DNA of 64,000 bases from Scardovia inopinata JCM 12537. Lineage in GTDB: Bacteria > Actinomycetota > Actinomycetes > Actinomycetales > Bifidobacteriaceae. The number at the start of each line of letters is the position of its first letter. Position 1 is the stretch's first letter. The position numbers and the translations under genes were made by a program. Location: positions 1,488,001 to 1,552,000 of the forward strand of contig NZ_AP012334.1 of NCBI RefSeq assembly GCF_001042695.1, written 5' to 3'. The notes below the pieces were generated by a model. The model saw nothing but the letters and a program-made list of their open reading frames with translations, did no database searches and was not told the origin of the DNA. Positions 1-64,000 of this stretch are shown in pieces.

Positions 1-516
1 CTGGAGATGCTGCTAACCGAAGCATACGATACCCCAGAAGCAGATAGATTCAATGCCCAGTCAGCATCAGCTACAGACTCCTGCGGTCACACCTCTTTTT
101 ACTACCCACGCTACTGTCTGAACATCGTCATGTACAACACTAAAAGAGCCCAGATGGTTCAACTTTTCTCGACCTTGATGGGTGAAGCTTTGAATCCTCA
201 GCATCCTGCCCATACTTATTTTATAAATCGTCACCAGAAATACTGGAAGTTAATAAAAACTATGACCTGGGCTTTGCCGGAAGGTTATACAGAGCGCAAA
301 TTCTATGATTTGTATACCCTGGCAATGTCCGCAATGGATGGTCTTCAGTATCGGTGGCTGGCTGACAGCTCCATCAGTTTACTGGATGAATGGGCCCGAT
401 TCAGTGATCTTATCTTTCCTGAAAGCGAATGGAAAGGCTGTCTTGATCCCAGCGAATTTTCCCCGGATCAGGGCTGTCTAGACAGTACAAGCCTTCACTT
501 TGCTTCTGAAGAGTAA
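1..516 (+). CDS. TetR-type regulator, C-terminal part (partial at window edge)
   Basis: The reading frame is open from the first bases of the window, so the gene starts outside it and only about 170 C-terminal residues are seen. The visible part is helical, with a segment around GLQYRWLADSSISLLDEW followed by FSDLIFP, which resembles the ligand-binding C-terminal helices of actinobacterial TetR/AcrR repressors. The DNA-binding domain is not in view, so the call rests on this resemblance alone. The gene runs toward, and ends about 80 bp before, the convergent beta-galactosidase gene, with a shared hairpin terminator between them. It need not regulate the glycan operon. Confidence 0.45.
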   Translation: MEMLLTEAYDTPEADRFNAQSASATDSCGHTSFYYPRYCLNIVMYNTKRAQMVQLFSTLMGEALNPQHPAHTYFINRHQKYWKLIKTMTWALPEGYTERKFYDLYTLAMSAMDGLQYRWLADSSISLLDEWARFSDLIFPESEWKGCLDPSEFSPDQGCLDSTSLHFASEE

Positions 517-525
517 AAGTAGTTT

Positions 526-553
526 TCTTCAGCTGGTCTAAGCCAGCTGAAGA
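526..553. terminator. Hairpin between convergent genes
   Basis: CTTCAGCTGG, a six-base loop, then CCAGCTGAAG form a perfect 10-bp stem, extended by a T/A pair, followed by a short T-rich stretch. It lies between the stop codons of the TetR-like gene and the GH42 gene and could stop transcription from both sides. Confidence 0.6.
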
Positions 554-596
554 TACTTTCTGCTTAACAGATCTCTGTTTCACGCAGATTCCTGCC

Positions 597-2771
597 TCAC
601 TTCTGTGACGATAAGATCATCACCTGAAAGGGATCTAGATGTATGTCGCCCTGCTTATGGTTCTCATACCGGAAGTCTGATCTGCCAGAAGCATACTGAC
701 CAACACCAGAGGCTTGATGACCAGTATCACAGGCTTGCTGGCCAGAATCAGGTTCTGCCCCGGCAGTCAGTATTTTGTATCCTTTTATCAGGTCCCCAGA
801 TATCGAATTACTGTGATCACTGGTATTAATGACAAACAGGATATCCTCTCCCGTCTTGTCATGATACCTATGAGAAATCTCTATTCCAGGGCAGGAAGAC
901 AGGTATGGCAGCTGCAGACGGTCAGCAATACCTTTTACAAAAGCATATGCTGAAGAGTCATCCAAAGCGGTGCCGACATAGTAAGCAGTTCCCTGTCCAT
1001 ATTTATTCTCAGTAACTGCAGGTGTTCCGGTATAAAAAGTGGTTCCTCCGTAAGCTGCCAGGCTCTGCGCAGTTTCTAGCTTAATGAGCGAGGCAACAGT
1101 TTTTCCTTTCCCGCTTTGCGGGAACTTGTCAGACGTACTCACCACAGCAACAGCCTCATCGGGAGCAAAAGCTTCCATTTCTTCAGCCCATATACCGGTC
1201 AGTCTCCTCAGGGGACCCGGATAACCGCCTGGTATTACCAGATCATCCTCATTGTGAATGCCAGACATATACGAGGTAATAAAAGTTCCCCCCTGGCTCA
1301 CATATTCTTCTATAGCCTCAGATACTCCCGGCTTCACCATTATTAAGCACGGGGCCAGAATCAGATCATACTTCTCCAAAGCTGATAGATCAGCCATACT
1401 GGGAATTATATCTGCCGATAGATTCAGCCGGTAAAGAGTCTTATAAAAACGATGCACCTCCTGAGGATAAGACAAGCCTGACGTTGGCCCTACGCAGGCT
1501 TCCAGAGACCAGTAATTGTCCCAGTCAAACATCACCGCAACACGGGAATGATTGACAGAACCGCTGATTACCGGGCTGATTCTGCCGACCTCGTCTCCCA
1601 GGCTGGCTATCTGCTTAAAAGTACGCGACTGATTCGTGCCATCATGCCCAATAACGGCACCATGGAAACGCTCACAGCCGCCCAAAGACTGTTTCAGCTG
1701 AAAAAATTGGACGCTATTCGCCCCATGGGCCACAGCTTGCCAGCTTAGAGCTCTAACCTCACCAGGTTTTTTCACTCTGCAGAAGGGAAACCAGTTTTGC
1801 TGATTGGGGGTTTGTTCCATTAAGAGAAAGGGCTTGCCTGCAGATACTCCCCTCATCAAGTCATGGCACATGGCCGTGTAGCTGGGCTCCATATCTGCTC
1901 CGGGATAATTGTCCCAGCTGACCAGATCCATCTGTGGCCCCCAGCTGAAGTAATCCAAGTCCTTGAATGATCCCATTAAGTTGGTGGTAACAGGGGTATA
2001 AGAATCAAACTGTCGGATTGCCTCCTTTTCTCCTAAAAAGCACGCGAGCTGAGAATCATTCTGAAAGCGCCTATATTCAATCAGCAGGCTGGAAATAACG
2101 CTTTTATCGCCACTTATCCCATCCCCATATGAAACCGGAGGAATAATCTGTTCCCAGTCAGTGATTGTATGACTCCAAAAGTTCATACCCCACCGACGAT
2201 TGAGCTCTTCCAGACTATGATATTTCTTTTTTAACCATGTCCGAAAGGCTCGAGCACAGGTTTCGCAGTAGCAAATGCTACCGCCTCCTCCATATTCGTT
2301 GCCTACATGCCATGCTTTCAAACCAGAAATCGTTCCATATCGCTGTGATAAAAGCCCTGCCAATTGTGAAGATAAACGTCGGAAATCAGGATTGTTGGGG
2401 CAGAAATTATGCCTTCCTCCAAAAACATGCCGCCTGCCTGTGACATCAGTAAGCAATATATTTGGATATTGATTAACTAACCAAGCCGGCAAAGCAGCAG
2501 TTGATGTTGCCATGATGATAGAAAAATGATGTTTTATCAAGAGGCCAACAATCTTGTCGAGCATGGTGAAATTATAAGAATTCTCCCGGCTCTGCAATAG
2601 TGCCCAGGAAAAAATATTGATTGTTGCCTCGTTGATATGGGCTTCCTCAAGCATCCGAAGATCATTTTCCCATGTTTCCTCCGGCCACTGTTCGGGATTC
2701 CAATCTCCCCCGAAAAGGAAGCCCTTCTCATCTGTGAGAGGGTTGCAAACCTCATTATTTTTTTGATACAT
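597..2771 (-). CDS. GH42 beta-galactosidase, intracellular
   Basis: A 724-residue glycoside hydrolase of family 42, the usual length. The N-terminus GGDWNPEQWPEETW is a family signature. The predicted acid/base is Glu159 in WHVGNEYG and the nucleophile Glu319 in FLLMEQTPN. Cys124 and the CYCETC cluster at 167-172 match the zinc site seen in many GH42 enzymes. No signal peptide is visible, so it should remove terminal galactose in the cytoplasm. It is the last gene of a nine-gene operon, 10 bp after the GH43 gene. Near the C-terminus a short Gly/Gln/Ala/Ser-rich repeat seems inserted between the last beta strands. Galactose on xyloglucan side chains is the favoured substrate by context; arabinogalactan or galacto-oligosaccharides are alternatives. 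Confidence 0.92.
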   Translation of the reverse strand: MYQKNNEVCNPLTDEKGFLFGGDWNPEQWPEETWENDLRMLEEAHINEATINIFSWALLQSRENSYNFTMLDKIVGLLIKHHFSIIMATSTAALPAWLVNQYPNILLTDVTGRRHVFGGRHNFCPNNPDFRRLSSQLAGLLSQRYGTISGLKAWHVGNEYGGGGSICYCETCARAFRTWLKKKYHSLEELNRRWGMNFWSHTITDWEQIIPPVSYGDGISGDKSVISSLLIEYRRFQNDSQLACFLGEKEAIRQFDSYTPVTTNLMGSFKDLDYFSWGPQMDLVSWDNYPGADMEPSYTAMCHDLMRGVSAGKPFLLMEQTPNQQNWFPFCRVKKPGEVRALSWQAVAHGANSVQFFQLKQSLGGCERFHGAVIGHDGTNQSRTFKQIASLGDEVGRISPVISGSVNHSRVAVMFDWDNYWSLEACVGPTSGLSYPQEVHRFYKTLYRLNLSADIIPSMADLSALEKYDLILAPCLIMVKPGVSEAIEEYVSQGGTFITSYMSGIHNEDDLVIPGGYPGPLRRLTGIWAEEMEAFAPDEAVAVVSTSDKFPQSGKGKTVASLIKLETAQSLAAYGGTTFYTGTPAVTENKYGQGTAYYVGTALDDSSAYAFVKGIADRLQLPYLSSCPGIEISHRYHDKTGEDILFVINTSDHSNSISGDLIKGYKILTAGAEPDSGQQACDTGHQASGVGQYASGRSDFRYENHKQGDIHLDPFQVMILSSQK

Positions 2772-2781
2772 CTAATATTCC

Positions 2782-4338
2782 TTACTCAATTGTGTATGAA
2801 ATGTTCTTAAATTCTGCTGTACCTTTTCCATGAGCAAAAAGCCCCAGGACTGTTCCCGTAAAGCCTCCGGCGTGGGAAAAGGAAAGGACACGGCCAGGGA
2901 CAAATCCCAGGTCCTTCAATCCGGTAAGTGTGTCTCCGGCAAAAAAATCAAAGCCTCTATCATTTCCCTTTACGGTGAAGTTAAGCGGAGTATGTCCGGA
3001 AACTAAGCAGGATCCCACCAAGGAGATCAGCCCGTCCTGATGGACAAGGAGACGAATATCCCTGGTGTTTCTACCCTGCCGGGAGCCCTGGGGAGCCGAG
3101 GCAGAAAGCTCAACATAAAAATGAGAATTTGCATACAGAACCAGTCCGGCCCTCAGCAGATTGCCAGACGTGTCTCCTTGCAGCCTATCCAAATCCTGCC
3201 AGATAGTGTTCAAAGTAGCTGACCACGAAAATCGAGGATTTGTTTGTCTGAAACCAATCAGAGGGGGCCCGGCTGCCAAAGAGAAATCCTGGTTAATCGC
3301 ATGAATTACAGCATTATAGATATTGTTTCTGCCGCCGTCCTGGTCCCCAAAGCCGCAGAGGCACACCTGATACCGGTGCTGTGAATCAATACCAGGAGTA
3401 ACCCAGTCCGTCCTCTCTTCCAGAGCCTGCCCATCCCCGTTGAATGAGCAAGTATAGGATTGGTCTGAACAGTCAGGCCACCCGTTTTTCCAGGTAATCC
3501 AGGTCGCATAAGGCTCTCTGCCAATCCAGCCCTGAGCAGGATATTCATCGTTGTTGCGGGTCCCATGAAAAACCATAAGAGTTCTGTCAGAATCAAAATC
3601 AGCAAAATCACAGTGACCAATGGCCTGAAGTGTCAGATGCGTACTCCTGTTAGTGATGAGGGGATTACCGGGGTAAAACTCATAAGGCCCCCAGGGGCTG
3701 GTAGAACGGGCAATATTTTCCATATGACCAGATTCAGTACCCCCTTCAGCCCAAACCAGGTAATACATTCCCTCACGCTTATACATATGCGGTCCTTCAG
3801 GATTAGACCCCGTTATTCCCGAACAAATTCTCAGGCGGGCCGAAAGAATCTTACCCGTATGAATATCCAGACGAGACAAGTAGATACCTGCCTCTTCTTC
3901 CCTGCCCGACTCATTCCCGCAGATATAAACCGTACCATCATCATCAAAAAATAAGCTGGGATCAATGCCTGGCCAATCTTCAATCCACAGGGGCTGAGAC
4001 CAGGGGCCCTTCGGGTTGTCAGCTATTAGGATCATGGTACCTTTGTTCACATTGGTCGCAATAAGGTAATAGGTTCCCCGGTAGCATCTTATTGTTGGGG
4101 CAAAAATCCCCTGACTATTCCCCATAGCCTCATAGGGGAACTGGTCAGGCCGTGTTAAAGCAGCACCTACATAAGTCCAGTGAACACCATCACAACTGAT
4201 ATGGAGTCCCAAACCGGGAAAATATTCAAACGAACTTGATACTGCCAGATAGGATCCATCAACCATAGTACAGACTGATGGATCCGGGTAGAAACCAGAA
4301 GCCATCCGATGAACGGGCACACAATTAAAGAGGGTCAT
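2782..4338 (-). CDS. GH43 family beta-xylosidase/alpha-L-arabinofuranosidase
   Basis: A 518-residue protein with a five-bladed GH43 catalytic domain over roughly residues 1-300 and a C-terminal beta-sandwich-like domain. The catalytic acids are recognisable: the base Asp in SGFYPDPSV near residue 19, the pKa-modulating Asp in GIDPSLFFDDDG near 125, and the general acid Glu in GSNPEGPHMY near 180. No signal peptide is seen. It is translationally close to its neighbours, 5 bp after GH31 and 10 bp before GH42. Family membership is clear; whether it takes arabinose or xylose cannot be read from the sequence. In a xyloglucan setting, arabinosyl side-chain removal would be a fitting role. Confidence 0.88.
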   Translation of the reverse strand: MTLFNCVPVHRMASGFYPDPSVCTMVDGSYLAVSSSFEYFPGLGLHISCDGVHWTYVGAALTRPDQFPYEAMGNSQGIFAPTIRCYRGTYYLIATNVNKGTMILIADNPKGPWSQPLWIEDWPGIDPSLFFDDDGTVYICGNESGREEEAGIYLSRLDIHTGKILSARLRICSGITGSNPEGPHMYKREGMYYLVWAEGGTESGHMENIARSTSPWGPYEFYPGNPLITNRSTHLTLQAIGHCDFADFDSDRTLMVFHGTRNNDEYPAQGWIGREPYATWITWKNGWPDCSDQSYTCSFNGDGQALEERTDWVTPGIDSQHRYQVCLCGFGDQDGGRNNIYNAVIHAINQDFSLAAGPPLIGFRQTNPRFSWSATLNTIWQDLDRLQGDTSGNLLRAGLVLYANSHFYVELSASAPQGSRQGRNTRDIRLLVHQDGLISLVGSCLVSGHTPLNFTVKGNDRGFDFFAGDTLTGLKDLGFVPGRVLSFSHAGGFTGTVLGLFAHGKGTAEFKNISYTIE

Positions 4339-4343
4339 GACTC

Positions 4344-6422
4344 TTACTTCTGCTCCCTTTCAACCTGGCCGCAGGAGGACTGACTGTCACTGCAGGGATT
4401 CGTCCCAGGACGGGCCAGAAGAGGCAAAGTATGATAGTCGAATTGCTGCTTGTGCCATTTTCCAGGTTCGTATTCCTGGCCTGTAAGAATATTCCTCCAG
4501 GGCTTGCCGGCCTGATTCCCGCCAGCATCAGGCACATAGAAATCTGCAGTCCCATCCTTCCGGAAAACAGGAGCAACCAGCAGGTCATCCCCCAACATGT
4601 ACTGGGTGTCTATATCTTCGCAGGAATGGTCATCTGGAAATTCCAGAACCATGGCCCTCATCATGGGAACTCCTGATTCGTGAGTTTCCTGAGCCATTCT
4701 TTTCAGATAAGGCAGAAGAGACAGTTTGAGCTTAGTGAATTCCCGGGTAACTTCCACAGCTTCTTCCCCATAAAGCCAGGGAACTTTATATTCAGTGGAA
4801 CCGTGATACCGTGAATGAGAAGAAAGAAGTCCAAATTGAGTCCATCGCTTGTATAAATCCGGGCTCGGGCGGTCTTCAAAACCAGCAATATCATGACTCC
4901 AGTACCCAAATCCACTCATGCCAAAAGACAAACCAGCCCGCAAGGACTCTGCCATCGAAGGATAATTCGAAGAACAGTCACCGCCCCAGTGGACAGGAAA
5001 CTTCTGTCCCCCAACGGTAGCAGACCGGGCAAAGACAATGGCTTGATCTGCTCCTCTTTCCTGAGCAACAAGATCATAGACAGCTTTATTATACAAGTAA
5101 GCATAATAGTTATGCATTTCTTTCGGATCGGATCCGTCATAATAGGCCACATCATCTGTGGGGATTCTCTCCCCAAAATCTGTCTTAAAGCAGTCAACCC
5201 CCTGCTTCATAAGATTTCTCAGCTTGTTCTGATACCAGGTCACTGCAGCAGGATTTGTAAAATCAACAATTGTCATTCCGGCCTGCCACTTATCCCATTG
5301 CCAGATTTTCCCATTCTTACGATGAATAAAGTACCCCTTCTTTGCCCCCTCAATAAACAGAGGAGATTTCTGAGCAATATAAGGGTTAATCCAGACACAG
5401 ACCTTGATCCCCCGTTTATGAAGATCAGACAGCATTTTTTGCGGATTGGGGAACTTGTCTCTGTCCCATTCAAAATTGCACCACTCAAGTTCTTTCATCC
5501 AACGGCAGTCAAAATGGAAGACAGACAACGGTATTCCTCTGTCACTCATCCCATCAACAAACCTCATAACTGTTTTTTGATCATAATCTGTTGTAAAAGA
5601 AGTGGACAGCCACAGACCATAGCTCCAGTCAGGAAGGAGAGGGGGTTTGCCTGTCAAATCTGTATATGTATTCAGAATCTCCTTGAGATTACCGCCTCCA
5701 ATGACTGAATATGTCATCTCCTGGCCAGGCAAGGAGAACTGTATCCGGGACACTTTTTCTGATCCAATTTCAAAACTGACATCACCGGGACTGTCAACAA
5801 AAAGACCATAGTTTCGGTTGCTCAGATAAAAGGGAATATTTTTATAGGCCTGATCTGTGCCTGTTCCCCCATCCCGATTCCAGATTTCTACACTCTGCCC
5901 GTTTTTAACAAAGTTGGTAAACCGTTCCCCTAAGCCGTAGATTTTTTCGCCGACCCCTAAATCAAGCTGTTCAGACACATGAAGAACTCCCTGAGGATCA
6001 GTGATAAGTGCTTTGGCACGCCAGCCTGAATGTGCCACCAGGGTGCCATCATAGCGGTAAGAAAAATCAATAGTATCGCCTGAGGCAATGGTTAGGCTCA
6101 GTTTCCCGGAAGTAAAAGTCCAGCCGGAGTCATTTTCTGTAATGATAACTGCAGGATGGGTGTCGTTAAGACTAAAGGCAGGATGAGACCGCCGGTCTTC
6201 CCTGAAATTAATCAATCTGGTCGTAATAATATTTGGCCGGGGACTAGTGACTTCAATAGTCAGAATGCCTCCGTCAAGGGTCTGCCCAGGATGATGAATG
6301 GGTTCAGTAAAAGGACAATATAGTGTCAGTTTCCCTTCTTCGAGTGAAGCTTCGTATACATTGGCTGCGTACTTGACACTGTACCCTTCTTTGACCAGCC
6401 AATCACCGTCAAGAAATTTCAT
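4344..6422 (-). CDS. GH31 alpha-xylosidase (YicI-like)
   Basis: A 692-residue GH31 enzyme, close in length to E. coli YicI. The nucleophile is Asp415 in CFKTDFGERIP and the acid/base Asp482 in PVHWGGDCS; KTDFGERIP is the form seen in alpha-xylosidases rather than alpha-glucosidases. Further signatures are VFHFDCRWMKELEW and WSHDIAGFE. It should release alpha-1,6-linked xylose from the non-reducing end of xyloglucan oligosaccharides in the cytoplasm, as no signal peptide is seen. It starts 23 bp after the GH3 gene and ends 5 bp before GH43. A second GH31 (16994-19408) shares the catalytic motifs but is about 110 residues longer. Confidence 0.93.
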   Translation of the reverse strand: MKFLDGDWLVKEGYSVKYAANVYEASLEEGKLTLYCPFTEPIHHPGQTLDGGILTIEVTSPRPNIITTRLINFREDRRSHPAFSLNDTHPAVIITENDSGWTFTSGKLSLTIASGDTIDFSYRYDGTLVAHSGWRAKALITDPQGVLHVSEQLDLGVGEKIYGLGERFTNFVKNGQSVEIWNRDGGTGTDQAYKNIPFYLSNRNYGLFVDSPGDVSFEIGSEKVSRIQFSLPGQEMTYSVIGGGNLKEILNTYTDLTGKPPLLPDWSYGLWLSTSFTTDYDQKTVMRFVDGMSDRGIPLSVFHFDCRWMKELEWCNFEWDRDKFPNPQKMLSDLHKRGIKVCVWINPYIAQKSPLFIEGAKKGYFIHRKNGKIWQWDKWQAGMTIVDFTNPAAVTWYQNKLRNLMKQGVDCFKTDFGERIPTDDVAYYDGSDPKEMHNYYAYLYNKAVYDLVAQERGADQAIVFARSATVGGQKFPVHWGGDCSSNYPSMAESLRAGLSFGMSGFGYWSHDIAGFEDRPSPDLYKRWTQFGLLSSHSRYHGSTEYKVPWLYGEEAVEVTREFTKLKLSLLPYLKRMAQETHESGVPMMRAMVLEFPDDHSCEDIDTQYMLGDDLLVAPVFRKDGTADFYVPDAGGNQAGKPWRNILTGQEYEPGKWHKQQFDYHTLPLLARPGTNPCSDSQSSCGQVEREQK

Positions 6423-6445
6423 GACTACTCCTTTGTACTTGTTTA

Positions 6446-8602
6446 CTACTTAATTTCCGCTGACAGCCTAATATCCTGTACTGATTCACCCACGAATACC
6501 GAAGCTTCAGGGGCAATTTCATATCGACCTGACTTTAGGCTCCAGTAACGTAAAGCCTGATTCTTGGACAATACCAGGTGGATATCCTGCCGCTGTCCAG
6601 GTCTCAGATAGATTTTAGTGAATTTCTTCAATTCTTTCTCTGGCCGGTCTTCACCTGTAGCCCTTAAGGACAGGTACACCTGGGGAAGTGCAAAACCTGC
6701 CATTTCCCCTGTATTAGTCACGCTGAAAGTAAGGTCTGCTGCCCTACTGTCAGTACTCACATCCAAATCAGAATACTCAAAGTGTGTATAAGTCAAACCG
6801 TGCCCAAAACAGAAGCGGACTGGAACATGATTACTCTCATAATATCTATATCCTACATAAATATCTTCAGAATAAGCTACCTGTCTTTTTTCCCCGAACG
6901 TTCCTATGGAGACAGCCGGGCAGTCCTGAGTTTCCAGGGGGAAAGTTTCAGGCAGATGCCCGCTAGGATTTATTCGTCCTAAAAGCACTTCGGCAAGAGC
7001 TGTTCCTGCTTCGCAGCCGCCGTACCAGCTCCAGACAATAGCATGGGCTTTATCCTCCCAGGGCATTGCAACAGGAGATCCTCCGACAAAAGCGAGTATC
7101 GTTCGAGAATTGACTTCCAACAGCCGCTCAATAAGAGCATCCTGTCCGTATGGCAGATTCATAGACTTCCTGTCTACGCCTTCACAGTCATAATCATGAT
7201 CTAATCCGCCAATAAAAAGCACATGACTACATTTTGCTGCCTGTGCTACCGCCTCATCTGCAAGCTGCCGGGAAGCAAGCGATGATCCAGTTGCTAAATC
7301 TTGCCCAGCCGTACCATCATTCAGACTCTCTGCCTGCCATGACTGATCTTGCCGGTGAGATTCTCCGACCTCGTAACCTGGCAGATAGGTGACTTCAGTC
7401 TGACCTCCTAAAAGACCGCATAAACCTAGCAAAGGCGAAACCTCATATAGACTCTTGATTTCCGCGCTGCCGCCTCCCTGAGAATGTGTCCTATCGGCAT
7501 TGGCACCAATGACCAGAAGACGATCAATTTGGTTAGGTTTAAGGGGCAGCAAAGAATTATTATTTTTTAGAAGGATGATAGATTCTCTTGCGATATCCAA
7601 CGCTGCCATACGATGCTCCGGCGTAGAATACGAACCGACTTTCCTCACAGGTTCACACATATCTGTCCTCCTATCAGAATTAGCAGAAGGAAGCATATGC
7701 AGAGCATCCATGAGACAAAGAATATGAAAAACTTTTTTATCAACAGTTTCCCGAGGGATTTTCCCGGTTTCAATTGCCTTCTTTAGGGGCCGAGCAAACT
7801 TATAATCGTCAAAATTACTGCTGACAGACATCTCAATGTCAAGGCTCACTTCAGCACTTTCTTTTGTACGAAAAACACCACCCCAATCAGAGATTACGAC
7901 CCCGTTAAAACCCCATTCTTCACGCAGAATATTGTCAAGCAGAGTGACTGATTCACAGCAACGTTCTCCATTTACCAAATTGTAAGCCCCCATAAGACTT
8001 AAAACTCCCCCGTCTCTTACTGCTGTTTTGAAAACAGGCAGATAGATTTCTCGTAAAGCTCGCTCGCTGATAGACTCATCAACCATCAGCCTGTCAGTTT
8101 CCTGGCTATTCGCGGCGAAATGTTTGATACAGGCAGCAACATCCGATTCCTGTACACCCTTGATATAAGGAAGACTCATCTGCTCAGTCAGATAAGGATC
8201 TTCCGACAGGTATTCAAAATTCCGTCCACTCAAAGGGCATCGTTTAATATTTACGCTGGGTCCCAATATTATATCTTTTCCTCTTCCCCTAGCCTCTTGT
8301 CCCAAGACTTGCCCCTGCTTAAAAGCAAGGTTCGGATTCCAGGTGGATGCAAGTGCACTGCCGCAAGGCAAATATGTAGCACAATCTCGATCCCTATAAA
8401 TACCTTCCCACGCTTCTTGTGAAAATTCCTGTCTCACTCCCATGGGCCCATCACTCATTTTTAAAGGCGGAATACCCATGCGAAGTACTCCCTTTGTTTG
8501 GAAAAGACCGTTTCCATGAATCATGTCGATTTTTTCATCTAATGTAAGCTGAGTAAGAAGCTTTGCGGCAGTTTGCCGATTTTTATCAGTAATAACAGTC
8601 AT
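6446..8602 (-). CDS. GH3 beta-glucosidase/beta-xylosidase
   Basis: About 718 residues with the GH3 order: (alpha/beta)8 domain with KHFAANSQETDR near 165-176 and the nucleophile Asp in GVVISDWGGVF near 240, then an alpha/beta sandwich domain (SIILLKNNNSLLPL, VIGANAD) and a C-terminal fibronectin-III-like domain (FGHGLTYTHFEY). A GTG five codons upstream at 8617 is possible, but the ATG at 8602 has GAAAG in front. No signal peptide is seen. In the operon it would hydrolyse the beta-1,4-glucan backbone as side chains are removed, alternating with the alpha-xylosidase. Beta-xylosidase activity cannot be excluded. Confidence 0.9.
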   Translation of the reverse strand: MTVITDKNRQTAAKLLTQLTLDEKIDMIHGNGLFQTKGVLRMGIPPLKMSDGPMGVRQEFSQEAWEGIYRDRDCATYLPCGSALASTWNPNLAFKQGQVLGQEARGRGKDIILGPSVNIKRCPLSGRNFEYLSEDPYLTEQMSLPYIKGVQESDVAACIKHFAANSQETDRLMVDESISERALREIYLPVFKTAVRDGGVLSLMGAYNLVNGERCCESVTLLDNILREEWGFNGVVISDWGGVFRTKESAEVSLDIEMSVSSNFDDYKFARPLKKAIETGKIPRETVDKKVFHILCLMDALHMLPSANSDRRTDMCEPVRKVGSYSTPEHRMAALDIARESIILLKNNNSLLPLKPNQIDRLLVIGANADRTHSQGGGSAEIKSLYEVSPLLGLCGLLGGQTEVTYLPGYEVGESHRQDQSWQAESLNDGTAGQDLATGSSLASRQLADEAVAQAAKCSHVLFIGGLDHDYDCEGVDRKSMNLPYGQDALIERLLEVNSRTILAFVGGSPVAMPWEDKAHAIVWSWYGGCEAGTALAEVLLGRINPSGHLPETFPLETQDCPAVSIGTFGEKRQVAYSEDIYVGYRYYESNHVPVRFCFGHGLTYTHFEYSDLDVSTDSRAADLTFSVTNTGEMAGFALPQVYLSLRATGEDRPEKELKKFTKIYLRPGQRQDIHLVLSKNQALRYWSLKSGRYEIAPEASVFVGESVQDIRLSAEIK

Positions 8603-8655
8603 ATCATTTTCTTTCACACATTACACATACTATTGAATAAACAGAGAAAAAAGAA

Positions 8656-10146
8656 TCACTCTAGGGTGATCTTGAATCCTAAAGGGATGTCTGACCCTAG
8701 CCGATTCAAAGCACCGGTACTTACTGAGTAGTGAGGCTTTATGATCATACCTTCATCTCGGCGATCATAAGCAACAGACCCGAATCCCAGCTGTTCTACT
8801 TTCTTAACAATACCGTGAAATACCGATCGGCGACTGTCACGATGGCGGGAAAAAGCAGTAACTGTGAGAAATTCTTTACCTTGAGGATTCAGGCAGAAAG
8901 CATAGACAGCTCCGTCTCGGGCAGTAAACCTAAAGTCTTGAGAGGACCATTCCTGTCTACTCTGATCAGAGAAAGCGCCTGACATGGGAACGGTCGGCCC
9001 CTCCTGAGCAATTTTCCAAGTCTTAGTATTATAAATTCCTTCCCCATTTATCCGGAGCCACGCTCCTATCCCTGCCAATAAATCTTGATCTTGCTCAGCT
9101 ATTGTTCCATCTGCCTTAGGGCCAACGTTCAGAAGCATATTGCCATTCTTGCTGACAGTATCAATCAGAATAGAGAGCAACTCAGAAAGGCTTTTGTAGT
9201 CCAAATTATTGGTATAGGACCACGAATTACGGGCAACAGATGTGTCAGTTTGCCACACAAATGGCTGAGAGATATTCATTCCACCACGTTCAACATCAAC
9301 GATTCCGCTACCCCAGGCCATGCTATCATCCTTGTAACAAATCGACACCGGATGCCCCCACTCAACAGACCGGTTATAATAAAATGCCGCTAATTTCTTG
9401 ATATATGGCTTAAAAGCCTCATGCTGAATCCACCAGTCAAAATAGAGAAGTTCCGGGTAATAATTATCTATTATCTCGCAGACCCTCAAAAGCCAATCAT
9501 TAAGGAATTCTTCGCTCGGATAGGGGCGACTCCACCAATCAAATTGGTCCTCGGGCTCTGGTTGTGCTGGCCAATAGAAATCGCCTCTTTTCTGACCCGG
9601 GCCAATATCAGAATGAATATTTCGACCATTTCCCATAAACCACCAGTGTTCAGCTCGATGATTCGATGTAGCAAAATGAAGACCGTGGGTTAGGGTGGAT
9701 TTCCGAAGCTCTCCTAAAAGATCGCGATGTGGTCCCATATGATATGCATTCCAAACAGAAAGGTCACTTTTATACATTTGGAAGCCATCATGGTGTTCAC
9801 TGACCGGAAAATAGTAGCGAGCTCCACAATCGTGAAAAATGTCTAACCATTGATCAGGATCAAACTTCTCTGCAGTAAAAAGCGGAATAAAATCCTTATA
9901 ACCAAAATTGTACTGCTTGCCGAAAGTCTTCTGATGATATCTGAATTCAGGGTGGTCTTTAATATACATATTACGTGGGTACCACTCATTCCGATACGCA
10001 GGGATGGAATAGAGACCCCAATGAGTGAAGATGCCAAATTTAGCCTTGGGAAACCAATCAGGAGTCTGTGCATTGCTCAGGGATTCCCAATTGTCTGAAT
10101 AAGGTCCACGAGATACTGTTGCATCAATAGTGTCTAAATTAATCAA
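8656..10146 (-). CDS. GH29 alpha-L-fucosidase
   Basis: About 496 residues. FGIFTHWGLYSIPAYRNEWY and SEHHDGFQMY are hallmark GH29 segments; the likely nucleophile is the Asp in LLYFDWWI, and KNGNMLLNVGPKADGTI closes the barrel. The best start is TTG at 10146, whose TTGA overlaps the stop of the SGNH gene and has GGAGAGG just upstream; an ATG at 10188 would overlap 46 bp and lies inside the neighbour. The protein lacks a signal peptide, so fucose would be removed from imported oligosaccharides. Fucose on plant oligosaccharides is found mainly on xyloglucan galactose and on N-glycans; the flanking alpha-xylosidase favours the first. Confidence 0.92.
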   Translation of the reverse strand: MINLDTIDATVSRGPYSDNWESLSNAQTPDWFPKAKFGIFTHWGLYSIPAYRNEWYPRNMYIKDHPEFRYHQKTFGKQYNFGYKDFIPLFTAEKFDPDQWLDIFHDCGARYYFPVSEHHDGFQMYKSDLSVWNAYHMGPHRDLLGELRKSTLTHGLHFATSNHRAEHWWFMGNGRNIHSDIGPGQKRGDFYWPAQPEPEDQFDWWSRPYPSEEFLNDWLLRVCEIIDNYYPELLYFDWWIQHEAFKPYIKKLAAFYYNRSVEWGHPVSICYKDDSMAWGSGIVDVERGGMNISQPFVWQTDTSVARNSWSYTNNLDYKSLSELLSILIDTVSKNGNMLLNVGPKADGTIAEQDQDLLAGIGAWLRINGEGIYNTKTWKIAQEGPTVPMSGAFSDQSRQEWSSQDFRFTARDGAVYAFCLNPQGKEFLTVTAFSRHRDSRRSVFHGIVKKVEQLGFGSVAYDRRDEGMIIKPHYSVSTGALNRLGSDIPLGFKITLE

Positions 10147-10814
10147 GAGACCTCTCCTTCCCAGCTGTATCCAACAGTTTTTAACCATGCTCGGGCGATG
10201 ATCATTGCTCCACGTTCTGTAGGATGAATTCGATCGGGACTGGCTGTATAGGGATGCTGTCTCTTCAGATAGGTGTCAATAGCTGTCTGTGTATCTACAT
10301 ACAGTGCTGAGTAGCGTCGAGCCAGCTGCTTACAAACGTGTGCATACTGGGACAGTTTTAGGCGAAAAGGTTCCTGTTCCCAGGGTTCAAAAATTGCTGG
10401 CCCCATGATGATGAATCCTCTCAAATCAGGCAAATCCTTGCGGCTCTTCTTCAGAAGGTTATTATAAATGGCTGCAAATTCTTCCAGATCGCTCTTTGTT
10501 TTCTCACGATATGGCCAGTCGAACCGTGGAAGTACATCATTAACCCCCACCATGATGGAAATATAATCCGGATGTACCTTCTCAATATCCTCTTCCCATC
10601 GTTCAGATAGAAGCTGAATATCATCCCCACTGACCCCTTTATTAATTGTAATCAATGACAGCTGAGGATAGGTGGCGCATAAAAGATTATGAATATGGTT
10701 GACATATCCATTTCCAAAGCCCCATCCTCCTGGTATTGCTGAGTAGTCACGCCCAGAATCTGTCACAGAATCACCAGCAAAAACAATACGCGATTGTTGA
10801 GGAAAAATAAGCAT
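10143..10814 (-). CDS. SGNH/GDSL hydrolase, probable carbohydrate O-acetylesterase
   Basis: About 223 residues with the four SGNH blocks: RIVFAGDSVTDSGRD (nucleophile Ser, block I), GVSGDDIQLL (Gly, block II), VGVNDVLPR (Asn, block III) and DRIHPTERG (Asp and His, block V). The family includes intracellular acetylesterases acting on imported plant oligosaccharides, and the setting in a glycosidase operon supports this. The ATG at 10814 is preferred over a TTG two codons upstream. It overlaps the GH29 gene by four bases (TTGA), a sign of translational coupling. The substrate is inferred only from context. Confidence 0.82.
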   Translation of the reverse strand: MLIFPQQSRIVFAGDSVTDSGRDYSAIPGGWGFGNGYVNHIHNLLCATYPQLSLITINKGVSGDDIQLLSERWEEDIEKVHPDYISIMVGVNDVLPRFDWPYREKTKSDLEEFAAIYNNLLKKSRKDLPDLRGFIIMGPAIFEPWEQEPFRLKLSQYAHVCKQLARRYSALYVDTQTAIDTYLKRQHPYTASPDRIHPTERGAMIIARAWLKTVGYSWEGEVS

Positions 10815-10889
10815 GAACAACCACTGCTACCTTGCAATAAGTGGTGGTTGTACCCCGCCTTATCATTTCCCGGACAGGGTACAGCCACC

Positions 10890-10921
10890 GCAGAAGCATC
10901 TAGCTCTGCAGACGCTTCTGC
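10890..10921. terminator. Intercistronic stem-loop downstream of the binding-protein gene
   Basis: GCAGAAGCATCT pairs with AGACGCTTCTGC (11 of 12 pairs) around an eight-base loop. It sits in the 133-bp gap between the lipoprotein gene and the esterase gene of the same operon. On the minus strand there is no T-run, so it is more likely an mRNA-stabilising or partial-termination element that raises binding-protein expression over the enzymes. Confidence 0.45.
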
Positions 10922-10947
10922 CACTTTTTGTTCTCTATATTCTTGTA

Positions 10948-12705
10948 TTAGTTGCTCTTATACTGCTGTGCAATTGCTACTCGAGCAGTATTCTGGTCCT
11001 TGGCATTCTGCATATCTACCTTCATTACCTGGTCAATTCCCAAGCCTTGAACAGTATTACGCATAGTGTTAAGAATATTGGTAAATTCAGAATTACTTGA
11101 TGCGAAGGATGCTTTCCAGGAAGCATTCACTATTTGAGTCTTCACCGATCCCCGAAGAGTGGAAATTTGGGAATCCTCATCAGGCTGAGTATAGGTTGCG
11201 CCAGGAGCCACCAGGATCATTTTGTTCTTTTCCAGATAATCCATGGTTGTCTTTGCACCTCCCATATGCTTTTGCCAATCTTTAGTCAGAGGATTAGCAT
11301 TAGTCTTTTTCAACTCACTTGGCCACATGGAAGCGTTAAAGGATTGACCGGTTCCAGGATCAATATCGTTAACTATTTCTGTTGGATAGTTCAAAGCCGA
11401 AACGCCATCTGAATATGAACCTCCCCCAAAAGAAGCAGGCACATTAGAGTTGGCACCGCTGAGAACAGTTTCACCGAATTTCGTTAAAATCGGCTGCCCA
11501 TTTTTAATGGTCCAATTTAAACCCTTGGGGCCAGCAGCTCCACCTGTCTGAGCTCCAGAATCGTAAACGCCTTCTGTGGAATAGAGCCAATCGATAAACT
11601 TAACCAGACGTTGCTTATTCTTAGTTTTAGATCCTAAGAAAATTGCTGTTGTTCCACCATTAGGAGTCGCTCCATAAGAGAAAATCTTCATATCTTTGAT
11701 AGGTGCAAGCATGAACCCCTTACCCTGAGCCTTATGCTCTGTGGTGTTATAGGCGGCCTGCCCCAACCAGGGCCAGAAGGAGAAAAGAACCTTCCCGTCC
11801 TTATATTTTGAATTCATGGTGTCATAATTTTGAGTGGTAGATTCTGGGTCGACCAGACCAGCGCGGTAAGCCTTATTGAAAAAACGTAAAACCCGTTCAT
11901 AGATTCCGCCTTTCTTAGTAATGGATTGGTATTCAGAACCATCTGCTTTTGCAAGGACAAAACCCATTTCATCAAAGCCATAGAAGCAAGCAGGCTGTTT
12001 TGCATTATTCATCATATTGCCATCCCAGTCTTTAAAGAGACTCATGGCATATATGTCTTTGCGTCCACTTTCTTTACGGGCCTCATCCTGCATCTTCTTT
12101 AGAACGGGAACCAGATCTTCCAGAGTATCCATGTGAGGATAGCCTACTTTCTTGTAAATGTCCCACCTGACATAGGGACCAAACGTAGGCTCCAACCCTT
12201 CGCCTGCCACTGTTGGTTTACGAGTAGAAACAGATCCCGGAATACCCCACACACCCGATTTCTGGCCTATAGCCTTGTTTAAGGCCTGCTCAGCCTCAGC
12301 GTACTTCTTAATATTAGACATATCATTGAGATAAGGAGTCATATCAGAAATAAGTTTGGCCTTCACCAGTTTGGAGCCACGACCCGAGCCATAACCTGTA
12401 ATGATAATATCACCCAAGTTTCCTGCAGTAGATCGGGTATCAAAAAGAGTACTGCCGCCTCCTGCAACGTTTGGAGCAATAATGTTGAGTTTAATATTGA
12501 ATTTATCCTTGATGATCTTAGCAAACCATCCTTTTTGAATACCTTGGTAATTGGCCAAATCATCGTAAACATCGACGGTCATGAGTGAACCATCGTCTTT
12601 CTCTTTGCTGCCAGATTCTGAGGATACAGCACCACAGCCGCTGAACAGCATCGTTGCTGACACAACTGCGGCGATTGCCGCAGTGATTTTTTTCTTGAAG
12701 GACAT
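10948..12705 (-). CDS. Extracellular sugar-binding lipoprotein, LplA/YtcQ type
   Basis: A 585-residue precursor with a lipoprotein signal peptide: KKK, a hydrophobic core and the lipobox LFSGCGAV with Cys near 24. The mature part begins with a Ser/Glu/Lys/Asp linker and a large family-1 solute-binding fold; size over 500 residues and its association with LplB/LplC-type permeases fit oligosaccharide-binding proteins of the LplA group. It would capture the oligosaccharide at the outer face of the membrane. The start ATG has an AAAGGCAGGA-type ribosome site. It lies 49 bp after the permease gene, and is followed by a stem-loop that may set its expression level. Confidence 0.9.
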   Translation of the reverse strand: MSFKKKITAAIAAVVSATMLFSGCGAVSSESGSKEKDDGSLMTVDVYDDLANYQGIQKGWFAKIIKDKFNIKLNIIAPNVAGGGSTLFDTRSTAGNLGDIIITGYGSGRGSKLVKAKLISDMTPYLNDMSNIKKYAEAEQALNKAIGQKSGVWGIPGSVSTRKPTVAGEGLEPTFGPYVRWDIYKKVGYPHMDTLEDLVPVLKKMQDEARKESGRKDIYAMSLFKDWDGNMMNNAKQPACFYGFDEMGFVLAKADGSEYQSITKKGGIYERVLRFFNKAYRAGLVDPESTTQNYDTMNSKYKDGKVLFSFWPWLGQAAYNTTEHKAQGKGFMLAPIKDMKIFSYGATPNGGTTAIFLGSKTKNKQRLVKFIDWLYSTEGVYDSGAQTGGAAGPKGLNWTIKNGQPILTKFGETVLSGANSNVPASFGGGSYSDGVSALNYPTEIVNDIDPGTGQSFNASMWPSELKKTNANPLTKDWQKHMGGAKTTMDYLEKNKMILVAPGATYTQPDEDSQISTLRGSVKTQIVNASWKASFASSNSEFTNILNTMRNTVQGLGIDQVMKVDMQNAKDQNTARVAIAQQYKSN

Positions 12706-12754
12706 TCTATGTCCTGCCTTTCTTTATTTTTCCTTATGAACTTTTTTGAGGGTT

Positions 12755-13708
12755 TTACCCCTTCACCGCACCAAGCATCATACCTTTGACAAAATAGCGC
12801 TGGAAGAAGGGATAAACGAATAAAATAGGCAATACAACAATAACCGAAACAGTCATACGTATCGATGTTGGGGTTTGCTGAGTAGCCAAGGCGGCAACGT
12901 TGAAGGATGTTCCTGCCGTTGCCTTGACTGAGGCCGCCAAAGCATTGGCCTGGTTAATGTATGTATACAAGAGATACTGTAAGGAGTAGAGCTTGGAATC
13001 AGTCATGTAGATGAGAGTATCCTGGAAGGAATTCCATTGCCCTACCGCTGAAAAAATTGCTACTGTAGCAAGAATCGGAGTGCACATTGGAAGGATGATT
13101 TTCCTGAATACTGTCAGAGTTCCTGCCCCATCTATTTCTGCCGCCTCCTGCAAACTTGCGGGAATAGATTCAATATATGTTTTAACCAGAATAATATTAA
13201 AAGGTTGAACAATCGCTGGCAGAACATATACCCAGAAATTGTTGGTTAGACCCAAGTTTTTCATGGTTATAAACATAGGAATGATCCCTGCGTTGAAGTA
13301 CATGGTGATGACAATGAATCGATACCAAAATGTTCTATGCCACATCTTTTTCTGAGTGAACATGAACCCCAAAAAGGCGCTGGCAATAACAGTCAGAGCA
13401 GTCCCTATGACAGTTCGTGCTAAAGAGATAAAAGCTGCGTTCCCAAGGCCTTCGAGAGCAAATACCTCTTTATAGTTTTGCAGATGTAGATCACGAGGAA
13501 ACCATTTAATATCACCGGCAGCAGATAAAGAATTGTTCGAAACTGAATTAATAATCAGATAGTAAAAGGGGTACACACAGATGAATGCAAAAAGGGAGAA
13601 GAAAATAATGTTAAAAATATTATAAATTCTCTCACCTTTGGTTCTCCTCATAGCTGGTGCTACTCCAGCTTTTATCTTTCTGCCTGTAGTTGCTTGATTT
13701 GCGTTCAT
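12755..13708 (-). CDS. ABC sugar permease, LplC/YtcP type
   Basis: About 317 residues with six predicted membrane segments. The EAA loop EAAEIDGAGTLTVFRKIILP identifies the membrane subunit of a carbohydrate importer, and the C-terminus YFVKGMMLGAVKG is typical of the LplC/YtcP branch. Two starts are possible: ATG at 13708, or TTG at 13717 directly behind AAGGA. It follows the partner permease by 68 bp and precedes the binding protein by 49 bp. No ATPase gene is present; such importers commonly share an MsmK-type ATPase encoded elsewhere. Confidence 0.9.
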   Translation of the reverse strand: MNANQATTGRKIKAGVAPAMRRTKGERIYNIFNIIFFSLFAFICVYPFYYLIINSVSNNSLSAAGDIKWFPRDLHLQNYKEVFALEGLGNAAFISLARTVIGTALTVIASAFLGFMFTQKKMWHRTFWYRFIVITMYFNAGIIPMFITMKNLGLTNNFWVYVLPAIVQPFNIILVKTYIESIPASLQEAAEIDGAGTLTVFRKIILPMCTPILATVAIFSAVGQWNSFQDTLIYMTDSKLYSLQYLLYTYINQANALAASVKATAGTSFNVAALATQQTPTSIRMTVSVIVVLPILFVYPFFQRYFVKGMMLGAVKG

Positions 13709-13785
13709 GATAATCAATAATTCCTTGTTATAAATACAAATTACATAATCTATCTGTAAACGAAGAAACGTGCGATAGAGCGCGT

Positions 13786-14739
13786 TCAGACGATGGATTC
13801 CCCGCGTGTCCGCTTAGACAACCAATTAACAAGCCAGAGAAGGAAGACGCTGACCAGAGACTTGAGCATAGAAATGGCTGTGGCCAAGGAAAGAGAATTT
13901 TGCCCAATGCCGATATTGTAAACATAGAGGTCAAGAACCTGAATATGCTGCATATTAAAAGCATTCTGGAAAACAAAGTATTGATCCATGCCATTATTAA
14001 GGAAATTAGAAATAGACAGCATAAGAAGTACAAAATATGTTGGCAATAGCTGTGGAATAGTTATATGAATAATCTGTTGCCAACGATTTGCACCATCAAC
14101 CTGCGCTGCTTCGTAGAGTTCCTGATCAATACCGGCTAAACCTGCGAGATAGAGAATTGATCCCCAGCCCAACCCCTTCCATATTCCCCATAAAAGCATC
14201 TTGACCCAGGTCAGCGAGTCCGAATCCAAGAATTTGATCGGTTGGCTGATCCAGTGCATATTTTGCAGGAGCTCGTTAACCATACCGGTCGAAGAAAACA
14301 TGGCAAAGGCTACTGAATAAACCAGAACCCAACTAATAAAGTTCGGCAGAGTTGTCAAAGTCTGAATAAGATTTCTAAACCATTTTGCCCGAATCTCATT
14401 CAGAGCTATGGCAAAGATAAGTGGAAAGAAAGAAGTCAAAATATTAAGTCCACTCATAACAAAAGTGTTAATGAGAACCTGACCAATAGCATGCAACTGG
14501 GCAGGGTTAGCCACCAGCATTTTAAACCATTGGAGTCCAACAAATTTACTCTCTGACAGTGGAATCGGAGGTTGATAATCAAAAAAAGCGTATATCCATC
14601 CAAAAAGTGGAAGATAACAGAAAAGTACTGCCAAAATTAGGAAGGGAACCGTCATCAGCCACAGTCGAATGCTGTGAAGCATAGCATTCCTGTCTGTCTT
14701 CGGTTTCAGTTCATCCGACGCGGACACTTTCTCGCTCAT
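13786..14739 (-). CDS. ABC sugar permease, LplB/YteP type
   Basis: A 317-residue membrane protein with about six helices and the EAA loop ELYEAAQVDGANRWQQIIHI near residue 220, the contact site for the ATPase. It starts at an ATG behind a strong AAAGGAGGA ribosome site and is the first gene of the nine-gene minus-strand operon that ends with the beta-galactosidase. The region in front holds a 24-bp palindrome shared with the divergent DUF624 gene. Confidence 0.9.
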   Translation of the reverse strand: MSEKVSASDELKPKTDRNAMLHSIRLWLMTVPFLILAVLFCYLPLFGWIYAFFDYQPPIPLSESKFVGLQWFKMLVANPAQLHAIGQVLINTFVMSGLNILTSFFPLIFAIALNEIRAKWFRNLIQTLTTLPNFISWVLVYSVAFAMFSSTGMVNELLQNMHWISQPIKFLDSDSLTWVKMLLWGIWKGLGWGSILYLAGLAGIDQELYEAAQVDGANRWQQIIHITIPQLLPTYFVLLMLSISNFLNNGMDQYFVFQNAFNMQHIQVLDLYVYNIGIGQNSLSLATAISMLKSLVSVFLLWLVNWLSKRTRGESIV

Positions 14740-14827
14740 CGTTTGCCTTGTCCTCCTTTGAACAGCTGCAGCAGCGCAGGCTCAATGAACATCTGTCACT
14801 AAGAATCAATCGCCGTTGTCATTGACT

Positions 14828-14851
14828 CTTATTTATAAACTTATAAATAAG
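14828..14851. promoter_or_regulatory. Perfect 24-bp palindrome in the divergent promoter region
   Basis: CTTATTTATA, four bases (AACT), then TATAAATAAG form a perfect inverted repeat with 10-bp arms, 89 bp before the permease start and 94 bp before the DUF624 start. Its place and symmetry suggest an operator controlling both divergent units; no regulator gene lies beside it, so the cognate protein is unknown. Confidence 0.5.
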
Positions 14852-14944
14852 ATAACACCCGCTATTCTCTCTGTCAAATCTGTTTTCTATGCTGAGTGTC
14901 TAGGATTACATCGTTGTGAATAACAAGACTGCCAAGGAGGCAGC

Positions 14945-15580
14945 ATGCATTTTAATATCAACAGCCCATTCTGGCAGTTCATGTCTCTATGTGTACGATA
15001 TTTTATTCTTAATCTTCTTTTCATCATTACCCTTGTCCCAGTAGTCACCATTGGTCCAGCACGTGCAGCACTCTATAGCACTATTTTTGCCTATCACAAT
15101 GATGAGGACATCAATCTGGGAAGAGAATACCTGAAACGTTTTTACCGCGAGTTCTTTAAAGCTCTGGTTTCTTCTCTTATCTTTCTCATTCTGGCTACAG
15201 CATGTATTTTTGCTTTCTTCTTTTGGATTCATCAAAAAACAGCTTCCAGCAGTCTTGCTTTGCCAATCCTCATTATTGCCTCCTTCTTTCTTCTTATTAC
15301 ATTTGAATATTACTACCCTCTTCAAGCTCGTTATGACAATAACTTCTGGAAAACAATGAAGAACTCTTTTCTTCTGCCCTGGACATCTTGCAGACTTACC
15401 TTAGCTTTGGCTGCTATAGATATCGCAGCCATTGCTCTCTTTATCTATACCAGCTATGTACGGATCGTTTTTCTCCTTTTAGGATTCTCATGGCTTGCCT
15501 ATGCAAAATCATTTATCTTTTTGAAAGTATTCCAGATTGCGGAGTTTCCTGCCGGGCACAATGACATCGTGACATCGTGA
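14945..15580 (+). CDS. DUF624 (YesL-like) membrane protein
   Basis: A 211-residue hydrophobic protein with about five predicted membrane segments. The N-terminus MHFNINSPFWQFMSL and the segment TLVPVVTIGPARAALYS match the DUF624/YesL family, which is regularly encoded next to LplABC-type sugar importers and plant-polysaccharide genes in Firmicutes and Actinobacteria. Its molecular role is not established. It is transcribed away from the importer operon, sharing the intergenic palindrome, and the AAGGAGG at 14934-14940 is a good ribosome site. Confidence 0.8.
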   Translation: MHFNINSPFWQFMSLCVRYFILNLLFIITLVPVVTIGPARAALYSTIFAYHNDEDINLGREYLKRFYREFFKALVSSLIFLILATACIFAFFFWIHQKTASSSLALPILIIASFFLLITFEYYYPLQARYDNNFWKTMKNSFLLPWTSCRLTLALAAIDIAAIALFIYTSYVRIVFLLLGFSWLAYAKSFIFLKVFQIAEFPAGHNDIVTS

Positions 15581-15621
15581 CACAGCGATGCAATGATTGA
15601 TACGCAGCACAACGATTGAGG

Positions 15622-16545
15622 TCAGAAAACCAGCTTAGACTGCCTGACAATAAATTCAATGATCGCGTCTGTAACTGCATGGCTCCAAAAGTCCCCCTCG
15701 TGATCCGCCCCTTTTACTCGAACCATGCTGACATCTTTGCCCAGAGAAAGCATACGTTTATAAAGATTATAAGTTTGGCTGTAAGGGACCAGATTGTCGC
15801 TGTCACCATGAAGGAGAAGGGTCGGAGGGCAGGAGGTTCCTTCATTCAGAATTCGCAGAGGACTCATGTCGTGTGCCCTTTTCAAAGCCACTTCCGTAAC
15901 CAGGCTCCCCTCTTCAGATAAGCCGCAGACCGCTCGAGCAAGTTGTGGATTCTCCCCGGTCAACATGCCCTCAAGGTCCGCTACCCCAAAGCAAGACACA
16001 ACAAAATTGACGACATCTGGTGCTCCGGGATTTGTTGAATCCTCATAGCGTGGATCCCCTTGAGTCATCCCCAGCAGCAAAGCAGTATTTCCACCTGACG
16101 ATGTGCCCCAGGCCCCAATCCGACCTGGATCTACATGCAGCTGATTGCTGTGTAGCCGAACATAACGCAAAGCAGATTTAACATCGAGCAAAAACTCAGG
16201 GAAAGGATGTGAACCGTTACAGCTATCAGTATGGCCAACACTGATCACAGCAAAACCACGATTGACCAACTGCAGAAGGCGCGGTATGGCGTAAAGGCGA
16301 TTAGGAGTTGTCCACCCACTGCCCTGAATAAAAAGAACCGCAGGCAGATGTGCCCCCTTCTGACTGGCCCCCATGGGTACAACCACATCCATAGATACAT
16401 CTTTATCCGGTCGATAATGAATATTTGGGGTATAATCGACCTCACCAACTAAATCAGGATTGTTAGGCAACACCATAATTTCCGGCTCATCACCAACTTG
16501 ATTATCGTCAGCCTGAACAGTACTCTCATAATCGCGGCTTTGCAT
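15622..16545 (-). CDS. Alpha/beta-hydrolase, probable carbohydrate esterase
   Basis: A 307-residue alpha/beta-hydrolase without a signal peptide. The oxyanion segment is FIQGSGW near residue 92, the nucleophile Ser sits in GAWGTSSGGNTA near 170, the acid Asp in LLLHGDSDNLVPY near 249 and the His in VKGADHEGDFW near 283. This layout is that of small-substrate esterases of the BD-FAE/lipase-GDXG type, several of which deacetylate xylan or xyloglucan oligosaccharides. It lies downstream of the second GH31 gene, on the same strand but after a 450-bp gap, so it may be an independent transcript. It converges on the DUF624 gene. Confidence 0.75.
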   Translation of the reverse strand: MQSRDYESTVQADDNQVGDEPEIMVLPNNPDLVGEVDYTPNIHYRPDKDVSMDVVVPMGASQKGAHLPAVLFIQGSGWTTPNRLYAIPRLLQLVNRGFAVISVGHTDSCNGSHPFPEFLLDVKSALRYVRLHSNQLHVDPGRIGAWGTSSGGNTALLLGMTQGDPRYEDSTNPGAPDVVNFVVSCFGVADLEGMLTGENPQLARAVCGLSEEGSLVTEVALKRAHDMSPLRILNEGTSCPPTLLLHGDSDNLVPYSQTYNLYKRMLSLGKDVSMVRVKGADHEGDFWSHAVTDAIIEFIVRQSKLVF

Positions 16546-16926
16546 ATTATCTCACTTTCGTACTTGTAGAGTTTAAATCAGTTTTTATTATATACATCCA
16601 AATTTAACTGTAATTACGCTATATTCTTGTTGTAAAAAATTATCCCTCCCAGAGAAAGAGCAAAGATACTTCAACTGATATACGATCTTCAGCTCCTATG
16701 CAGATCATTATCTAATTGACTATAACCAGGAATCATGGTCATACAACTTCATTCGCAAAACAAGGTTATATGAACTATTCTGTCTGGTAGATCAGACCAC
16801 TAGCAAGTATCTCAATAAACTCTCATTCTTTATTTCGATCCGAGTCTTTCGATCTTCGCAACAACTGCTACTAAGTTCTGAGATATAATAATTTCCTCAG
16901 TTACAGGCACTACTATTCCTGAATTG

Positions 16927-16964
16927 CGCTTTGCCTGGGATAAATTTTGCTCTCAGGCAAAGCG
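16927..16964. terminator. Hairpin downstream of the second GH31 gene
   Basis: CGCTTTGCCTGGGA pairs with TCTCAGGCAAAGCG (13 of 14 pairs) around a ten-base loop, 30 bp after the GH31 stop. There is no clear T-run, so termination is likely but not certain. The rest of the gap 16546-16993 is AT-rich with no further gene that I can see. Confidence 0.45.
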
Positions 16965-16993
16965 ACAATCGAATCATAAGGAAAAAATAAGTC

Positions 16994-19408
16994 TTACCTC
17001 AGTATAACCTTCCCGCCACTTGATTGGATGATTTTCCCACAGGACCCCAGTCTTGCGGTAAATTGATTTCCATCCGATCTTGTCACAATGATAGTTTTGC
17101 CATCACTACGTTGGGCAGTAAAAGTGATCTTTTTACCATCAAGACAATTAGTTACAGTAGCTATCACAGGATTATCACCTATCTCGAAGACAGATACGAG
17201 AGGATTTACGGTATAATCATAATCAGGTGTCTTTGCTCGTGGCTGAGTGACAATAATACTTTCCTGCCTTACCCATAAGGGAATGCTGTCAAAAGGATGA
17301 TTCTCAGTTCTCCAACGCCCTCCATCAGCAATTTCTCCAGTAAACCAATTTGTCCATCTCCCACGAGGAAGATAGTAATTTACATCTCCGGAATAGGTGA
17401 AGACCGGTGCAACAAGCAATGATGGTCCTAGCATATATTCAGTTCCCAGTATTCTAGCTGTTCTGTCTTCAGGGAACTCCATAAACATACTACGCATCAC
17501 AGGTATTCCTTCCTCAGCAGGAAGTAAACCAACATGATATAAATAAGGCATAAGAGAAAGTTTGAGAAGAGTAAATTTACGTACAACAGCAACCGCTGTC
17601 TGGCTTGAAGAGTTAGTTATCCCTTTTTTCTTATCAGCCTCATCAAACACCCATGGCACCCTATACACTGTTGATCCGTGCATACGGGAATGCGAACTAA
17701 GTAGCCCGAATGCCACCCAACGTTTATAAACAGCTGAGTCAGGAATAGCACCTTCGAAGCCACCAATATCATGGCTCCAAAAACCAAATCCAGAAGAAGA
17801 TAAAGACAAACCGCCACGAAGGCTCTGCGCCATACCATTAAAAGTTGACTCACAGTCACCTCCCCAATGCACTGGCTGTCTCTGCCCACCAACAGTTGCA
17901 GAACGAGCATAAAGAACGGCCTGCCCTTTTCCATATGTCTCTTCTAGGGCCTCAAATACTGTCTGATTATACAGTTGAGTATACCAATTATGCATCCCTT
18001 GGCCAGAAGAACCATCATACCAGGAAACATGTGAAGGAATTCGTTCGCCGAAATCGGTTTTAATTGCATCAATACCCTGAGATAGCAAATGCTTGATTTT
18101 AGTCTTAAACCATTGGCGTGCAGAGGGGTTAGTAAAATCAACAAGGCCCATGCCAGCCTGCCAAAAATCAGTCTGCCAAATATCACCTTGGGATTTGCGA
18201 ACTAAATATCCTTCTCTTCTTGCTTCTTGAAAAAGTTCGCTCCTTTGTCCAATATAAGGATTTACCCACGCACATATATGAAGCCCCTTTCCCTTAAGAT
18301 GCGCAAGAGTGCCCTCAATATCAGAAAAAAAGCGGGAATCCCAGGTAAAATCCATCCATCTAAACTCTCGCATCCAATAACAGTCATAATGAAAGACGCT
18401 TAAGGGTATCCCCCTGTCGCGCATACCGTCAATCATAGAATTGATTGTTTTATGATCATATTGGGTAGTGAACGATGTAGTAAGCCATAATCCATATGAC
18501 CACGCCGGCACCTTCGCAGGACGACCAACTAAAGCCGTGTATCTACTGAGGATTTGTTTTGGCGAGGGTCCGTCAATTATGCAAAAATCAAGCGTTTCTC
18601 CCGGAACAGAAAACTGTACTGCCTCTGTATTTTCGCTCCCCACCTCGAACGATACATGTCCGCGATTGTTGACAAGAATCCCATATCCCTGAGTGGTCAT
18701 ATAGAAAGGAATATTCTTGTACGCTTGCTCACTGGACGTTCCACCATCCGCATTCCATATATCAATGGATTGCCCATTCTTAACAAACGCTCCAAATCGC
18801 TCCCCAAAACCATAAACGAGCTCATCAACAGCCAATGCAAGTTGAATTGACATATAAGTTGGAGACTCATCATAGGCCTTACCTGTAGGAGTTGCTCCGA
18901 ATTCCCCCACCGGGGAGGAAGTCACCGTAGCCTCTGGGTTCAGAGTAAAATGAGCCAAAGATTTTCCACTTGAATGAGTTAATTCAGCGCCGCGCGATGT
19001 GAAGGAAAGATTCCAAGGTTCTCCTTTGATTGCCGTAACGGTCAAATCCCCTGAAGAAAGACTAATAAATGAACCATCGCTGCCAACCTCTCCATCAGTA
19101 TTTCCTGACTGAGTGACATGAATATAATTCTGTTTATCGGGCTGATCGCCATTCAAAGGAAAACCTGGAATATCATTTTGTCCGTCCCAGTGCCGAGCAC
19201 GAATACGAATCACGCCTCGGGCTGGAGATGTAATGGTCACATCAAAAGTTGGAAGATTAAGAGTATCTGCCCGTCCATGAACCGAAGCAGCAGGTGCGAG
19301 AATTTCTATGCCCTTTCCGTCACGGGTGACGGCAATTTCATAATCTTGTCTAGCATACAATGCCTTTACACCAGGCTGAGTAAGCCAATAACCATTAGTA
19401 AATTTCAT
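16994..19408 (-). CDS. GH31 alpha-xylosidase-type glycosidase, second copy
   Basis: An 804-residue GH31 enzyme. The nucleophile is Asp452 in AIKTDFGERIP and the acid/base Asp518 in PVHWGGDCE, the same motif pair as in the 692-residue enzyme of module A. The extra length comes mainly from the N-terminal beta domain (roughly residues 95-185) and an extended C-terminal sandwich after the catalytic barrel. Its ATG overlaps the stop of the permease gene (TAATG), so it is coupled to the importer. Differences outside the active site suggest another side-chain pattern or chain length rather than simple redundancy. No signal peptide is seen. Confidence 0.9.
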   Translation of the reverse strand: MKFTNGYWLTQPGVKALYARQDYEIAVTRDGKGIEILAPAASVHGRADTLNLPTFDVTITSPARGVIRIRARHWDGQNDIPGFPLNGDQPDKQNYIHVTQSGNTDGEVGSDGSFISLSSGDLTVTAIKGEPWNLSFTSRGAELTHSSGKSLAHFTLNPEATVTSSPVGEFGATPTGKAYDESPTYMSIQLALAVDELVYGFGERFGAFVKNGQSIDIWNADGGTSSEQAYKNIPFYMTTQGYGILVNNRGHVSFEVGSENTEAVQFSVPGETLDFCIIDGPSPKQILSRYTALVGRPAKVPAWSYGLWLTTSFTTQYDHKTINSMIDGMRDRGIPLSVFHYDCYWMREFRWMDFTWDSRFFSDIEGTLAHLKGKGLHICAWVNPYIGQRSELFQEARREGYLVRKSQGDIWQTDFWQAGMGLVDFTNPSARQWFKTKIKHLLSQGIDAIKTDFGERIPSHVSWYDGSSGQGMHNWYTQLYNQTVFEALEETYGKGQAVLYARSATVGGQRQPVHWGGDCESTFNGMAQSLRGGLSLSSSGFGFWSHDIGGFEGAIPDSAVYKRWVAFGLLSSHSRMHGSTVYRVPWVFDEADKKKGITNSSSQTAVAVVRKFTLLKLSLMPYLYHVGLLPAEEGIPVMRSMFMEFPEDRTARILGTEYMLGPSLLVAPVFTYSGDVNYYLPRGRWTNWFTGEIADGGRWRTENHPFDSIPLWVRQESIIVTQPRAKTPDYDYTVNPLVSVFEIGDNPVIATVTNCLDGKKITFTAQRSDGKTIIVTRSDGNQFTARLGSCGKIIQSSGGKVILR

Positions 19409-20277
19409 TATTTCACCGCCCCTGCAGTAATACCGCGAGACAAAGTCCTTTGGAAAATAAGAAAGAAAATAAGCGTTGGTATAATACTTAGAAGAGAGGC
19501 GGCTGCTGTAGTCGTAACATCCATAAGCTTATCTCCGCTCAGTGCGCTGACCGCTATGGGAACAGTTTGAGTTGAATTATCAATCAAGAATGCCATTGGA
19601 ATCATGTACTCATTCCAAGTCCATATAAAGAAAAACACTAGCATAACACTCAGAGTTGGACGAGATATGGGGAATACAATGTCTTTAAGAATTTGCCATC
19701 GGTTAGCCCCGTCCAGCGCTGCAGACTCGAGAATAGCTTTGGGGAACGTCCCATAAACTGAGGAGAGTAAATAGGTACCGAAAGCACTTTGAATAACCGT
19801 GAAAATGACAATGATCGCCCATTGGGAATTATAGAGATGAATTTCCTTGAACATAACATATAAAGGATATAATAACGCTTCTTGCGGCATCATGTTAGCA
19901 AGCATGATAAGCAAAATAATCCAGTTTCTTCCCTTAACGCGGCCAATCCCTAAGGCAAAGGAATTTAGCACAGATAGGCCAACAGCAGCCACAGCTACAA
20001 AAGAGCTGATCCATACTGAGTTAAAAACTTTCTGAGGAAAATTAGACTGTTCCCAAAATGTTCTTACACCTGTTAGACTGAACTGTTTTGGCCAGGCTAA
20101 CGCTCCATAGGTATTATAATCTGCTGCAGTCTTAAAAGAATTTAGCAAAATAACAATGAAAGGCGAAAACATGAGAAGCCCACCAATAATAAGTACTATA
20201 AGAATGAGCCAGTCCTGCCAACCAATAATTTTATGCTCTCGATAACTATTCTTGTGATTGTGCCATAATGTGGACAT
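19408..20277 (-). CDS. ABC sugar permease, MalG/CUT1 type
   Basis: A 289-residue inner-membrane permease with six helices and the EAA loop ESAALDGANRWQILKDIVFP. The C-terminus LSRGITAGAVK is typical of CUT1 MalG-like subunits. It starts three bases after the partner permease stop and its own stop overlaps the GH31 start, showing one transcript with strong coupling. Confidence 0.9.
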   Translation of the reverse strand: MSTLWHNHKNSYREHKIIGWQDWLILIVLIIGGLLMFSPFIVILLNSFKTAADYNTYGALAWPKQFSLTGVRTFWEQSNFPQKVFNSVWISSFVAVAAVGLSVLNSFALGIGRVKGRNWIILLIMLANMMPQEALLYPLYVMFKEIHLYNSQWAIIVIFTVIQSAFGTYLLSSVYGTFPKAILESAALDGANRWQILKDIVFPISRPTLSVMLVFFFIWTWNEYMIPMAFLIDNSTQTVPIAVSALSGDKLMDVTTTAAASLLSIIPTLIFFLIFQRTLSRGITAGAVK

Positions 20278-20279
20278 AA

Positions 20280-21236
20280 TTATTCCTCATCCTCTTTCTG
20301 CACTTTCTGTTGTACATGAGTAAAAATAATAGATACAACAACAATCATTAGAGAAAGTGCTGTTGAAATGGCAGCCCCATAGCCGACCTGTTGTGTTTGG
20401 AAAAACTCTGAATACGAATAGTAAGAAGGAACAATCGTAGCTGTTCCTGGGCCGCCGCGAGTCAACATATACACAGGAGCAAAAACCTTCAAAGCCGCTA
20501 TAGTACAGGTTAGGGACACTACAAATATTTCCGGTTTAATTGAAGGTAAGGTAACAACCTTAAATCGTTGCCACCAATTTGCTCCATCAAGGCTGGCGGC
20601 TTCGTATAATTCAGGGTCAACTCTCTGGAGACCAGACATAAAGATTACAATGGGGTATCCTAACTGTATCCAAATCATTATTCCCATCAAACAAATCAGC
20701 GCAGTTTCAGGTGCGCCCAACCAGTTACGCTCCTGGTTAGCCAGACCAACAGCTTTAAGAAGAGAATTTAACGCGCCATCATCCGGTCTCAGGATCCATC
20801 CCATCGCTAACGATGCTACAGATATAGGCAGCAATTGAGGAAGATAATACACAGCCCTCAAAGTTGATGCTACTTTCTGCCCGAATCTCTTTTGAACAAC
20901 ATCAAAAAGAAGCGTGGAAATGATCAATCCCAATAGTATGGGTATAACCACCATTGCTATAATCATCCATACTGAATTTCTAAAAGAGATCCAGAATGTT
21001 GCGTCCTTACCGAGAGCCAACCAGTTTTTCAACCCTGACCATTGGGGTGGACGTATCCCTCTATAATCCGTAAAACTTAGATAAACATTCCCAATAGTGG
21101 GAACAATAATAATCCAGATGAGCATAACCGCACCTGGAATAAGGTAAGGCCAGAATGTATTCGATGAGTTTCCCGGAATCCGAGATAGATTTTTCTTATG
21201 CGTGGATACGCCAGAATAATTATGATTACTAGTCAT
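20280..21236 (-). CDS. ABC sugar permease, MalF/CUT1 type
   Basis: A 318-residue permease whose N-terminal cytoplasmic stretch is followed by six membrane helices; the EAA loop is ELYEAASLDGANWWQRFKVV. It lies 61 bp after the binding-protein gene and is followed directly by the second permease. No ATPase is encoded in the module. Confidence 0.9.
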   Translation of the reverse strand: MTSNHNYSGVSTHKKNLSRIPGNSSNTFWPYLIPGAVMLIWIIIVPTIGNVYLSFTDYRGIRPPQWSGLKNWLALGKDATFWISFRNSVWMIIAMVVIPILLGLIISTLLFDVVQKRFGQKVASTLRAVYYLPQLLPISVASLAMGWILRPDDGALNSLLKAVGLANQERNWLGAPETALICLMGIMIWIQLGYPIVIFMSGLQRVDPELYEAASLDGANWWQRFKVVTLPSIKPEIFVVSLTCTIAALKVFAPVYMLTRGGPGTATIVPSYYSYSEFFQTQQVGYGAAISTALSLMIVVVSIIFTHVQQKVQKEDEE

Positions 21237-21297
21237 GAGTTTTATTCCTTATGCGTTAACCGAATAGAATGAATGCAGAAGAGCGACTGCCATTTTT

Positions 21298-22608
21298 CTA
21301 TTTGACATCTGCAGCCGAAACGCCTTTGTCATAATCAGCTTTCAACTGTTCGATTGTCTGATTCACAGTTGTTGATCCATTAACCAGTGTTTGCAAAGAA
21401 GAATTCAGCTCATCATAGAAGGTGGATGTTGGCCAATCTGGATAGAACCCAAGCTGATTCTTTTTCAGGACGGTATTAAACTGCCCAACCAGTGTTCTGA
21501 ATTTCTTATTCTTAATGGAAGAGACATCAGAATTTACAGGGATTCCGCCAGAATTACCCATAAGATTCTGTATCTGCTTGCTCATAGTAATATCTATAAA
21601 GGCAGCAGCTAGATCTTTTCTCCTAGATTTTTGTGGAATAACCCAAATGTTACCAGACGACCCTGGGATCTTGTGAGCACCAGGAAAGATAGATTCCGTC
21701 CATTCAAAGTTTTTTAATTCACTCTGAAAACGGCCAAACCACCACGTTCCCGAAAAGAACATAGGGTACGTTCCTTTCATAAAACCTTGCCCTGCTGATT
21801 CAGCATCAATACCGGTGGAATTCTTCGAGATATAACCTTTATCAACCCACTTTTTAATTGTTTTGGTTGCATAAGTTATGGCTTCGCCCTGCCAATCTAC
21901 AGGTCCTTTATACATCTGATAGTTTTGAATAAATTCTTCATTCGCCTTCATTAGAACTAACTGATACCATAAATGCTGAAGCGGATATTCTTTAACTCCT
22001 TCAGAGAGGGGAGTTATCCCAGCCCTAGCGAACTTTGCCATAGCTGATTCGAGCTGAGCACTCGTACGTGGAATACTGACCCCGTACTTCTTAAATAAGT
22101 TCTCATTATAATACATAAGGACTTCTTCGCCATAATTGGTAATTCCATACCAATTGCCTGAGCCCATAACTCCCTTCGAGGAATAACGCCCAGTATCCCC
22201 AATCGCACCGGAAAGTATCGTATTCCATCCATACTTTTTAACGTACCTGTTAAGATTGGTTAGTAACCCTTGACTTGCCAGCAAACCTGCGGTCGCATTA
22301 CCTTTATTATATTCCATTACATCAGGAGCATTATCTGAATTCAGAATTTGACTTGCATTCTTCCTTATCTGTTCAAATGATTTCTTTTCATACTGAACAG
22401 TAACATGGTGTTTCTTTTCAAAACTCTCAATTGCTTTCTTCCAGGCAATCCCTTGTGCCGAAGTGGCTTCTTCATAATACCAAACTTTCAGCGTACGAGG
22501 ATTTGTTTCTTGGGCGTTATCGCTACTTCCGCAAGCAGCCAAGCCCAGTGTCCCCGTAATAGTGACAAATGCCAGTGCCATGGCAAAAATCTTCTTTTTT
22601 ATGCTCAT
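21298..22608 (-). CDS. Sugar-binding lipoprotein of module B
   Basis: About 436 residues with a lipoprotein signal peptide ending in the lipobox TLGLAACGSS and a family-1 solute-binding fold. The ATG at 22608 has GGACAAGG upstream; an in-frame ATG nine codons earlier lacks this spacing. It is the first gene of the importer plus GH31 unit and follows the LacI gene of the same strand after a 167-bp gap, which contains a possible promoter (TTGTGT, 17 bp, TATCTG on the minus strand) and TCGAT-containing repeats that could be LacI operators. The ligand is inferred to be an oligosaccharide cleaved by the adjacent GH31. Confidence 0.88.
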   Translation of the reverse strand: MSIKKKIFAMALAFVTITGTLGLAACGSSDNAQETNPRTLKVWYYEEATSAQGIAWKKAIESFEKKHHVTVQYEKKSFEQIRKNASQILNSDNAPDVMEYNKGNATAGLLASQGLLTNLNRYVKKYGWNTILSGAIGDTGRYSSKGVMGSGNWYGITNYGEEVLMYYNENLFKKYGVSIPRTSAQLESAMAKFARAGITPLSEGVKEYPLQHLWYQLVLMKANEEFIQNYQMYKGPVDWQGEAITYATKTIKKWVDKGYISKNSTGIDAESAGQGFMKGTYPMFFSGTWWFGRFQSELKNFEWTESIFPGAHKIPGSSGNIWVIPQKSRRKDLAAAFIDITMSKQIQNLMGNSGGIPVNSDVSSIKNKKFRTLVGQFNTVLKKNQLGFYPDWPTSTFYDELNSSLQTLVNGSTTVNQTIEQLKADYDKGVSAADVK

Positions 22609-22775
22609 AATACCTTGTCCTTTATCATGCTTCATTGCAAATGAACTGTACTTTTATTCTGGATAGTTGGTTATCTCAACTGCCCAGATATCATCAGTCT
22701 ATTGAAGACACAATTGCTTGTCGAATTGCTTCGATGATTTCGATGAATAAAACTGTGACAAGGGATAGGGGTTAA

Positions 22776-23771
22776 TTAAAAAGACCCTCGGTCAAGATAC
22801 TGCGGAGTAAGATAATGCACTCGCCCTATATGAGAAGTGTCTCCTTCTATAAAATCCGTGATGGCCTGCATTGCATACTTACAAGCATCTCGTGGCTCAA
22901 GCGGGATTTCATCGAGTTTAACTAAACCGGAATCAAGGTTCCCGTAACTGCCAACGGACAGAACCGCTACATCTTCTGGGACTCTTAAATGTCTCCGTAA
23001 AAGAGAAGATACTAAAAGAGGAGCTGTTTCTGCATCACCGTTAAGAATAATAGCGTCAATCGTGTCATTAGTTAAAATATCATCTAATATAGTTTCAATG
23101 ATTTCGCTGCGTGGATACTTCACTGGGCGAAAGAGAATAGTAATTCCCTTCTTTCTCGCATTATCAAGAACTGAAGATCGGTAGTACATAAGGAAGTTAG
23201 ACTGAGCGTCATACGCTCCTGGTCTAGCACCTAAGAATAGAATTCGTTGATACCCGTGAAGCACCGCTCGATCTATAGTCATATATCCTGCAAGCGTAAA
23301 ATTAAGATCAACACTATAAACTGGCTGAGAATCGAGGGGAATTCCGATGGAAGCGACAGGGAGAGGAAGACTATACGCTTGGGCAACACGGGAGTCGTTT
23401 TCCTCTACGTCGAGCAGAATAACACCGTCTATTAAACGAGAATCCGCAACCCGCTCAATTTCTTCATCCTCACCAGCCAACAACAAGATATCATATGCCT
23501 TGCGGCGCGCAGCCTTGAGCATCTCAAAAAAGAATATAGAATATCCAGCTGTACTGGTGTAAGAATGAATCGGTGCGCTTAGGGCAATAATCCTAGTACG
23601 GGCACCGCGTAGAACTTGAGCATTGGAATTAGGATGGTAATGCAGATCCTCCGCAGCTTGCACAATACGATTTTTAGTTTCACTGGAAATAGGGCGTTTC
23701 CCAGAAAAGGCATAAGATACGGTACTGATAGAGACGCCAGCCAAACGGGCGACATCCTTGATATTCGTCAT
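22776..23771 (-). CDS. LacI-family transcriptional repressor, module B
   Basis: A 331-residue regulator. The N-terminal helix-turn-helix and hinge are clear: MTNIKDVARLAGVSISTVSYAFSG with the YSGK-like hinge and HYHPN. The rest is a periplasmic-binding-like effector domain. The gene sits immediately upstream of, and codirectional with, the binding-protein gene, so it probably represses that unit and itself. Candidate operator words around TCGAT occur both in front of the binding-protein gene (about 22716-22746) and in front of the repressor (TTGAATCGATCATAATGATC near 23845-23865). The effector is unknown. Confidence 0.88.
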   Translation of the reverse strand: MTNIKDVARLAGVSISTVSYAFSGKRPISSETKNRIVQAAEDLHYHPNSNAQVLRGARTRIIALSAPIHSYTSTAGYSIFFFEMLKAARRKAYDILLLAGEDEEIERVADSRLIDGVILLDVEENDSRVAQAYSLPLPVASIGIPLDSQPVYSVDLNFTLAGYMTIDRAVLHGYQRILFLGARPGAYDAQSNFLMYYRSSVLDNARKKGITILFRPVKYPRSEIIETILDDILTNDTIDAIILNGDAETAPLLVSSLLRRHLRVPEDVAVLSVGSYGNLDSGLVKLDEIPLEPRDACKYAMQAITDFIEGDTSHIGRVHYLTPQYLDRGSF

Positions 23772-24269
23772 ATCCTTATTCTAAACTCTCGAGAGACCTC
23801 AGCCTTGGATATTTTCCCGATTTTCATTCGATTCTCCATTCATCATTGAATCGATCATAATGATCTTGGCTGGGTACGGCTAACCTCTCAAAAATTAAGG
23901 AGGTAGCCACATTGCAAAAATAAGTATATCAACCGTTCTTCTTTTGTCAGTTCGATAAACTAAGCAGCAGATGCTTTTATTCCCAACGGTTTTATGGCTT
24001 TTATAAAAAATTTTTCTCTCTTTGCCATTATCAAACAGGAAAATTTGAAAGACCATACAGACCATAAGTGCTGCAGCAGTTCACCACTGGCAATTACTCC
24101 CGCGAAAGAGAAATCACAATAACGTCCGCTCACCCAACTGTCATATCAAAAAATCTACCGGCTTACCTCCAGCAAGTCTTTTCTGCCATAGTGCGGTTGG
24201 GTGAGCAGGTTTAGAGCGATATCTTGCAGAGCAGGCGCCAAGTCTGCAAACATTTGTTTGCTATGAATC
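23772..24269. other. 498-bp intergenic region with AT-rich stretch and inverted repeat
   Basis: No credible gene is seen. The part near 23845-23865 holds TCGAT-type symmetry and probably the LacI promoter. At 24128-24138 and 24196-24206 GCTCACCCAAC and GTTGGGTGAGC form perfect 11-bp arms 57 bases apart, downstream of the GH43 stop; this may fold in the 3' end of that transcript. Confidence 0.4.
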
Positions 24270-25967
24270 TTATGCCCGGTCTGGAAGCTCCCTGTAATCA
24301 AAATAAGAGAAGTCTGCGGGGCAATCGTAGCCGCTTAAATCAACGACAGCCATTCCGGTAAAAGCCCCTGTGAAAAAGCCTCCATACTGCTGAGCAACAT
24401 GATCATCAGACAGGATGGCAGCGTCCAGGGTTACAGGAATTGGCAGCCAGTTAGCGCCATTAAAGGAATATTCATAGCTGTAACTACTGGTACGAATCCG
24501 CGAGCGCAGGCAGACCGATGCACAGTCGTCAGGAATCTCAATCGCCTTGTCTCTCAGGTATGTTGTATAAGTATAAAAATCATTTTGGGCAACATCGATA
24601 ACTCTCTTACCCCGTTTTTCATCCCAGGTTACAAAGACCCACGACCAGCATTTGGTGTTGTAATAATTGGTTAAACCAGCCATCTGCATATAGGAGCAGG
24701 GATTAAACGTCACCTTAGTTTCGGCATCAAAATTGAAAGCCTGCCAACGGCGGGCAACCAGAGAGAGATCAAACTCATTACTGAGCGACCCTTTGCCGAT
24801 CAGGGTGAGTTTACCTGCTCCTACAGTTCCCATCTGACTGAAAGGCACCCGAGGAGTGTTCCAGTTGATATCCAGCTGATCGCCGGTAAAATCATCCCGG
24901 CAGGAATGGTCGTCATCTGCTCCCTCACCCAAGGAAGACGAGGCAGAAGCACTAACCGAGTCAGATTCACCAGGCAAGTCAGATTCGCCAGATACGACAG
25001 AAGCACCGGCCGGCGCGTCCACATACCGCTGTCCGCCATGACCTCCTTCAATATAAGGCCAGCCATCATCCGTCCATCCAACTTTCTGAATCGATGTTTC
25101 CCGGCCCAGCGTGCACCAACCGCGTACCCCGTGCCGGGGCTCCGGATCATGCCACCAGGGCCGGGCACACAGAGATGCATAATACCACTCCCCTGTAGGA
25201 GTATCGACCAAGGCCCCATGACCCTGCTTTTGCAGATAGAAATCCGGGGTATCGAAATTGCTGATAAAAGGGTTGCCTGGCATGCTCTCAAAGGAGTCAG
25301 CATCCAAAGTCCGCGAGCGGGCCACAGATTCCTGATGCTCATACTGAGTTCCCCCTTCAGCTGTGAAAAGGTAATAGTAATCATTAATTTTATAAATACG
25401 TGGCCCTTCAGTAACCTTTACATCACTTCCCTTCCAGATCCGACGAGCAGTACGAGGTTTAAGCTTCATGGTCTTAGTATCAAGCTCAGTAAGAGTAATA
25501 CCATTAAAAGCATGCCGCCATTCACGGAAATCCCAGGTCTGCTGAACCAGGTATTTTCGTCCATCAGTATCATGGAAAAGGCTGGCATCAAAACCTACTC
25601 CGTTTAACCTGACAGGCTCGCTCCATGGGCCTTCAATGTGCTTTGCAGTCACTAAATAATTCGTCCCATCTTTGAAAGCCCCGTTTACTACCTTGACATC
25701 CGCATAAACCAAATAAAACTTTCCATCAGCATAGGATAGATCAGGAGCCCAGACACCGCCAGAAGAAGGGTTCCCTCTCATATTTATCTGAGATGCCTTG
25801 GTAAGAGGACTAGGAAGAAGACGCCAGTGTACCAAATCCCGGGAGGAATGCAGTCTCACCCCTGGCCACCATTCGAAAGTTGAATTGGCAATGTAATAGG
25901 TATCCCCTACCCGAATCATTGAGGGATCAGCATTGAAGCCAGTAAGGATAGGATTGGATATTTTCAT
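24270..25967 (-). CDS. GH43 beta-xylosidase/arabinofuranosidase with Ser-rich linker
   Basis: About 565 residues. The N-terminal five-bladed GH43 domain has the base Asp in FNADPSMI, the modulating Asp in GFDASLFHDTDG and the acid Glu in KVTEGPRIYKI. A Ser/Ala/Glu/Asp-rich linker around residues 335-375 separates it from a C-terminal beta-sandwich that ends GGFFTGAFTGMAVVD, as in beta-xylosidases of the XynB type. The ATG at 25967 is chosen because AAAGGA lies just upstream; a longer frame starts 14 codons earlier. It is the last gene of module C, about 100 bp after the interrupted permease. No signal peptide is seen. Confidence 0.88.
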   Translation of the reverse strand: MKISNPILTGFNADPSMIRVGDTYYIANSTFEWWPGVRLHSSRDLVHWRLLPSPLTKASQINMRGNPSSGGVWAPDLSYADGKFYLVYADVKVVNGAFKDGTNYLVTAKHIEGPWSEPVRLNGVGFDASLFHDTDGRKYLVQQTWDFREWRHAFNGITLTELDTKTMKLKPRTARRIWKGSDVKVTEGPRIYKINDYYYLFTAEGGTQYEHQESVARSRTLDADSFESMPGNPFISNFDTPDFYLQKQGHGALVDTPTGEWYYASLCARPWWHDPEPRHGVRGWCTLGRETSIQKVGWTDDGWPYIEGGHGGQRYVDAPAGASVVSGESDLPGESDSVSASASSSLGEGADDDHSCRDDFTGDQLDINWNTPRVPFSQMGTVGAGKLTLIGKGSLSNEFDLSLVARRWQAFNFDAETKVTFNPCSYMQMAGLTNYYNTKCWSWVFVTWDEKRGKRVIDVAQNDFYTYTTYLRDKAIEIPDDCASVCLRSRIRTSSYSYEYSFNGANWLPIPVTLDAAILSDDHVAQQYGGFFTGAFTGMAVVDLSGYDCPADFSYFDYRELPDRA

Positions 25968-26069
25968 AATTTTTCCTTTATATAGATATAGGTTATCCAC
26001 GTTACGCATTACTAAATCTTGTAATATTTTGCATGCTAGTATAAGTTTTCTCGATATTGCTGCGGTCTA

Positions 26070-26948
26070 TTACCCTTTCACCGCTCCGGTGAGACCGCCG
26101 ACTATCTGCTTTTGGAAAATAGAGAAGCAGATTAGGGCGGGGATCATCGACAGGGAGGTAAAAGCCAGAACCATAGCGGTGTCCACCGAATGCTGGGTGC
26201 TGAACACCTGTACGCCTAAAGGCAGGGTATATTTTTCAGGATCGTTGAGCATATACAGAGGAAGCATATACCCGTTCCAGCTGCCCACAAAGGTCAGAAT
26301 TGCAACAGTGGCAACCCCTGCCCGGGACAGAGGCAGAACCATGCGCCAGAAGAATTCCAGCCGGGAGCATCCATCCAGAAGAGCAGCTTCCTGAAGCTCA
26401 TTAGGAATGGACTGGAGGAAAGGAACCAGAATGATTATTGACTGAGGCAGGGCAAAGGCTATTCCCGGCAGAATAATGCCCAGAAGAGAGTTGACCAATC
26501 CCAGATTCCTGCATAACAAGTACAGCGGGGTAATGGCCACAGTCATGGGGAACATCAGACCGGCAGCAAAGAGGGAGTAAAGAACTCCATTGAAGCGGAA
26601 CCGATAGCGGGCAATAACATAACTGACCATGAGGGCAAGGACCACAGTCCCCACCATAACGCTGACCCCCGCTATCAGCGAATTGCCCAGCTCTGTTCAA
26701 AAGGTAGGGGCCTTAATAACAGTAAGGTAGTTGCTAACCTGCCAGGGATGAGGAAGTCCCGATGGATCGTTGGTAATCTGCGAGTTGCTCCTGAATCCTC
26801 CCAGAATAATATAGAGAACAGGAACAATGCAGATTGCGACCAAGACCAGGGAAATAAAATACACTAGGGGATTTCCCCAGGGAGTTTTGGCTGACTTGCG
26901 CAGGGCCATATAATCATAATCTTTTGTCTGTTTTTTACTGCGAGACAT
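26070..26948 (-). pseudogene. ABC sugar permease (MalG type) with one in-frame TGA
   Basis: The frame runs without shift over 293 codons, but codon 84 is TGA (26697-26699), in the context APTF-stop-TELGNSLIAG where permeases usually have a Trp or similar residue. All other parts look intact: five to six helices, the EAA loop EAALLDGCSRLEFFWRMVLP and the C-terminus QIVGGLTGAVKG. One base change (TGG to TGA) explains it. Without readthrough the importer of module C would lack one of its two membrane subunits. Other genes of the window use TGA as an ordinary stop, so codon reassignment is unlikely. A sequencing error is possible. Confidence 0.82.
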
Positions 26949-26957
26949 AATGCAACC

Positions 26958-28010
26958 TCACTTAGAACCAACTGCCGCAGAGGAGGGAACTACCTGCTGA
27001 TTTTTCATTTTCAGCATCCTCTTCTTCCTTGCTTTTTCAGCTTTTTCCTGGCTTCGCTCTTCAGTCAGAGCCCCCTGCAGATCACGGTTAAGAATCAGAT
27101 GCTGGTAAAGAAGAGCAATAATGAGAGAGATGAAGAAGAGAACAACGGCAACAGCATTGCCATAACCATAATTGCTGGCCAGACGCCCCTCACGAACCAT
27201 ATAGGTTGCCATAGTAGAGGTGCCGGCAACGCTTGATACATACTGCCCCCAAATAATATAAACCAGGTCGAAAAGCTGGAGGGAGCCAATAATAGACATA
27301 AAAGCCCAAATACGGATTGTCGGTCCCAGCAGGGGCAGGGTGATGCTCCACTGCTGACGCCAGAATCCGGCCCCGTCTACCCGGGCGGCTTCATAGAGCT
27401 CATCGGGAATGGACTGCATGCCGGCGAGCATGAGGATGACGGCAAATCCTATATATTTCCAGGTGATAACAAAAAGAAGGGTCCAGATAGCTATTTTAGG
27501 ATCAGAAATCCAGTCTGCCCCATGCAGACCGATTTTCTTCAGGAAATCGTTGATGGCTCCGTTTGACTGAAGCATCAGCCCCCAGCCGGTTCCCACAATC
27601 ACCTCAGACACAACATAAGGTACAAAAATCAGGGTCCTGATGATGGCCCGCCCCTTAAACTTCTGGTTCAGCAGGAGGGCAAAGAGGATGGCCAAAGGTC
27701 CCTGGGCAATCAGGGAAAGAATGGCAATAAGAAAAGTATGCCCTACAGCCTGCTGGAAGTTAGGATCAGAAAAAATAATTTTATAATTATCAAAGCCTAT
27801 AAACTGGCCGGTTACTGTGGGATTTCCATACCCCTTCCACCTGAAGAACCCATAATATGCTGCCATAATCACAGGCAGAATAACGAATCCCAGAAAAAGA
27901 ATCAGGGCTGGAAGAGACAGAACGGCAATCTCTACTCCTTTAAGGAAGGAATCATTTTTCCACAGAGAGTTCTTTTTGATAACGGTCTGTGATGATGCAC
28001 TAGTTGACAT
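26958..28010 (-). CDS. ABC sugar permease, MalF type, module C
   Basis: A 350-residue permease with a cytoplasmic N-terminus, about six helices and the EAA loop ELYEAARVDGAGFWRQQWSI. The C-terminal tail is unusually basic (RSQEKAEKARKKRMLKMKN). It lies nine bases before the interrupted partner permease and about 190 bp after the binding-protein gene, with a strong stem-loop in the gap. Confidence 0.88.
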   Translation of the reverse strand: MSTSASSQTVIKKNSLWKNDSFLKGVEIAVLSLPALILFLGFVILPVIMAAYYGFFRWKGYGNPTVTGQFIGFDNYKIIFSDPNFQQAVGHTFLIAILSLIAQGPLAILFALLLNQKFKGRAIIRTLIFVPYVVSEVIVGTGWGLMLQSNGAINDFLKKIGLHGADWISDPKIAIWTLLFVITWKYIGFAVILMLAGMQSIPDELYEAARVDGAGFWRQQWSITLPLLGPTIRIWAFMSIIGSLQLFDLVYIIWGQYVSSVAGTSTMATYMVREGRLASNYGYGNAVAVVLFFISLIIALLYQHLILNRDLQGALTEERSQEKAEKARKKRMLKMKNQQVVPSSAAVGSK

Positions 28011-28077
28011 ATAAGCTCCTATGTCCTCTGTCAGGCTGACGGCGCTGGCAGCGATGGCGATTGAATTCCTGAAGCGG

Positions 28078-28109
28078 CTGGGGCAGCAGAATAGTGTCTG
28101 CTGCCCCAG
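28078..28109. terminator. Strong intercistronic stem-loop
   Basis: CTGGGGCAGCAGA and TCTGCTGCCCCAG form a perfect 13-bp GC-rich stem with a six-base loop between the binding-protein and permease genes. There is no T-run, so it probably stabilises the upstream mRNA or causes partial termination, giving more binding protein than permease. Confidence 0.55.
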
Positions 28110-28202
28110 GCCAGCCTTCTGACAGGGAAGGATTCAGGATTCAGCCGGGCACTGAGGCCGAGCAATCCGACTGCGAACTCGGCATTTGCGCTTACTTGCT
28201 CT

Positions 28203-29492
28203 TTACTTTTGAGCAGCAGCGTTCGTTGCCGATACAATCTGTTCAGGTGTTCCCTTTCCGGCCAAAAGATTCACCACGGCTTCATTCATGGCATTGCCAA
28301 CATTGGAGCCGAACTGGGTATCAAGGTACTGATACATGGCGGGAGCTTTACTGTAGTACTTAAGAACATCTTTCAGGGCAGAGTACGTTACCACACCCTG
28401 AGCCTGAGTGTTGGCAGGAATGGTGTGGAAGGCATTGGCATAGGCTTCCTGATTCTCTTTCTGCGCTGCGAAATTCAGGAAGTCTGCTGCTTCTTTGGGA
28501 GCATGGATGTAAACAGCATAGCCGTCGGATCCACCCATCATGGCTCCCTTTTCTCCTTTGCCTCCAGGGACTTCAGGGAAGGGGAAATAGCCTAGATCGG
28601 GAACCAGCTTCTTATCGGGAGTCAGATCGCCCATAACACCAGGATCCCAGGTTCCCATCAGCTCCATGGCTGCCTTGTGATTGGCCACCAGACCTGCCGA
28701 AGAACCAGCACCCTGTTGAGCAGAAGTGGTAAGGAATCCTTCATTGAAAGGCTTGATATCAGCGAACTTCTTCACATCGTGTCCGGCCTTGGCCCAGCAG
28801 GGATCGGTGAACTTCATGGTCTTCATGGTCGTGGCGAAAGTTGCATCTGAGCATTCCCGCAAAGCAAAGGAATAATACCAGTGAGCAGCAGGCCAGGCGT
28901 CCTTGGCTCCCAGAGCGATGGGCGAGATCCCTGCAGCTTTGAGCTTCCTGACAACACTGTAGAGATCATTGATCGTAGTAGGAACTTTGCTGATTCCCGC
29001 CTTCTTGAAAAGATCTTTGGAATACCAAAATCCTTCAGGCTGAGTAGTCATGGGAACGGCATATACCTTATTATCAAAGGTTACTCCCTTTAAAGCTGCT
29101 GCGTGGTTAGTCCTGACATTGTCAGAAATTAAGTTAGTCAAATCCATAAGCTGGCCGGCATCGGCCATGTCCTTGGTTTTCTGACCGCCGCGGGCAAGAA
29201 AGATATCAGGTGCCGACTTCTCATCCTGCAAAGCAGTCTGCAGTTTGCCGTCCAGATCTTCATTCTGAATGGTCTGAATCCGAATGTCGACTGTAGAATG
29301 TTTCTTTTCGAAAGCTTTCGCTACCTTTTCCCAGTAAGCTTTCCCTTCACCAGTAGTGGAATTATGCCAGAAAGTGATAACAGTTTTACCATTAGATTCA
29401 CCGCTGGAATCACCACTGCCGCATGCTGAAATTCCTGTTAACATTGCCATGGAGAGCACCAATGCCCCCACAGCCTTGAGCCGAAACTTCAT
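28203..29492 (-). CDS. Sugar-binding lipoprotein of module C
   Basis: About 429 residues with a lipoprotein signal peptide and lipobox LTGISACGSG, then a Ser/Gly-rich linker and a family-1 solute-binding fold (TVITFWHNSTTGEG at its start). The ATG at 29492 is chosen because AAAGGAGACACA precedes it; a longer frame adds six residues. It is the first gene of module C, divergent from the LacI gene at 29729, and its leader carries a 15-bp inverted repeat. The ligand is unknown; the GH43 downstream suggests an arabino- or xylo-oligosaccharide. Confidence 0.9.
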   Translation of the reverse strand: MKFRLKAVGALVLSMAMLTGISACGSGDSSGESNGKTVITFWHNSTTGEGKAYWEKVAKAFEKKHSTVDIRIQTIQNEDLDGKLQTALQDEKSAPDIFLARGGQKTKDMADAGQLMDLTNLISDNVRTNHAAALKGVTFDNKVYAVPMTTQPEGFWYSKDLFKKAGISKVPTTINDLYSVVRKLKAAGISPIALGAKDAWPAAHWYYSFALRECSDATFATTMKTMKFTDPCWAKAGHDVKKFADIKPFNEGFLTTSAQQGAGSSAGLVANHKAAMELMGTWDPGVMGDLTPDKKLVPDLGYFPFPEVPGGKGEKGAMMGGSDGYAVYIHAPKEAADFLNFAAQKENQEAYANAFHTIPANTQAQGVVTYSALKDVLKYYSKAPAMYQYLDTQFGSNVGNAMNEAVVNLLAGKGTPEQIVSATNAAAQK

Positions 29493-29521
29493 TGTGTCTC
29501 CTTTGAACAATGATATAGGTT

Positions 29522-29559
29522 AAAACTACGAAAGGTGTATTTTCCTTTCGTAGTTTTAT
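29522..29559. promoter_or_regulatory. 15-bp perfect inverted repeat in the leader of module C
   Basis: TAAAACTACGAAAGG, eight bases, then CCTTTCGTAGTTTTA, ending 30 bp before the binding-protein start. Read on the minus strand it is a stem-loop ending in TTTTA just before the ribosome site, so it could act as an attenuator. It could equally be a LacI operator: the related word TTTCGAAA occurs twice more in this divergent region, at 29569-29576 and near 29662-29676. Confidence 0.5.
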
Positions 29560-29728
29560 TTTAGCAACTTTCGAAAATTATTGCTGACAATACGAACCGA
29601 GGCCACCCCGATAAATCCCTTTAATTCCAACGAGAATCATCTATTTATAGGAAATATTGGCTCTCGAAAGTTTCGAATTCTTCTATAATAAATAGAAATA
29701 ATCAACAGAAAAAGTATCTTATCAAGAA

Positions 29729-30778
29729 TTGCGAGTTACCGTGCAAAAATCCTCCCCTTCTGCCCCGGCAAACAAACCCACTCTTACTGAAATTGCTGAT
29801 GCTCATGGATATTCCTTATCAACCGTTTCAAAGGTTCTTAACGGTTATAGTGATGTCTCCTCCCAAACTAGAAAAAAATTGGGAACAATTCTGAGAGAAT
29901 CGGGTTACACTCTGACCAGCCGGACGCGTAGAACAAGCAATACGATTGAAGTCGTTTCTCAAACCGTCGACAACATGTGGTCCTTGGAAATTCTGAGAGG
30001 AATTATAAAAACCAGTTCCAGCATGGATTACTCGATCGTTCTAACCGAAAGCCAGGACCGACTCCGCCCCAATGCAGGTTGGATCGATGATGTTATCCGT
30101 CGCCGTCCCCATGGGATTATTCTTATCTTCTCCGACCTTATTCCAACAGAACGCGAGCGCCTGAATTCTATGGATATTCCTTACGTTATTCTTGACCCAG
30201 CAACAAAAAACATGCTCACCGATAGCCACTCGGTTCAGGCAGACAACTGGACCGGCGGCATTCTAGCTACCCAACATTTACTCTCTTTAGGACATAGAGA
30301 AATCGGCATTATTACAGGACCTTTATCCATTATGTGCTCCCAGGCCAGGCTTGATGGATATAAAACAGCCCTGAGCAAAACTGGAGTTGAGTTTGACCCT
30401 AATCTGGTCAGAGAGGGAGACTTTCTTACTCCCGGAGGTAAGGAATGCGCCATGTCTCTTCTGACTGAAGAACACCCTACAGCAATCTTTGCTTGCAACG
30501 ATCTGCAGGCTCTGGGGGTGTATGAAGCAGCCCGGCAGCTGGGAATACGGATTCCTGAAGATCTGTCCGTAGTAGGATTCGATGATCTTCAAATGACAGA
30601 AATTGTAAGCCCTCCCCTGACGACAGTCCGTCAGCCCTTGGAAGAAATGGGTTCCACAGCTACGGAGATGATTATCAATTTTGATAAGAGAATGCCTCAC
30701 GCGATCCAATCAAGAATTTTGCCAACAACCCTAGTACGACGGAAAAGCACCAGAGAACTCTCTAAACGGTTCTGCTAA
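29729..30778 (+). CDS. LacI-family transcriptional repressor, module C
   Basis: About 349 residues with the DNA-binding head PTLTEIADAHGYSLSTVSKVLNG and the hinge region, followed by a two-lobed sugar-binding domain (GIITGPLSI, IFACNDLQALGVYEAA, VVGFDDLQM). It is divergent from the module C importer and most likely represses it. The start is uncertain: TTG at 29729 or GTG at 29741; a TATAAT lies at about 29685. It is not close in sequence to the module B LacI, so the two modules probably answer to different sugars. Confidence 0.87.
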   Translation: MRVTVQKSSPSAPANKPTLTEIADAHGYSLSTVSKVLNGYSDVSSQTRKKLGTILRESGYTLTSRTRRTSNTIEVVSQTVDNMWSLEILRGIIKTSSSMDYSIVLTESQDRLRPNAGWIDDVIRRRPHGIILIFSDLIPTERERLNSMDIPYVILDPATKNMLTDSHSVQADNWTGGILATQHLLSLGHREIGIITGPLSIMCSQARLDGYKTALSKTGVEFDPNLVREGDFLTPGGKECAMSLLTEEHPTAIFACNDLQALGVYEAARQLGIRIPEDLSVVGFDDLQMTEIVSPPLTTVRQPLEEMGSTATEMIINFDKRMPHAIQSRILPTTLVRRKSTRELSKRFC

Positions 30779-30843
30779 ATCTTCTCCTAGTCTGCTGTTC
30801 CGCTACTGATCCTTTGCTGTTCTTTCCCCAAATCAACGACATT

Positions 30844-31296
30844 CTAGCTACCAGCGCCTTCCCCGATCAACCCATTGATCTCATCAGTCAATTCCTTTAA
30901 GGTGATGCGGGACATTTGGTCTTCGATTACCAGCTGAATCTGATGGTACTTTTCATTGAGCACAGTTTGAATGTTCGCCCCTACAGGACAGCTCCGGCTG
31001 GTGTGCCGGTCGGGCTGCAAAAGATCGTTGGTGCCAGGCAAACTATGGAAAATATCCAGAAGTGTAATATCTTTCAGGGGACGAATAATAACGGGGTCAG
31101 CTTTCCCCCGATGGCTACTTATAAGGCCGGCTTTCTTTAGATTGCTCATGATCTTACGCACAGCGCTGGGATTAGTATTGACGCTCTGCGCAATCGCTTC
31201 ACTGGTCAACTGATCAGGGTTATGCTTAATTGCCAGGTAGAGCATAATATGAACACTGTCACTCAATTGAACAGACTGCTTCATGGCCTTCCTCAT
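30844..31296 (-). CDS. Rrf2-family transcriptional regulator
   Basis: A 150-residue protein with an N-terminal winged helix: VHIMLYLAIKHNPDQLTSEAIAQSVNTN, SAVRKIMSNLKKAGLISS. The later segment has only one Cys (SRSCPVGANI), so the three-Cys iron-sulfur site of IscR or NsrR is absent; it is closer to the YwnA-like cluster-free branch. It is divergent from the lactate-oxidase-like gene, 145 bp apart, and may regulate it in response to oxidative or redox signals. Confidence 0.78.
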   Translation of the reverse strand: MRKAMKQSVQLSDSVHIMLYLAIKHNPDQLTSEAIAQSVNTNPSAVRKIMSNLKKAGLISSHRGKADPVIIRPLKDITLLDIFHSLPGTNDLLQPDRHTSRSCPVGANIQTVLNEKYHQIQLVIEDQMSRITLKELTDEINGLIGEGAGS

Positions 31297-31441
31297 ATTT
31301 CCTTAGCTAGAGTACGTGTAATATCTGTTTCTATTATTACATGTATAAATTAAAAAGACAAGAATCTGACAAATTTTCTTATGTCTTTCTATAGTTGTAT
31401 AAAATAAAAATACATATAAACCTATCAGGAAGGAATGTATT

Positions 31442-32548
31442 ATGACAGTAACTAACGGCTACCAGCAATCCGATTTTGAACGTCCTCTCGATATTCTCAA
31501 CCTTCCCAGCCTGGAAAAAGAAGCGCAGAAGATTATTCCTGCTGGCGGTTTCGGCTATATTACCAGTGGTGCAGAGGATGAATGGACTTTGCGCGAAAAC
31601 ACCAAAGCTTTTGACCACGTGCAGATTGTCCCCCGCTCTTTGAATGATATGGAGAATCCTTCTACAGAAACGTCCGTCTACGGAATCCCCATGAAGATGC
31701 CTATTATGATGTCTCCAGCAGCGGCTCAGGGCCTGGCTCATGCCAGGGGAGAAATGGCAACTGCGGAAGGAATGGCTGCCGCAGGAACCATTATAGCTCA
31801 AAGTACCTATGGGAATACTACCATCGCAGACACAGCACGGGCAGGAAAGGGAGCTCCCCAATTCTTCCAGCTTTATATGAGCAAGGATTGGAATTTCAAC
31901 AAGGCTCTGCTGAATGAGGCTGTACAGGCGGGAATCAAAGCAATCATCCTCACCGTAGATGCTACTGTAGGCGGTTACCGCGAAGCAGATAGGATCAACA
32001 ATTTCCAATTCCCCTTGTCTATGGCTAATCTTGAAAGATACGCCAGTGTTGATGGTGAAGGCAAGGGTATCAGCGAGATTTACGCAGCAGCGGCTCAGAA
32101 AATTGGCCCTGATGATGTAAGGCGCATAGCAGAATACACGCATCTACCAGTTATTGTGAAAGGAATTCAAGATCCTGAAGACGCCGAGCGGGCTATCCAG
32201 GCAGGCGCTCAAGGAGTGTGGGTTTCCAATCACGGCGGTCGCCAGCTCAACGGGGGTCCAGCGTCCTTTGATATGCTGAAATCTGTAGCAGATCAGGTTA
32301 ACCATCGTGTGCCCGTATTCTTTGACAGTGGTATCCGTCGTGGTTCTCATGTTTTCAAAGCCTTGGCAAGCGGGGCGGATATAGTGGCGCTAGCCCGGCC
32401 AGTAATTTTCGGATTGGCTCTGGGCGGCGCTCAAGGCGCACAAAGTGTTGTTGAGCACCTTAATGATGAGTTGAAGATTGACATGCAATTAGCAGGAACC
32501 AAAACTATCGATGACGTAAAGCATGCTAAGTTGGTGCGTTCCCGCTGA
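31442..32548 (+). CDS. FMN-dependent alpha-hydroxy-acid oxidase (lactate-oxidase-like)
   Basis: A 368-residue enzyme of the alpha-hydroxy-acid oxidase family, the usual length for lactate oxidase. Family features are MMSPAAAQGLAH (FMN site), ILTVDATVGGYREADRIN, the catalytic SNHGGRQLNGG with its His and Arg, and FDSGIRRGSHVFKALASGAD (FMN phosphate). It would oxidise L-lactate to pyruvate with O2 and make H2O2; a mono-oxygenase or another 2-hydroxy acid cannot be ruled out. AGGAAGGA lies in front of the ATG. It stands alone, divergent from the Rrf2 regulator. Confidence 0.85.
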   Translation: MTVTNGYQQSDFERPLDILNLPSLEKEAQKIIPAGGFGYITSGAEDEWTLRENTKAFDHVQIVPRSLNDMENPSTETSVYGIPMKMPIMMSPAAAQGLAHARGEMATAEGMAAAGTIIAQSTYGNTTIADTARAGKGAPQFFQLYMSKDWNFNKALLNEAVQAGIKAIILTVDATVGGYREADRINNFQFPLSMANLERYASVDGEGKGISEIYAAAAQKIGPDDVRRIAEYTHLPVIVKGIQDPEDAERAIQAGAQGVWVSNHGGRQLNGGPASFDMLKSVADQVNHRVPVFFDSGIRRGSHVFKALASGADIVALARPVIFGLALGGAQGAQSVVEHLNDELKIDMQLAGTKTIDDVKHAKLVRSR

Positions 32549-32607
32549 TCAATATAACGTCTAGCTGCCGATACCAGGCAACAGAGCATACTGAACATTT
32601 ATATTTA

Positions 32608-32680
32608 CCTGATTTGCCAATTTTATCGTTACAGTCTGGCTATATAAGAATCCTGATTTGCCAATTTAATCGTTATAACT
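32608..32680. repeat. Two direct copies of an IS30-end-like sequence
   Basis: CCTGATTTGCCAATTTTATCG at 32608 recurs 44 bp on at 32652 with few changes over about 29 bp. The second copy runs into the stop codon of the IS30 remnant, so both are probably right-end sequences of nested or successively inserted IS30 copies. Confidence 0.5.
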
Positions 32681-32835
32681 TGGTGCGGTAGAAGTCATAA
32701 ATTTCCTGCCGTGTTTTATAGTGTAGACTCTTGCGGGGAATACGGTTCCGTTTAACTGCCACATAGCGTATATATGAGTCTTTGACCATGTTGAAATTCA
32801 TCGTTTTGGGCAGTTCACTACGCCTAAATGCTGCT
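32673..32835 (-). pseudogene. IS30-family transposase, C-terminal remnant
   Basis: The minus strand reads FNMVKDSYIRYVAVKRNRIP then RKSLHYKTRQEIYDFYRTKL and stops. NRIPRKSL-YKTP is the standard end of IS30 transposases. The N-terminal and catalytic parts are missing; the frame fades above about 32835. Confidence 0.7.
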
Positions 32836-32903
32836 CAGCAAAGACTTTTGTGCAAGAAATTAAGAATATTCTTGCAGATCAGCTATGAAAAGAGAGAATA
32901 AAA

Positions 32904-33120
32904 ATGGAAGTACAAAACCTATCTATTGTTTGTGATGGAATTGATACACGGGGGAGATTCCTTAAAAAATTTACTCGGAGAGGTGAAGATATTTCACCAA
33001 GCTTCCATTTGAATAGCCCCCCGAAGGAACCCAGACGATTGCTATTACATTAGAAGATGTAACGCATCCTATATTTGGAACAATAGCACATTGGACTATT
33101 TTGGATTTACCTGCTGCGAC
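32904..33120 (+). pseudogene. PEBP-like (YbhB/YbcL family) protein, frameshifted and truncated
   Basis: The frame opens MEVQNLSIVCDGI and contains GEDISPSFHLN, the family's conserved front; after a C-run near 33018 the frame must move by one base to continue as PEGTQTIAITLEDVTHPIFG and TIAHWTILDLPAAT, the conserved H-W-and-PA segment. One missing C explains the break. The C-terminal third is absent because the sequence runs into the phosphopantetheinyl transferase fragment. The function in bacteria is not settled. Confidence 0.65.
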
Positions 33121-33530
33121 ATTTGAGGAAGAGAGAGTTCTCGACTGGGCGTTGGTGTGTTCATCATGCACTTGAATCGATTGGTAAAAACGTTAGTTAT
33201 ATTGGTATAGGTGAAGGCGGCGAACCTCTTTTGCTAGAAAGCACAAGAGAAAGTATTTCCCACCGCCAATTTTATTGTCCCGCCGTTGTTTGTTCAGAAT
33301 CTGAGTTTTCTACTATAGGGATTGACATGGAAGAGAACGTTCCTTTACCTGATGGAGTTTTACAATTAATATGTTCCCAGAAAAAGGCTCATGTGCCGTC
33401 ATCGAATTTTAAGAATTCAAACGTACATTGGGGCAAGCTTTACTTCTTGATTAAAGAATCACTTATTAAAGCCTATTACATGCAAACTAGAATGCGGATA
33501 AGTTTTAATTCTTATCTTGATATCTCTTAA
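33121..33530 (+). pseudogene. 4'-phosphopantetheinyl transferase (EntD-like) fragment
   Basis: About 136 residues. REFSTGRWCVHHALESIGK, then GGEPLLLES, SISHRQFYC, the magnesium-binding GIDMEENVPLPDG and LYFLIKESLIKAYY follow the order of EntD-like transferases, in which Asp, Glu and the W-x-K-E-x-x-K motif bind coenzyme A and metal. The N-terminal part before REF is missing, and the end after the KES motif appears short. These enzymes attach the phosphopantetheine arm to carrier proteins. Joined to a broken PEBP gene, it is most likely inactive. Confidence 0.65.
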
Positions 33531-33691
33531 CAGTGCGAAACAGAGTTTCTGTACATTTTCCGGTGGAAAAACCGAAAGGATGTATTTTTTGGGGACACTG
33601 GACTATAATTGAGTCCCATAGTTGTGTTCAGCTTTCAAAAGTGAACAGATAATACAAAGTAAAGAATAGAAATTTCTTTAAGGATTGTACA

Positions 33692-35236
33692 GTGGAAAAG
33701 CAACACAGAATATTATTAATGCTTGTTAGCTTATGCGTAGCGGAAGCGATTATTTTCATCAATACCACTGCGTTCAATCTTGCTCTGCCGTCGGTTGCTG
33801 GCAGTCTTCATGCATCCACCGCCGCACAACAGTGGATGGTTTCTATATATTCTCTCTGTTTCCTTGCAATCTTATTGGTTTCCGGATTTTTTGGTGATTT
33901 GATTGGGTACCGGCGCGTATTGTTGTCTGGGCTTGTTTTATATGCTGTCGCAGCTGTTTTGGGAAGCGTGGCACACACTATTATTCTGGTTATTGTCGCA
34001 CGAGGTCTCTTAGGTCTCGCTGCAGGAATGTTTATACCAATGGGATTAGCTACAATTACATCTGTTGTCTCCCCAGGGGATAATAGTAAAGCGGTTACTC
34101 TCTGGACTGTTGCCGGCACTCTTGGTATTCCGCTCGGACCTGTTATCGGTGGGTTAATGACATTGCTAATGGGATGGCGCGGTCTTTTTGTTTTCGATGC
34201 TGTCGCAATTGTTATCGCATTAGTGCTCAACTATCTGTTTATGCCACGTCAACACCAATCTCATATACAAAATAATCAAAATAGGCAAAATCATCAGCTG
34301 AAAAACAGCAAAATATCTACACGCTTTCCAATTATTCAAGCAACTCTGATCGTTGTGGCGATGAGCGCACTGTCTGTTGGGCTGATTAATGCACAGACAT
34401 CGTTCCTCTCATTTACTACGCTATTTCCTTTGTGCTGTGGCATATTATTTGCTGTATCCTTCAGTTTTCTGACTCTTCATGCTAAGCACCAGCTTACAGA
34501 TTTGACACTTATGCGTTTCACGTCATTTCAGGTAAGCTCTATAGCACTGCTTCTGCTGAACTTTGTTGTGTTCGGAATTTCCTTTATTCTTCCTACATAT
34601 TTCCAGGAAGCGAAGGGGCATAATGCATTAATGAGCGGGATTATGCTTATGCCAATGATTCTATCTGCTATTGTAGGTGCGCTGCTGAGCAGGAATATTA
34701 TCGGCAGATTTGGAGAGAAAACAGCGTGCTTTATTAATTTGGCGTGTATAGGATTTGGTCTGGCTGTTATGGCGCTTGCAATCCACTTGGACTTATATAT
34801 TCTTCTTTCCCTCGGGCAAATTATTGCTGGCATTGGAATGGGTGCTGGACAGCCTGTAGCTTTTAGTTGGGCATTCGTAGACGTTCCTGTAGAGCGGATG
34901 GGTAAAGGCTCTTCTCTGCTCACTGTTTTCCAACAGCTCGGATCAATTCTGGGTATTGGTATATTTGGTTCCGTACAAGGTGCGCTCTATTTTCAGGAGC
35001 TCACGCGAGAGTTAAACAATACACGACTTACTGCTGCGCATACTATTACTATTTCGTTGCAGCAAGCAGGCAAAGTCAGCGGCGCAAGTGGGAAATTATT
35101 AAAAGTAAGTGCAATCAAAGCCTACGAAACTGCAGGATCAATTAATTTTGTTATAAGCGCGTTGGTTATTTTTGTGATACTGCTTATCCTTATTGTTTTA
35201 CTTCATGCGTGCAGTGTGAAGAAAAGTATACCTTAG
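33692..35236 (+). CDS. MFS drug-efflux transporter, DHA2/EmrB-QacA type
   Basis: A 514-residue membrane protein with about 14 predicted helices. Motif A appears as GDLIGYRRVLLSG, motif C-like Gly/Pro stretch as GTLGIPLGPVIGG, and GWRGLFVFD follows as in the DHA2 family. The linker near residues 185-215 is rich in Gln/Asn (HQSHIQNNQNRQNHQLKN). It should export hydrophobic compounds using the proton gradient. The start ATG or GTG region around 33692 is preceded by GGATTG. Short inverted repeats lie in front (GGACT...AGTCC at 33599; GTTCA...TGAAC near 33628), possible repressor sites. Confidence 0.85.
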   Translation: MEKQHRILLMLVSLCVAEAIIFINTTAFNLALPSVAGSLHASTAAQQWMVSIYSLCFLAILLVSGFFGDLIGYRRVLLSGLVLYAVAAVLGSVAHTIILVIVARGLLGLAAGMFIPMGLATITSVVSPGDNSKAVTLWTVAGTLGIPLGPVIGGLMTLLMGWRGLFVFDAVAIVIALVLNYLFMPRQHQSHIQNNQNRQNHQLKNSKISTRFPIIQATLIVVAMSALSVGLINAQTSFLSFTTLFPLCCGILFAVSFSFLTLHAKHQLTDLTLMRFTSFQVSSIALLLLNFVVFGISFILPTYFQEAKGHNALMSGIMLMPMILSAIVGALLSRNIIGRFGEKTACFINLACIGFGLAVMALAIHLDLYILLSLGQIIAGIGMGAGQPVAFSWAFVDVPVERMGKGSSLLTVFQQLGSILGIGIFGSVQGALYFQELTRELNNTRLTAAHTITISLQQAGKVSGASGKLLKVSAIKAYETAGSINFVISALVIFVILLILIVLLHACSVKKSIP

Positions 35237-35340
35237 TGGCCATACTTGTCTGCACGAACTGATATCGTTTATAAGAGTTAAATAACATTGCCCATATTGG
35301 ATGATGATTATCACTCCAATTAGCAAACAGAGGTCCTTAA

Positions 35341-35379
35341 GCAAAACGTCCAATAGGTTAACCCTATTGGACGTTTTGC
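35341..35379. terminator. Perfect 17-bp hairpin at the border of the two genome types
   Basis: GCAAAACGTCCAATAGG, loop TTAAC, CCTATTGGACGTTTTGC. It lies between the convergent MFS and glutathione-S-transferase genes and has A- and T-rich flanks of the stem suited to termination on both strands. Confidence 0.7.
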
Positions 35380-35389
35380 CAAGTAATAA

Positions 35390-36034
35390 TTATTTTGCTT
35401 GATCTTGCAGAGAATGGGGACGCCCTTCCTGCTTTAAAACAGCTTGAACTGAGTCTCTTTTTCTCATATTTTTATCGAACTTCTTTAGATTATCAAGTTG
35501 ATCAAAGCCATACTCTAATCGAGTAAGCCAGTTAGTCATAACAAATAAAAATAAATAAGCGTCGGGAGCTGAAAAATGATGGTCAACTAAATAGTCGCAC
35601 CCTTTTAAGGCTTCATCTACATATTTTAGTCTTGGGAGGACACGATCATATACTAATTTTTTTGACTCAACTGTATTTGGTAACCAGTTTCCTTTTCTGA
35701 AAGGAGAAATAAAATTTTTGTGCAGTTCAGTAGCAACGTAATTTAGCCAAATTCTTTGTTCCCAATAGATCGCACTGTCATATTGTCCCATCAATTGCTT
35801 ATCAGGTACTTGAGAAGCAATGTATTCTAAGATCACAGCACATTCAGTCAAAACTGTGCCATCTTCAATTCTTAAAGAAGGGACATATGACTTGGGGTTG
35901 ATTACATTATAATTACCCTTAGACCATGTTTTTACATCCAAATTAACTTTTTCGGCCACATAGTCTAAGCCACTTTCTTCCAATAAAATATGTGGCGCCA
36001 GTGAGCTAGCTCCCGAAGCATAAAATAATTGCAT
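35390..36034 (-). CDS. Glutathione S-transferase family protein
   Basis: A 214-residue protein of usual GST length. The N-terminal thioredoxin-like domain has MQLFYASGASSLAPHILLEE, with Ser/Ala in the catalytic region of bacterial beta-type enzymes, the cis-Pro in SYVPSLRIEDG and the glutathione-binding LTECAVILEYIA. The C-terminal helical domain follows. It would conjugate or reduce electrophiles with glutathione. The ArsR-type regulator lies 48 bp upstream on the same strand, so the two form one unit. Confidence 0.85.
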   Translation of the reverse strand: MQLFYASGASSLAPHILLEESGLDYVAEKVNLDVKTWSKGNYNVINPKSYVPSLRIEDGTVLTECAVILEYIASQVPDKQLMGQYDSAIYWEQRIWLNYVATELHKNFISPFRKGNWLPNTVESKKLVYDRVLPRLKYVDEALKGCDYLVDHHFSAPDAYLFLFVMTNWLTRLEYGFDQLDNLKKFDKNMRKRDSVQAVLKQEGRPHSLQDQAK

Positions 36035-36082
36035 AAATTTTCTCCTTAATTTGATAGCTATCGAAATACAAGCGAAGAATTA

Positions 36083-36369
36083 TTACAGTGTATTTAATAA
36101 ATTAGGCAAGTATTCTTGAAACGTTTGTTGATTTAGAGATAAATACTTAATTTGAGCTTGTTTCCTTGTTCGAGTTAATCCAGCTCTGCGCAGGGCTTTA
36201 AAGTGATAAGAAACTGTTGAAGGGGCAATTTTCAAAGAGTGACTTATTTGACCGCAAGTTAACTCCCTATCACTATCTCTCAGGATCTTAATAATCCTAA
36301 TTCGATTAGGTTCGCTTAAGGCACGGAACAATTTAGCTTTTTTCTTCTTTTTCTATTTCGACATTCATG
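36083..36369 (-). pseudogene. ArsR-family regulator with a frameshift near the start
   Basis: The readable frame starts at a TTG (36331) and gives FRALSEPNRIRIIKILRD, ELTCGQISHSLKIAPSTVSYH and FKALRRAGL, a standard ArsR winged helix. In front, an ATG at 36369 opens MNVEIEKEEKS and stops at once; deleting one T from the six-T run at 36339-36344 would join it as EEKAKLFRALSEP. The gene is thus either damaged by one base, phase-variable in the homopolymer, or starts at the weak TTG. No metal-binding Cys pair is visible. It precedes the GST gene. Confidence 0.7.
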
Positions 36370-36553
36370 GAAGTAGCTTACTACTTCATATCTATAAAGT
36401 CAATGTACTTTGTATATAGTTATTCAAATATCGACCTACAACGGCCAAGATACCAAAAAAGGAATTAAGTAGGTCATAACTTAACTAAAAAGCAGTTGGA
36501 CAATTTGAACCCCGACCAACTGCTTCAATACCCCAGAAAGGATATACAAATAA

Positions 36554-37080
36554 ATGTACAATCATTATAACATCAATCAAACGACTTTGAGTATCGCAAT
36601 CGACTATCTGCCTGAAGAAAATCATCCTGCTAGGTACATTAATTAATTAGTTGAACAGCTGAAATTGGAATACCGATATGAATTCGGTCGGCCTCACGAA
36701 TACGATATGGGGGGCGATGTTTAAGTTGATCCTCTTAGCTTATAGTTATGGAATCTTTAGTAGTCGGAAAATTGAACGCTTTGCGCGCGAAAACAAAGCC
36801 GCTGGGTGGCTGTTAGATGGCTAAGTGCCGTCTTATCGAACAATTTGTCGTTTTAGAATTTCAGATCAGATTCAAGATATTACTCAAAGTGGTATCACTC
36901 AATTGACGCATTTCTTAAAATCGGTCGGCCTTGTGGATGAGGCTACTTTCATTGATGGTACGAAGATTCTGGCTGATGCTAATAAATATAGTTTTGTCTG
37001 GAAGAAGAATACGATTCGTTTTGATCAGTTAAATCGAGAAAAACTAGTCGCTTTATTAGGTGAGTTGCGCGAGGCGCAAC
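36554..37080 (+). pseudogene. IS1182-family transposase, N-terminal remnant
   Basis: Frames along this stretch read MYNHYNINQTTLSIAIDYLP, YEFGRPHEYDM, LILLAYSYGIFSSRKIERFA, VPSYRTICRFRIS and EATFIDGTKILADANKYSF. These are the ordered N-terminal and first catalytic (DGT) segments of lactobacillar IS1182 transposases. There is an in-frame TAA near 36646, a frame change around a G-run at 36710, and further breaks, so it is dead. The right part of the element is missing. Confidence 0.75.
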
Positions 37081-37376
37081 TTTTAGATGAAATTCCTAGC
37101 GGATCGGATCTTCAACCAGAAAGGCTGATTTTCCTATCACCATCAGTCCCAGGTTTCACCAACCAGGAAATTGCTGGCTACTATACCAGCGAAATCCTAC
37201 GTAATTATGAACAAGTAGCTAAAGAAACAGCTACTAAATACCAGGAAGAATTCTTGGATTTAACTGCTAAAATGGAAGAGCTAGGGGATTTTTCATCCTA
37301 CACTATTGATGATGGCCAGCACTATAGCGAGCAAGGGATTAAATGGCTGGCTAACCAGCTGGTAAAGGCAATCTAA
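37081..37376 (+). pseudogene. SGNH-hydrolase-like C-terminal fragment fused to the IS1182 remnant
   Basis: The frame of the transposase remnant continues without a stop into IFLSPSVPGFTNQEIAGYY and ends YTIDDGQHYSEQGIKWLAN. DxxH (DGQH) followed by SEQGIKWLAN looks like the final block of SGNH/GDSL esterases. The N-terminal blocks are missing. The exact junction is uncertain. A perfect terminator follows. Confidence 0.45.
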
Positions 37377-37396
37377 TAGGAAAGAAAATAGGCGAT

Positions 37397-37440
37397 AAAA
37401 AACTGACTTACTCAAGTTATGAGATAAGTCAGTTTTTTTT
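37397..37440. terminator. Bidirectional rho-independent terminator
   Basis: AAAACTGACTTA and TAAGTCAGTTTT form a perfect 12-bp stem with T8 on the plus strand and A/T-runs on the other, ending six bases before the rclA stop codon. Confidence 0.8.
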
Positions 37441-37445
37441 AGTTT

Positions 37446-38777
37446 TTAGAATTTGAATAAGTCATTAAGAGCTTCTGTCATAGTTGGGTGAGCATAAATT
37501 TGGTCACGCAAGTCTTCAGCCTTTAAGTGGTGCTGCATTGCTAAAGTAATGACATTGATAGTTTCGTAAGCTTCTTCAGCGTAAATAGTAGCACCTAAGA
37601 TTTCGTGGGTTTCTGGGTCAATCAAAGCCTTGTATGAGCCTCTTGGGTTGCCGATGACTTGGGCCTTTGGCACACCAGCTGCAGGCATTGTTAAGACCTT
37701 GTAAGCTTTACCTTGGGCCTTTAACTCGCTTTCAGTTAGTCCAGCTGAAGAAATTGCTGGCTTAATGAAGATTGAGTTAGCAAAAACTGGACGATTCTTC
37801 TTAGTCCTAGTCTTGTCACCAAAGAGTTGATTGTCCATAATCCGCCAGTCATCAAGCGAAATGTAGGTAAATTGCAAGCTACCGGCAACATCACCCATAG
37901 CGTAGATATTAGGAACACTGGTTTCAAGCTTGTCGTTAACGACAATTTCGCCTCTTTGGCCAACTTCAAGACTGGTTTTTTCTAGGTGAAGGGCAGCAGT
38001 GGCTGGGTGCCGGCCAACTGACACAAGCATCGCATCTGCTTGCAAGTCCTTAACACCATCTTCGGTTTTAACGGTTAAGTTAAGACCAGCTTCAGTTTCT
38101 TCAACCTTGGTCAAAGAAGACTTAAGCATGAAGGTAACGCCATCTGCTTCCATATCAGCCTTAGCTGCTTGAGCAATTTCTGGTTCAAACCGGCCCAAGA
38201 TACTTGGCATTGGTTCAATTACAGTTACTTTACTGCCAAAGCCAGCATACATTGAAGCAAATTCAAGTCCGATTGGTCCACCACCTAAAATAACCAGATT
38301 CTTAGCAAGTTCTTTTTTAGCAAGCATTTCAGTTGAAGTAAATATCTTATCGTCAATCTTTAGGCCATCAATATTTGGTACATTACTTTCGGCACCAGTA
38401 TTAATGAAAAGACGGTCGAATGTTAATTCTTCTGTACCTGATTCATCAGTTACCTTGATTATCTTATCATCAATAAATTCAGCACTTGCATCAAGCACAG
38501 TTGCCAAGTCTTGGTCTGCTACCTTGTGGTAGTTCTTGTTGCGTAGTTTTGCTGTCATAGCTTCCTTAATTTCGAAAGCTTCTTCATACTTAACTCCTCT
38601 TTGAGAGTTAATTACCAAGTTCTTAGTTGGCAAACATGCGATGTTGATACATGTTCCGCCGTACATCATTGGATCTTTTTCAATCAAAAGCACTTCTTCA
38701 CCATGACTTGTCAGGCTCCCTGCCAAAGTCTTACCAGCTTTACCAAAACCAATAATAATATTCTTAAAATGTCTCAT
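37446..38777 (-). CDS. rclA: RclA-like pyridine nucleotide-disulfide oxidoreductase
   Basis: A 443-residue flavoprotein. The FAD motif is IIIGFGKAGKTLAGSL, the redox-active pair is in YGGTCINIACLPTK (C-x4-C), the NAD(P)H motif is LVILGGGPIGLEFASM, and the second FAD site is NIYAMGDVAGSLQFTYISLDD, followed by AHPTMTEALNDLF. These segments match E. coli RclA, which protects against hypochlorous acid and reduces copper, better than dihydrolipoamide dehydrogenase. It stands alone in lactobacillar-type DNA. A TTTT-rich promoter region lies upstream with no visible regulator. Confidence 0.85.
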   Translation of the reverse strand: MRHFKNIIIGFGKAGKTLAGSLTSHGEEVLLIEKDPMMYGGTCINIACLPTKNLVINSQRGVKYEEAFEIKEAMTAKLRNKNYHKVADQDLATVLDASAEFIDDKIIKVTDESGTEELTFDRLFINTGAESNVPNIDGLKIDDKIFTSTEMLAKKELAKNLVILGGGPIGLEFASMYAGFGSKVTVIEPMPSILGRFEPEIAQAAKADMEADGVTFMLKSSLTKVEETEAGLNLTVKTEDGVKDLQADAMLVSVGRHPATAALHLEKTSLEVGQRGEIVVNDKLETSVPNIYAMGDVAGSLQFTYISLDDWRIMDNQLFGDKTRTKKNRPVFANSIFIKPAISSAGLTESELKAQGKAYKVLTMPAAGVPKAQVIGNPRGSYKALIDPETHEILGATIYAEEAYETINVITLAMQHHLKAEDLRDQIYAHPTMTEALNDLFKF

Positions 38778-39112
38778 ACTTAGACTCCTAATCCAAATTC
38801 TCGCTACTTATTTTTTATCAGTAACATATTTCTTTTACAAAATAGCACGATAGATGTCAGCTGTCTACAATTTCGCTTATAAAAAGTAACTTCCTGTTTT
38901 TAATTCAAGACAAACCGTGGATTTTACCCACACCCACAAGCCTTTACGATTTTTAGTGCGTTTGCGCAGTTTAAACGTGATATGATCGTTACCCGAACAC
39001 AAGAAGGCAAGGCATATGCTAAACGAAACGACCCACACTTTAGAGCCTGTTTAGTGTCTTTGCAGACTAGCTAAATTTCAGGTATGCTTTGTATAAAAAA
39101 TGGAGTTAGCTC

Positions 39113-39319
39113 ATGCAAACTTTTACTCATCACTATGGTAGCGATATTACGCGTGACCTTCCGAGTGATTTTCCGAAGTGGCAAACCGTTTATTATTACT
39201 GGGTACTTTGGACAAAACAAGACACCCCAATGAAGATGACCCTATTAACTAGGGTTTTAAAAAAACTGTCGCTTCCCTACGATTCAACCAAGGTCGGTCA
39301 ACAAGAACCTCGTTCTTGA
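39113..39319 (+). pseudogene. IS5-family transposase orfA, internally deleted
   Basis: 68 residues only. It begins with a normal start (YGSDITR) but jumps directly to DLPSDFPKWQTVYYYW, a segment usually some 40 residues further on in this family; the domain between them is missing. The joint falls at CGTGA, a short word that could have been a direct repeat. The frame ends 4 bases into orfB. Confidence 0.65.
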
Positions 39320-39786
39320 TATTAGATGCTCAAAGTGTTAAAAACACCGACACAGCAAAATATTCCGGTTATGATGGCGGCAAAAAAATTAAAGGCATCA
39401 AGCGAACATTAGCCGTCGATAATCAAGGGTTTCCCCAGGAAATTCACGTCACTACGGGTGACGTATCTGATCGTGACGCGGCGAGTACGCTATTGATGTT
39501 ACATGCAGATCAATTTAACCTTGTCCAGCAGATCATGGTTGACGGCGGCTATACAGGAGATAAGTTTGCCAGCTTAGTTGGCAATAGCATTGGAGCAGAT
39601 GTCATCATTGCCAAGCAAAGTGATTTAAAGCATGGTCATGTAACCCCACAACGGTGGGTGATCGAGCGAAGCTTTGGCTGGTTAGAAAAGTGCCGTCGCC
39701 TCTGGAAAAACTGTGAACGCAAGCTTCACACCAGCGCAATGATGGTTACGTTAGCTTTTCTTCGCTTCATGCTCAAAAGACACTAA
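39316..39786 (+). CDS. IS5-family transposase orfB (catalytic part)
   Basis: 156 residues with the DDE core: Asp in ILDAQSVKNTD, Asp in MVDGGYTGDKF and Glu in RWVIERSFGWLEKCRRLWK. It overlaps orfA by four bases, consistent with production by ribosomal frameshift. With orfA defective, this copy can move only if helped in trans. Confidence 0.85.
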   Translation: MILDAQSVKNTDTAKYSGYDGGKKIKGIKRTLAVDNQGFPQEIHVTTGDVSDRDAASTLLMLHADQFNLVQQIMVDGGYTGDKFASLVGNSIGADVIIAKQSDLKHGHVTPQRWVIERSFGWLEKCRRLWKNCERKLHTSAMMVTLAFLRFMLKRH

Positions 39787-41356
39787 ACAGGCTCTTAGTT
39801 GATATTGCGCGTAGTGCTGGCATTGATCTCAAGGAGGATTCACGTGATTACTACTGCGGTGTCGATCACGATTCCTTAGTGATTGATACAAAAAAGAATC
39901 TATGGAAATGGAACTCCCAGAATTTAGGTGGTGGTACGATTGAATTCGCCACCACCTTTTTAGATCAGAAAGGTTTCTATCAGGCTGTCAAGTTTCTCAA
40001 CGCTGGTCACTACGATGAAACAAAGATTCAAACTGCGCCGAAGGCAGCCTATCATAACTATTTGAAACGAGCTGATAGTTTTGATCGAGCACGGGACTAC
40101 CTCACCATCGCCAGAGGGATTAATCCTCATATGGTTGACCGCTTGTACCAAAAAGGACTCATTTTTCAGGACTCACAAAACAATCTGATCTTTCAATGGG
40201 CACGCAACGGTAAAGCAGTTGGTGCTAGTATTCAAGGTACCGAAATTGATTTTAAAAAATACGGTAAACGCGGCACGCAAAAAAAGATTGCCGCTAATTC
40301 GCAATCAGATTTTGGCTTCAATTTTAGTTTGGGAAAACCTCAAGATCTGTATATGTCTTTGAGTCACCGATTGATGCGTTGAGTTACTGGACACAACACC
40401 CGCAGCTGACTAATTGCATGATTGCCTCAGTTGATGGTACCGAAGTTGAAAGTGTCGTGAATATGGCGGTCAATATGTATAAAACAAAAGGACAATTGCC
40501 AGCCACTATTTATGTCGGTTCCGACAATGACCCAGCTGGTCATCAGCTTTATGACAAACTGCAAGACTCCATCTTAGCGAATACCGAGGCTGAGGTGACC
40601 ACCTTTAAGCCGCTCTTTCCACAGGATAATGCGATCACCCAGACGACTTACCAAGGCTTGAAACAAGCTGCGGATCAAGCGGGCATTGACTGGCGTGAGT
40701 TGGCAGCAGCAGTTAAAGCAACAACCAATCTTTCAACGAACTTCCAGCAAGCTTTTCCGCTGCCACAAGCCGTTGCCAAAAACAGCGTACTGATCGATCC
40801 CAACCCTGGAAAAACTAACTTTAATTCAGATGAGGCTTTACTAACCGCGGCAAAGTTCATCAAAGCTAACCGCACCAGTGATAACGAGCCTGATTGGGAC
40901 GCCATTACAAAGAAACTAAATCCTGGTATTGAGGATCATGACCTCGAACATTTAGCTACCAAGTCTTCTTACTACAACACACGTTACCAAGCTGATAATG
41001 GCATTTTGCCGGTGACTAAAATTGCTAAAGATTGGAATGAGCTAGCCAAGTTAGCTCAACAGCAAGAACCGATCAATCAGCAGTTAGAAAAGACCTATCG
41101 TCGTCAGGATGGAAAAACTGCCAAACTAATTGCCAACGGCCAAGATCAATTCTCGCTCGTTGATCGTCAGCAGCCAGATAAAGTAGTTGGGTTCTTTGAA
41201 GCTAACGATCCTCAACAGTGCGCCTATTTGATTAAGCAGTACGGGTACAACGCTGTAGACAAAGAAGATGAGCAGAAGTATCAACAAACTCAGCCGGTTA
41301 AGCCGCAACAGCAGCATAAAAAGCAACGTGCAGCAGGACTAGAGCAAAGTATGTAA

Positions 41357-41580
41357 TGCCCTACCTGCTGGGTTTCAGTCGAGCTGGCGACGAGAACGGC
41401 TGGGTTTTGCCGTTCCGTTGCATTATGTTGCCGAGATCGGATCTAATCCTCGCGGCAGGCAGAGGCCCGAAGCGCGTGGGCGGGGCAGGCGCCCCACGCT
41501 TCTCGGCCTTGGCCGAAGCGGCTTTTTCTGTAACGCAAAAGCGGCTATATCCCTTGTGGCTCTAGGAATATAGCCGTTTA
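41357..41580. other. GC-rich palindromic stretch and terminator, plasmid-type
   Basis: No gene is credible here. The stretch 41456-41515 is far richer in G and C than its surroundings and holds imperfect palindromes (GAAGCGCGTGGG... CCCCACGCTTC; TCGGCCTTGGCCGA). At 41542-41580 CGGCTATAT and ATATAGCCG with T-rich flank form a terminator. Such GC-rich blocks occur near transfer or replication regions of lactobacillar plasmids; no nick site can be named. Confidence 0.45.
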
Positions 41581-41650
41581 TGTGCTATAATATTATTAGC
41601 AGAAAAGTTAATGACGGTTGGTAAATCCAATCACAAAGAGGTGGTCGCCT

Positions 41651-41704
41651 ATGAAAGACGTTCAAAATCCAAGTGAAAGGAGGTGCCTGTTTGTCCGTTG
41701 CTGA
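41651..41704 (+). CDS. 17-residue leader peptide overlapping the toxin start
   Basis: ATG at 41651 encodes MKDVQNPSERRCLFVRC and ends at TGA (41702-41704), overlapping the first codons of the toxin frame in another phase. The toxin's own ribosome site lies inside it. Translation of this leader could tune toxin translation; whether it is made is unknown. Confidence 0.35.
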   Translation: MKDVQNPSERRCLFVRC

Positions 41705-41810
41705 GGCAATCACGCTGATGTTAGCATTTGGCAGTTTCGTACTGTCACTTGTGAACACCTTTGTGACCCTTGTAAAAGCAATGCAAGACAATCAAAAAGA
41801 CCGTCATTAA
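41691..41810 (+). CDS. Holin-like small toxin (Hol-Tox type), type I toxin-antitoxin
   Basis: A 39-residue peptide starting at TTG behind a consensus AAAGGAGGTG. It has one predicted membrane helix (LMLAFGSFVLSLVNTFVTLV) and a charged tail (KAMQDNQKDRH), with the SVAEAITLML front typical of putative holin-like toxins related to BsrG/TxpA. Such peptides damage the membrane when their mRNA is not silenced by an antisense RNA. An extended -10 (TGCTATAAT, 41583-41591) precedes it, and a hairpin (41796-41837) overlaps its stop codon. It sits between plasmid genes, as expected of a maintenance module. Confidence 0.8.
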   Translation: MSVAEAITLMLAFGSFVLSLVNTFVTLVKAMQDNQKDRH

Positions 41811-41913
41811 ACTTCTTGGCTGGAGTTAACGGTCTTTAGATTGAAATTCTATGCCAGCCGTCTTTAACGGCTCTGCTAGGGGAGTACTCTTACGGGGGTA
41901 CTCCCTGTTTGTA
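41790..41913 (-). ncRNA. Predicted antisense RNA antitoxin
   Basis: On the minus strand an extended -10 (TGTTATAAT, 41919-41927) with a possible -35 (TAGTCA) 17 bp away points toward the toxin. The RNA would begin with a stem-loop (GGGAGTAC...GTACTCCC, 41880-41905) and end at the hairpin AAAGACCGT...ACGGTC followed by TTTTT on this strand, overlapping the last codons and 3' end of the toxin mRNA. This is the convergent layout of type I antitoxins. No expression data are available. Confidence 0.5.
41796..41837. terminator. Bidirectional terminator shared by toxin mRNA and antisense RNA
   Basis: AAAGACCGT and ACGGTCTTT form the stem; on the minus strand it is followed by TTTTT, on the plus strand by TTTAG. 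It would be complementary in both RNAs and could be their first contact site. Confidence 0.6.
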
Positions 41914-41964
41914 TTCTCATTATAACAGAAAAAGCACAATCTGACTAGACTATGCTTGCACTCT

Positions 41965-42354
41965 TTAAGCCTTGATAGCACCTTCAAAGGCATTCTTGAT
42001 GTCTGGATTGAGTAGTGGTGCTTGGTTCCCAGTAACGTTGCTAGTAATCATCTGCAGGGTGCTTAACTCCTGCGCACTGGCTTTGTCAGGCTTAACTCCT
42101 AATTCAATACACAAGATAGCAAGTACGAACCACTCTCGATTACCTTTGTTGAATTTAGCAAGTGTTTTGTAGTAGGCATTGACCATATTCACAGCCACGC
42201 TGTCAGCCACGACCTCTTCAAGTTGCTTCGTCAGAAGTTTCTTGTAGTGCTTCTTAGGTACCACAGTCTCGTTGTAACAATAAGTCATGTCCTGCATGGT
42301 CTGGGCGAGTTTGTCACATGGCTGTTTCACAATTTCGTCGTAGGTAGTTTTCAC
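41965..42354 (-). CDS. Plasmid protein of unknown function, 129 residues
   Basis: A soluble, mostly helical 129-residue protein (MKTTYDEIVKQPCDKLAQTM... FEGAIKA). I recognise no domain. It is the last of four small codirectional genes, two bases after the 47-residue gene, and together they look like a plasmid accessory operon. A hairpin near 41880-41910 follows. Confidence 0.6.
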   Translation of the reverse strand: MKTTYDEIVKQPCDKLAQTMQDMTYCYNETVVPKKHYKKLLTKQLEEVVADSVAVNMVNAYYKTLAKFNKGNREWFVLAILCIELGVKPDKASAQELSTLQMITSNVTGNQAPLLNPDIKNAFEGAIKA

Positions 42355-42356
42355 AG

Positions 42357-42500
42357 TTAAAGACCTCTTTCGATTTCTTTTTCTTGCCGAATATAGGCAT
42401 CAACGAGTTCTAACGCGTGACGCAGGCGGTTAAAGGTATCGCTGTCCAGTTCCTCAATGACTTCACTCAATGCCGCTTGTGCTTGTTGTTGGTCAATCAT
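42357..42500 (-). CDS. Small helical plasmid protein, 47 residues
   Basis: MIDQQQAQAALSEVIEEL is followed by a second helix ending in IRQEKEIERGL. The ATG at 42500 has GAAGGTG in front and overlaps the stop of the upstream gene by eight bases, so it is translated by coupling. A longer frame upstream exists but would overlap that gene by more than 250 bp. No family recognised. Confidence 0.6.
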   Translation of the reverse strand: MIDQQQAQAALSEVIEELDSDTFNRLRHALELVDAYIRQEKEIERGL

Positions 42501-42942
42501 GGGTGTCACCTTCTTCCAGTGGAACAACTTCACAATTCGGGTTGAGCCATTTAGCAAATTCTTTTGCGGCGGCCTCGGTTTCAAATCGTTTCGCCTGTGT
42601 TTCGTCCCGAACGTAAGCCACCTCATCAAACTCATCGTCATCGTAGCTAGCATGGTGAACAGCTTGCGCGTAAAGTAAGCCAAGTTTGACGCCCCATTCA
42701 ATTTTTGGAAATCCAAACCCAGCGGCCACAACGTCTGGTTCCTCATTCATATCCCCGGGTTCAACGATGACGCTATCGACTAATGCACTTTCTGGCAATT
42801 CTGGGTTTTGACTCAAAATAAAGTTTGTTGCGAGCCGTTGTAGATCTTTGTCCTTTGCGTCTTCGCTGGCATACACCATAATGAAGTGTGGTTGATATTC
42901 GATTTCGTCAATGCTGACCTGATACATTTTCCCTTTTTTCAT
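42493..42942 (-). CDS. Acidic plasmid protein, 149 residues
   Basis: A strongly acidic protein (runs such as DDDEFDEVAYVRDE and EEGDTHD) beginning MKKGKMYQVSIDEIEY. It has no membrane segment and no motif I recognise; an acidic DNA mimic or a partner of the neighbouring proteins would be conceivable, without proof. AGGAGGAATAACTA precedes the start. It overlaps the next gene. Confidence 0.6.
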   Translation of the reverse strand: MKKGKMYQVSIDEIEYQPHFIMVYASEDAKDKDLQRLATNFILSQNPELPESALVDSVIVEPGDMNEEPDVVAAGFGFPKIEWGVKLGLLYAQAVHHASYDDDEFDEVAYVRDETQAKRFETEAAAKEFAKWLNPNCEVVPLEEGDTHD

Positions 42943-42954
42943 TAGTTATTCCTC

Positions 42955-43401
42955 CTATTTGATAACTACTACGCTGACGTGTTCGTCCATAAACCGTTGC
43001 GCAGATTGATTGATAAGCTGATATTTTGCAAAGGTGCGCGTCTCTGGCGTGAGCTTCGCTAGTAACTTGTCAGATACAACCGCCGTCAGCTTGCTATCGC
43101 CTAGCATAAGCGCTGTTACTAATAGCTTTGTTGCTTCATGGGCTTGCGTAGAAGCAAACAGGAAGTCTTCTGTGACGTAATACGGGGTTTCGCACCCATT
43201 GGCATAAAAAGCAAGCCGCTGATTGCCAAGACGGTCACGTTCAATTTGACTAGTGAGTTCACTCTTGCGAGCAATTTCTTGAATAAAACCAAGTAGGCCA
43301 CTACTCAACTTATCGTGCGTTCGTTGTCCGTTTGGCCAACTCTCAAAAACACCCTCCTCATCGTCTTCAATCATTGGCAGATAAAATGGTAATTTTTTCA
43401 T
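42955..43401 (-). CDS. Plasmid protein of unknown function, 148 residues
   Basis: The ATG at 43401 with AGAAAGGGTG in front is preferred over a frame that runs 130 bases further upstream through Cys-rich, unlikely sequence. The product MKKLPFYLPMIEDDEEGVF ... DEHVSVVVIK is soluble and mixed alpha/beta. It is the first gene of the four-gene unit; the next starts 12 bases later. No family recognised. Confidence 0.6.
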   Translation of the reverse strand: MKKLPFYLPMIEDDEEGVFESWPNGQRTHDKLSSGLLGFIQEIARKSELTSQIERDRLGNQRLAFYANGCETPYYVTEDFLFASTQAHEATKLLVTALMLGDSKLTAVVSDKLLAKLTPETRTFAKYQLINQSAQRFMDEHVSVVVIK

Positions 43402-43564
43402 GGTTGTCACCCTTTCTACCGGCGGTTTTTTGAAGCCGCCTTTGATGTAACAGCCACACCAGCCACAGCAGAAAACGCAAGGGTGAGCGTAGCGAAAGTG
43501 GCAAAAATTTGTGGAACGGTCTTTGCGGAACAAAATCTTGTCCGGCCCTTGTTTTTTCTGCTAG

Positions 43565-43596
43565 AGCCGCTTAGGAACTTGTTCCTTAGCGGCTTT
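43565..43596. terminator. Stem-loop upstream of the small-gene operon
   Basis: AGCCGCTTAGGAAC and GTTCCTTAGCGGCT pair (13 of 14) around TT, followed by TTGTTG. It probably ends a transcript or isolates the operon at 43401. Confidence 0.55.
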
Positions 43597-43843
43597 GTTG
43601 CTGGTTGAATGCGGAATCAAAGCAAGGCAAAAACCGGCAGTAGAAAGGCACCTGCGGGCATGCCCGCGTGGCGGCACGCCACAAGCTTTATGTACAAGTC
43701 TTGAGTATGCAATGTGCTATCCTGCAAGCTAGAATTGGCGAGTTTAGGTACAATCTGGACTTGCCAGTTACCTATCCTGAGACGACAAGACGTTGCCAGG
43801 GCGTGCGGGTCGGCTTAGGGCCCGCCGCCCCTACGCAAACTAA

Positions 43844-43874
43844 GCCTTACTGAGCGTTATTTGCTCAGCAAGGC
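43844..43874. repeat. 12-bp inverted repeat in front of the nuclease gene
   Basis: GCCTTACTGAGC and GCTCAGCAAGGC pair (11 of 12) around seven bases, with GC-rich sequence (GGGCCCGCCGCCCC) 20 bp before. The hairpin ends 30 bp before the nuclease start. An attenuator or a transfer-origin-like structure are both possible. The rest of 43597-43843 holds no gene I can support. Confidence 0.4.
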
Positions 43875-43903
43875 CTCCACTATGAATCAGAAAGGGATCC
43901 CAT

Positions 43904-44508
43904 ATGAAATTAACAACGAAATGGCTTTTAGCCCTCAGTACAGTATTAGCAATTAGCATCAGTGGTTGTTCAGCAGTTGGAAACTCGAATGCCAGTCAGT
44001 CGAACAAAACTAAATCTGCGACTTCCTCTGCTATGTCAGCAAGCACACTGAAACCGCGCAGACCAACAGCGATCTTGCCAACTTACCGTTTGATCTGGCA
44101 AAGTACCCGCAAAACTACACAATGGTTAATCAGAACGTCCCAATTTTTGAAAATAGTTTTAAGCAAACGGTAGCAGCCGCACAAAAAGCGAAAACCACAC
44201 GCGCTCAAACTTATTTTGACGGTTTGGATGATCTGGGAAGGACGCAAAGCGTATCTGCCATTGTGACCTACAGTATGATGCACAGTCATGCAAGCTCTGA
44301 GCGCAAGCGACCAGCCTTTCCTAAAACGACAAAGATTTCCGGTGAGTACGCTGATGGCGTGTATAACAAGAACCTGCAACAATGGTTTGGGCGTAGCAAC
44401 AACAATCGCATTGTCCAGCTCAACGGTTACCGTGGATACCTATATAATAAAAGCCACCTGTTAGCGTGGTCGCTAAGTGGCGATATGCAGACACATAATG
44501 TGATCTTA
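43904..44508 (+). pseudogene. DNA-entry-type nuclease lipoprotein, frameshifted and truncated by an IS
   Basis: It opens with a lipoprotein signal (KLTTKWLLALSTVLAISISG, then Cys) and a Ser/Thr/Asn-rich linker. Near 44048 one base is missing: the next frame continues TETAQTNSDLANLPFD and YPQNYTMVNQNVPIFENSF. The nuclease part reads GEYADGVYNKNLQQWFGRSN and GYRGYLYNKSHLLAWSLSG, where SHL is the place of the catalytic His of the DNA/RNA non-specific endonucleases. At 44508 the IS5 end cuts off the C-terminal half. The intact protein would be a surface nuclease. Confidence 0.75.
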
Positions 44509-44873
44509 GAACCTGTCTAGTATCTTCTGAGAACCAGCGCTAAATAAGCTAGCACAACTATTTGGAGGCTTGAATTGAGCTTGCGCTCGCAGTTTTTCCA
44601 TAGCCGCCGGCACTTATCTAGCAAGCTCCATGAGCGTTCGATGATCCATCGTTGTGGCAATACCTTGAACGTATGAAGCTCATTGCGCTTAGCCACTATT
44701 GTATTAGCACCCAAAATAAGTCTCACTTGATCCGAAAAGTCTGGTCCAATATAACCACCATCAACCATGACACGCTGAACTGATTCGAGCGTTTGATTCG
44801 ATAAACTGAACATAGCAAGAGCGCCTTCGCGATCTGATACGTTGGCAAGAATGATATGGGTTGCCGCAGGCAA
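44509..44873 (-). mobile_element. IS5-family element, truncated; orfB C-terminal part
   Basis: The end GAACCTGTCTAGTATCTTCTG at 44509 resembles the IS5 copy at 39043, and TTA lies just outside it, the same target triplet. The minus-strand frame gives VMVDGGYIGPDF (Asp) and PQRWIIERSWSLLDKCRRLW (Glu), the second and third DDE residues. The first third of the element is missing at the fold-back near 44867. Sequence differs clearly from the other copy, so it is a distinct IS. Confidence 0.8.
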
Positions 44874-44890
44874 TCCATATCATTCTTGCC
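44844..44890. repeat. 47-nt fold-back at the IS5/IS3 junction
   Basis: GGCAAGAATGATATGG-GTTGCC, loop GCA, GGCAAT-CCATATCATTCTTGCC: 22-nt arms with one mismatch. The left arm is part of the IS5 orfB; the right arm is the same stretch inverted, directly followed by IS3-family coding sequence. Confidence 0.85.
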
Positions 44891-45613
44891 TACATCAACG
44901 CGGAGACGCAATACTACGTGGGTCAAGGCCGAGTTCGCCGAATCATGCGGTTGGCAGGTATCCGCGCCTCCATTCGTGTGGCAAAGCGTGACCGTCAAGA
45001 GGAGAAGAAGGAGTTTCTCCTCGTCAATAAGCTCTACACCGTCAACCTGGGTCACGCTTTCCACCCAGTCGCTCCTAACGTAGTCTGGGTGACCGACTGC
45101 TCAGAGATCACCTACGGCAAGGACAACAAACAGAGGCTACGGCTAAGCGCCGTAAAGGATCTTCATGACCACAGCGTGATTGCTTGGTGCGTAGCACCGC
45201 CAGAGACGGTTGATTTGGCTACTAAAACAATGAAACTGGCCATCGTGAATAATGACGGTATCAAGCCTGATACCGTACACAGTGATCAGGGAACGGCTTA
45301 CACAAGTAGCACCTACAACACGTTCCTGGCGGGCGAAGGTATCACGCACAGCATGTCACGACCCGGGACACCAGGCGATAACAGCCCTATGGAGAGCTTG
45401 TAGAGTCACCTCAAGATCGAGAGATTTGCCTTTGAGCACTGTTTATCGGAACTAGAAATGATGAAGCGTATTGAGGCGGCAATAAACTGGTATAACAGCG
45501 AACGCCGTCAAGAAACACTAAACGGCATGACCCCGATGACATACCGGAATCATGCCGTAAAGGAAACTGCATAGGCACTTTAATTATTTCACCTGTCTAC
45601 TTGACGCGGACCA
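44891..45613 (+). pseudogene. IS3-family transposase orfB, truncated, with a nonsense codon
   Basis: The frame reads INAETQYYVGQGRVRRIMRL, NVVWVTDCSEITYG (first Asp), TVHSDQGTAYTS (second Asp), RPGTPGDNSPMESL, then TAG at 45402, then SHLKIERFAFEH and INWYNSERRQETLNGMTPM to 45574. The usual text is MESFWSHLK, so TAG replaces the Trp codon. The N-terminal part is missing at the fold-back. The right end is near TGTCTACTTGACGCGGACC (45594-45612), an IS3-type terminal repeat. Confidence 0.8.
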
Positions 45614-45628
45614 GCGCCAATATAGGGT

Positions 45629-45655
45629 CACCACTTTCCTTTTGACAAAGTGGTG
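45629..45655. terminator. Hairpin downstream of the IS3 remnant
   Basis: CACCACTTT, nine bases, AAAGTGGTG: a perfect 9-bp stem about 50 bp beyond the HxlR gene stop. It may terminate transcription from the right. Confidence 0.4.
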
Positions 45656-45704
45656 TTGAAATTGACATGCCGTGGATTTTTTTCGCCATAAAGGTTATTC
45701 TTAA

Positions 45705-46049
45705 TTAAGCTAATGCTTTTCGCCGCACTTTATATGCTTCACCCCAAGCTGCCATAGCCTGAATGACAGGTGCTAGGGTCTGGCCTAGTGCGGTTAATTG
45801 GTATTCTGTAGCCCGTCCGTCTGCATAACCAGCTCTCTTGACGATAATATTATCGGCCTCGAGTTGCGCCAACTGTAATGCCAGCATGCGCTCGGTAATA
45901 GATGGAATGGCTTTGTTGAGTGTACTGAACCGAGTCGCATCGCCTTGAAAAAGATGATAGAGAATGACGCTCTTCCATTTACCGGCAATCACGTCAACCG
46001 TATTTTGGACGGGACAGCCTGCAGCACAATCGTAAATTTCTCGTGACAT
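45705..46049 (-). CDS. HxlR-family transcriptional regulator
   Basis: About 114 residues beginning MSREIYDCAAGCPVQNTVDV. IAGKWKSVILYHLFQGDATRFSTL and ITERMLALQLAQLEADNIIV are the winged-helix core of HxlR/MarR-like redox regulators; the Cys in YDCAAGCPV is at the place of the redox-sensing Cys of HypR/YodB-type members. It is divergent from the MDR-type oxidoreductase, 146 bp apart, and probably represses it until electrophile or oxidant stress modifies the Cys. Confidence 0.85.
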   Translation of the reverse strand: MSREIYDCAAGCPVQNTVDVIAGKWKSVILYHLFQGDATRFSTLNKAIPSITERMLALQLAQLEADNIIVKRAGYADGRATEYQLTALGQTLAPVIQAMAAWGEAYKVRRKALA

Positions 46050-46194
46050 CAATAGGACTTCCCTTAAAAACACATTTGCTGATGCAGAAGCTGACTTCCA
46101 CATCGTTTTCACTTACAATTTATTCACTTACTATGATAGTGCCTTCCAGTTAACATACAAGGTGAAGCTTAAGTCATTGAAAGGAAGTCTCGTC

Positions 46195-47217
46195 ATGAAA
46201 GCAATTGGATTCACCCAGCATTTGCCGATTACTGATGAACATAGTCTTGAAAATATAACGTTACCGACACCAACACCTGAGGGCCATGATCTTTTGATTA
46301 ACGTTCATGCCGTCTCAGTCAATCCTGTCGATACCGGTACGCGCGGCGCTGGTCATGGTCGCTTAGCTCATCCAAAAGTGATCGGCTGGGACGCAGTCGG
46401 AACCGTTGCCGGTATTGGTCGCGATGTCACCCGCTTTAAGATTGGTGATCGCGTCTTTTACGCTGGCAGTTACAAGCGGTCTGGCAGTGATGCTGAATAT
46501 CAGCTAGTTGATGAACGCATTGTCGGGCATGCCCCGGCATCTTTAAGTGATCCGCAAGCCGCCGCAATGCCATTAACCAGTTTAACCGCTTGGGAAGCTT
46601 TATTCGAAAAGTTGCACATACCACTGCATGATCGAGCCACGGACGCTGAGCACACCATTCTAATCATCAATGGCTCCGGCGGGGTCGGTTCAGTCGCGAC
46701 GCAGCTTGCACATTGGGCCGGCCTGCAGGTACTCGCCACTGCTTCACGGCCTGATTCGCAAAAATGGATCAAAGACCACGGTACCGATTTCGTTCTCAAT
46801 CATCGGCAGCCATTGCCACCACAGTTAAAAGCGGCTGGTTTCAAAAACGTCGATTATATTTTAAATCTCTCCCATCTTGATGACCATTGGAACGAGATCG
46901 CGGAGATGATTCGTCCTGATGGCTGGGTTGCTGCGATTACCGAAAATCGGCGCGGCATTGACTTGCAGAAACTAACTAAAAAACGAGCGACGTTCGCCTG
47001 GGAATGGATGTTTTCTAAGTCTTGGTATGGTTATGACCTTGCCTCACAAGGTCACATTCTCGACCAGGTGGCTAAGCTGCTTGATGATGGTACTATTCAA
47101 TGCACGCTAACCAAAACCCTGCAGCCATTGAATGCTGAAAATCTGCGACAAGCCCACGCATTGGTTGAGTCAGGACATATGATTGGTAAAGTCGTGGTTG
47201 ATGGGCCTTGGGCTTAA
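46195..47217 (+). CDS. MDR-family zinc-binding-type alcohol dehydrogenase/quinone oxidoreductase
   Basis: About 340 residues, starting at ATG 46195 behind GAAAGGAAG. The GroES-like N-terminal part has VNPVDTGTRGA and VIGWDAVGTV, the Rossmann part IINGSGGVGSVATQLAHWAG. Zinc-ligand Cys/His residues are absent, so it belongs to the quinone-oxidoreductase branch that uses NADPH on quinones or reactive carbonyls. With the adjacent HxlR regulator it makes a familiar detoxification pair in lactobacilli. The ISL3 element begins 53 bp after its stop. Confidence 0.85.
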   Translation: MKAIGFTQHLPITDEHSLENITLPTPTPEGHDLLINVHAVSVNPVDTGTRGAGHGRLAHPKVIGWDAVGTVAGIGRDVTRFKIGDRVFYAGSYKRSGSDAEYQLVDERIVGHAPASLSDPQAAAMPLTSLTAWEALFEKLHIPLHDRATDAEHTILIINGSGGVGSVATQLAHWAGLQVLATASRPDSQKWIKDHGTDFVLNHRQPLPPQLKAAGFKNVDYILNLSHLDDHWNEIAEMIRPDGWVAAITENRRGIDLQKLTKKRATFAWEWMFSKSWYGYDLASQGHILDQVAKLLDDGTIQCTLTKTLQPLNAENLRQAHALVESGHMIGKVVVDGPWA

Positions 47218-47270
47218 TATCGGCAATCAACTGAGCAGTTTTGATAAGGACACACAAGGATACTAAAAAT

Positions 47271-48722
47271 GGGTCTACACTTTCTGGTGTTGAGAAATAA
47301 TCAACACTGAACGTGTAGGCTCTTTTTGGATAACGCAAAAAGATACCTACTCAGTGTCCATGCTATGCTTGTTAGCGTCGAAACCAAAAGCAAGCGAGGT
47401 TATGAGTAAATGTCCCAATACGATCCTACACTGTCCGTCCTTGGAATACCAGACCATCATATCAAAGTTGCCTTTGTTCGTCATGAATATCGCGGCAACG
47501 GGGTACGTCGCCGCCAGTATCATGTGATTGATGCCGAGCTGACTTACCGGTTAACCCGGTGCCCACTGTGTGGCTTTGAGGCCTTGCACCCTAACGGGTT
47601 TTACACAGCCCACGTGCGCATCCTCAACGGGATTGAAATACCGACAGTCATTGACTTGCACAAGCAACGATGGCGCTGTCATAACTGTTACCACACAGTC
47701 AGTGCCAAGACGCCACTCGTGCAACCCAACCACACGATCGTCGCTCACATGACAGAGCGAATCATGAAGTTAGCGCATGAACGGTTGCCAGTCAAAACCA
47801 TCGCCCGTATTATCGGGATCTCAGCTTCCTCGGTTCAACGGATCATTGACCAAAATCTAAAATTCCGACCGGCTCGCCGGCTACCCACGCGACTCTGCTT
47901 TGATAAGTTCCGTTCCACTCATGGCATGATGTCGTTTATCTGTCTTGATGCCGATTCACATCGTCTGATTGCCTTGCTTGGTGATCGATTCAACCGCACG
48001 ATTAAAAACTTCTTCATCGCTCATTATTCACTCGCTGAACGCACTCGGGTCCAGACGGTCACCATGGACATGAACGCAGCTTATCAGACGATTATTCATG
48101 AGGTTTTCCCCAAGGCCCAAATCGTCATTGATCGGTTCCATATCATTCAACTTGCGGCTCGTGCCCTTGATCAGGTACGCGTCCAAGCGCTCAAACAGCT
48201 TGATGACAAGCACAGCCGTCCTTATAAGATCATGAAGACAAACTGGCGGCTTTTTCATCAAACTGCGCCTGACGCTAAACACAAACAGTTCCTGTTTGGT
48301 TTGAATGAATACGTCACGCAACAGGAGGCCATCGATATCGCACTTGATACTGAGCCCAAGCTCAAGCAAACCTACGAGACCTACTTAGCGCTTCATGATG
48401 CCTTGATGGTGAAGAAACATCCCGCAGAACTGGCAAACCTGTTAGCTACTTACGAGCCAAACGGTACGGCAATTGACATGACGATCGCGACGCTTAAGCG
48501 ACACAAAGTCGCTGTTCTCACCGCTGTCACCAGCCCTTATTCCAACGGTCCGATCGAAGGCGTTAACCGCCTCATCAAGTCACTCAAACGATCCTGTTTT
48601 GGCTTCAAGAATCAGCTGAACTTCTTCAAACGAATCTACCAAATCACGGCATAACATGACAAAGACGGCTAGAACCGCCTCAAATGACAAATTTATTCTT
48701 CAACACCAGTTGACGCAGAGCC
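47271..48722. mobile_element. ISL3-family insertion sequence, complete, 1452 bp
   Basis: The left end GGGTCTACACTTTCTGGTGT and the right end (complement GGCTCTGCGTCAACTGGTGT) are related inverted repeats bracketing one transposase gene. I see no 8-bp target duplication: the flanks are ACTAAAAAT and AAAAAATTT. This, and the missing start of the PFL gene on the right, suggests a deletion next to the element. Confidence 0.85.
47410..48654 (+). CDS. ISL3-family transposase
   Basis: A 414-residue transposase of usual length. The N-terminal zinc-ribbon-like part has [14 protein letters not shown] and [10 protein letters not shown]; a helix-turn-helix follows ([18 protein letters not shown]), and the DDE part includes [25 protein letters not shown] and [20 protein letters not shown] with the final Glu. 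The frame is intact, so this copy may be active. Confidence 0.92.
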
Positions 48723-49195
48723 AAAAAATTTACGACAAGATCACGACTAAGGCCCAGGATCTGGTCAAGATCGGGCGCCAGATCGAAGCCGAATTTGGCC
48801 TGCCAATCGTTAACAAGCGGGTCACCGTTACACCGATCGCTTTAATTGCCGCCGCGAGTGGCGATGCCGATTACGTTAAGTACGCTAAGACCCTCGACCG
48901 GGCCGCGCACGCTGTGGGGATCGACTTTATCGGCGGTTTCTCGGCCCTTACCCAAAAAGGCTACCAGAGCGGCGATCGCGTTTTAATTAACTCCCTTCCC
49001 CAAGCCCTGGCCGAAACCGAGTTGGTCTGCGCCTCGGTCAACGTTGGTTCCACCCGCAGCGGAATTAACATGGACGCCGTCGAGGGTAACCCCTTTATGG
49101 CCGGGGGCTTCCACGGGGTCAGCGAACCAGACGTCGTCATCAACGCCGGGGTTTCCGGTCCCGGGGTCGTTAAGGCGGCCTTGGAGAAGAGCCAC
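48723..49195 (+). pseudogene. PFL/DUF711 family protein, missing both ends and an internal part
   Basis: The readable part is [53 protein letters not shown], then [14 protein letters not shown] joined directly to [13 protein letters not shown] and [19 protein letters not shown]. In the family about 30 residues lie between MDAV and NPFMAG, so an internal deletion has happened. The N-terminus is replaced by ISL3 sequence, and after LEK the frame runs into repeat copy 1. Its biochemical role is unknown. GC-rich codon use differs from the blocks around it. Confidence 0.75.
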
Positions 49196-49206
49196 TTTTT
49201 CTCTCA

Positions 49207-49356
49207 GGCTCTTGTTGTATTCCCAAATGCTAGAAAGAAAACGTGGCAAATAACCGCCAAGCCTGCCTAGTGTCTAAGCCGTCTGAAGAACGGTGCGTAC
49301 CCTACCAACCGCTCACCCTAGCTTAGTCAGACGACCTGCCGAGAAAGTTATTTTCC
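49207..49356. repeat. Intergenic repeat, copy 1 (about 150 bp)
   Basis: Shares with copy 2 the ordered words CTTGTTGTATTCCC, AAAACGTGG, AAATAACCGC, GGCTGAAGAACGG-type, CCTAGCTTAGTCA, CGACCTGCCGAGAA and GTTATTT. No coding potential of its own. Such repeats are familiar from heterofermentative lactobacilli; I name no family. Confidence 0.7.
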
Positions 49357-49362
49357 ACCCAC

Positions 49363-50295
49363 TTAATCGGCATACTGATTCAGCAGGGTGCGCAATTTTT
49401 TTAAATAACCGTCAATTAGCGGTTGGGGCTCTAGAAGCTTGGCGTGGTCGCTAAAGGTTAAGAGGTAGTCGACGACGTAATCGAAGGTCCGCTCGTTATA
49501 ATAGCCAGTCAAGTAGTAGCGGCCGGCGTTTTCTTCCAGTCGCATGCTGGGGTAATTACTCCGCAAGAAGTGGTCCCGACCATGCTCTGTTAGCAACGCC
49601 TTGAACTTGACCCCACCCTCGCCGTGATTAAAGAGCTTAATTTTTGCTTGGAGCTCTTGTTTGGTTAGCGCTAGGGGCGAGGCTAGCTCTTGGCAACTAG
49701 TTAGGCAGTCGCACCGGTAGTTCCAGCAAGTTTGACTGGTCGGGTTCCAGCTAGCCACCAACCAATATCCGTCCCGGTAAAGAAGCTGATAGGGCTGGAT
49801 GGTCAGAGCCTGACCGTTAAAGGTGACGCTGGCTAAGTGATTGTGCGAGATAATCGTCAATAGGTTCCGCAAGTACGGGTTGTGTTTGACCGCGGGGACG
49901 GTGTAGTAGGTGACCGCATCTTCTAGCCGCCGAACCCCCGCTTGGTGATTAGGGGTTAAATTCATGAGGAGCTTGGCCCTAATTTGTTTAAAAGGTTCGT
50001 TAAAGGGCGTTTCGCTCATCATTGACATCGCTTTGAGGGCGAAGAAGATGGCGTGGATTTCATCAGGGTTAAAGTGGACCTTCGTTAACAACCCCTCTTG
50101 AATTAGGTGGTAGCCGCCAGCCGGACCAGGCGTTGAATAAAGGGCGAGACCTGACTGTTCTAGGCTTTCAATGTCGCGGAGGGCAGTCCGCTTAGAGATT
50201 TTGAAGGTGGTCATTAGGTCGCTTAAGTGAAAGGAGTGCTTATCGCTGAGGTAAATCAATTCTTGGTTGAGGCGGGCGGATTTTTGCAAGTTCAT
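49363..50295 (-). CDS. HTH/WYL-domain transcriptional regulator (YafY-like)
   Basis: About 310 residues: an N-terminal winged helix (LMTTFKISKRTALRDIESLEQSG), then the WYL domain (IQPYQLLYRDGYWLVASWNP) that senses ligands or nucleic acids, and a C-terminal WCX part. The ATG at 50295 is preferred to one eight codons earlier. It is divergent from the PNPOx-like gene, 80 bp apart, which it probably controls. Confidence 0.85.
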   Translation of the reverse strand: MNLQKSARLNQELIYLSDKHSFHLSDLMTTFKISKRTALRDIESLEQSGLALYSTPGPAGGYHLIQEGLLTKVHFNPDEIHAIFFALKAMSMMSETPFNEPFKQIRAKLLMNLTPNHQAGVRRLEDAVTYYTVPAVKHNPYLRNLLTIISHNHLASVTFNGQALTIQPYQLLYRDGYWLVASWNPTSQTCWNYRCDCLTSCQELASPLALTKQELQAKIKLFNHGEGGVKFKALLTEHGRDHFLRSNYPSMRLEENAGRYYLTGYYNERTFDYVVDYLLTFSDHAKLLEPQPLIDGYLKKLRTLLNQYAD

Positions 50296-50375
50296 TTCCC
50301 CTTTTTGCAATGGTGACAAGATCTGACACCATTATACGATAAAATAAGTACATCAAAAAGAATGGAGGTATTTTA

Positions 50376-50768
50376 ATGCTTGAAAAAAGTACCACCCTTA
50401 CCAAGGGCTTATTAGAAATCATGCCAGATCCGCAGCCAGTCACCATCGTCTCCGTCGAAGGTAATCCGGCGCACGTCGTTAACACCTGGAGCGACTCCGT
50501 TCAGGTTATTGATGACCAAACCTTCTTAATTCCGGCCGCCGGGATGCGGTCAATTGAAGCCGACGTCCAGAAAAAGTCCAGTCCGTTAACGATCGCCTTT
50601 GGCTCCAAGAAGTTTGCAGGAACCGATGGGATGGGGCGGGGCTACCATGTCCACGCAACCGGGGAGTTCTTAGCCAGCGGTGAATACTTTGACCAGATGA
50701 AGGCTAACTTCCCTTGGCTGCGGGAAGTCCTGGTCGTGCACGTAACCGACGTAGAACAAAAGATCTGA
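50376..50768 (+). CDS. Pyridoxamine 5'-phosphate oxidase-like FMN-binding protein
   Basis: A 130-residue split-barrel protein: PVTIVSVEGNPAHVVNTW at the N-terminus, LIPAAGMRSIEADVQK for flavin contact and ATGEFLASGEYFDQMKANFPWLREVLVV toward the end. The family binds FMN or F420; the substrate is unknown. AATGGAGG in front of the ATG is a strong ribosome site. It pairs with the divergent WYL regulator, and a terminator follows. Confidence 0.82.
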   Translation: MLEKSTTLTKGLLEIMPDPQPVTIVSVEGNPAHVVNTWSDSVQVIDDQTFLIPAAGMRSIEADVQKKSSPLTIAFGSKKFAGTDGMGRGYHVHATGEFLASGEYFDQMKANFPWLREVLVVHVTDVEQKI

Positions 50769-50781
50769 CCATAAATAACTA

Positions 50782-50819
50782 AAGAGGCTGGGATAAACAC
50801 AGTTTTCTCCCAGCCTCTT
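50782..50819 (+). terminator. Rho-independent terminator of the PNPOx-like gene
   Basis: AGAGGCTGGGA and TCCCAGCCTCT form a perfect 11-bp stem followed by TGTTGT. Its right arm is also the start of repeat copy 2. Confidence 0.7.
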
Positions 50820-50957
50820 GTTGTATTCCCGAATGTTGGACAGAAAACGTGGTAAATAACCGCAGTCCTAGTGCCTAAGCAGGCTGAAGAACAGTGCGTT
50901 CCGCACTAACCGTTCGCCCTAGCTTAGTCATACGACCTGCCGAGAAGGTTATTTCCC
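50813..50957. repeat. Intergenic repeat, copy 2
   Basis: About 145 bp from GCCTCTTGTTGTATTCCC to GGTTATTTCCC, colinear with copy 1 with scattered differences, and followed directly by copy 3 in tandem. Confidence 0.7.
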
Positions 50958-51104
50958 ACTCTCTTGCTGTGTTCACGAATGTTAGGCAGATAACGTGCTC
51001 CCAACCACGGACCTTGTGGCTAAGTCTGGCCACAGAACACCGCCGAGGGCGTTAACCTGTCCCCTATCCTTAGCCCTACGGCCCGTCGAGGAGGTTAGAC
51101 CGCA
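50958..51104. repeat. Intergenic repeat, copy 3 (more diverged)
   Basis: Begins CTCTCTTGCTGTGTTCACGA and ends near CCCGTCGAGGAGGTTAG. It keeps the order of elements of copies 1 and 2 but has changed most in the middle. It ends just before the stop codon of the decayed gene at 51135. Confidence 0.6.
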
Positions 51105-51134
51105 CTCACTTTGAAAACGTGGTTACTTCCGTGG

Positions 51135-51855
51135 CTATTCCCTCGTAATCCCGTGTTTGGTTGAGGCCAAGTACTGATCCCAGACCCGTTGGATGGTTAC
51201 CCGGCCGTTGGTGGCGGCGACGGTGAAATCCCAAGTTGCCATCAACTCATCAATCAGGGCGTTGCGCTGGTCAACCGAAAGCCCCCTGACGGCTCCGAAG
51301 CGTTCCTGGGCCCGCTCGGTCAGCCAATACATCATCCCGCTACGGCGAATCGTCCGGTAGCTCATTAGCTCCTGATTGCCGTAGAAATCAGCCGCTAGCT
51401 GGCGCAGCTTATGGTTAATCGCCCACCGCTTGATCGTTTGGTTTTGTACCCGCCGGCAGCCGTGAATTAAATAGCAGCCGACCTTATCCTCGTTTTCCCC
51501 CACGAGTTGCTTTAGCAGTTCCTCTTCCCGGTCGGACAAGCGCAAGCTCCGGACGCCGTGGCGGGTCGTAATCCGCAGGCGGTGGTCGCCCAAGTCGCGG
51601 TTTTGAATGTAGCGCAAGCCGTAGTCAATTGTGTCGCCGACCTCCGCCCCCTTAAAATCAACAGAGCTATAATTTGGGGCAAGATCGAGCCGTGCTTACC
51701 CTCAGTCAGGCAAACCGTCGACAGTTTGGGCGAGACCAGGTTCTCATAGGAGGTGAAGAAAATGTCGTTGGACTGGGCGGTTTTCTTGAGGGCCGTTCAA
51801 AGAGTTGCCAGTGATTTTTCACCCGGCAGTGGGTATGGAGGCGGCAAAAGTCACA
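51135..51855 (-). pseudogene. Unidentified gene, frameshifted and cut by IS30
   Basis: The longest open part (51135-51617) gives 160 residues. Upstream on the minus strand the text continues in shifted frames as NYSSVDFKGAEVGDTIDYGL and NDIFFTSYENLVSPKLSTV, and before that IDFCDFCRLHTHCRVKNHW, a Cys/His pattern that may bind zinc. Two one-base losses near 51690 and 51795 explain the breaks. The 5' end is lost at the IS30 junction at 51885. I recognise no family. Confidence 0.55.
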
Positions 51856-51884
51856 AAAGTCAATCAAATTATCCTGGTGGCGCC

Positions 51885-52813
51885 TTATATCTGATTATTG
51901 GCGCTCGGGGGTTAAAGCCTATCGAGTAGCGAAGCTACTCCATCGTAGTGGAGAAACAATTTACCGAGTTTACCGCTATTTGAACTGCGGTAACACCATT
52001 ACTCAATACTATGAGCAGTACAAAGTAAATAAGTCTCACAACGGCAGACAGCCTGCGACTCTACCTTCAAATCAAGTTAAATATATTCGACAAAAGGTGG
52101 GGTTAGGCTGGACTCCTGACACAATTATTGGTCGTGGTGAAGTTAATATTGACTGTTCTATGCGGACTCTTTATCGAATGTTTAAACGTGGCCAATTTGA
52201 TGTTTCAACGCTTCCCATGAAAGGTAAACATCACCCTAATGGTTATGTTGAACATCGTGGTAAAGCCGGCCAATTAGGCCGGAGTATTCATAATCGAAAA
52301 ACTGATTATCCTAAATTCCGACAGGAATTTGGCCATCTCGAAGGTGATACTATTCAAGGTAGAAATCATCAAGGAGCTGTGACAACTTTGGTGGAACGTC
52401 TCTCTAAAGTTGAGATTGTCTTAAACTCTCACTATAAGTCGGCTAATGCTGTAACTAGCACCCTGAGAAAGTGGCTCCAGGGGGTGCCTAGGCACTTGTT
52501 TAAGTCCATTACCTTTGATAATGGGAAAGAGTTTGCCAACTGGCGAGCAATAGCCAATGAGTTTGATTTGAATATTTACTTTGCGGATGTCGGTGCTCCT
52601 AATCAAAGAGGACTCAATGAGAATAATAATGGTCTTCTGCGTCGCGACGGGTTAAGAAAGTCGTTAGACTTTCGAAGTTTGCCTGATGAATTAATACAAG
52701 CCATTGCCAGTCGTCGCAACCACATTCCACGTAAAAGTCTTAACTATCGTACACCACTAGAAGTATTCATGAGTCATATTTCTGACACTCAACAAATTTC
52801 TAACTTAATTTGA
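51885..52813 (+). pseudogene. IS30 transposase, N-terminally truncated
   Basis: The frame gives RVAKLLHRSGETIYRVYRYL, WTPDTIIGRGEVNIDCSMRT, FGHLEGDTIQGRNHQGA (first Asp region), SITFDNGKEFANW (second Asp) and NQRGLNENNNGLLRRDGLRK (Glu), then NHIPRKSLNYRTPLEVF. The catalytic triad is complete; only about the first 13 residues and the left terminal repeat are missing. Confidence 0.85.
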
Positions 52814-52815
52814 CA
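51885..52815 (+). mobile_element. IS30-family element A, left end missing
   Basis: Starts abruptly at TTATATCTGATTAT inside the transposase N-terminus and runs to the right end AAATTTCTAACTTAATTTGACA at 52815. The first 556 bp match element B at 61437-61992 with one difference that I can see (51899 against 61451). Confidence 0.85.
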
Positions 52816-52841
52816 ATTCGGGTTTAATTATATCGAATCTG

Positions 52842-53495
52842 CTATGGTAAGGCAAATGTAATAATTTGTATCAAAATAACACTTATTATCAATATTGACC
52901 AATCACGAGTCGTTAATGCAATCTGATGAACGCTGGTCCGCGCGCGATCCTCAACGTAGCCGTGTGATTCCATAGCCTGCGCCAGTTGGTCCGACCAGGT
53001 GATGTCATGCAGGATTGCCTTGAAATAAAGCGTTGGCGACCACCAAGATAAATAGATGCCCCGCATTTGACCAGCCGCGCGAATCGTTTTAACCGTCATT
53101 TTAATCCGAGGAATCAGATTGACGGCCGCCAGCGTTCCATAGGCAAACTTGCTGGGCAGATGCAGATTTTGTTCCAAAGAGCGGGTGAGCTCCAGGGGAC
53201 TGGTGGTCTGCGTAATAGCCGCGCCGGTAAAAACGTAGACATAGATTCGTGAAAACAGCACCCAGGCATAAAAATAGTCATGACCGGGACTGAACCAGGC
53301 AATCGTAATAAATACCGCGACTGCTGGAAATAACGGCATTAAAAACAGCCAGCTAAACAAGCGAGGCCGAATGCGCTTAGTCAAAAGATAGATTATGGCA
53401 ACGGCGATTAAGACCAGATTAATCGTTAAATGGCGCGTAAACGAGACTTCTAAGGCAATGATCAGCACCAACAACAGTTTAAAACTTGGATTCAT
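52842..53495 (-). CDS. ykoC: EcfT-type transmembrane component of a thiamine-precursor transporter
   Basis: A 217-residue membrane protein with about five helices and the CbiQ/EcfT family layout, including AAGQMRGIYLSWWSP, which corresponds to the coupling motif that contacts the ATPase. It is the last gene of the ykoEDC unit, its start directly following the ATPase stop. Control by a TPP riboswitch upstream of the unit supports a role in uptake of thiamine or hydroxymethylpyrimidine. Confidence 0.88.
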   Translation of the reverse strand: MNPSFKLLLVLIIALEVSFTRHLTINLVLIAVAIIYLLTKRIRPRLFSWLFLMPLFPAVAVFITIAWFSPGHDYFYAWVLFSRIYVYVFTGAAITQTTSPLELTRSLEQNLHLPSKFAYGTLAAVNLIPRIKMTVKTIRAAGQMRGIYLSWWSPTLYFKAILHDITWSDQLAQAMESHGYVEDRARTSVHQIALTTRDWSILIISVILIQIITFALP

Positions 53496-54881
53496 TTAAA
53501 ATTCCTCCCGATAGCTGAGCTGACAGTCTGCCAGTTTTACGTGCCGATCAATCAGCTTTTCTAGCCCCTCCAGCTGGTGGCTGATAATGATCATTGTTTG
53601 CGGGTAGACTTTTTGGCTGGCCTTGATCAGATCAACGACATTGTGCAGCGAATGAAGGTCAAGGCCGCTAAAAGGCTCATCCAACAGCAGAACCGGCTGC
53701 CCCATCATCAGCATTAAGAGCAGCTGCAGCTTTTTTTGCTGACCGCCAGAAAGCGAGTAGACCACGCGATCCTGCAATTTATTCAAATCAAGCAGCTTTA
53801 GTGCCACGGTTAGGTGTTCCTCGTCAAAGTAGGGATTACGGCCCTTTTTAAGACTCAGCGCCAACTCCTCTTTAACCGTTATGCTAAGAAACTGGTCGAC
53901 GGCATGCTGGAAGACGTAGCCGACCTGTTGAGCATAACGGCGCGGTTTGATTTTTTGACTGTCCTGGTCATTATAGACGATCGTTCCCTGGTAGGCCGCC
54001 AAGTGTGTAATAGCCTTAAACAATGAGGATTTCCCGGTTCCCGTGGCGCCAGTCAGCAGCGTCGTCCGATTTTTGAAAAATGAAAAGTCATTTGCCATGA
54101 TCAGTTTTTGATCCCCATGTTCAATCACTACTTTTTTGAGCGTTAGAATCGGCTGGTCGCTGGCAGTCGGCAGTTTGACATGGTGGACTATGGCGGCCAG
54201 CTGATCGGCAGACTGAAGCAGTGCATCACTGGCAGCGGCATCAAGCAATTGGGCACGCTGATTTTCAAAATGAATGATCTGTTTAGCCAAGCCGCGATAG
54301 CCATGCAGATCATGATCAGCAACGATAATCGTTTTGTGATACTTTTGCTGCAGTAAGGTCAGCTGCTGAATCAACAAAGTCCGATTATGGTTGTCGATGC
54401 TGGCAAATGGCTCGTCCAACAGCAAAATGTCGGTATCCATCGCGACTAAAACGGCCAAGGCGGCCCGCTGCTGCTCACCGCCTGACATCGTAGTCAGCTG
54501 GCGGTCGCGCAGATGCTCAATGCCGCAGAATTTTAAGGCATGTTCAATGCGAGCGGGCATCTCTTTAGCAGGCAGCTGCAGGTTTTCCAAAGCAAATTCC
54601 AATTCATGCTGCGGCGTATCAAGCGCGAACTGCATACCGGGATCCTGAAACATCATCGCAACGGTTAAATTGTTAGGCAGCTGAATTCTTCCCCTTAGAA
54701 TCTTGCCGCCATATTTGGGCAATAAGCCGGCTAAAAGGCGCATCAGCGTAGATTTGCCGCTGCCGGAAGCACCATAAAAAAGCGTCCAGGAATCAAGCGG
54801 AATTTTCAGCGCAACGTCTTTTAACGTTGGGTGCTTTGGCGTATATGCAAAAGTCAGATTGTCAATTGCCAAATGATTCAT
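53496..54881 (-). CDS. ykoD: Double ATP-binding component of the YkoEDC transporter
   Basis: A 461-residue fusion of two ABC ATPase domains. Domain 1 has Walker A GASGSGKST, signature MSGGEQQRAAL and Walker B ILLLDEPFAS; domain 2 has GATGTGKSS, YSLSGGQQKKLQL and VLLLDEPFSG. This tandem form is that of YkoD. Its start overlaps the ykoE stop by one base. Confidence 0.92.
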   Translation of the reverse strand: MNHLAIDNLTFAYTPKHPTLKDVALKIPLDSWTLFYGASGSGKSTLMRLLAGLLPKYGGKILRGRIQLPNNLTVAMMFQDPGMQFALDTPQHELEFALENLQLPAKEMPARIEHALKFCGIEHLRDRQLTTMSGGEQQRAALAVLVAMDTDILLLDEPFASIDNHNRTLLIQQLTLLQQKYHKTIIVADHDLHGYRGLAKQIIHFENQRAQLLDAAASDALLQSADQLAAIVHHVKLPTASDQPILTLKKVVIEHGDQKLIMANDFSFFKNRTTLLTGATGTGKSSLFKAITHLAAYQGTIVYNDQDSQKIKPRRYAQQVGYVFQHAVDQFLSITVKEELALSLKKGRNPYFDEEHLTVALKLLDLNKLQDRVVYSLSGGQQKKLQLLLMLMMGQPVLLLDEPFSGLDLHSLHNVVDLIKASQKVYPQTMIIISHQLEGLEKLIDRHVKLADCQLSYREEF

Positions 54882-55459
54882 TAGTCGTTAAATTCCTCGC
54901 GTTTCATGACGTGCGAGCGTTCCAACAGCCGTTCGATCAGCATTACCAAAACGCCGCAGAAGAAGAACATTGAAAGCAGCCGGCCGCTAAAGTAGTAAAC
55001 GTTTTTGAAGCCAAACTTGTTATAGCCATTGCGGAACCAATCCCAGGCAAAAGTTACGATCGTCGTGGTAATGGTTGTTGAAACGGCCCCTAGCCAGTCG
55101 TAGTGTTTGTAGCCGGTAAACGTAAAACCCAGTTCGCTGGCAACCCCTTGGACGGCACCAGAAATCAGATTTGCCGCGCCCCATTGATCACCAATCAAGG
55201 CTTCACCAGCGGCGCCTAAAAACTCGCCAAGGAAAGGCGCCCCAGGTTTTTTCAGCATAAATCCTGCCATCGGACCGGCCATGCACCAAAGTCCCATGGT
55301 TAGATCGTTACCCATCATTGGCAGTTTGAGCGGCGTAAAGACAATGGTCAGCGCGTTGTACATAAAGGCAGCTGCCCAGTAGATCACCCCAAAAATAATG
55401 CCGACCAATGCCAGCAGGATGATGTCGCGCAGATGAAACTTGTTATTTTTTTTGGCCAT
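54881..55459 (-). CDS. ykoE: Substrate-binding membrane component of the YkoEDC transporter
   Basis: A 192-residue membrane protein of about five to six helices. Segments such as MGLWCMAGPMAGFMLKKPGA, FLGEFLGAAGEALIG and AVQGVASELGFTFTGY match the YkoE family, the substrate-specific part for thiamine precursors. AGGAGGG precedes the ATG. It is the first gene behind the minus-strand TPP riboswitch. Confidence 0.88.
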   Translation of the reverse strand: MAKKNNKFHLRDIILLALVGIIFGVIYWAAAFMYNALTIVFTPLKLPMMGNDLTMGLWCMAGPMAGFMLKKPGAPFLGEFLGAAGEALIGDQWGAANLISGAVQGVASELGFTFTGYKHYDWLGAVSTTITTTIVTFAWDWFRNGYNKFGFKNVYYFSGRLLSMFFFCGVLVMLIERLLERSHVMKREEFND

Positions 55460-55502
55460 GAAAGACCCTCCTAATGATTGAAATTTTCAATCACCTGTCC
55501 AA

Positions 55503-55537
55503 AAGAAAACCCACTATGGAAAAGATCCACAGTGGGG
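55503..55537 (-). terminator. Riboswitch-controlled terminator of ykoEDC
   Basis: On the minus strand CCCCACTGTGGA, a short loop and TCCATAGTGGG are followed by TTTTCTTTT, about 40 bp before ykoE. It lies where the expression platform of the TPP riboswitch is expected. Confidence 0.8.
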
Positions 55538-55555
55538 CTGATTACGACAGATTAT

Positions 55556-55640
55556 TTACCGTATCTCCCTTCGCTGGAATTATCCAGAGCAGGTTCAATG
55601 GGTATTATCTCAGCCGTATGGCACCCCAGACATGAATGAT
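55556..55640 (-). promoter_or_regulatory. TPP riboswitch (THI element) of ykoEDC
   Basis: The minus strand reads CTGGGGTGCC, GGCTGAGATAATACCC, TTGAACCTG and GGATAATTCCAGCGAAGGGA in order, the conserved core of the thiamine pyrophosphate aptamer. High TPP should favour the downstream terminator and shut off the transporter. Confidence 0.93.
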
Positions 55641-55651
55641 TGATCGTTTTC

Positions 55652-55680
55652 ATCTTACAAAATAACTTGGCATAGTGCAA
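55652..55680 (-). promoter_or_regulatory. Promoter of ykoEDC
   Basis: On the minus strand TTGCAC, 17 bp, TAAGAT, placed about 10 bp in front of the riboswitch. Confidence 0.6.
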
Positions 55681-55895
55681 GCCAGCAGAAATTTTATCGA
55701 AGTTTAATTTGAAATAAAAAGAGATTTAAGCGGAGAAATTGATTTGAATCAAGTCGGGTTTAAATTTATTGAGATTCACTGATAATCATTTGATCAGCCT
55801 GAACACAATATATAGCATTTAATCCTAAAAATAGCTACTAGATGTCGTGGTAGAATGATCCTATTGAATTTCAAATAAGAGTAAGAGGCAAGACT

Positions 55896-56912
55896 ATGAA
55901 AAAAAATCAAAAAGGCATTCTGCTGGTTAATCTTGGAACGCCAAGTGATCCCAGCGTTCCAGCGGTTACCAGATTTCTACGGCGGTTCTTAAGCGATCGG
56001 CGGGTCATTCATATGCCGCCATTGATCTGGCAGCCAATTCTAAACATGATGGTGCTGCCCAAACATGCTCCCAAGTCGGCTGCCAATTATGAGCAGCTGT
56101 GGTCATCAGAGATTGGCTCACCTTTGCTGCATTATACTCAGCGCCAGGCCCAGCTGCTGCAAAAGCGACTGCCGGATTATACGGTTCGCTATGCCATGAG
56201 CTACAGTCAGCCGCTGATTGGTGCGGTCTTAAAAGAATTTGAGTTTCAAGGAATCACCGATTTAACGATCATTCCAATGTATCCGCAGTATTCAACTACA
56301 ACCACGGCTTCGGTTCAAGATGATGTCGCTCGGTTTTACCAGGATCGCAAAACGGTTCCGGAAATTAGATTCGTCAGTGACTACAGCAGTTTTTGGCCGT
56401 ATGTCAAAGCATTATCGAATAAACTGCAAAAAGCGGTTGCTAAAATGAATCCAGATGCAATCGTCTTTTCATATCATGGCATTCCGCTCAGTTATCAAAA
56501 GGCCGGGGATCCTTACGCCCAGCGCTGCCGGCAAACGACCATGGCGGTAATTGAGCGTTTGGGGCTGCAGGTTCCCTGTTTTCAAGCCTATCAGTCGCGC
56601 TTTGGACCGGCAAAGTGGCTGACGCCGGCCACCAAAGATCTTTTGACCGCGCTGCCTAAGCAAGGCTATCGCAAGGTACTGGTCATCGCGCCTAGTTTTA
56701 CCGCTGACTGTCTGGAGACGATTCAAGAATTGGGCGAGGAGAACCGCGCTGCCTTTTTGGCTGCTGGTGGAAGCGAATATCAATTGCTGCCAGCTTTAAA
56801 TGATGATGCCGAGTGGGTTGAGGCCTTAGCGCAATTAACGCTTCTAAATGCTGTTATGCCGGCTCAGAACGCAGCTATGGATCTGCCATCAGCTAATCTG
56901 CAGACTGAATAG
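55896..56912 (+). CDS. hemH: Ferrochelatase (coproporphyrin type)
   Basis: A 338-residue chelatase: GILLVNLGTPSDPSVPAV at the N-terminus, FSYHGIPLSYQKAGDPY with the catalytic His, and APSFTADCLETIQELGEENR with the catalytic Glu. In Gram-positive bacteria this enzyme inserts iron into coproporphyrin III (CpfC). No other heme gene is present here, as is common in lactobacilli, which keep hemH without the full pathway and may work on imported porphyrin. It is flanked by two thiamine units and ends at a UUCG hairpin. Confidence 0.9.
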   Translation: MKKNQKGILLVNLGTPSDPSVPAVTRFLRRFLSDRRVIHMPPLIWQPILNMMVLPKHAPKSAANYEQLWSSEIGSPLLHYTQRQAQLLQKRLPDYTVRYAMSYSQPLIGAVLKEFEFQGITDLTIIPMYPQYSTTTTASVQDDVARFYQDRKTVPEIRFVSDYSSFWPYVKALSNKLQKAVAKMNPDAIVFSYHGIPLSYQKAGDPYAQRCRQTTMAVIERLGLQVPCFQAYQSRFGPAKWLTPATKDLLTALPKQGYRKVLVIAPSFTADCLETIQELGEENRAAFLAAGGSEYQLLPALNDDAEWVEALAQLTLLNAVMPAQNAAMDLPSANLQTE

Positions 56913-56950
56913 GATCAAAAGGGGCTGTGACATAAGTCCCTAATAATAAG

Positions 56951-56992
56951 CGGAGTTAGATGAAATCTTCGGATTTCATTTAATTCCGTTTT
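56951..56992 (+). terminator. Terminator of hemH with a TTCG loop
   Basis: GGAGTTAGATGAAATC, TTCG, GATTTCATTTAATTCC, then GTTTTCC: a 16-bp stem with G-T pairs and a very stable tetraloop. Confidence 0.8.
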
Positions 56993-56997
56993 CCTTT

Positions 56998-57037
56998 CCC
57001 GAATTGTCAAATTAAGTTAGAAATTTGACAATTCGGG
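56998..57037. repeat. 40-bp palindrome made of IS30-end sequence
   Basis: CCCGAATTGTCAAATT, eight bases, AATTTGACAATTCGGG: perfect 16-bp arms. The core TGTCAAATTAAGTTAGAAAT is the complement of the IS30-A right end, and the flank ATTCGGG also follows IS30-A at 52816. Followed by ATTTTCT, it could also stop transcription. Confidence 0.7.
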
Positions 57038-57076
57038 ATTTTCTGCTATACTAAAAACTAAGTTGAATATTTTTCC

Positions 57077-57169
57077 GCACTAGGGGAGTCCATGTTCTGG
57101 ACTGAGACGCGCGCAGCGACGCGTAAACTCTTTGAACCTGTTAAGTCGATGCTTGCGAAGGAAAGTGCT
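57077..57169 (+). promoter_or_regulatory. TPP riboswitch (THI element) of thiMDE-tenA
   Basis: CACTAGGGGAGTCC, GGACTGAGACGCG, TCTTTGAACCTG, TTGCGAAGGAAAGTG follow the conserved order of the TPP aptamer. It precedes a terminator and the thiM start. Confidence 0.93.
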
Positions 57170-57197
57170 TTTTCTTTTTTAAATTGGAATCAACCAG

Positions 57198-57233
57198 ATC
57201 CGCGAGCGTTTTAACGAGTTCGCGGATTTTTTA
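57198..57233 (+). terminator. Riboswitch-controlled terminator of thiMDE-tenA
   Basis: ATCCGCGAGCG and CGAGTTCGCGGAT pair imperfectly and are followed by TTTTTTATTT, 25 bp before thiM. Confidence 0.85.
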
Positions 57234-57260
57234 TTTCAGCCAATCAAAGGAGGAATTCAT

Positions 57261-58049
57261 ATGAGTCTGATTGCACAGCTGCGCAAGCAAAATCCAGTAG
57301 TGCTGACGGTAGCCAACATGGTCACGCCCGCTGACGTTGCCAATGGCTTAAACGTTTTAGGTGCTTCGCCAATCATGTCCAAGGCCCCTGAAGAAGCTGA
57401 AGACATGGTTAAGATCGCCCAGGTCGTGACGATTAATCTGGGAACCGTTGAAGCCGCACAAAGAAAAGAAATGCTAGCGGTTATGGACGCCGCGCAGTTT
57501 TTAGAGGTCCCAGCCGTTTTTGATCCGGTTGCGTGTGCCGGCAGCGCCTATCGTACCCAGGTCGCCAATGAGCTTTTAAATAAGTATCATTTTGCCTGTA
57601 TCCGCGGAAACGCCGGCGAGATTGCGGCCTTAGCCGGAATTGACTGGCAAAGCCACGGAATCGACGCGGGATCTGGGGATGGTGATCTGACCGCCATCGC
57701 GCAAAAATGTGCCCAAAAATATCAAACCGTCGTTGCAATGACTGGAGCCGTAGATATTATTACTGATGGTCAAAAAGTCATCAAGGTTCCATTTGGCTCG
57801 CCGCTGTTTGCCGTTCATGTAGGAACTGGCGACATGCTTTCCAGTATTATCGCGGCCTTTATCGGTTTGGGAGGCAGTGTCTTGGAAGCGGCTGCCACGG
57901 CTTGTGAGGTATTTGCCTTAGCCGGCCAGGCCGCTGCTAACAAGACCCAGATGCCAAGCCGCTGGTATGACATGTTTTTGGACAATCTTTACCAAGCTGA
58001 TGATCAATTGATTGCAGCCTGGCAAACCGAATTACAGAAAGAAGACTAA
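57261..58049 (+). CDS. thiM: Hydroxyethylthiazole kinase
   Basis: A 262-residue kinase that phosphorylates 4-methyl-5-hydroxyethylthiazole for thiamine salvage. Family segments are VANMVTPADVANGLNVLGAS, VFDPVACAGSAYRT, IRGNAGEIAALAG and VGTGDMLSSIIAAF, the last with the Cys-free anion-hole/catalytic Gly-Thr-Gly-Asp. AGGAGG precedes the ATG. It is the first gene under the plus-strand TPP riboswitch, two bases from thiD. Confidence 0.93.
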   Translation: MSLIAQLRKQNPVVLTVANMVTPADVANGLNVLGASPIMSKAPEEAEDMVKIAQVVTINLGTVEAAQRKEMLAVMDAAQFLEVPAVFDPVACAGSAYRTQVANELLNKYHFACIRGNAGEIAALAGIDWQSHGIDAGSGDGDLTAIAQKCAQKYQTVVAMTGAVDIITDGQKVIKVPFGSPLFAVHVGTGDMLSSIIAAFIGLGGSVLEAAATACEVFALAGQAAANKTQMPSRWYDMFLDNLYQADDQLIAAWQTELQKED

Positions 58050-58051
58050 AG

Positions 58052-58849
58052 ATGATCAACGAATTTCCCCAAACCCTTTCAATTGCCGGCTCTGATTCAG
58101 GTGGCGGCGCTGGCATGCAGGCAGATCTAAAAACCATGCAGATGCGGCATGTATTTGCCACGACTGTTTTAGTCGCCATTACGGCACAAAACACGCTGGG
58201 CGTTCAAGACGCCATGCCGCTGCCTAAAAAAATCATTGATGAACAGTTTGCCTCTTTAAACGCCGACTTAAAGATTCGCGCCTGCAAAACGGGCATGCTG
58301 GCTGATACTGAAACCGTTGAAACCGTCGTTGCCAATCTTGGACAATTCGACTTTGGACCACTAGTAGTTGATCCAGTCATGATTGCCAAAGGCGGCGCAC
58401 ATCTGTTGACCGATGAGGCAATCAGCACGGTCAGGACCAAGCTGCTTCCCCTCGCCGATCTGGTAACGCCCAACCTACCGGAAGCAGAGGCACTGGCTGA
58501 AATAACGATCAAAAACAACGCCGATATGAAAAAAGCTGGGCAACAGCTGCAGGCTTTAGGTGCCAAGAACGTCTTAGTTAAGGGCGGTCATTTTAATGAT
58601 CAAAAACAGGCCAGTGACTTTGTATTGCTGGCTGACGGATCCAGCTTTTGGATGAGCTCGCCTCGGATCGACACCAAACGCACGCATGGTACTGGTGATA
58701 CGATCTCTGCCTGCATTACCGCCGAGCTGGCTAAGGGCGTATCAATGGAAAACGCGATTCGCATCGGCAAGGCCTACGTGGAAGCCACGATTCGCGACGG
58801 CATCCAGGTTGGTCACGGGCATGGTCCTTTGAATCACTGGGCCGTCTAG
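58052..58849 (+). CDS. thiD: Hydroxymethylpyrimidine/phosphomethylpyrimidine kinase
   Basis: A 265-residue ribokinase-fold enzyme: IAGSDSGGGAGMQADLKTM at the N-terminus, VVDPVMIAKGGAHLL, LPEAEALAEI, VKGGHFNDQ and THGTGDTISACITAELAKG with the catalytic Asp. It makes HMP pyrophosphate from salvaged pyrimidine. It is two bases behind thiM and ten before thiE. Confidence 0.94.
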   Translation: MINEFPQTLSIAGSDSGGGAGMQADLKTMQMRHVFATTVLVAITAQNTLGVQDAMPLPKKIIDEQFASLNADLKIRACKTGMLADTETVETVVANLGQFDFGPLVVDPVMIAKGGAHLLTDEAISTVRTKLLPLADLVTPNLPEAEALAEITIKNNADMKKAGQQLQALGAKNVLVKGGHFNDQKQASDFVLLADGSSFWMSSPRIDTKRTHGTGDTISACITAELAKGVSMENAIRIGKAYVEATIRDGIQVGHGHGPLNHWAV

Positions 58850-58858
58850 GAGGGAAGT

Positions 58859-59500
58859 ATGCAATTTAGAGAAGAAATGCTTCACTGCTATCTGGTTGGC
58901 GGTACCCAAGACGTCAATCATGATCCAAAACGGTTTCTAAATGACGTATCAATCGCAATGGACAGCGGCATTACCGCCTTTCAGTATCGCGAAAAAGGCA
59001 CCAGCCAACTCAACCAAGAACGGCGCGTGCAGCTGGGACTGAAGCTGCGCAGACTTGCCGATCAGCATCATATTCCGCTGATCGTTGATGATGACGTTGA
59101 ATTGGCCCAGGCAATCAATGCTGACGGCATCCACGTTGGTCAAAAGGATCAGCGTGTCGAACAGGTCTTAGCCGCGGTTGGGAACACTATGTTTGTCGGC
59201 TATTCATGCAATCAGCCAGCACAGATCAAGCACGCCAACCAATTGCCGGTAGCATATGTCGGCAGTGGACCGATTTTCCCAACCAGCTCCAAAAATGATG
59301 CTGATCCAGCGATGGGACTTGAAAAACTGCATGAGCTGGTCACGATAAGCACCCATCCAATCGTGGCCATTGGCGGCATTACCGAAGCCAACATGGCCCA
59401 GACGCTTGCTGCCGGAGTCGCTGGTCTTTCAATGATCTCAATGATTCTGCAAAGCGCTGACATTCAAAAAACCGTTCAGCATATCAATTCTTTATACTAG
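58859..59500 (+). CDS. thiE: Thiamine-phosphate synthase
   Basis: A 213-residue TIM-barrel enzyme that joins HMP pyrophosphate and thiazole phosphate. Segments: FQYREKGTSQLNQ (QYR-K pyrophosphate site), LIVDDDVELAQAINADGIHVGQKDQ, YVGSGPIFPTSSKNDA and IVAIGGITEANM. GGAGGGAAGT lies in front of the ATG. The thiMDE set is a salvage pathway; de novo thiC and thiG are absent here. Confidence 0.94.
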   Translation: MQFREEMLHCYLVGGTQDVNHDPKRFLNDVSIAMDSGITAFQYREKGTSQLNQERRVQLGLKLRRLADQHHIPLIVDDDVELAQAINADGIHVGQKDQRVEQVLAAVGNTMFVGYSCNQPAQIKHANQLPVAYVGSGPIFPTSSKNDADPAMGLEKLHELVTISTHPIVAIGGITEANMAQTLAAGVAGLSMISMILQSADIQKTVQHINSLY

Positions 59501-59520
59501 ATCAACCAGGTGAAATTTTT

Positions 59521-60201
59521 ATGAACGACTCAAAAACCACTAAATTTTCTGAAAAACTGCATCAAGCAGCTGCACCACTCTGGCAAAAAAGCATTCACCA
59601 TCCATTTATCACTGAACTGGCCAGCGGTAAACTGCCATTGGCAACCTTTCGCTATTATCTGACGCAGGATACCAAATACCTGACCGCGTTTGAAAAGCTG
59701 CACGAAAAAACTGCCGCCCTGCTTCCTCAATCACAGGGCGCGCTGCTCTTAAAGCTGGCCAACGGTTCCGGGGAAGACGTTCAGCGCAGTCCTATGCTGC
59801 AACAGCTCAAGCTCAGTCCAGCAGAGATTCAGCAAGCTCCCATCGCTCCTAACAACTACGCTTACATCACCCATATGGAGTATCAGCTGAACGTTGATCC
59901 CGCTGCCGCCGTGACCGCTCTTTTACCCTGCTACTGGCTTTATGATGAGATTGCCGACTACTGGAAAGATCAGACCAGTCCCGTTCCCGTCTACCAAGCA
60001 TTTTTTGACAGCTATCAGACAGTCGGTTTTGATACCAGTACCCAACAGCTGATCGGCTTGGTCAATGAACTGGCCGCCAACAGCAATGAAACCGTCAAAC
60101 AACAGATGATGACGGCCTTTTTGCGCAGCAGCAGCTATGAGCTGGGCTTTTGGCAAATGGCTTATACTCACCAGACCTGGGCTGACCTGGCTAATAATTA
60201 A
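59521..60201 (+). CDS. tenA: TenA/thiaminase II-like protein
   Basis: A 226-residue helical protein. WQKSIHHPFITELASGKLPL, FRYYLTQDTKYLTAFEKLHE and the conserved ELNVDPAAAV-like region with the Cys in LLPCYWLYDEIADYW and the Glu near the C-terminal GLVNELAANS fit TenA, which hydrolyses aminomethyl-HMP from degraded thiamine. It is 20 bases behind thiE; the salvage role agrees with YkoEDC and thiMDE in the same block. Confidence 0.9.
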   Translation: MNDSKTTKFSEKLHQAAAPLWQKSIHHPFITELASGKLPLATFRYYLTQDTKYLTAFEKLHEKTAALLPQSQGALLLKLANGSGEDVQRSPMLQQLKLSPAEIQQAPIAPNNYAYITHMEYQLNVDPAAAVTALLPCYWLYDEIADYWKDQTSPVPVYQAFFDSYQTVGFDTSTQQLIGLVNELAANSNETVKQQMMTAFLRSSSYELGFWQMAYTHQTWADLANN

Positions 60202-60216
60202 GCAACAGATATGTAA

Positions 60217-60251
60217 AACGCTGGATTGCCTCTGACAACCCAGCGTTTTTT
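60217..60251. terminator. Terminator between tenA and the convergent MFS gene
   Basis: AACGCTGG, about 14 bases, CCAGCGTT then TTTTT. It ends the thi operon and overlaps the stop of the MFS gene. Confidence 0.75.
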
Positions 60252-61316
60252 AATGTTTTGCAACCGCGCCGTTTAACTCTTTGCGATCTCCCAAATAGAT
60301 CAAGAAAATGATTGGCACGATGATCAGCATGACCGGGTAAAAAGCTTTAAGCGGCAGATACTGGTCAATCAAGCCTCCTAGAACCGGTCCCAGCGTCATC
60401 CCAATGTCAACGCCCAGGAAAAACGTTGAACTGGCCAGTCCCTGTTCTCCTTGTGGCGCCAGCATCAAGGCCGTTGATTGGCAGACTGAGTAGATGATGC
60501 CATATCCCATTGCCATGCCAGCGGCCGCCAAAGCCATTTCCCAATTGGTTTTCATAATTGACAGCATGATCAAATAAAAAACATTGGCCAACAAACTGAC
60601 AATCAGCCATTTACCGAAACGAACCGTGTCGAATTTTGTTCGCAGACAAAGCCGGATTACCAGCAAAACAGCCGCATAGATCATAAAGTACGCGCCCACG
60701 GCAACCGTTAAGTGACGCTGCTCAACATAGGTCACGATATCAGCCTGCGTGGCAAAGTAAGGAATCGCAAACAGAGCCGTCATGGCCGCAACTGGCAGCG
60801 CGCTTTTTTGAATGATCTTGATTCGGCTAGACCCATTTGAGCGTAATTTCTTTACCGGCACGGAACGATCACCGCAACCAAAAGCGCCGCCGCGGCCGAG
60901 ATGATAATGGCAGGCCGGTAGCCGATGACATGATACAGATTAATGGAGACTGCCGGTGCAAACGCCATCGCCAGTGCATTCATGATTCCATACAGTCCCA
61001 TCGCCTCACCAACATGCGACAATGGGACCAAGCTGGCCAGCCAAGTCGTCATGCAGACGGTACACAGAACGTACCCCGTCCCGTTGATCAAGCGAAAAAA
61101 CAGCAGCAGACCACTGTTAGGTACGAAAATATAGCCAGTCACACCAATAAAACTCAGCAGGCCACCCCAAGAAGCCAGCCGATACTTTGAGATCCGATCC
61201 GTCAGATTACCAGCAATTGGTCTGAGAAACATTGCCACCAGACTCATCATCCCCGCGATCACGCCGGCAAACGTGCTGCTGGCTCCCAGCTTTTGCGCAT
61301 AGCCATTAACGCGGTT
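60250..61316 (-). pseudogene. MFS transporter, frameshifted and N-terminally cut by IS30
   Basis: The part 60852-61316 gives NGYAQKLGASSTFAGVIAGM, FLRPIAGNLTDRISKYRLAS (motif A) and about five helices; near 60851 one C is missing, and the frame 60250-60861 continues with PVKKLRSNG as the central loop and six further helices (LGVDIGMTLGPVLGGLID). The first helix or so is lost at the IS30 end at 61317. The type is a 12-helix DHA1-like exporter. Its convergence with the thi operon does not show a shared role. Confidence 0.8.
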
Positions 61317-61992
61317 TGTAAAATTAAGTTAGAAATTTAAAAAGCCATTTGTGATAGACTTTTGAATATCTGCAAAAATCAAAAGGAAGGTAATCACAAA
61401 TGACCTATAAGCATCTTACCATAACTGAACTTTCATTTATATCTGATTATGGGCGCTCGGGGGTTAAAGCCTATCGAGTAGCGAAGCTACTCCATCGTAG
61501 TGGAGAAACAATTTACCGAGTTTACCGCTATTTGAACTGCGGTAACACCATTACTCAATACTATGAGCAGTACAAAGTAAATAAGTCTCACAACGGCAGA
61601 CAGCCTGCGACTCTACCTTCAAATCAAGTTAAATATATTCGACAAAAGGTGGGGTTAGGCTGGACTCCTGACACAATTATTGGTCGTGGTGAAGTTAATA
61701 TTGACTGTTCTATGCGGACTCTTTATCGAATGTTTAAACGTGGCCAATTTGATGTTTCAACGCTTCCCATGAAAGGTAAACATCACCCTAATGGTTATGT
61801 TGAACATCGTGGTAAAGCCGGCCAATTAGGCCGGAGTATTCATAATCGAAAAACTGATTATCCTAAATTCCGACAGGAATTTGGCCATCTCGAAGGTGAT
61901 ACTATTCAAGGTAGAAATCATCAAGGAGCTGTGACAACTTTGGTGGAACGTCTCTCTAAAGTTGAGATTGTCTTAAACTCTCACTATAAGTC
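61317..61992 (+). mobile_element. IS30-family element B, right part missing
   Basis: Left end TGTAAAATTAAGTTAGAAAT at 61317, ribosome site AAGGAAGG and ATG at 61400. The transposase frame is intact for 197 codons (MTYKHLTITELSFISDYG to VLNSHYKS) and then runs into methyltransferase DNA at 61993. The missing right part is exactly what element A still has. Confidence 0.88.
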
Positions 61993-62245
61993 TTTTTATA
62001 CTCTAAATCTTCAAAAACTTTAATCATGGTTTTTAAGGTGCGTCCATGGTCATGTGTAGTTAATCCCTTAACATTTTCAACTAAAAATATTTTAGGATTA
62101 ACTTGCTCCAATATCTTAGCATAATGATTAAATAGCGTTCCTCTTGTATCAGCTAAGCCCATTTTTTCTCTGCATAAGAAAAAGTTTGACATGGGTATCC
62201 ACCACTTAACAAATCAATTTCACAATCTCGTGGGATATAGCCGAA
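61993..62245 (-). pseudogene. C5 cytosine DNA methyltransferase fragment
   Basis: On the minus strand FGYIPRDCEIDLLSGGYPCQ followed by TFSYAEKKW has the catalytic PCQ motif IV; a base missing from the A6 run near 62164 breaks the frame, which goes on as MGLADTRGTLFNHY, KIFLVENVKGLTTHDHG (ENV motif VI) and VFEDLEYK. Both ends are lost, one at the IS30 junction. This is the remainder of a restriction-modification methylase. Confidence 0.8.
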
Positions 62246-62254
62246 AACTCTGGA

Positions 62255-62335
62255 ATGAAAGAAAGTATTGATAAATTATTAAAAGAAGTTGAAAGTGGGA
62301 TTAACCAAAATAAAGACTTTTATGTCCTGCTATAA
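62255..62335 (+). CDS. Short remnant or peptide, 26 residues
   Basis: MKESIDKLLKEVESGINQNK then DFYVLL and TAA. The helical look and the lack of a ribosome site suggest the end of a lost gene. The rest of the gap to 62416 holds no gene I can support. Confidence 0.25.
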   Translation: MKESIDKLLKEVESGINQNKDFYVLL

Positions 62336-62416
62336 GTTTATAGTTATTAATGGAATTAATAAGATCACAACATTTTCCAAATTTCTCCTCAAAACAAGGA
62401 ACTAAAAGAGATTCAA

Positions 62417-62467
62417 AAAAGTCCCTGTAAAATCAGTCTATGAGTTACTGACTTTACAGGGACTTTT
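62417..62467. terminator. Strong terminator downstream of the MFS efflux gene
   Basis: AAAAGTCCCTGTAAA and TTTACAGGGACTTTT form a 15-bp perfect stem, with inner ATCAGT/ACTGA pairing as well. It suits both directions and lies about 30 bp beyond the MFS stop codon. Confidence 0.85.
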
Positions 62468-62494
62468 AACAGCAAACGTTTGTACCCTGAGGTT

Positions 62495-63865
62495 CTAACA
62501 ATAATTAGTAGCGGCCACACTTCTTTTAAAGATTATGCTCAATAGAAGTGTGACAACAACCATGGCTAATGTTATGCCCCAATTAATTTGAATACTGGTT
62601 GCTAATCGTCCTGAGAACAGATTTAGGACGGTTGAACCAATGGCGGTTCCACTCGCAATGGCGATATTTTGAACCATTCTTTGTAGCGAGCCTAAACTAC
62701 CTTGGCTTGCTTGATCCCCCACCTGCATAATCGCAGCAATATTTGCCGGTTGAAAGAAGCCACCCCCAACACCGTAGATGAATAACAATAAGGTAATTGC
62801 GAGCGCTGGCCAGTATTGACTAGCTATACATAAACCAGCTAAAGCAAAGGCGATAATGCTTAGACCTAGTAAGCTGAAGCGTGTGTTCTGATGACCGTCA
62901 TTATATTTTCCAGATACTTTAGAAAATATGACTAAACCTACCGGTGCGCCCAAGACGAGTAATCCGGTTACACCAACATTTAAGTTTAGCAACTTCTCAA
63001 AGATAAAGGGTGGCAACAAAAAGATCATCGCTGAAGCAAAGCCAAACACAACGGTTTGCAGTAAATAAAGCCAGCTTTTAGGCGTAGCATTAAGACCTTT
63101 AAAGTCAATTAAAGCGAAATTGCGCTTAGTTTCCATAATATATAGCATTAAGGCAAACAGGAGACTTATACCAATTAAAACTACTCCCGGAATTAAATTT
63201 CGGCGGTTACTTAATAAAGAAAAGCCTGACAGCAATGACATTACTGATAGCGCATTGATGACACTCCCCCATAAATCGAATGGGGCTACCTTTTGCTGTT
63301 CTGAAACGTTTTTAATCAAAAAGTAGTTGCAGATCAACCCTAAAGCAGCAAAGGGAACGTTAATCCAAAAAATAAGTCGCCAAAGGTGAAGTGCTAAAAA
63401 TAGACCGCCGATAGACGGGCCGAGTACGGGTCCAAGACCAATCATAATTCCTAAAATACCTAGAGCACTAGGGACATGCTTGGGTTCTATTAAAGTTGTA
63501 ATTAAAGCGGCTGAAGTTGCCTGTAAGCCGGCTGCACCAATACCCTGCAAAATTCTAAAACTAATTAGAGCAATCATATTATTGGCAAGTCCACATAAAA
63601 CCGAACCAATTCCAAAGAGAAGCAAACCAATTAAAGATAACTTTAATTTGCCATAACGATCACTTAGGTAGCCAAAAGGTAAAATAAAAATCGCCAAACT
63701 CATGGTATAATCTGTCACGCTTAAAGCAGCCACGCTGGTTGAGGTATGAAATTGATTTTCAAGAAAGGGAAGTGCGACATTTATAATCCCAGTATCCAGT
63801 GTTGATAACAACATACCCATACCAGCGATAGTAATAATTAGTTTGTTTTTTACTTTATCGTTCAA
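62495..63865 (-). CDS. MFS drug-efflux transporter, DHA2/EmrB type
   Basis: A 456-residue protein with about 14 helices: LDTGIINVALPFLENQFHTS at the start, motif A GYLSDRYGKLKLSLIG, GLGPVLGPSIGGLFL (motif C type) and WRLIFWINVPFAALGL. The start is TTG at 63865 with AAGGAAG 7 bp upstream; the TTGA overlaps the stop of an upstream frame. Different in sequence from the MFS gene at 33692. A multidrug or stress-compound exporter by family; the substrate is unknown. Confidence 0.87.
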   Translation of the reverse strand: MNDKVKNKLIITIAGMGMLLSTLDTGIINVALPFLENQFHTSTSVAALSVTDYTMSLAIFILPFGYLSDRYGKLKLSLIGLLLFGIGSVLCGLANNMIALISFRILQGIGAAGLQATSAALITTLIEPKHVPSALGILGIMIGLGPVLGPSIGGLFLALHLWRLIFWINVPFAALGLICNYFLIKNVSEQQKVAPFDLWGSVINALSVMSLLSGFSLLSNRRNLIPGVVLIGISLLFALMLYIMETKRNFALIDFKGLNATPKSWLYLLQTVVFGFASAMIFLLPPFIFEKLLNLNVGVTGLLVLGAPVGLVIFSKVSGKYNDGHQNTRFSLLGLSIIAFALAGLCIASQYWPALAITLLLFIYGVGGGFFQPANIAAIMQVGDQASQGSLGSLQRMVQNIAIASGTAIGSTVLNLFSGRLATSIQINWGITLAMVVVTLLLSIIFKRSVAATNYC

Positions 63866-64000
63866 TTTTTAACTTCCTTAGCTAGAAATGACAAATTACC
63901 GTTCTTTAGATGGACATAAATTGAGTGTGGGCGTTTAGTGTAGCCAACAAATCGTTGATGCTGCTCCGTTTTAGTATTACCTAACCATCCTAAACTGCAA
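63862..64000 (-). CDS. C-terminal end of an unidentified gene (window edge)
   Basis: The minus-strand frame is open from the window end to a TGA that overlaps the MFS start. The last residues read RFVGYTKRPHSIYVHLKNGN then LSFLAKEVKN. Overlap with the MFS start suggests the two are one transcript. I do not recognise the family. Confidence 0.35.
   Translation of the reverse strand, partial: CSLGWLGNTKTEQHQRFVGYTKRPHSIYVHLKNGNLSFLAKEVKN

Follow-up and report, generated by a model that had tools for sequence, protein, structure and literature searches.

A block of 32.7 kb in Scardovia inopinata JCM 12537T (Actinomycetota) is, with little doubt, a real transfer of Lactobacillaceae DNA into the chromosome of another phylum. 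The region is likely a chromosomal island of Lactobacillaceae plasmid-type DNA, a lactobacillar circle having been integrated via a Sin-like resolvase. It extends from window position 35226 to L004:3895 (genome 1523226-1555895; 32,670 bp including one copy of the 5-bp core described below). The window is the whole stretch of 64,000 bases analysed (positions 1488001-1552000 in one contig, 1,797,862 bases long; 96.92% complete, 0.41% contaminated), and L004 denotes the 20 kb directly to its right, L004:1 continuing the window numbering. The published chromosome, AP012334, is circular, finished and without plasmid (1,797,862 bp; PMC4432351). The strain comes from human dental caries and was sequenced by the Sanger method from 2-kb and 10-kb clone libraries, both ends being read, at 10.7-fold (PMC4432351); PMC5540593 likewise gives the genome size, with 48.63% GC.

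Next, we determined the limits of the block from its homology to plasmids. The features around the left junction, in window coordinates, are:

33692-35236, plus strand: host-side DHA2-type MFS gene (TIGR00711 141.8 bits, below the cut-off of 230.2); its 3' end is the integration site
35226-35230, unstranded: GTATA, the 5-bp core common to the chromosome and the plasmid site, left junction by homology limits
35226-35239, plus strand: left half of the plasmid palindrome, GTATACCTTAGTGG, by comparison with plasmids
35226-64000, unstranded: Lactobacillaceae-type island, window part, by homology and composition; continues to L004:3895
35277-35296, plus strand: accessory motif of the res-like site in degenerate form, at a distance of 49 bp from the centre of crossover
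35341-35379, unstranded: perfect hairpin inside the island, -32.2 kcal/mol as RNA

Homology on the left starts at 35226, with 90% identity over 119 bp to Levilactobacillus brevis plasmids (best E 2e-36). The plasmid search with this end, at an E limit of 10, gave 38 records and 60 places in Levilactobacillus and Lactiplantibacillus plasmids; a phage collection searched with it gave no match. In five plasmids, the left-end sequence is preceded by the other half-palindrome. On the right, homology stops by L004:3901 among the 15 matches listed of 1,225 records, and by 3898 against seven plasmid loci. The right end of the island reads CCATTAGGGTATA, and both ends together make up the imperfect palindrome CCATTAGG-GTATA-CCTTAGTGG, which is whole on lactobacillar plasmids. 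The chromosome contributes GTATA alone, at the 3' end of the MFS gene, and this target is not palindromic. When the flanks are joined, they read GAAGAAAAGTATAGTCAAAAGTTAG and the MFS frame closes with ...KKSIVKS and a stop, giving 516 aa in the reconstructed empty site against 514 aa at present. The predicted empty site would be an uninterrupted MFS end reading GAAAAGTATAGTCAAAAGTTAG. Since both joints lie in the same 5-bp core, the island ends re-form the palindrome and the flanks re-form the open gene end. Half-site patterns are absent from the 360 kb of chromosome that were sampled, in which GTATA is found 1.3 times per kb.

A sequence-only reading of this DNA had placed an abrupt change from bifidobacterial-like to lactobacillar-like DNA at the perfect hairpin. 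The hairpin exists as claimed (arms 35341-35357 and 35363-35379, 17 bp each, with a loop of 5 nt), and the change of DNA type is borne out by composition and plasmid matches. Its place is not, as the border lies at 35226-35230, about 110 bp to the left of the hairpin. Lactobacillar homology spans 35291-35340, reaching the hairpin, and its extension to 35226 rules the hairpin out as junction; the hairpin is probably the terminator of the glutathione S-transferase (GST) gene. Nor does the simple border of that reading hold: what changes here, genuinely, is the DNA at the left end of an island, which closes at L004:3895, with host-type DNA beyond.

Composition was compared with 18 sampled genome stretches, L003 and L004 being left out. 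In steps of 10 kb, the tetranucleotide correlation is 0.60-0.71 where the step starts at 1-27 kb, falls to 0.345-0.51 across the border and the island (starts at 30-54 kb) and is 0.70-0.80 again in L004. A Markov score, for which plasmids were the training set after their matching parts had been masked, gave one best lactobacillar segment, from window position 32349 to L004:4855. This segment exceeds the homology limits on both sides, so the composition of the two genes next to the joints, those for the MFS protein and the response regulator, is intermediate. Genes of L004 are of lactobacillar type up to 3.9 kb and are followed by sugar ABC transporters of host type (by eye). Host DNA is thus found on both flanks, with intermediate composition in the two joint-adjacent genes. 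One of the 18 reference stretches, L006 (genome 100001-120000), is odd as well: its correlation is 0.27-0.55, its bases 4001-20000 have a GC content of 36-39%, and no near match to the odd region was found among plasmids. L006 was excluded from the native Markov training set for this reason.

Relatives of the host MFS protein, 37-39% identical, are present in three genomes of the same family. Among the 15 plasmid matches listed for it, all are below 30% and none is lactobacillar, and a wider scan of genome contigs gave one weak match, in Oceanobacillus. No close MFS relative is present in either of the two remaining genomes of the genus (E 3e-11 and 8e-14), so the empty site is not visible there. 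The response regulator at the right joint has plasmid matches below 60% and reaches at most 38% in the same two genomes. On the host side, window positions 597-30778 hold a long run of genes read by eye as glycoside hydrolases, esterases, sugar ABC transporters and LacI-type regulators. Further to the right, at L004 15532-19045, a gene for 722 aa precedes a tandem pair of 223 and 222 aa. The N-terminal parts of the pair are near-identical, and the first has its C-terminal end in common with the 722-aa protein.

A host-type IS30-like element (type by eye) flanks the island, as a remnant at 32598-32822 and as a nearly whole copy at L004:4646-5710, the latter truncating the response regulator gene L004:4120-4653. 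A further host-type copy, 74% alike, lies at genome 1156853-1157909. Because both flanking copies are outside the homology limits, this pair was ruled out as the vehicle of the island.

We can now turn to the origin of the joints. A chimeric contig from a mixed culture had been put forward as the plainer reading, and an assembly chimera or contamination would readily account for foreign DNA up to 99% identical to that of another phylum. However, the genome is a finished circular Sanger chromosome with paired clones (PMC4432351), host-type DNA stands on both sides, the foreign type does not run to a contig end and the joints are not arbitrary. Reciprocal half-sites occur at both ends in the same 5-bp core, and the MFS gene end is re-formed. 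Such reciprocal joints would hardly be expected of two chimeric joins made at random at a distance of 32.7 kb, and an artefact of this kind is extremely improbable. As both island ends are two halves of one plasmid recombination site, a real transfer is the most likely explanation, not an assembly error. The inter-phylum junction, which the same reading would have found remarkable if real, is supported by the half-sites at both joints and by the host-type DNA around them.

Eight plasmid sites with the palindrome were compared, with gaps allowed, over 1 kb to either side of the centre; GTATA is present in all eight. Five plasmids (pUCCLB556_A, pLB1106-3, pDMC-S1-B, pGR0512-63 and p.pc-2602) have a common right side, which in all ten pairs is 90.6-99.8% identical over at least 838 bp, starting no more than 6 bases from the centre. 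To the left of the centre nothing alike was found in those ten pairs beyond the 18 bp adjoining it; in one pair a stretch of 80% lies on the left, at least 456 bp from the centre. The same block thus stands beside five different neighbours, which places the joint at the palindrome centre. pLPCDM001A and the Limosilactobacillus gastricus plasmid are alike on both sides (94-98%) with no homology switch between them and, being close relatives on both sides of the site, count as one case. pCYLB47-6 and the right end of the island have their left side, not their right side, in common with these two. Of the 64 six-base palindromes, GTATAC is most often the centre of an extended one: 13 fetched plasmid loci contain ten such cases, against four for the next best. 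Four of these ten are of another kind and belong to a pair of closely related plasmids.

In seven of the eight plasmid sites, the accessory motif GTTCAWTAGNAYTGTCCAAA is located 49 bp from the centre; pCYLB47-6 is without it, and in pGR0512-63 a motif-like match at 4889 is not accompanied by the palindrome. At the left end of the island, the 80 bp to the right of the centre keep 32 of the 36 columns that are invariant in seven plasmid sites. These observations bear on integration by microhomology, in which a lactobacillar circle or linear piece would have been broken at the palindrome centre, by way of a cruciform or an abortive resolvase cut, and joined via GTATA. Palindromes are fragile, and such an event would agree with the mere 5 bp common at the joints and with a chromosomal target that is not a palindrome. 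On the other hand, the same palindrome centre joins unrelated blocks in five plasmids and the accessory motif keeps a fixed distance from it, pointing to an enzyme. We consider microhomology unlikely.

The imperfect inverted repeats at the ends, CCTTAGTGG/CCTAATGG, and the GTATA on both sides could also be taken for the short inverted ends of a transposon and its 5-bp target duplication. Yet on plasmids both ends abut around GTATA as a palindrome with unrelated neighbours, no transposase gene was recognised that reaches either end, and no second copy of the island was found in the chromosome beyond short weak matches, so a transposon of this sort is very unlikely. A composite transposon was rejected as well, since complete IS copies do not stand at both island ends.

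Which enzyme might act at the palindrome is suggested by pLPCDM001A and the L. gastricus plasmid, where a gene for a 194-aa recombinase follows the site, its start lying 33 bp beyond that of the motif. The pLPCDM001A recombinase has Pfam resolvase and HTH_7 domains. The closest PDB entry to the 194-aa resolvase is 2r0q (E 3e-30), named Tn552 bin3, which we take to be Sin; gamma-delta, Tn3 and Sin chains come next. The resH site of Sin consists of a crossover palindrome and an accessory site, and both features of a Sin-type res site are found here, namely a palindromic crossover site I and an accessory site at a fixed distance. The resolvase gene is not beside the site in pGR0512-63 and p.pc-2602, and pDMC-S1-B has one 1.5 kb away that is of another sequence type. 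Because three plasmids carry the site without an adjacent resolvase gene, the link between enzyme and site is one that we infer.

Taken together, the joint was probably made by a resolvase at a res site, as far as can be judged from sequence comparison. A circular lactobacillar segment, itself mosaic, would have entered S. inopinata. A small serine resolvase of the Sin-like MAKIGYARVSSKEQ type, supplied by the segment or by a helper plasmid, would then have cut the centre of res site I, and the cut site would have been joined in one crossover to a chance GTATA at the 3' end of the MFS gene. The circle would have brought along the thiamine operon and an ECF transporter (both under TPP riboswitches), the ferrochelatase, the RclA/MerA-like oxidoreductase and the GST. 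Several points speak against resolvase joining, even though it is the best explanation. Resolvases normally act on two full res sites and the Scardovia target has none; moreover, pCYLB47-6 is without the accessory motif, and the resolvase gene adjoins the site in two kin plasmids only.

The content of the island was mapped by DNA comparison with seven fetched plasmid loci. Outside the thiamine block, its features in the window are:

35390-36034, minus strand: glutathione S-transferase-like gene, full-length, by family match
36083-36331, minus strand: ArsR-family regulator, by family match
36529-37230, plus strand: IS1182 remnant (36529-37096 is 69-71% identical to lactobacillar IS1182; the right limit is the plasmid homology starting at 37231)
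37446-38777, minus strand: RclA/MerA-like FAD oxidoreductase, full-length, DNA 97-99% identical to lactobacillar plasmids
38940-39034, plus strand: serine recombinase gene remnant, 84% identical to a pCYLB47-6 gene (Pfam Resolvase below cut-off)
39242-39786, plus strand: IS5-type transposase remnant, by plasmid and family matches
39795-44504, unstranded: Lacticaseibacillus-plasmid-like segment, 85-91% identical
47269-48722, plus strand: ISL3-family element, 97% identical to Lacticaseibacillus plasmids
48720-51884, unstranded: DUF711 piece, WYL regulator and pyridoxamine oxidase-like gene, 95-97% identical to a Limosilactobacillus fermentum plasmid
62495-63865, minus strand: MFS transporter, DNA 93% identical to pCYLB47-6

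Most mapped pieces have close relatives in a distant taxon, being 85-99% identical to Lactobacillaceae plasmids, and the value is 78% near the right end. Positions 35375-35483 and 37231-38941 are 97-99% identical to the Lactiplantibacillus plasmid pCYLB47-6, and 37353-38941 is 98.6% identical to a Lactobacillus gasseri plasmid. Towards the right, 62378-63951 is 93% and 63952-L004:2444 is 78% identical to pCYLB47-6, while the relatives of L004:2668-3895, at 90-91% identity, are plasmids from a tongue-coating Lacticaseibacillus paracasei and from Limosilactobacillus gastricus. No plasmid contains most of the island: none covers 80% of a 24-kb query, the best reaching 22%. For the GST gene, the two best identities among 354 plasmid records are one at 90-95% and one at 61% (Latilactobacillus curvatus). 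A 3-methyladenine glycosylase gene is also full-length.

The features named earlier on the right-hand side are indeed there, the names resting on analogy: GST, ArsR, ISL3, ykoEDC and RclA, the last as an RclA/MerA-like gene that scores below the curated cut-offs of both RclA and MerA. IS1182 is present as a remnant and Hol-Tox as RNA matches of the holin-like-toxin kind. The 39795-44504 segment contains a DUF3991 piece, hypothetical genes, RatA/rli28 RNA matches (41576-41761 and 41835-41922) and an endonuclease piece. Rfam matches to rli28 and RatA are paired on opposite strands twice in the island (41576-41922 and L004:2746-3088), and rli28/RatA-like DNA recurs on plasmids beside genes annotated as holin-like toxins.

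In 188 other genomes of the family, searched with the DNA of window positions 35240-51880 and with two candidates scored per genome, some match was found in 119. Most of those listed fall in the conserved DUF711 gene, and they are short, reaching about 380 bp at 64-84% identity. For this part of the window and among the matches listed, the island appears to be absent from related genomes of the family.

The thiamine block and its borders comprise:

51885-52440, plus strand: partial IS30-type element (type by eye), Pfam rve match below cut-off
52842-55459, minus strand: ykoC, ykoD and ykoE-like ECF transporter genes, with a TPP riboswitch upstream at 55549-55638
55896-56912, plus strand: ferrochelatase hemH, by family match
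57072-60201, plus strand: TPP riboswitch, thiM, thiD, thiE and tenA, a thiamine salvage operon, by RNA and protein family matches
61437-61992, plus strand: second partial IS30-type copy (type by eye), a direct repeat without Pfam match

The two partial copies, 51885-52440 and 61437-61992, are 556-bp direct repeats, 99.8% identical, and bracket the block. thiM, thiD and thiE are above the curated cut-offs, and tenA is above that of Pfam and below that of NCBIfam; the salvage operon apparently is intact. None of the plasmids searched matches the DNA of the block (52.8-60.8 kb) closely, the best being 70% over 17% in Lactobacillus sp. JM1, and its lactobacillar Markov score is weak, with one kilobase negative. 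Its lactobacillar origin is therefore less firm. Of the three genomes of the genus, one has matches to PF02110 (ThiM) and PF02581 (ThiE), and it has them only inside the island. A gain of thiamine salvage by S. inopinata is plausible, and since the only ThiM/ThiE matches of the genus sit in the island, the transfer may have changed its vitamin requirement.

A Pfam scan of the 32 island ORFs recognised no replication or transfer genes, neither a relaxase nor a tyrosine integrase, and a recombinase only as a remnant. The island thus probably cannot leave by itself. An integrative conjugative or integrative mobilizable element was rejected on the same grounds: such an element has its own integrase and relaxase, and the island has only the resolvase remnant below cut-off. 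L004:1292-1885 matches Replic_Relax, likewise below cut-off. A RepA_N scan, run without a positive control, gave no match in the genome, and Pfam recognised RepA_N in the RepA of pDMC-S1-B and in none of the 32 island ORFs. Elsewhere in the chromosome, there are an over-cut-off MobA/MobL match in two pieces (genome 764426-765090) and an over-cut-off serine recombinase match in a 632-aa open frame (genome 771482-771901). These matches at 764-771 kb perhaps belong to a separate integrated mobilizable element.

The island represents a base-resolved case of large inter-phylum transfer, in which the donor-type site, the target and both joints can be read. S. inopinata JCM 12537T was isolated from dental caries, and one plasmid relative of the right end comes from tongue coating. 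The comparison further suggests that lactobacillar plasmids exchange gene blocks at a site of resolvase type. We suggest only tentatively that Lactobacillaceae plasmids carry a module-shuffling system, in which a GTATA-cored res site, the accessory motif and a Sin-like resolvase join unrelated blocks; it might insert circles into chromosomes offering GTATA, even those of other phyla, and might so have moved the thiamine operon into Scardovia. In titles and abstract openings of the open-access literature, we found no report of this island or of this lactobacillar site.

Transfer between Lactobacillaceae and Bifidobacteriaceae has a precedent. According to PMC11707648, a sugar-phosphate transporter of termite-gut Bifidobacteriaceae groups with Lactobacillaceae homologues, indicating transfer between the families; S. 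inopinata is named there once, among the references. As described there, that case concerns one gene, traced by phylogeny in metagenome-assembled genomes, whereas a 32.7-kb block with both joints readable is found here.

Among known systems, integrated plasmids and genomic islands have the same foreign composition, high identity to the mobile DNA of other hosts and sharp ends, and the present island, like genomic islands, was not found in relatives as far as these were searched. It differs from them in crossing phyla and in having a plasmid site of resolvase type at its joints, and neither an integrase nor a transfer gene was recognised in it. Like IS30-type composite transposons, the thiamine block lies between direct repeats of 556 bp, but here the copies are partial and the island is not bounded by them. 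Integrative mobilizable elements that exploit Xer/dif sites also capture plasmid-like DNA in a chromosome via a short recombination site; in contrast to these, no excision machinery was recognised in the island, and its palindrome site is presumably unlike dif. A parallel in architecture is offered by the Sin and Tn552 bin3 resolvases and their res (resH) sites, which have the same palindromic crossover site with an accessory site at a fixed distance. These enzymes are among the closest PDB relatives of the 194-aa resolvase, the gene of which stands beside the site in two related plasmids. Unlike their sites, the present one, read from sequence, joins non-homologous blocks and a chromosome of another phylum instead of resolving dimers. 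An integrated plasmid segment is a known kind of element; what is new is the crossing of phyla with a resolvase-type joint.
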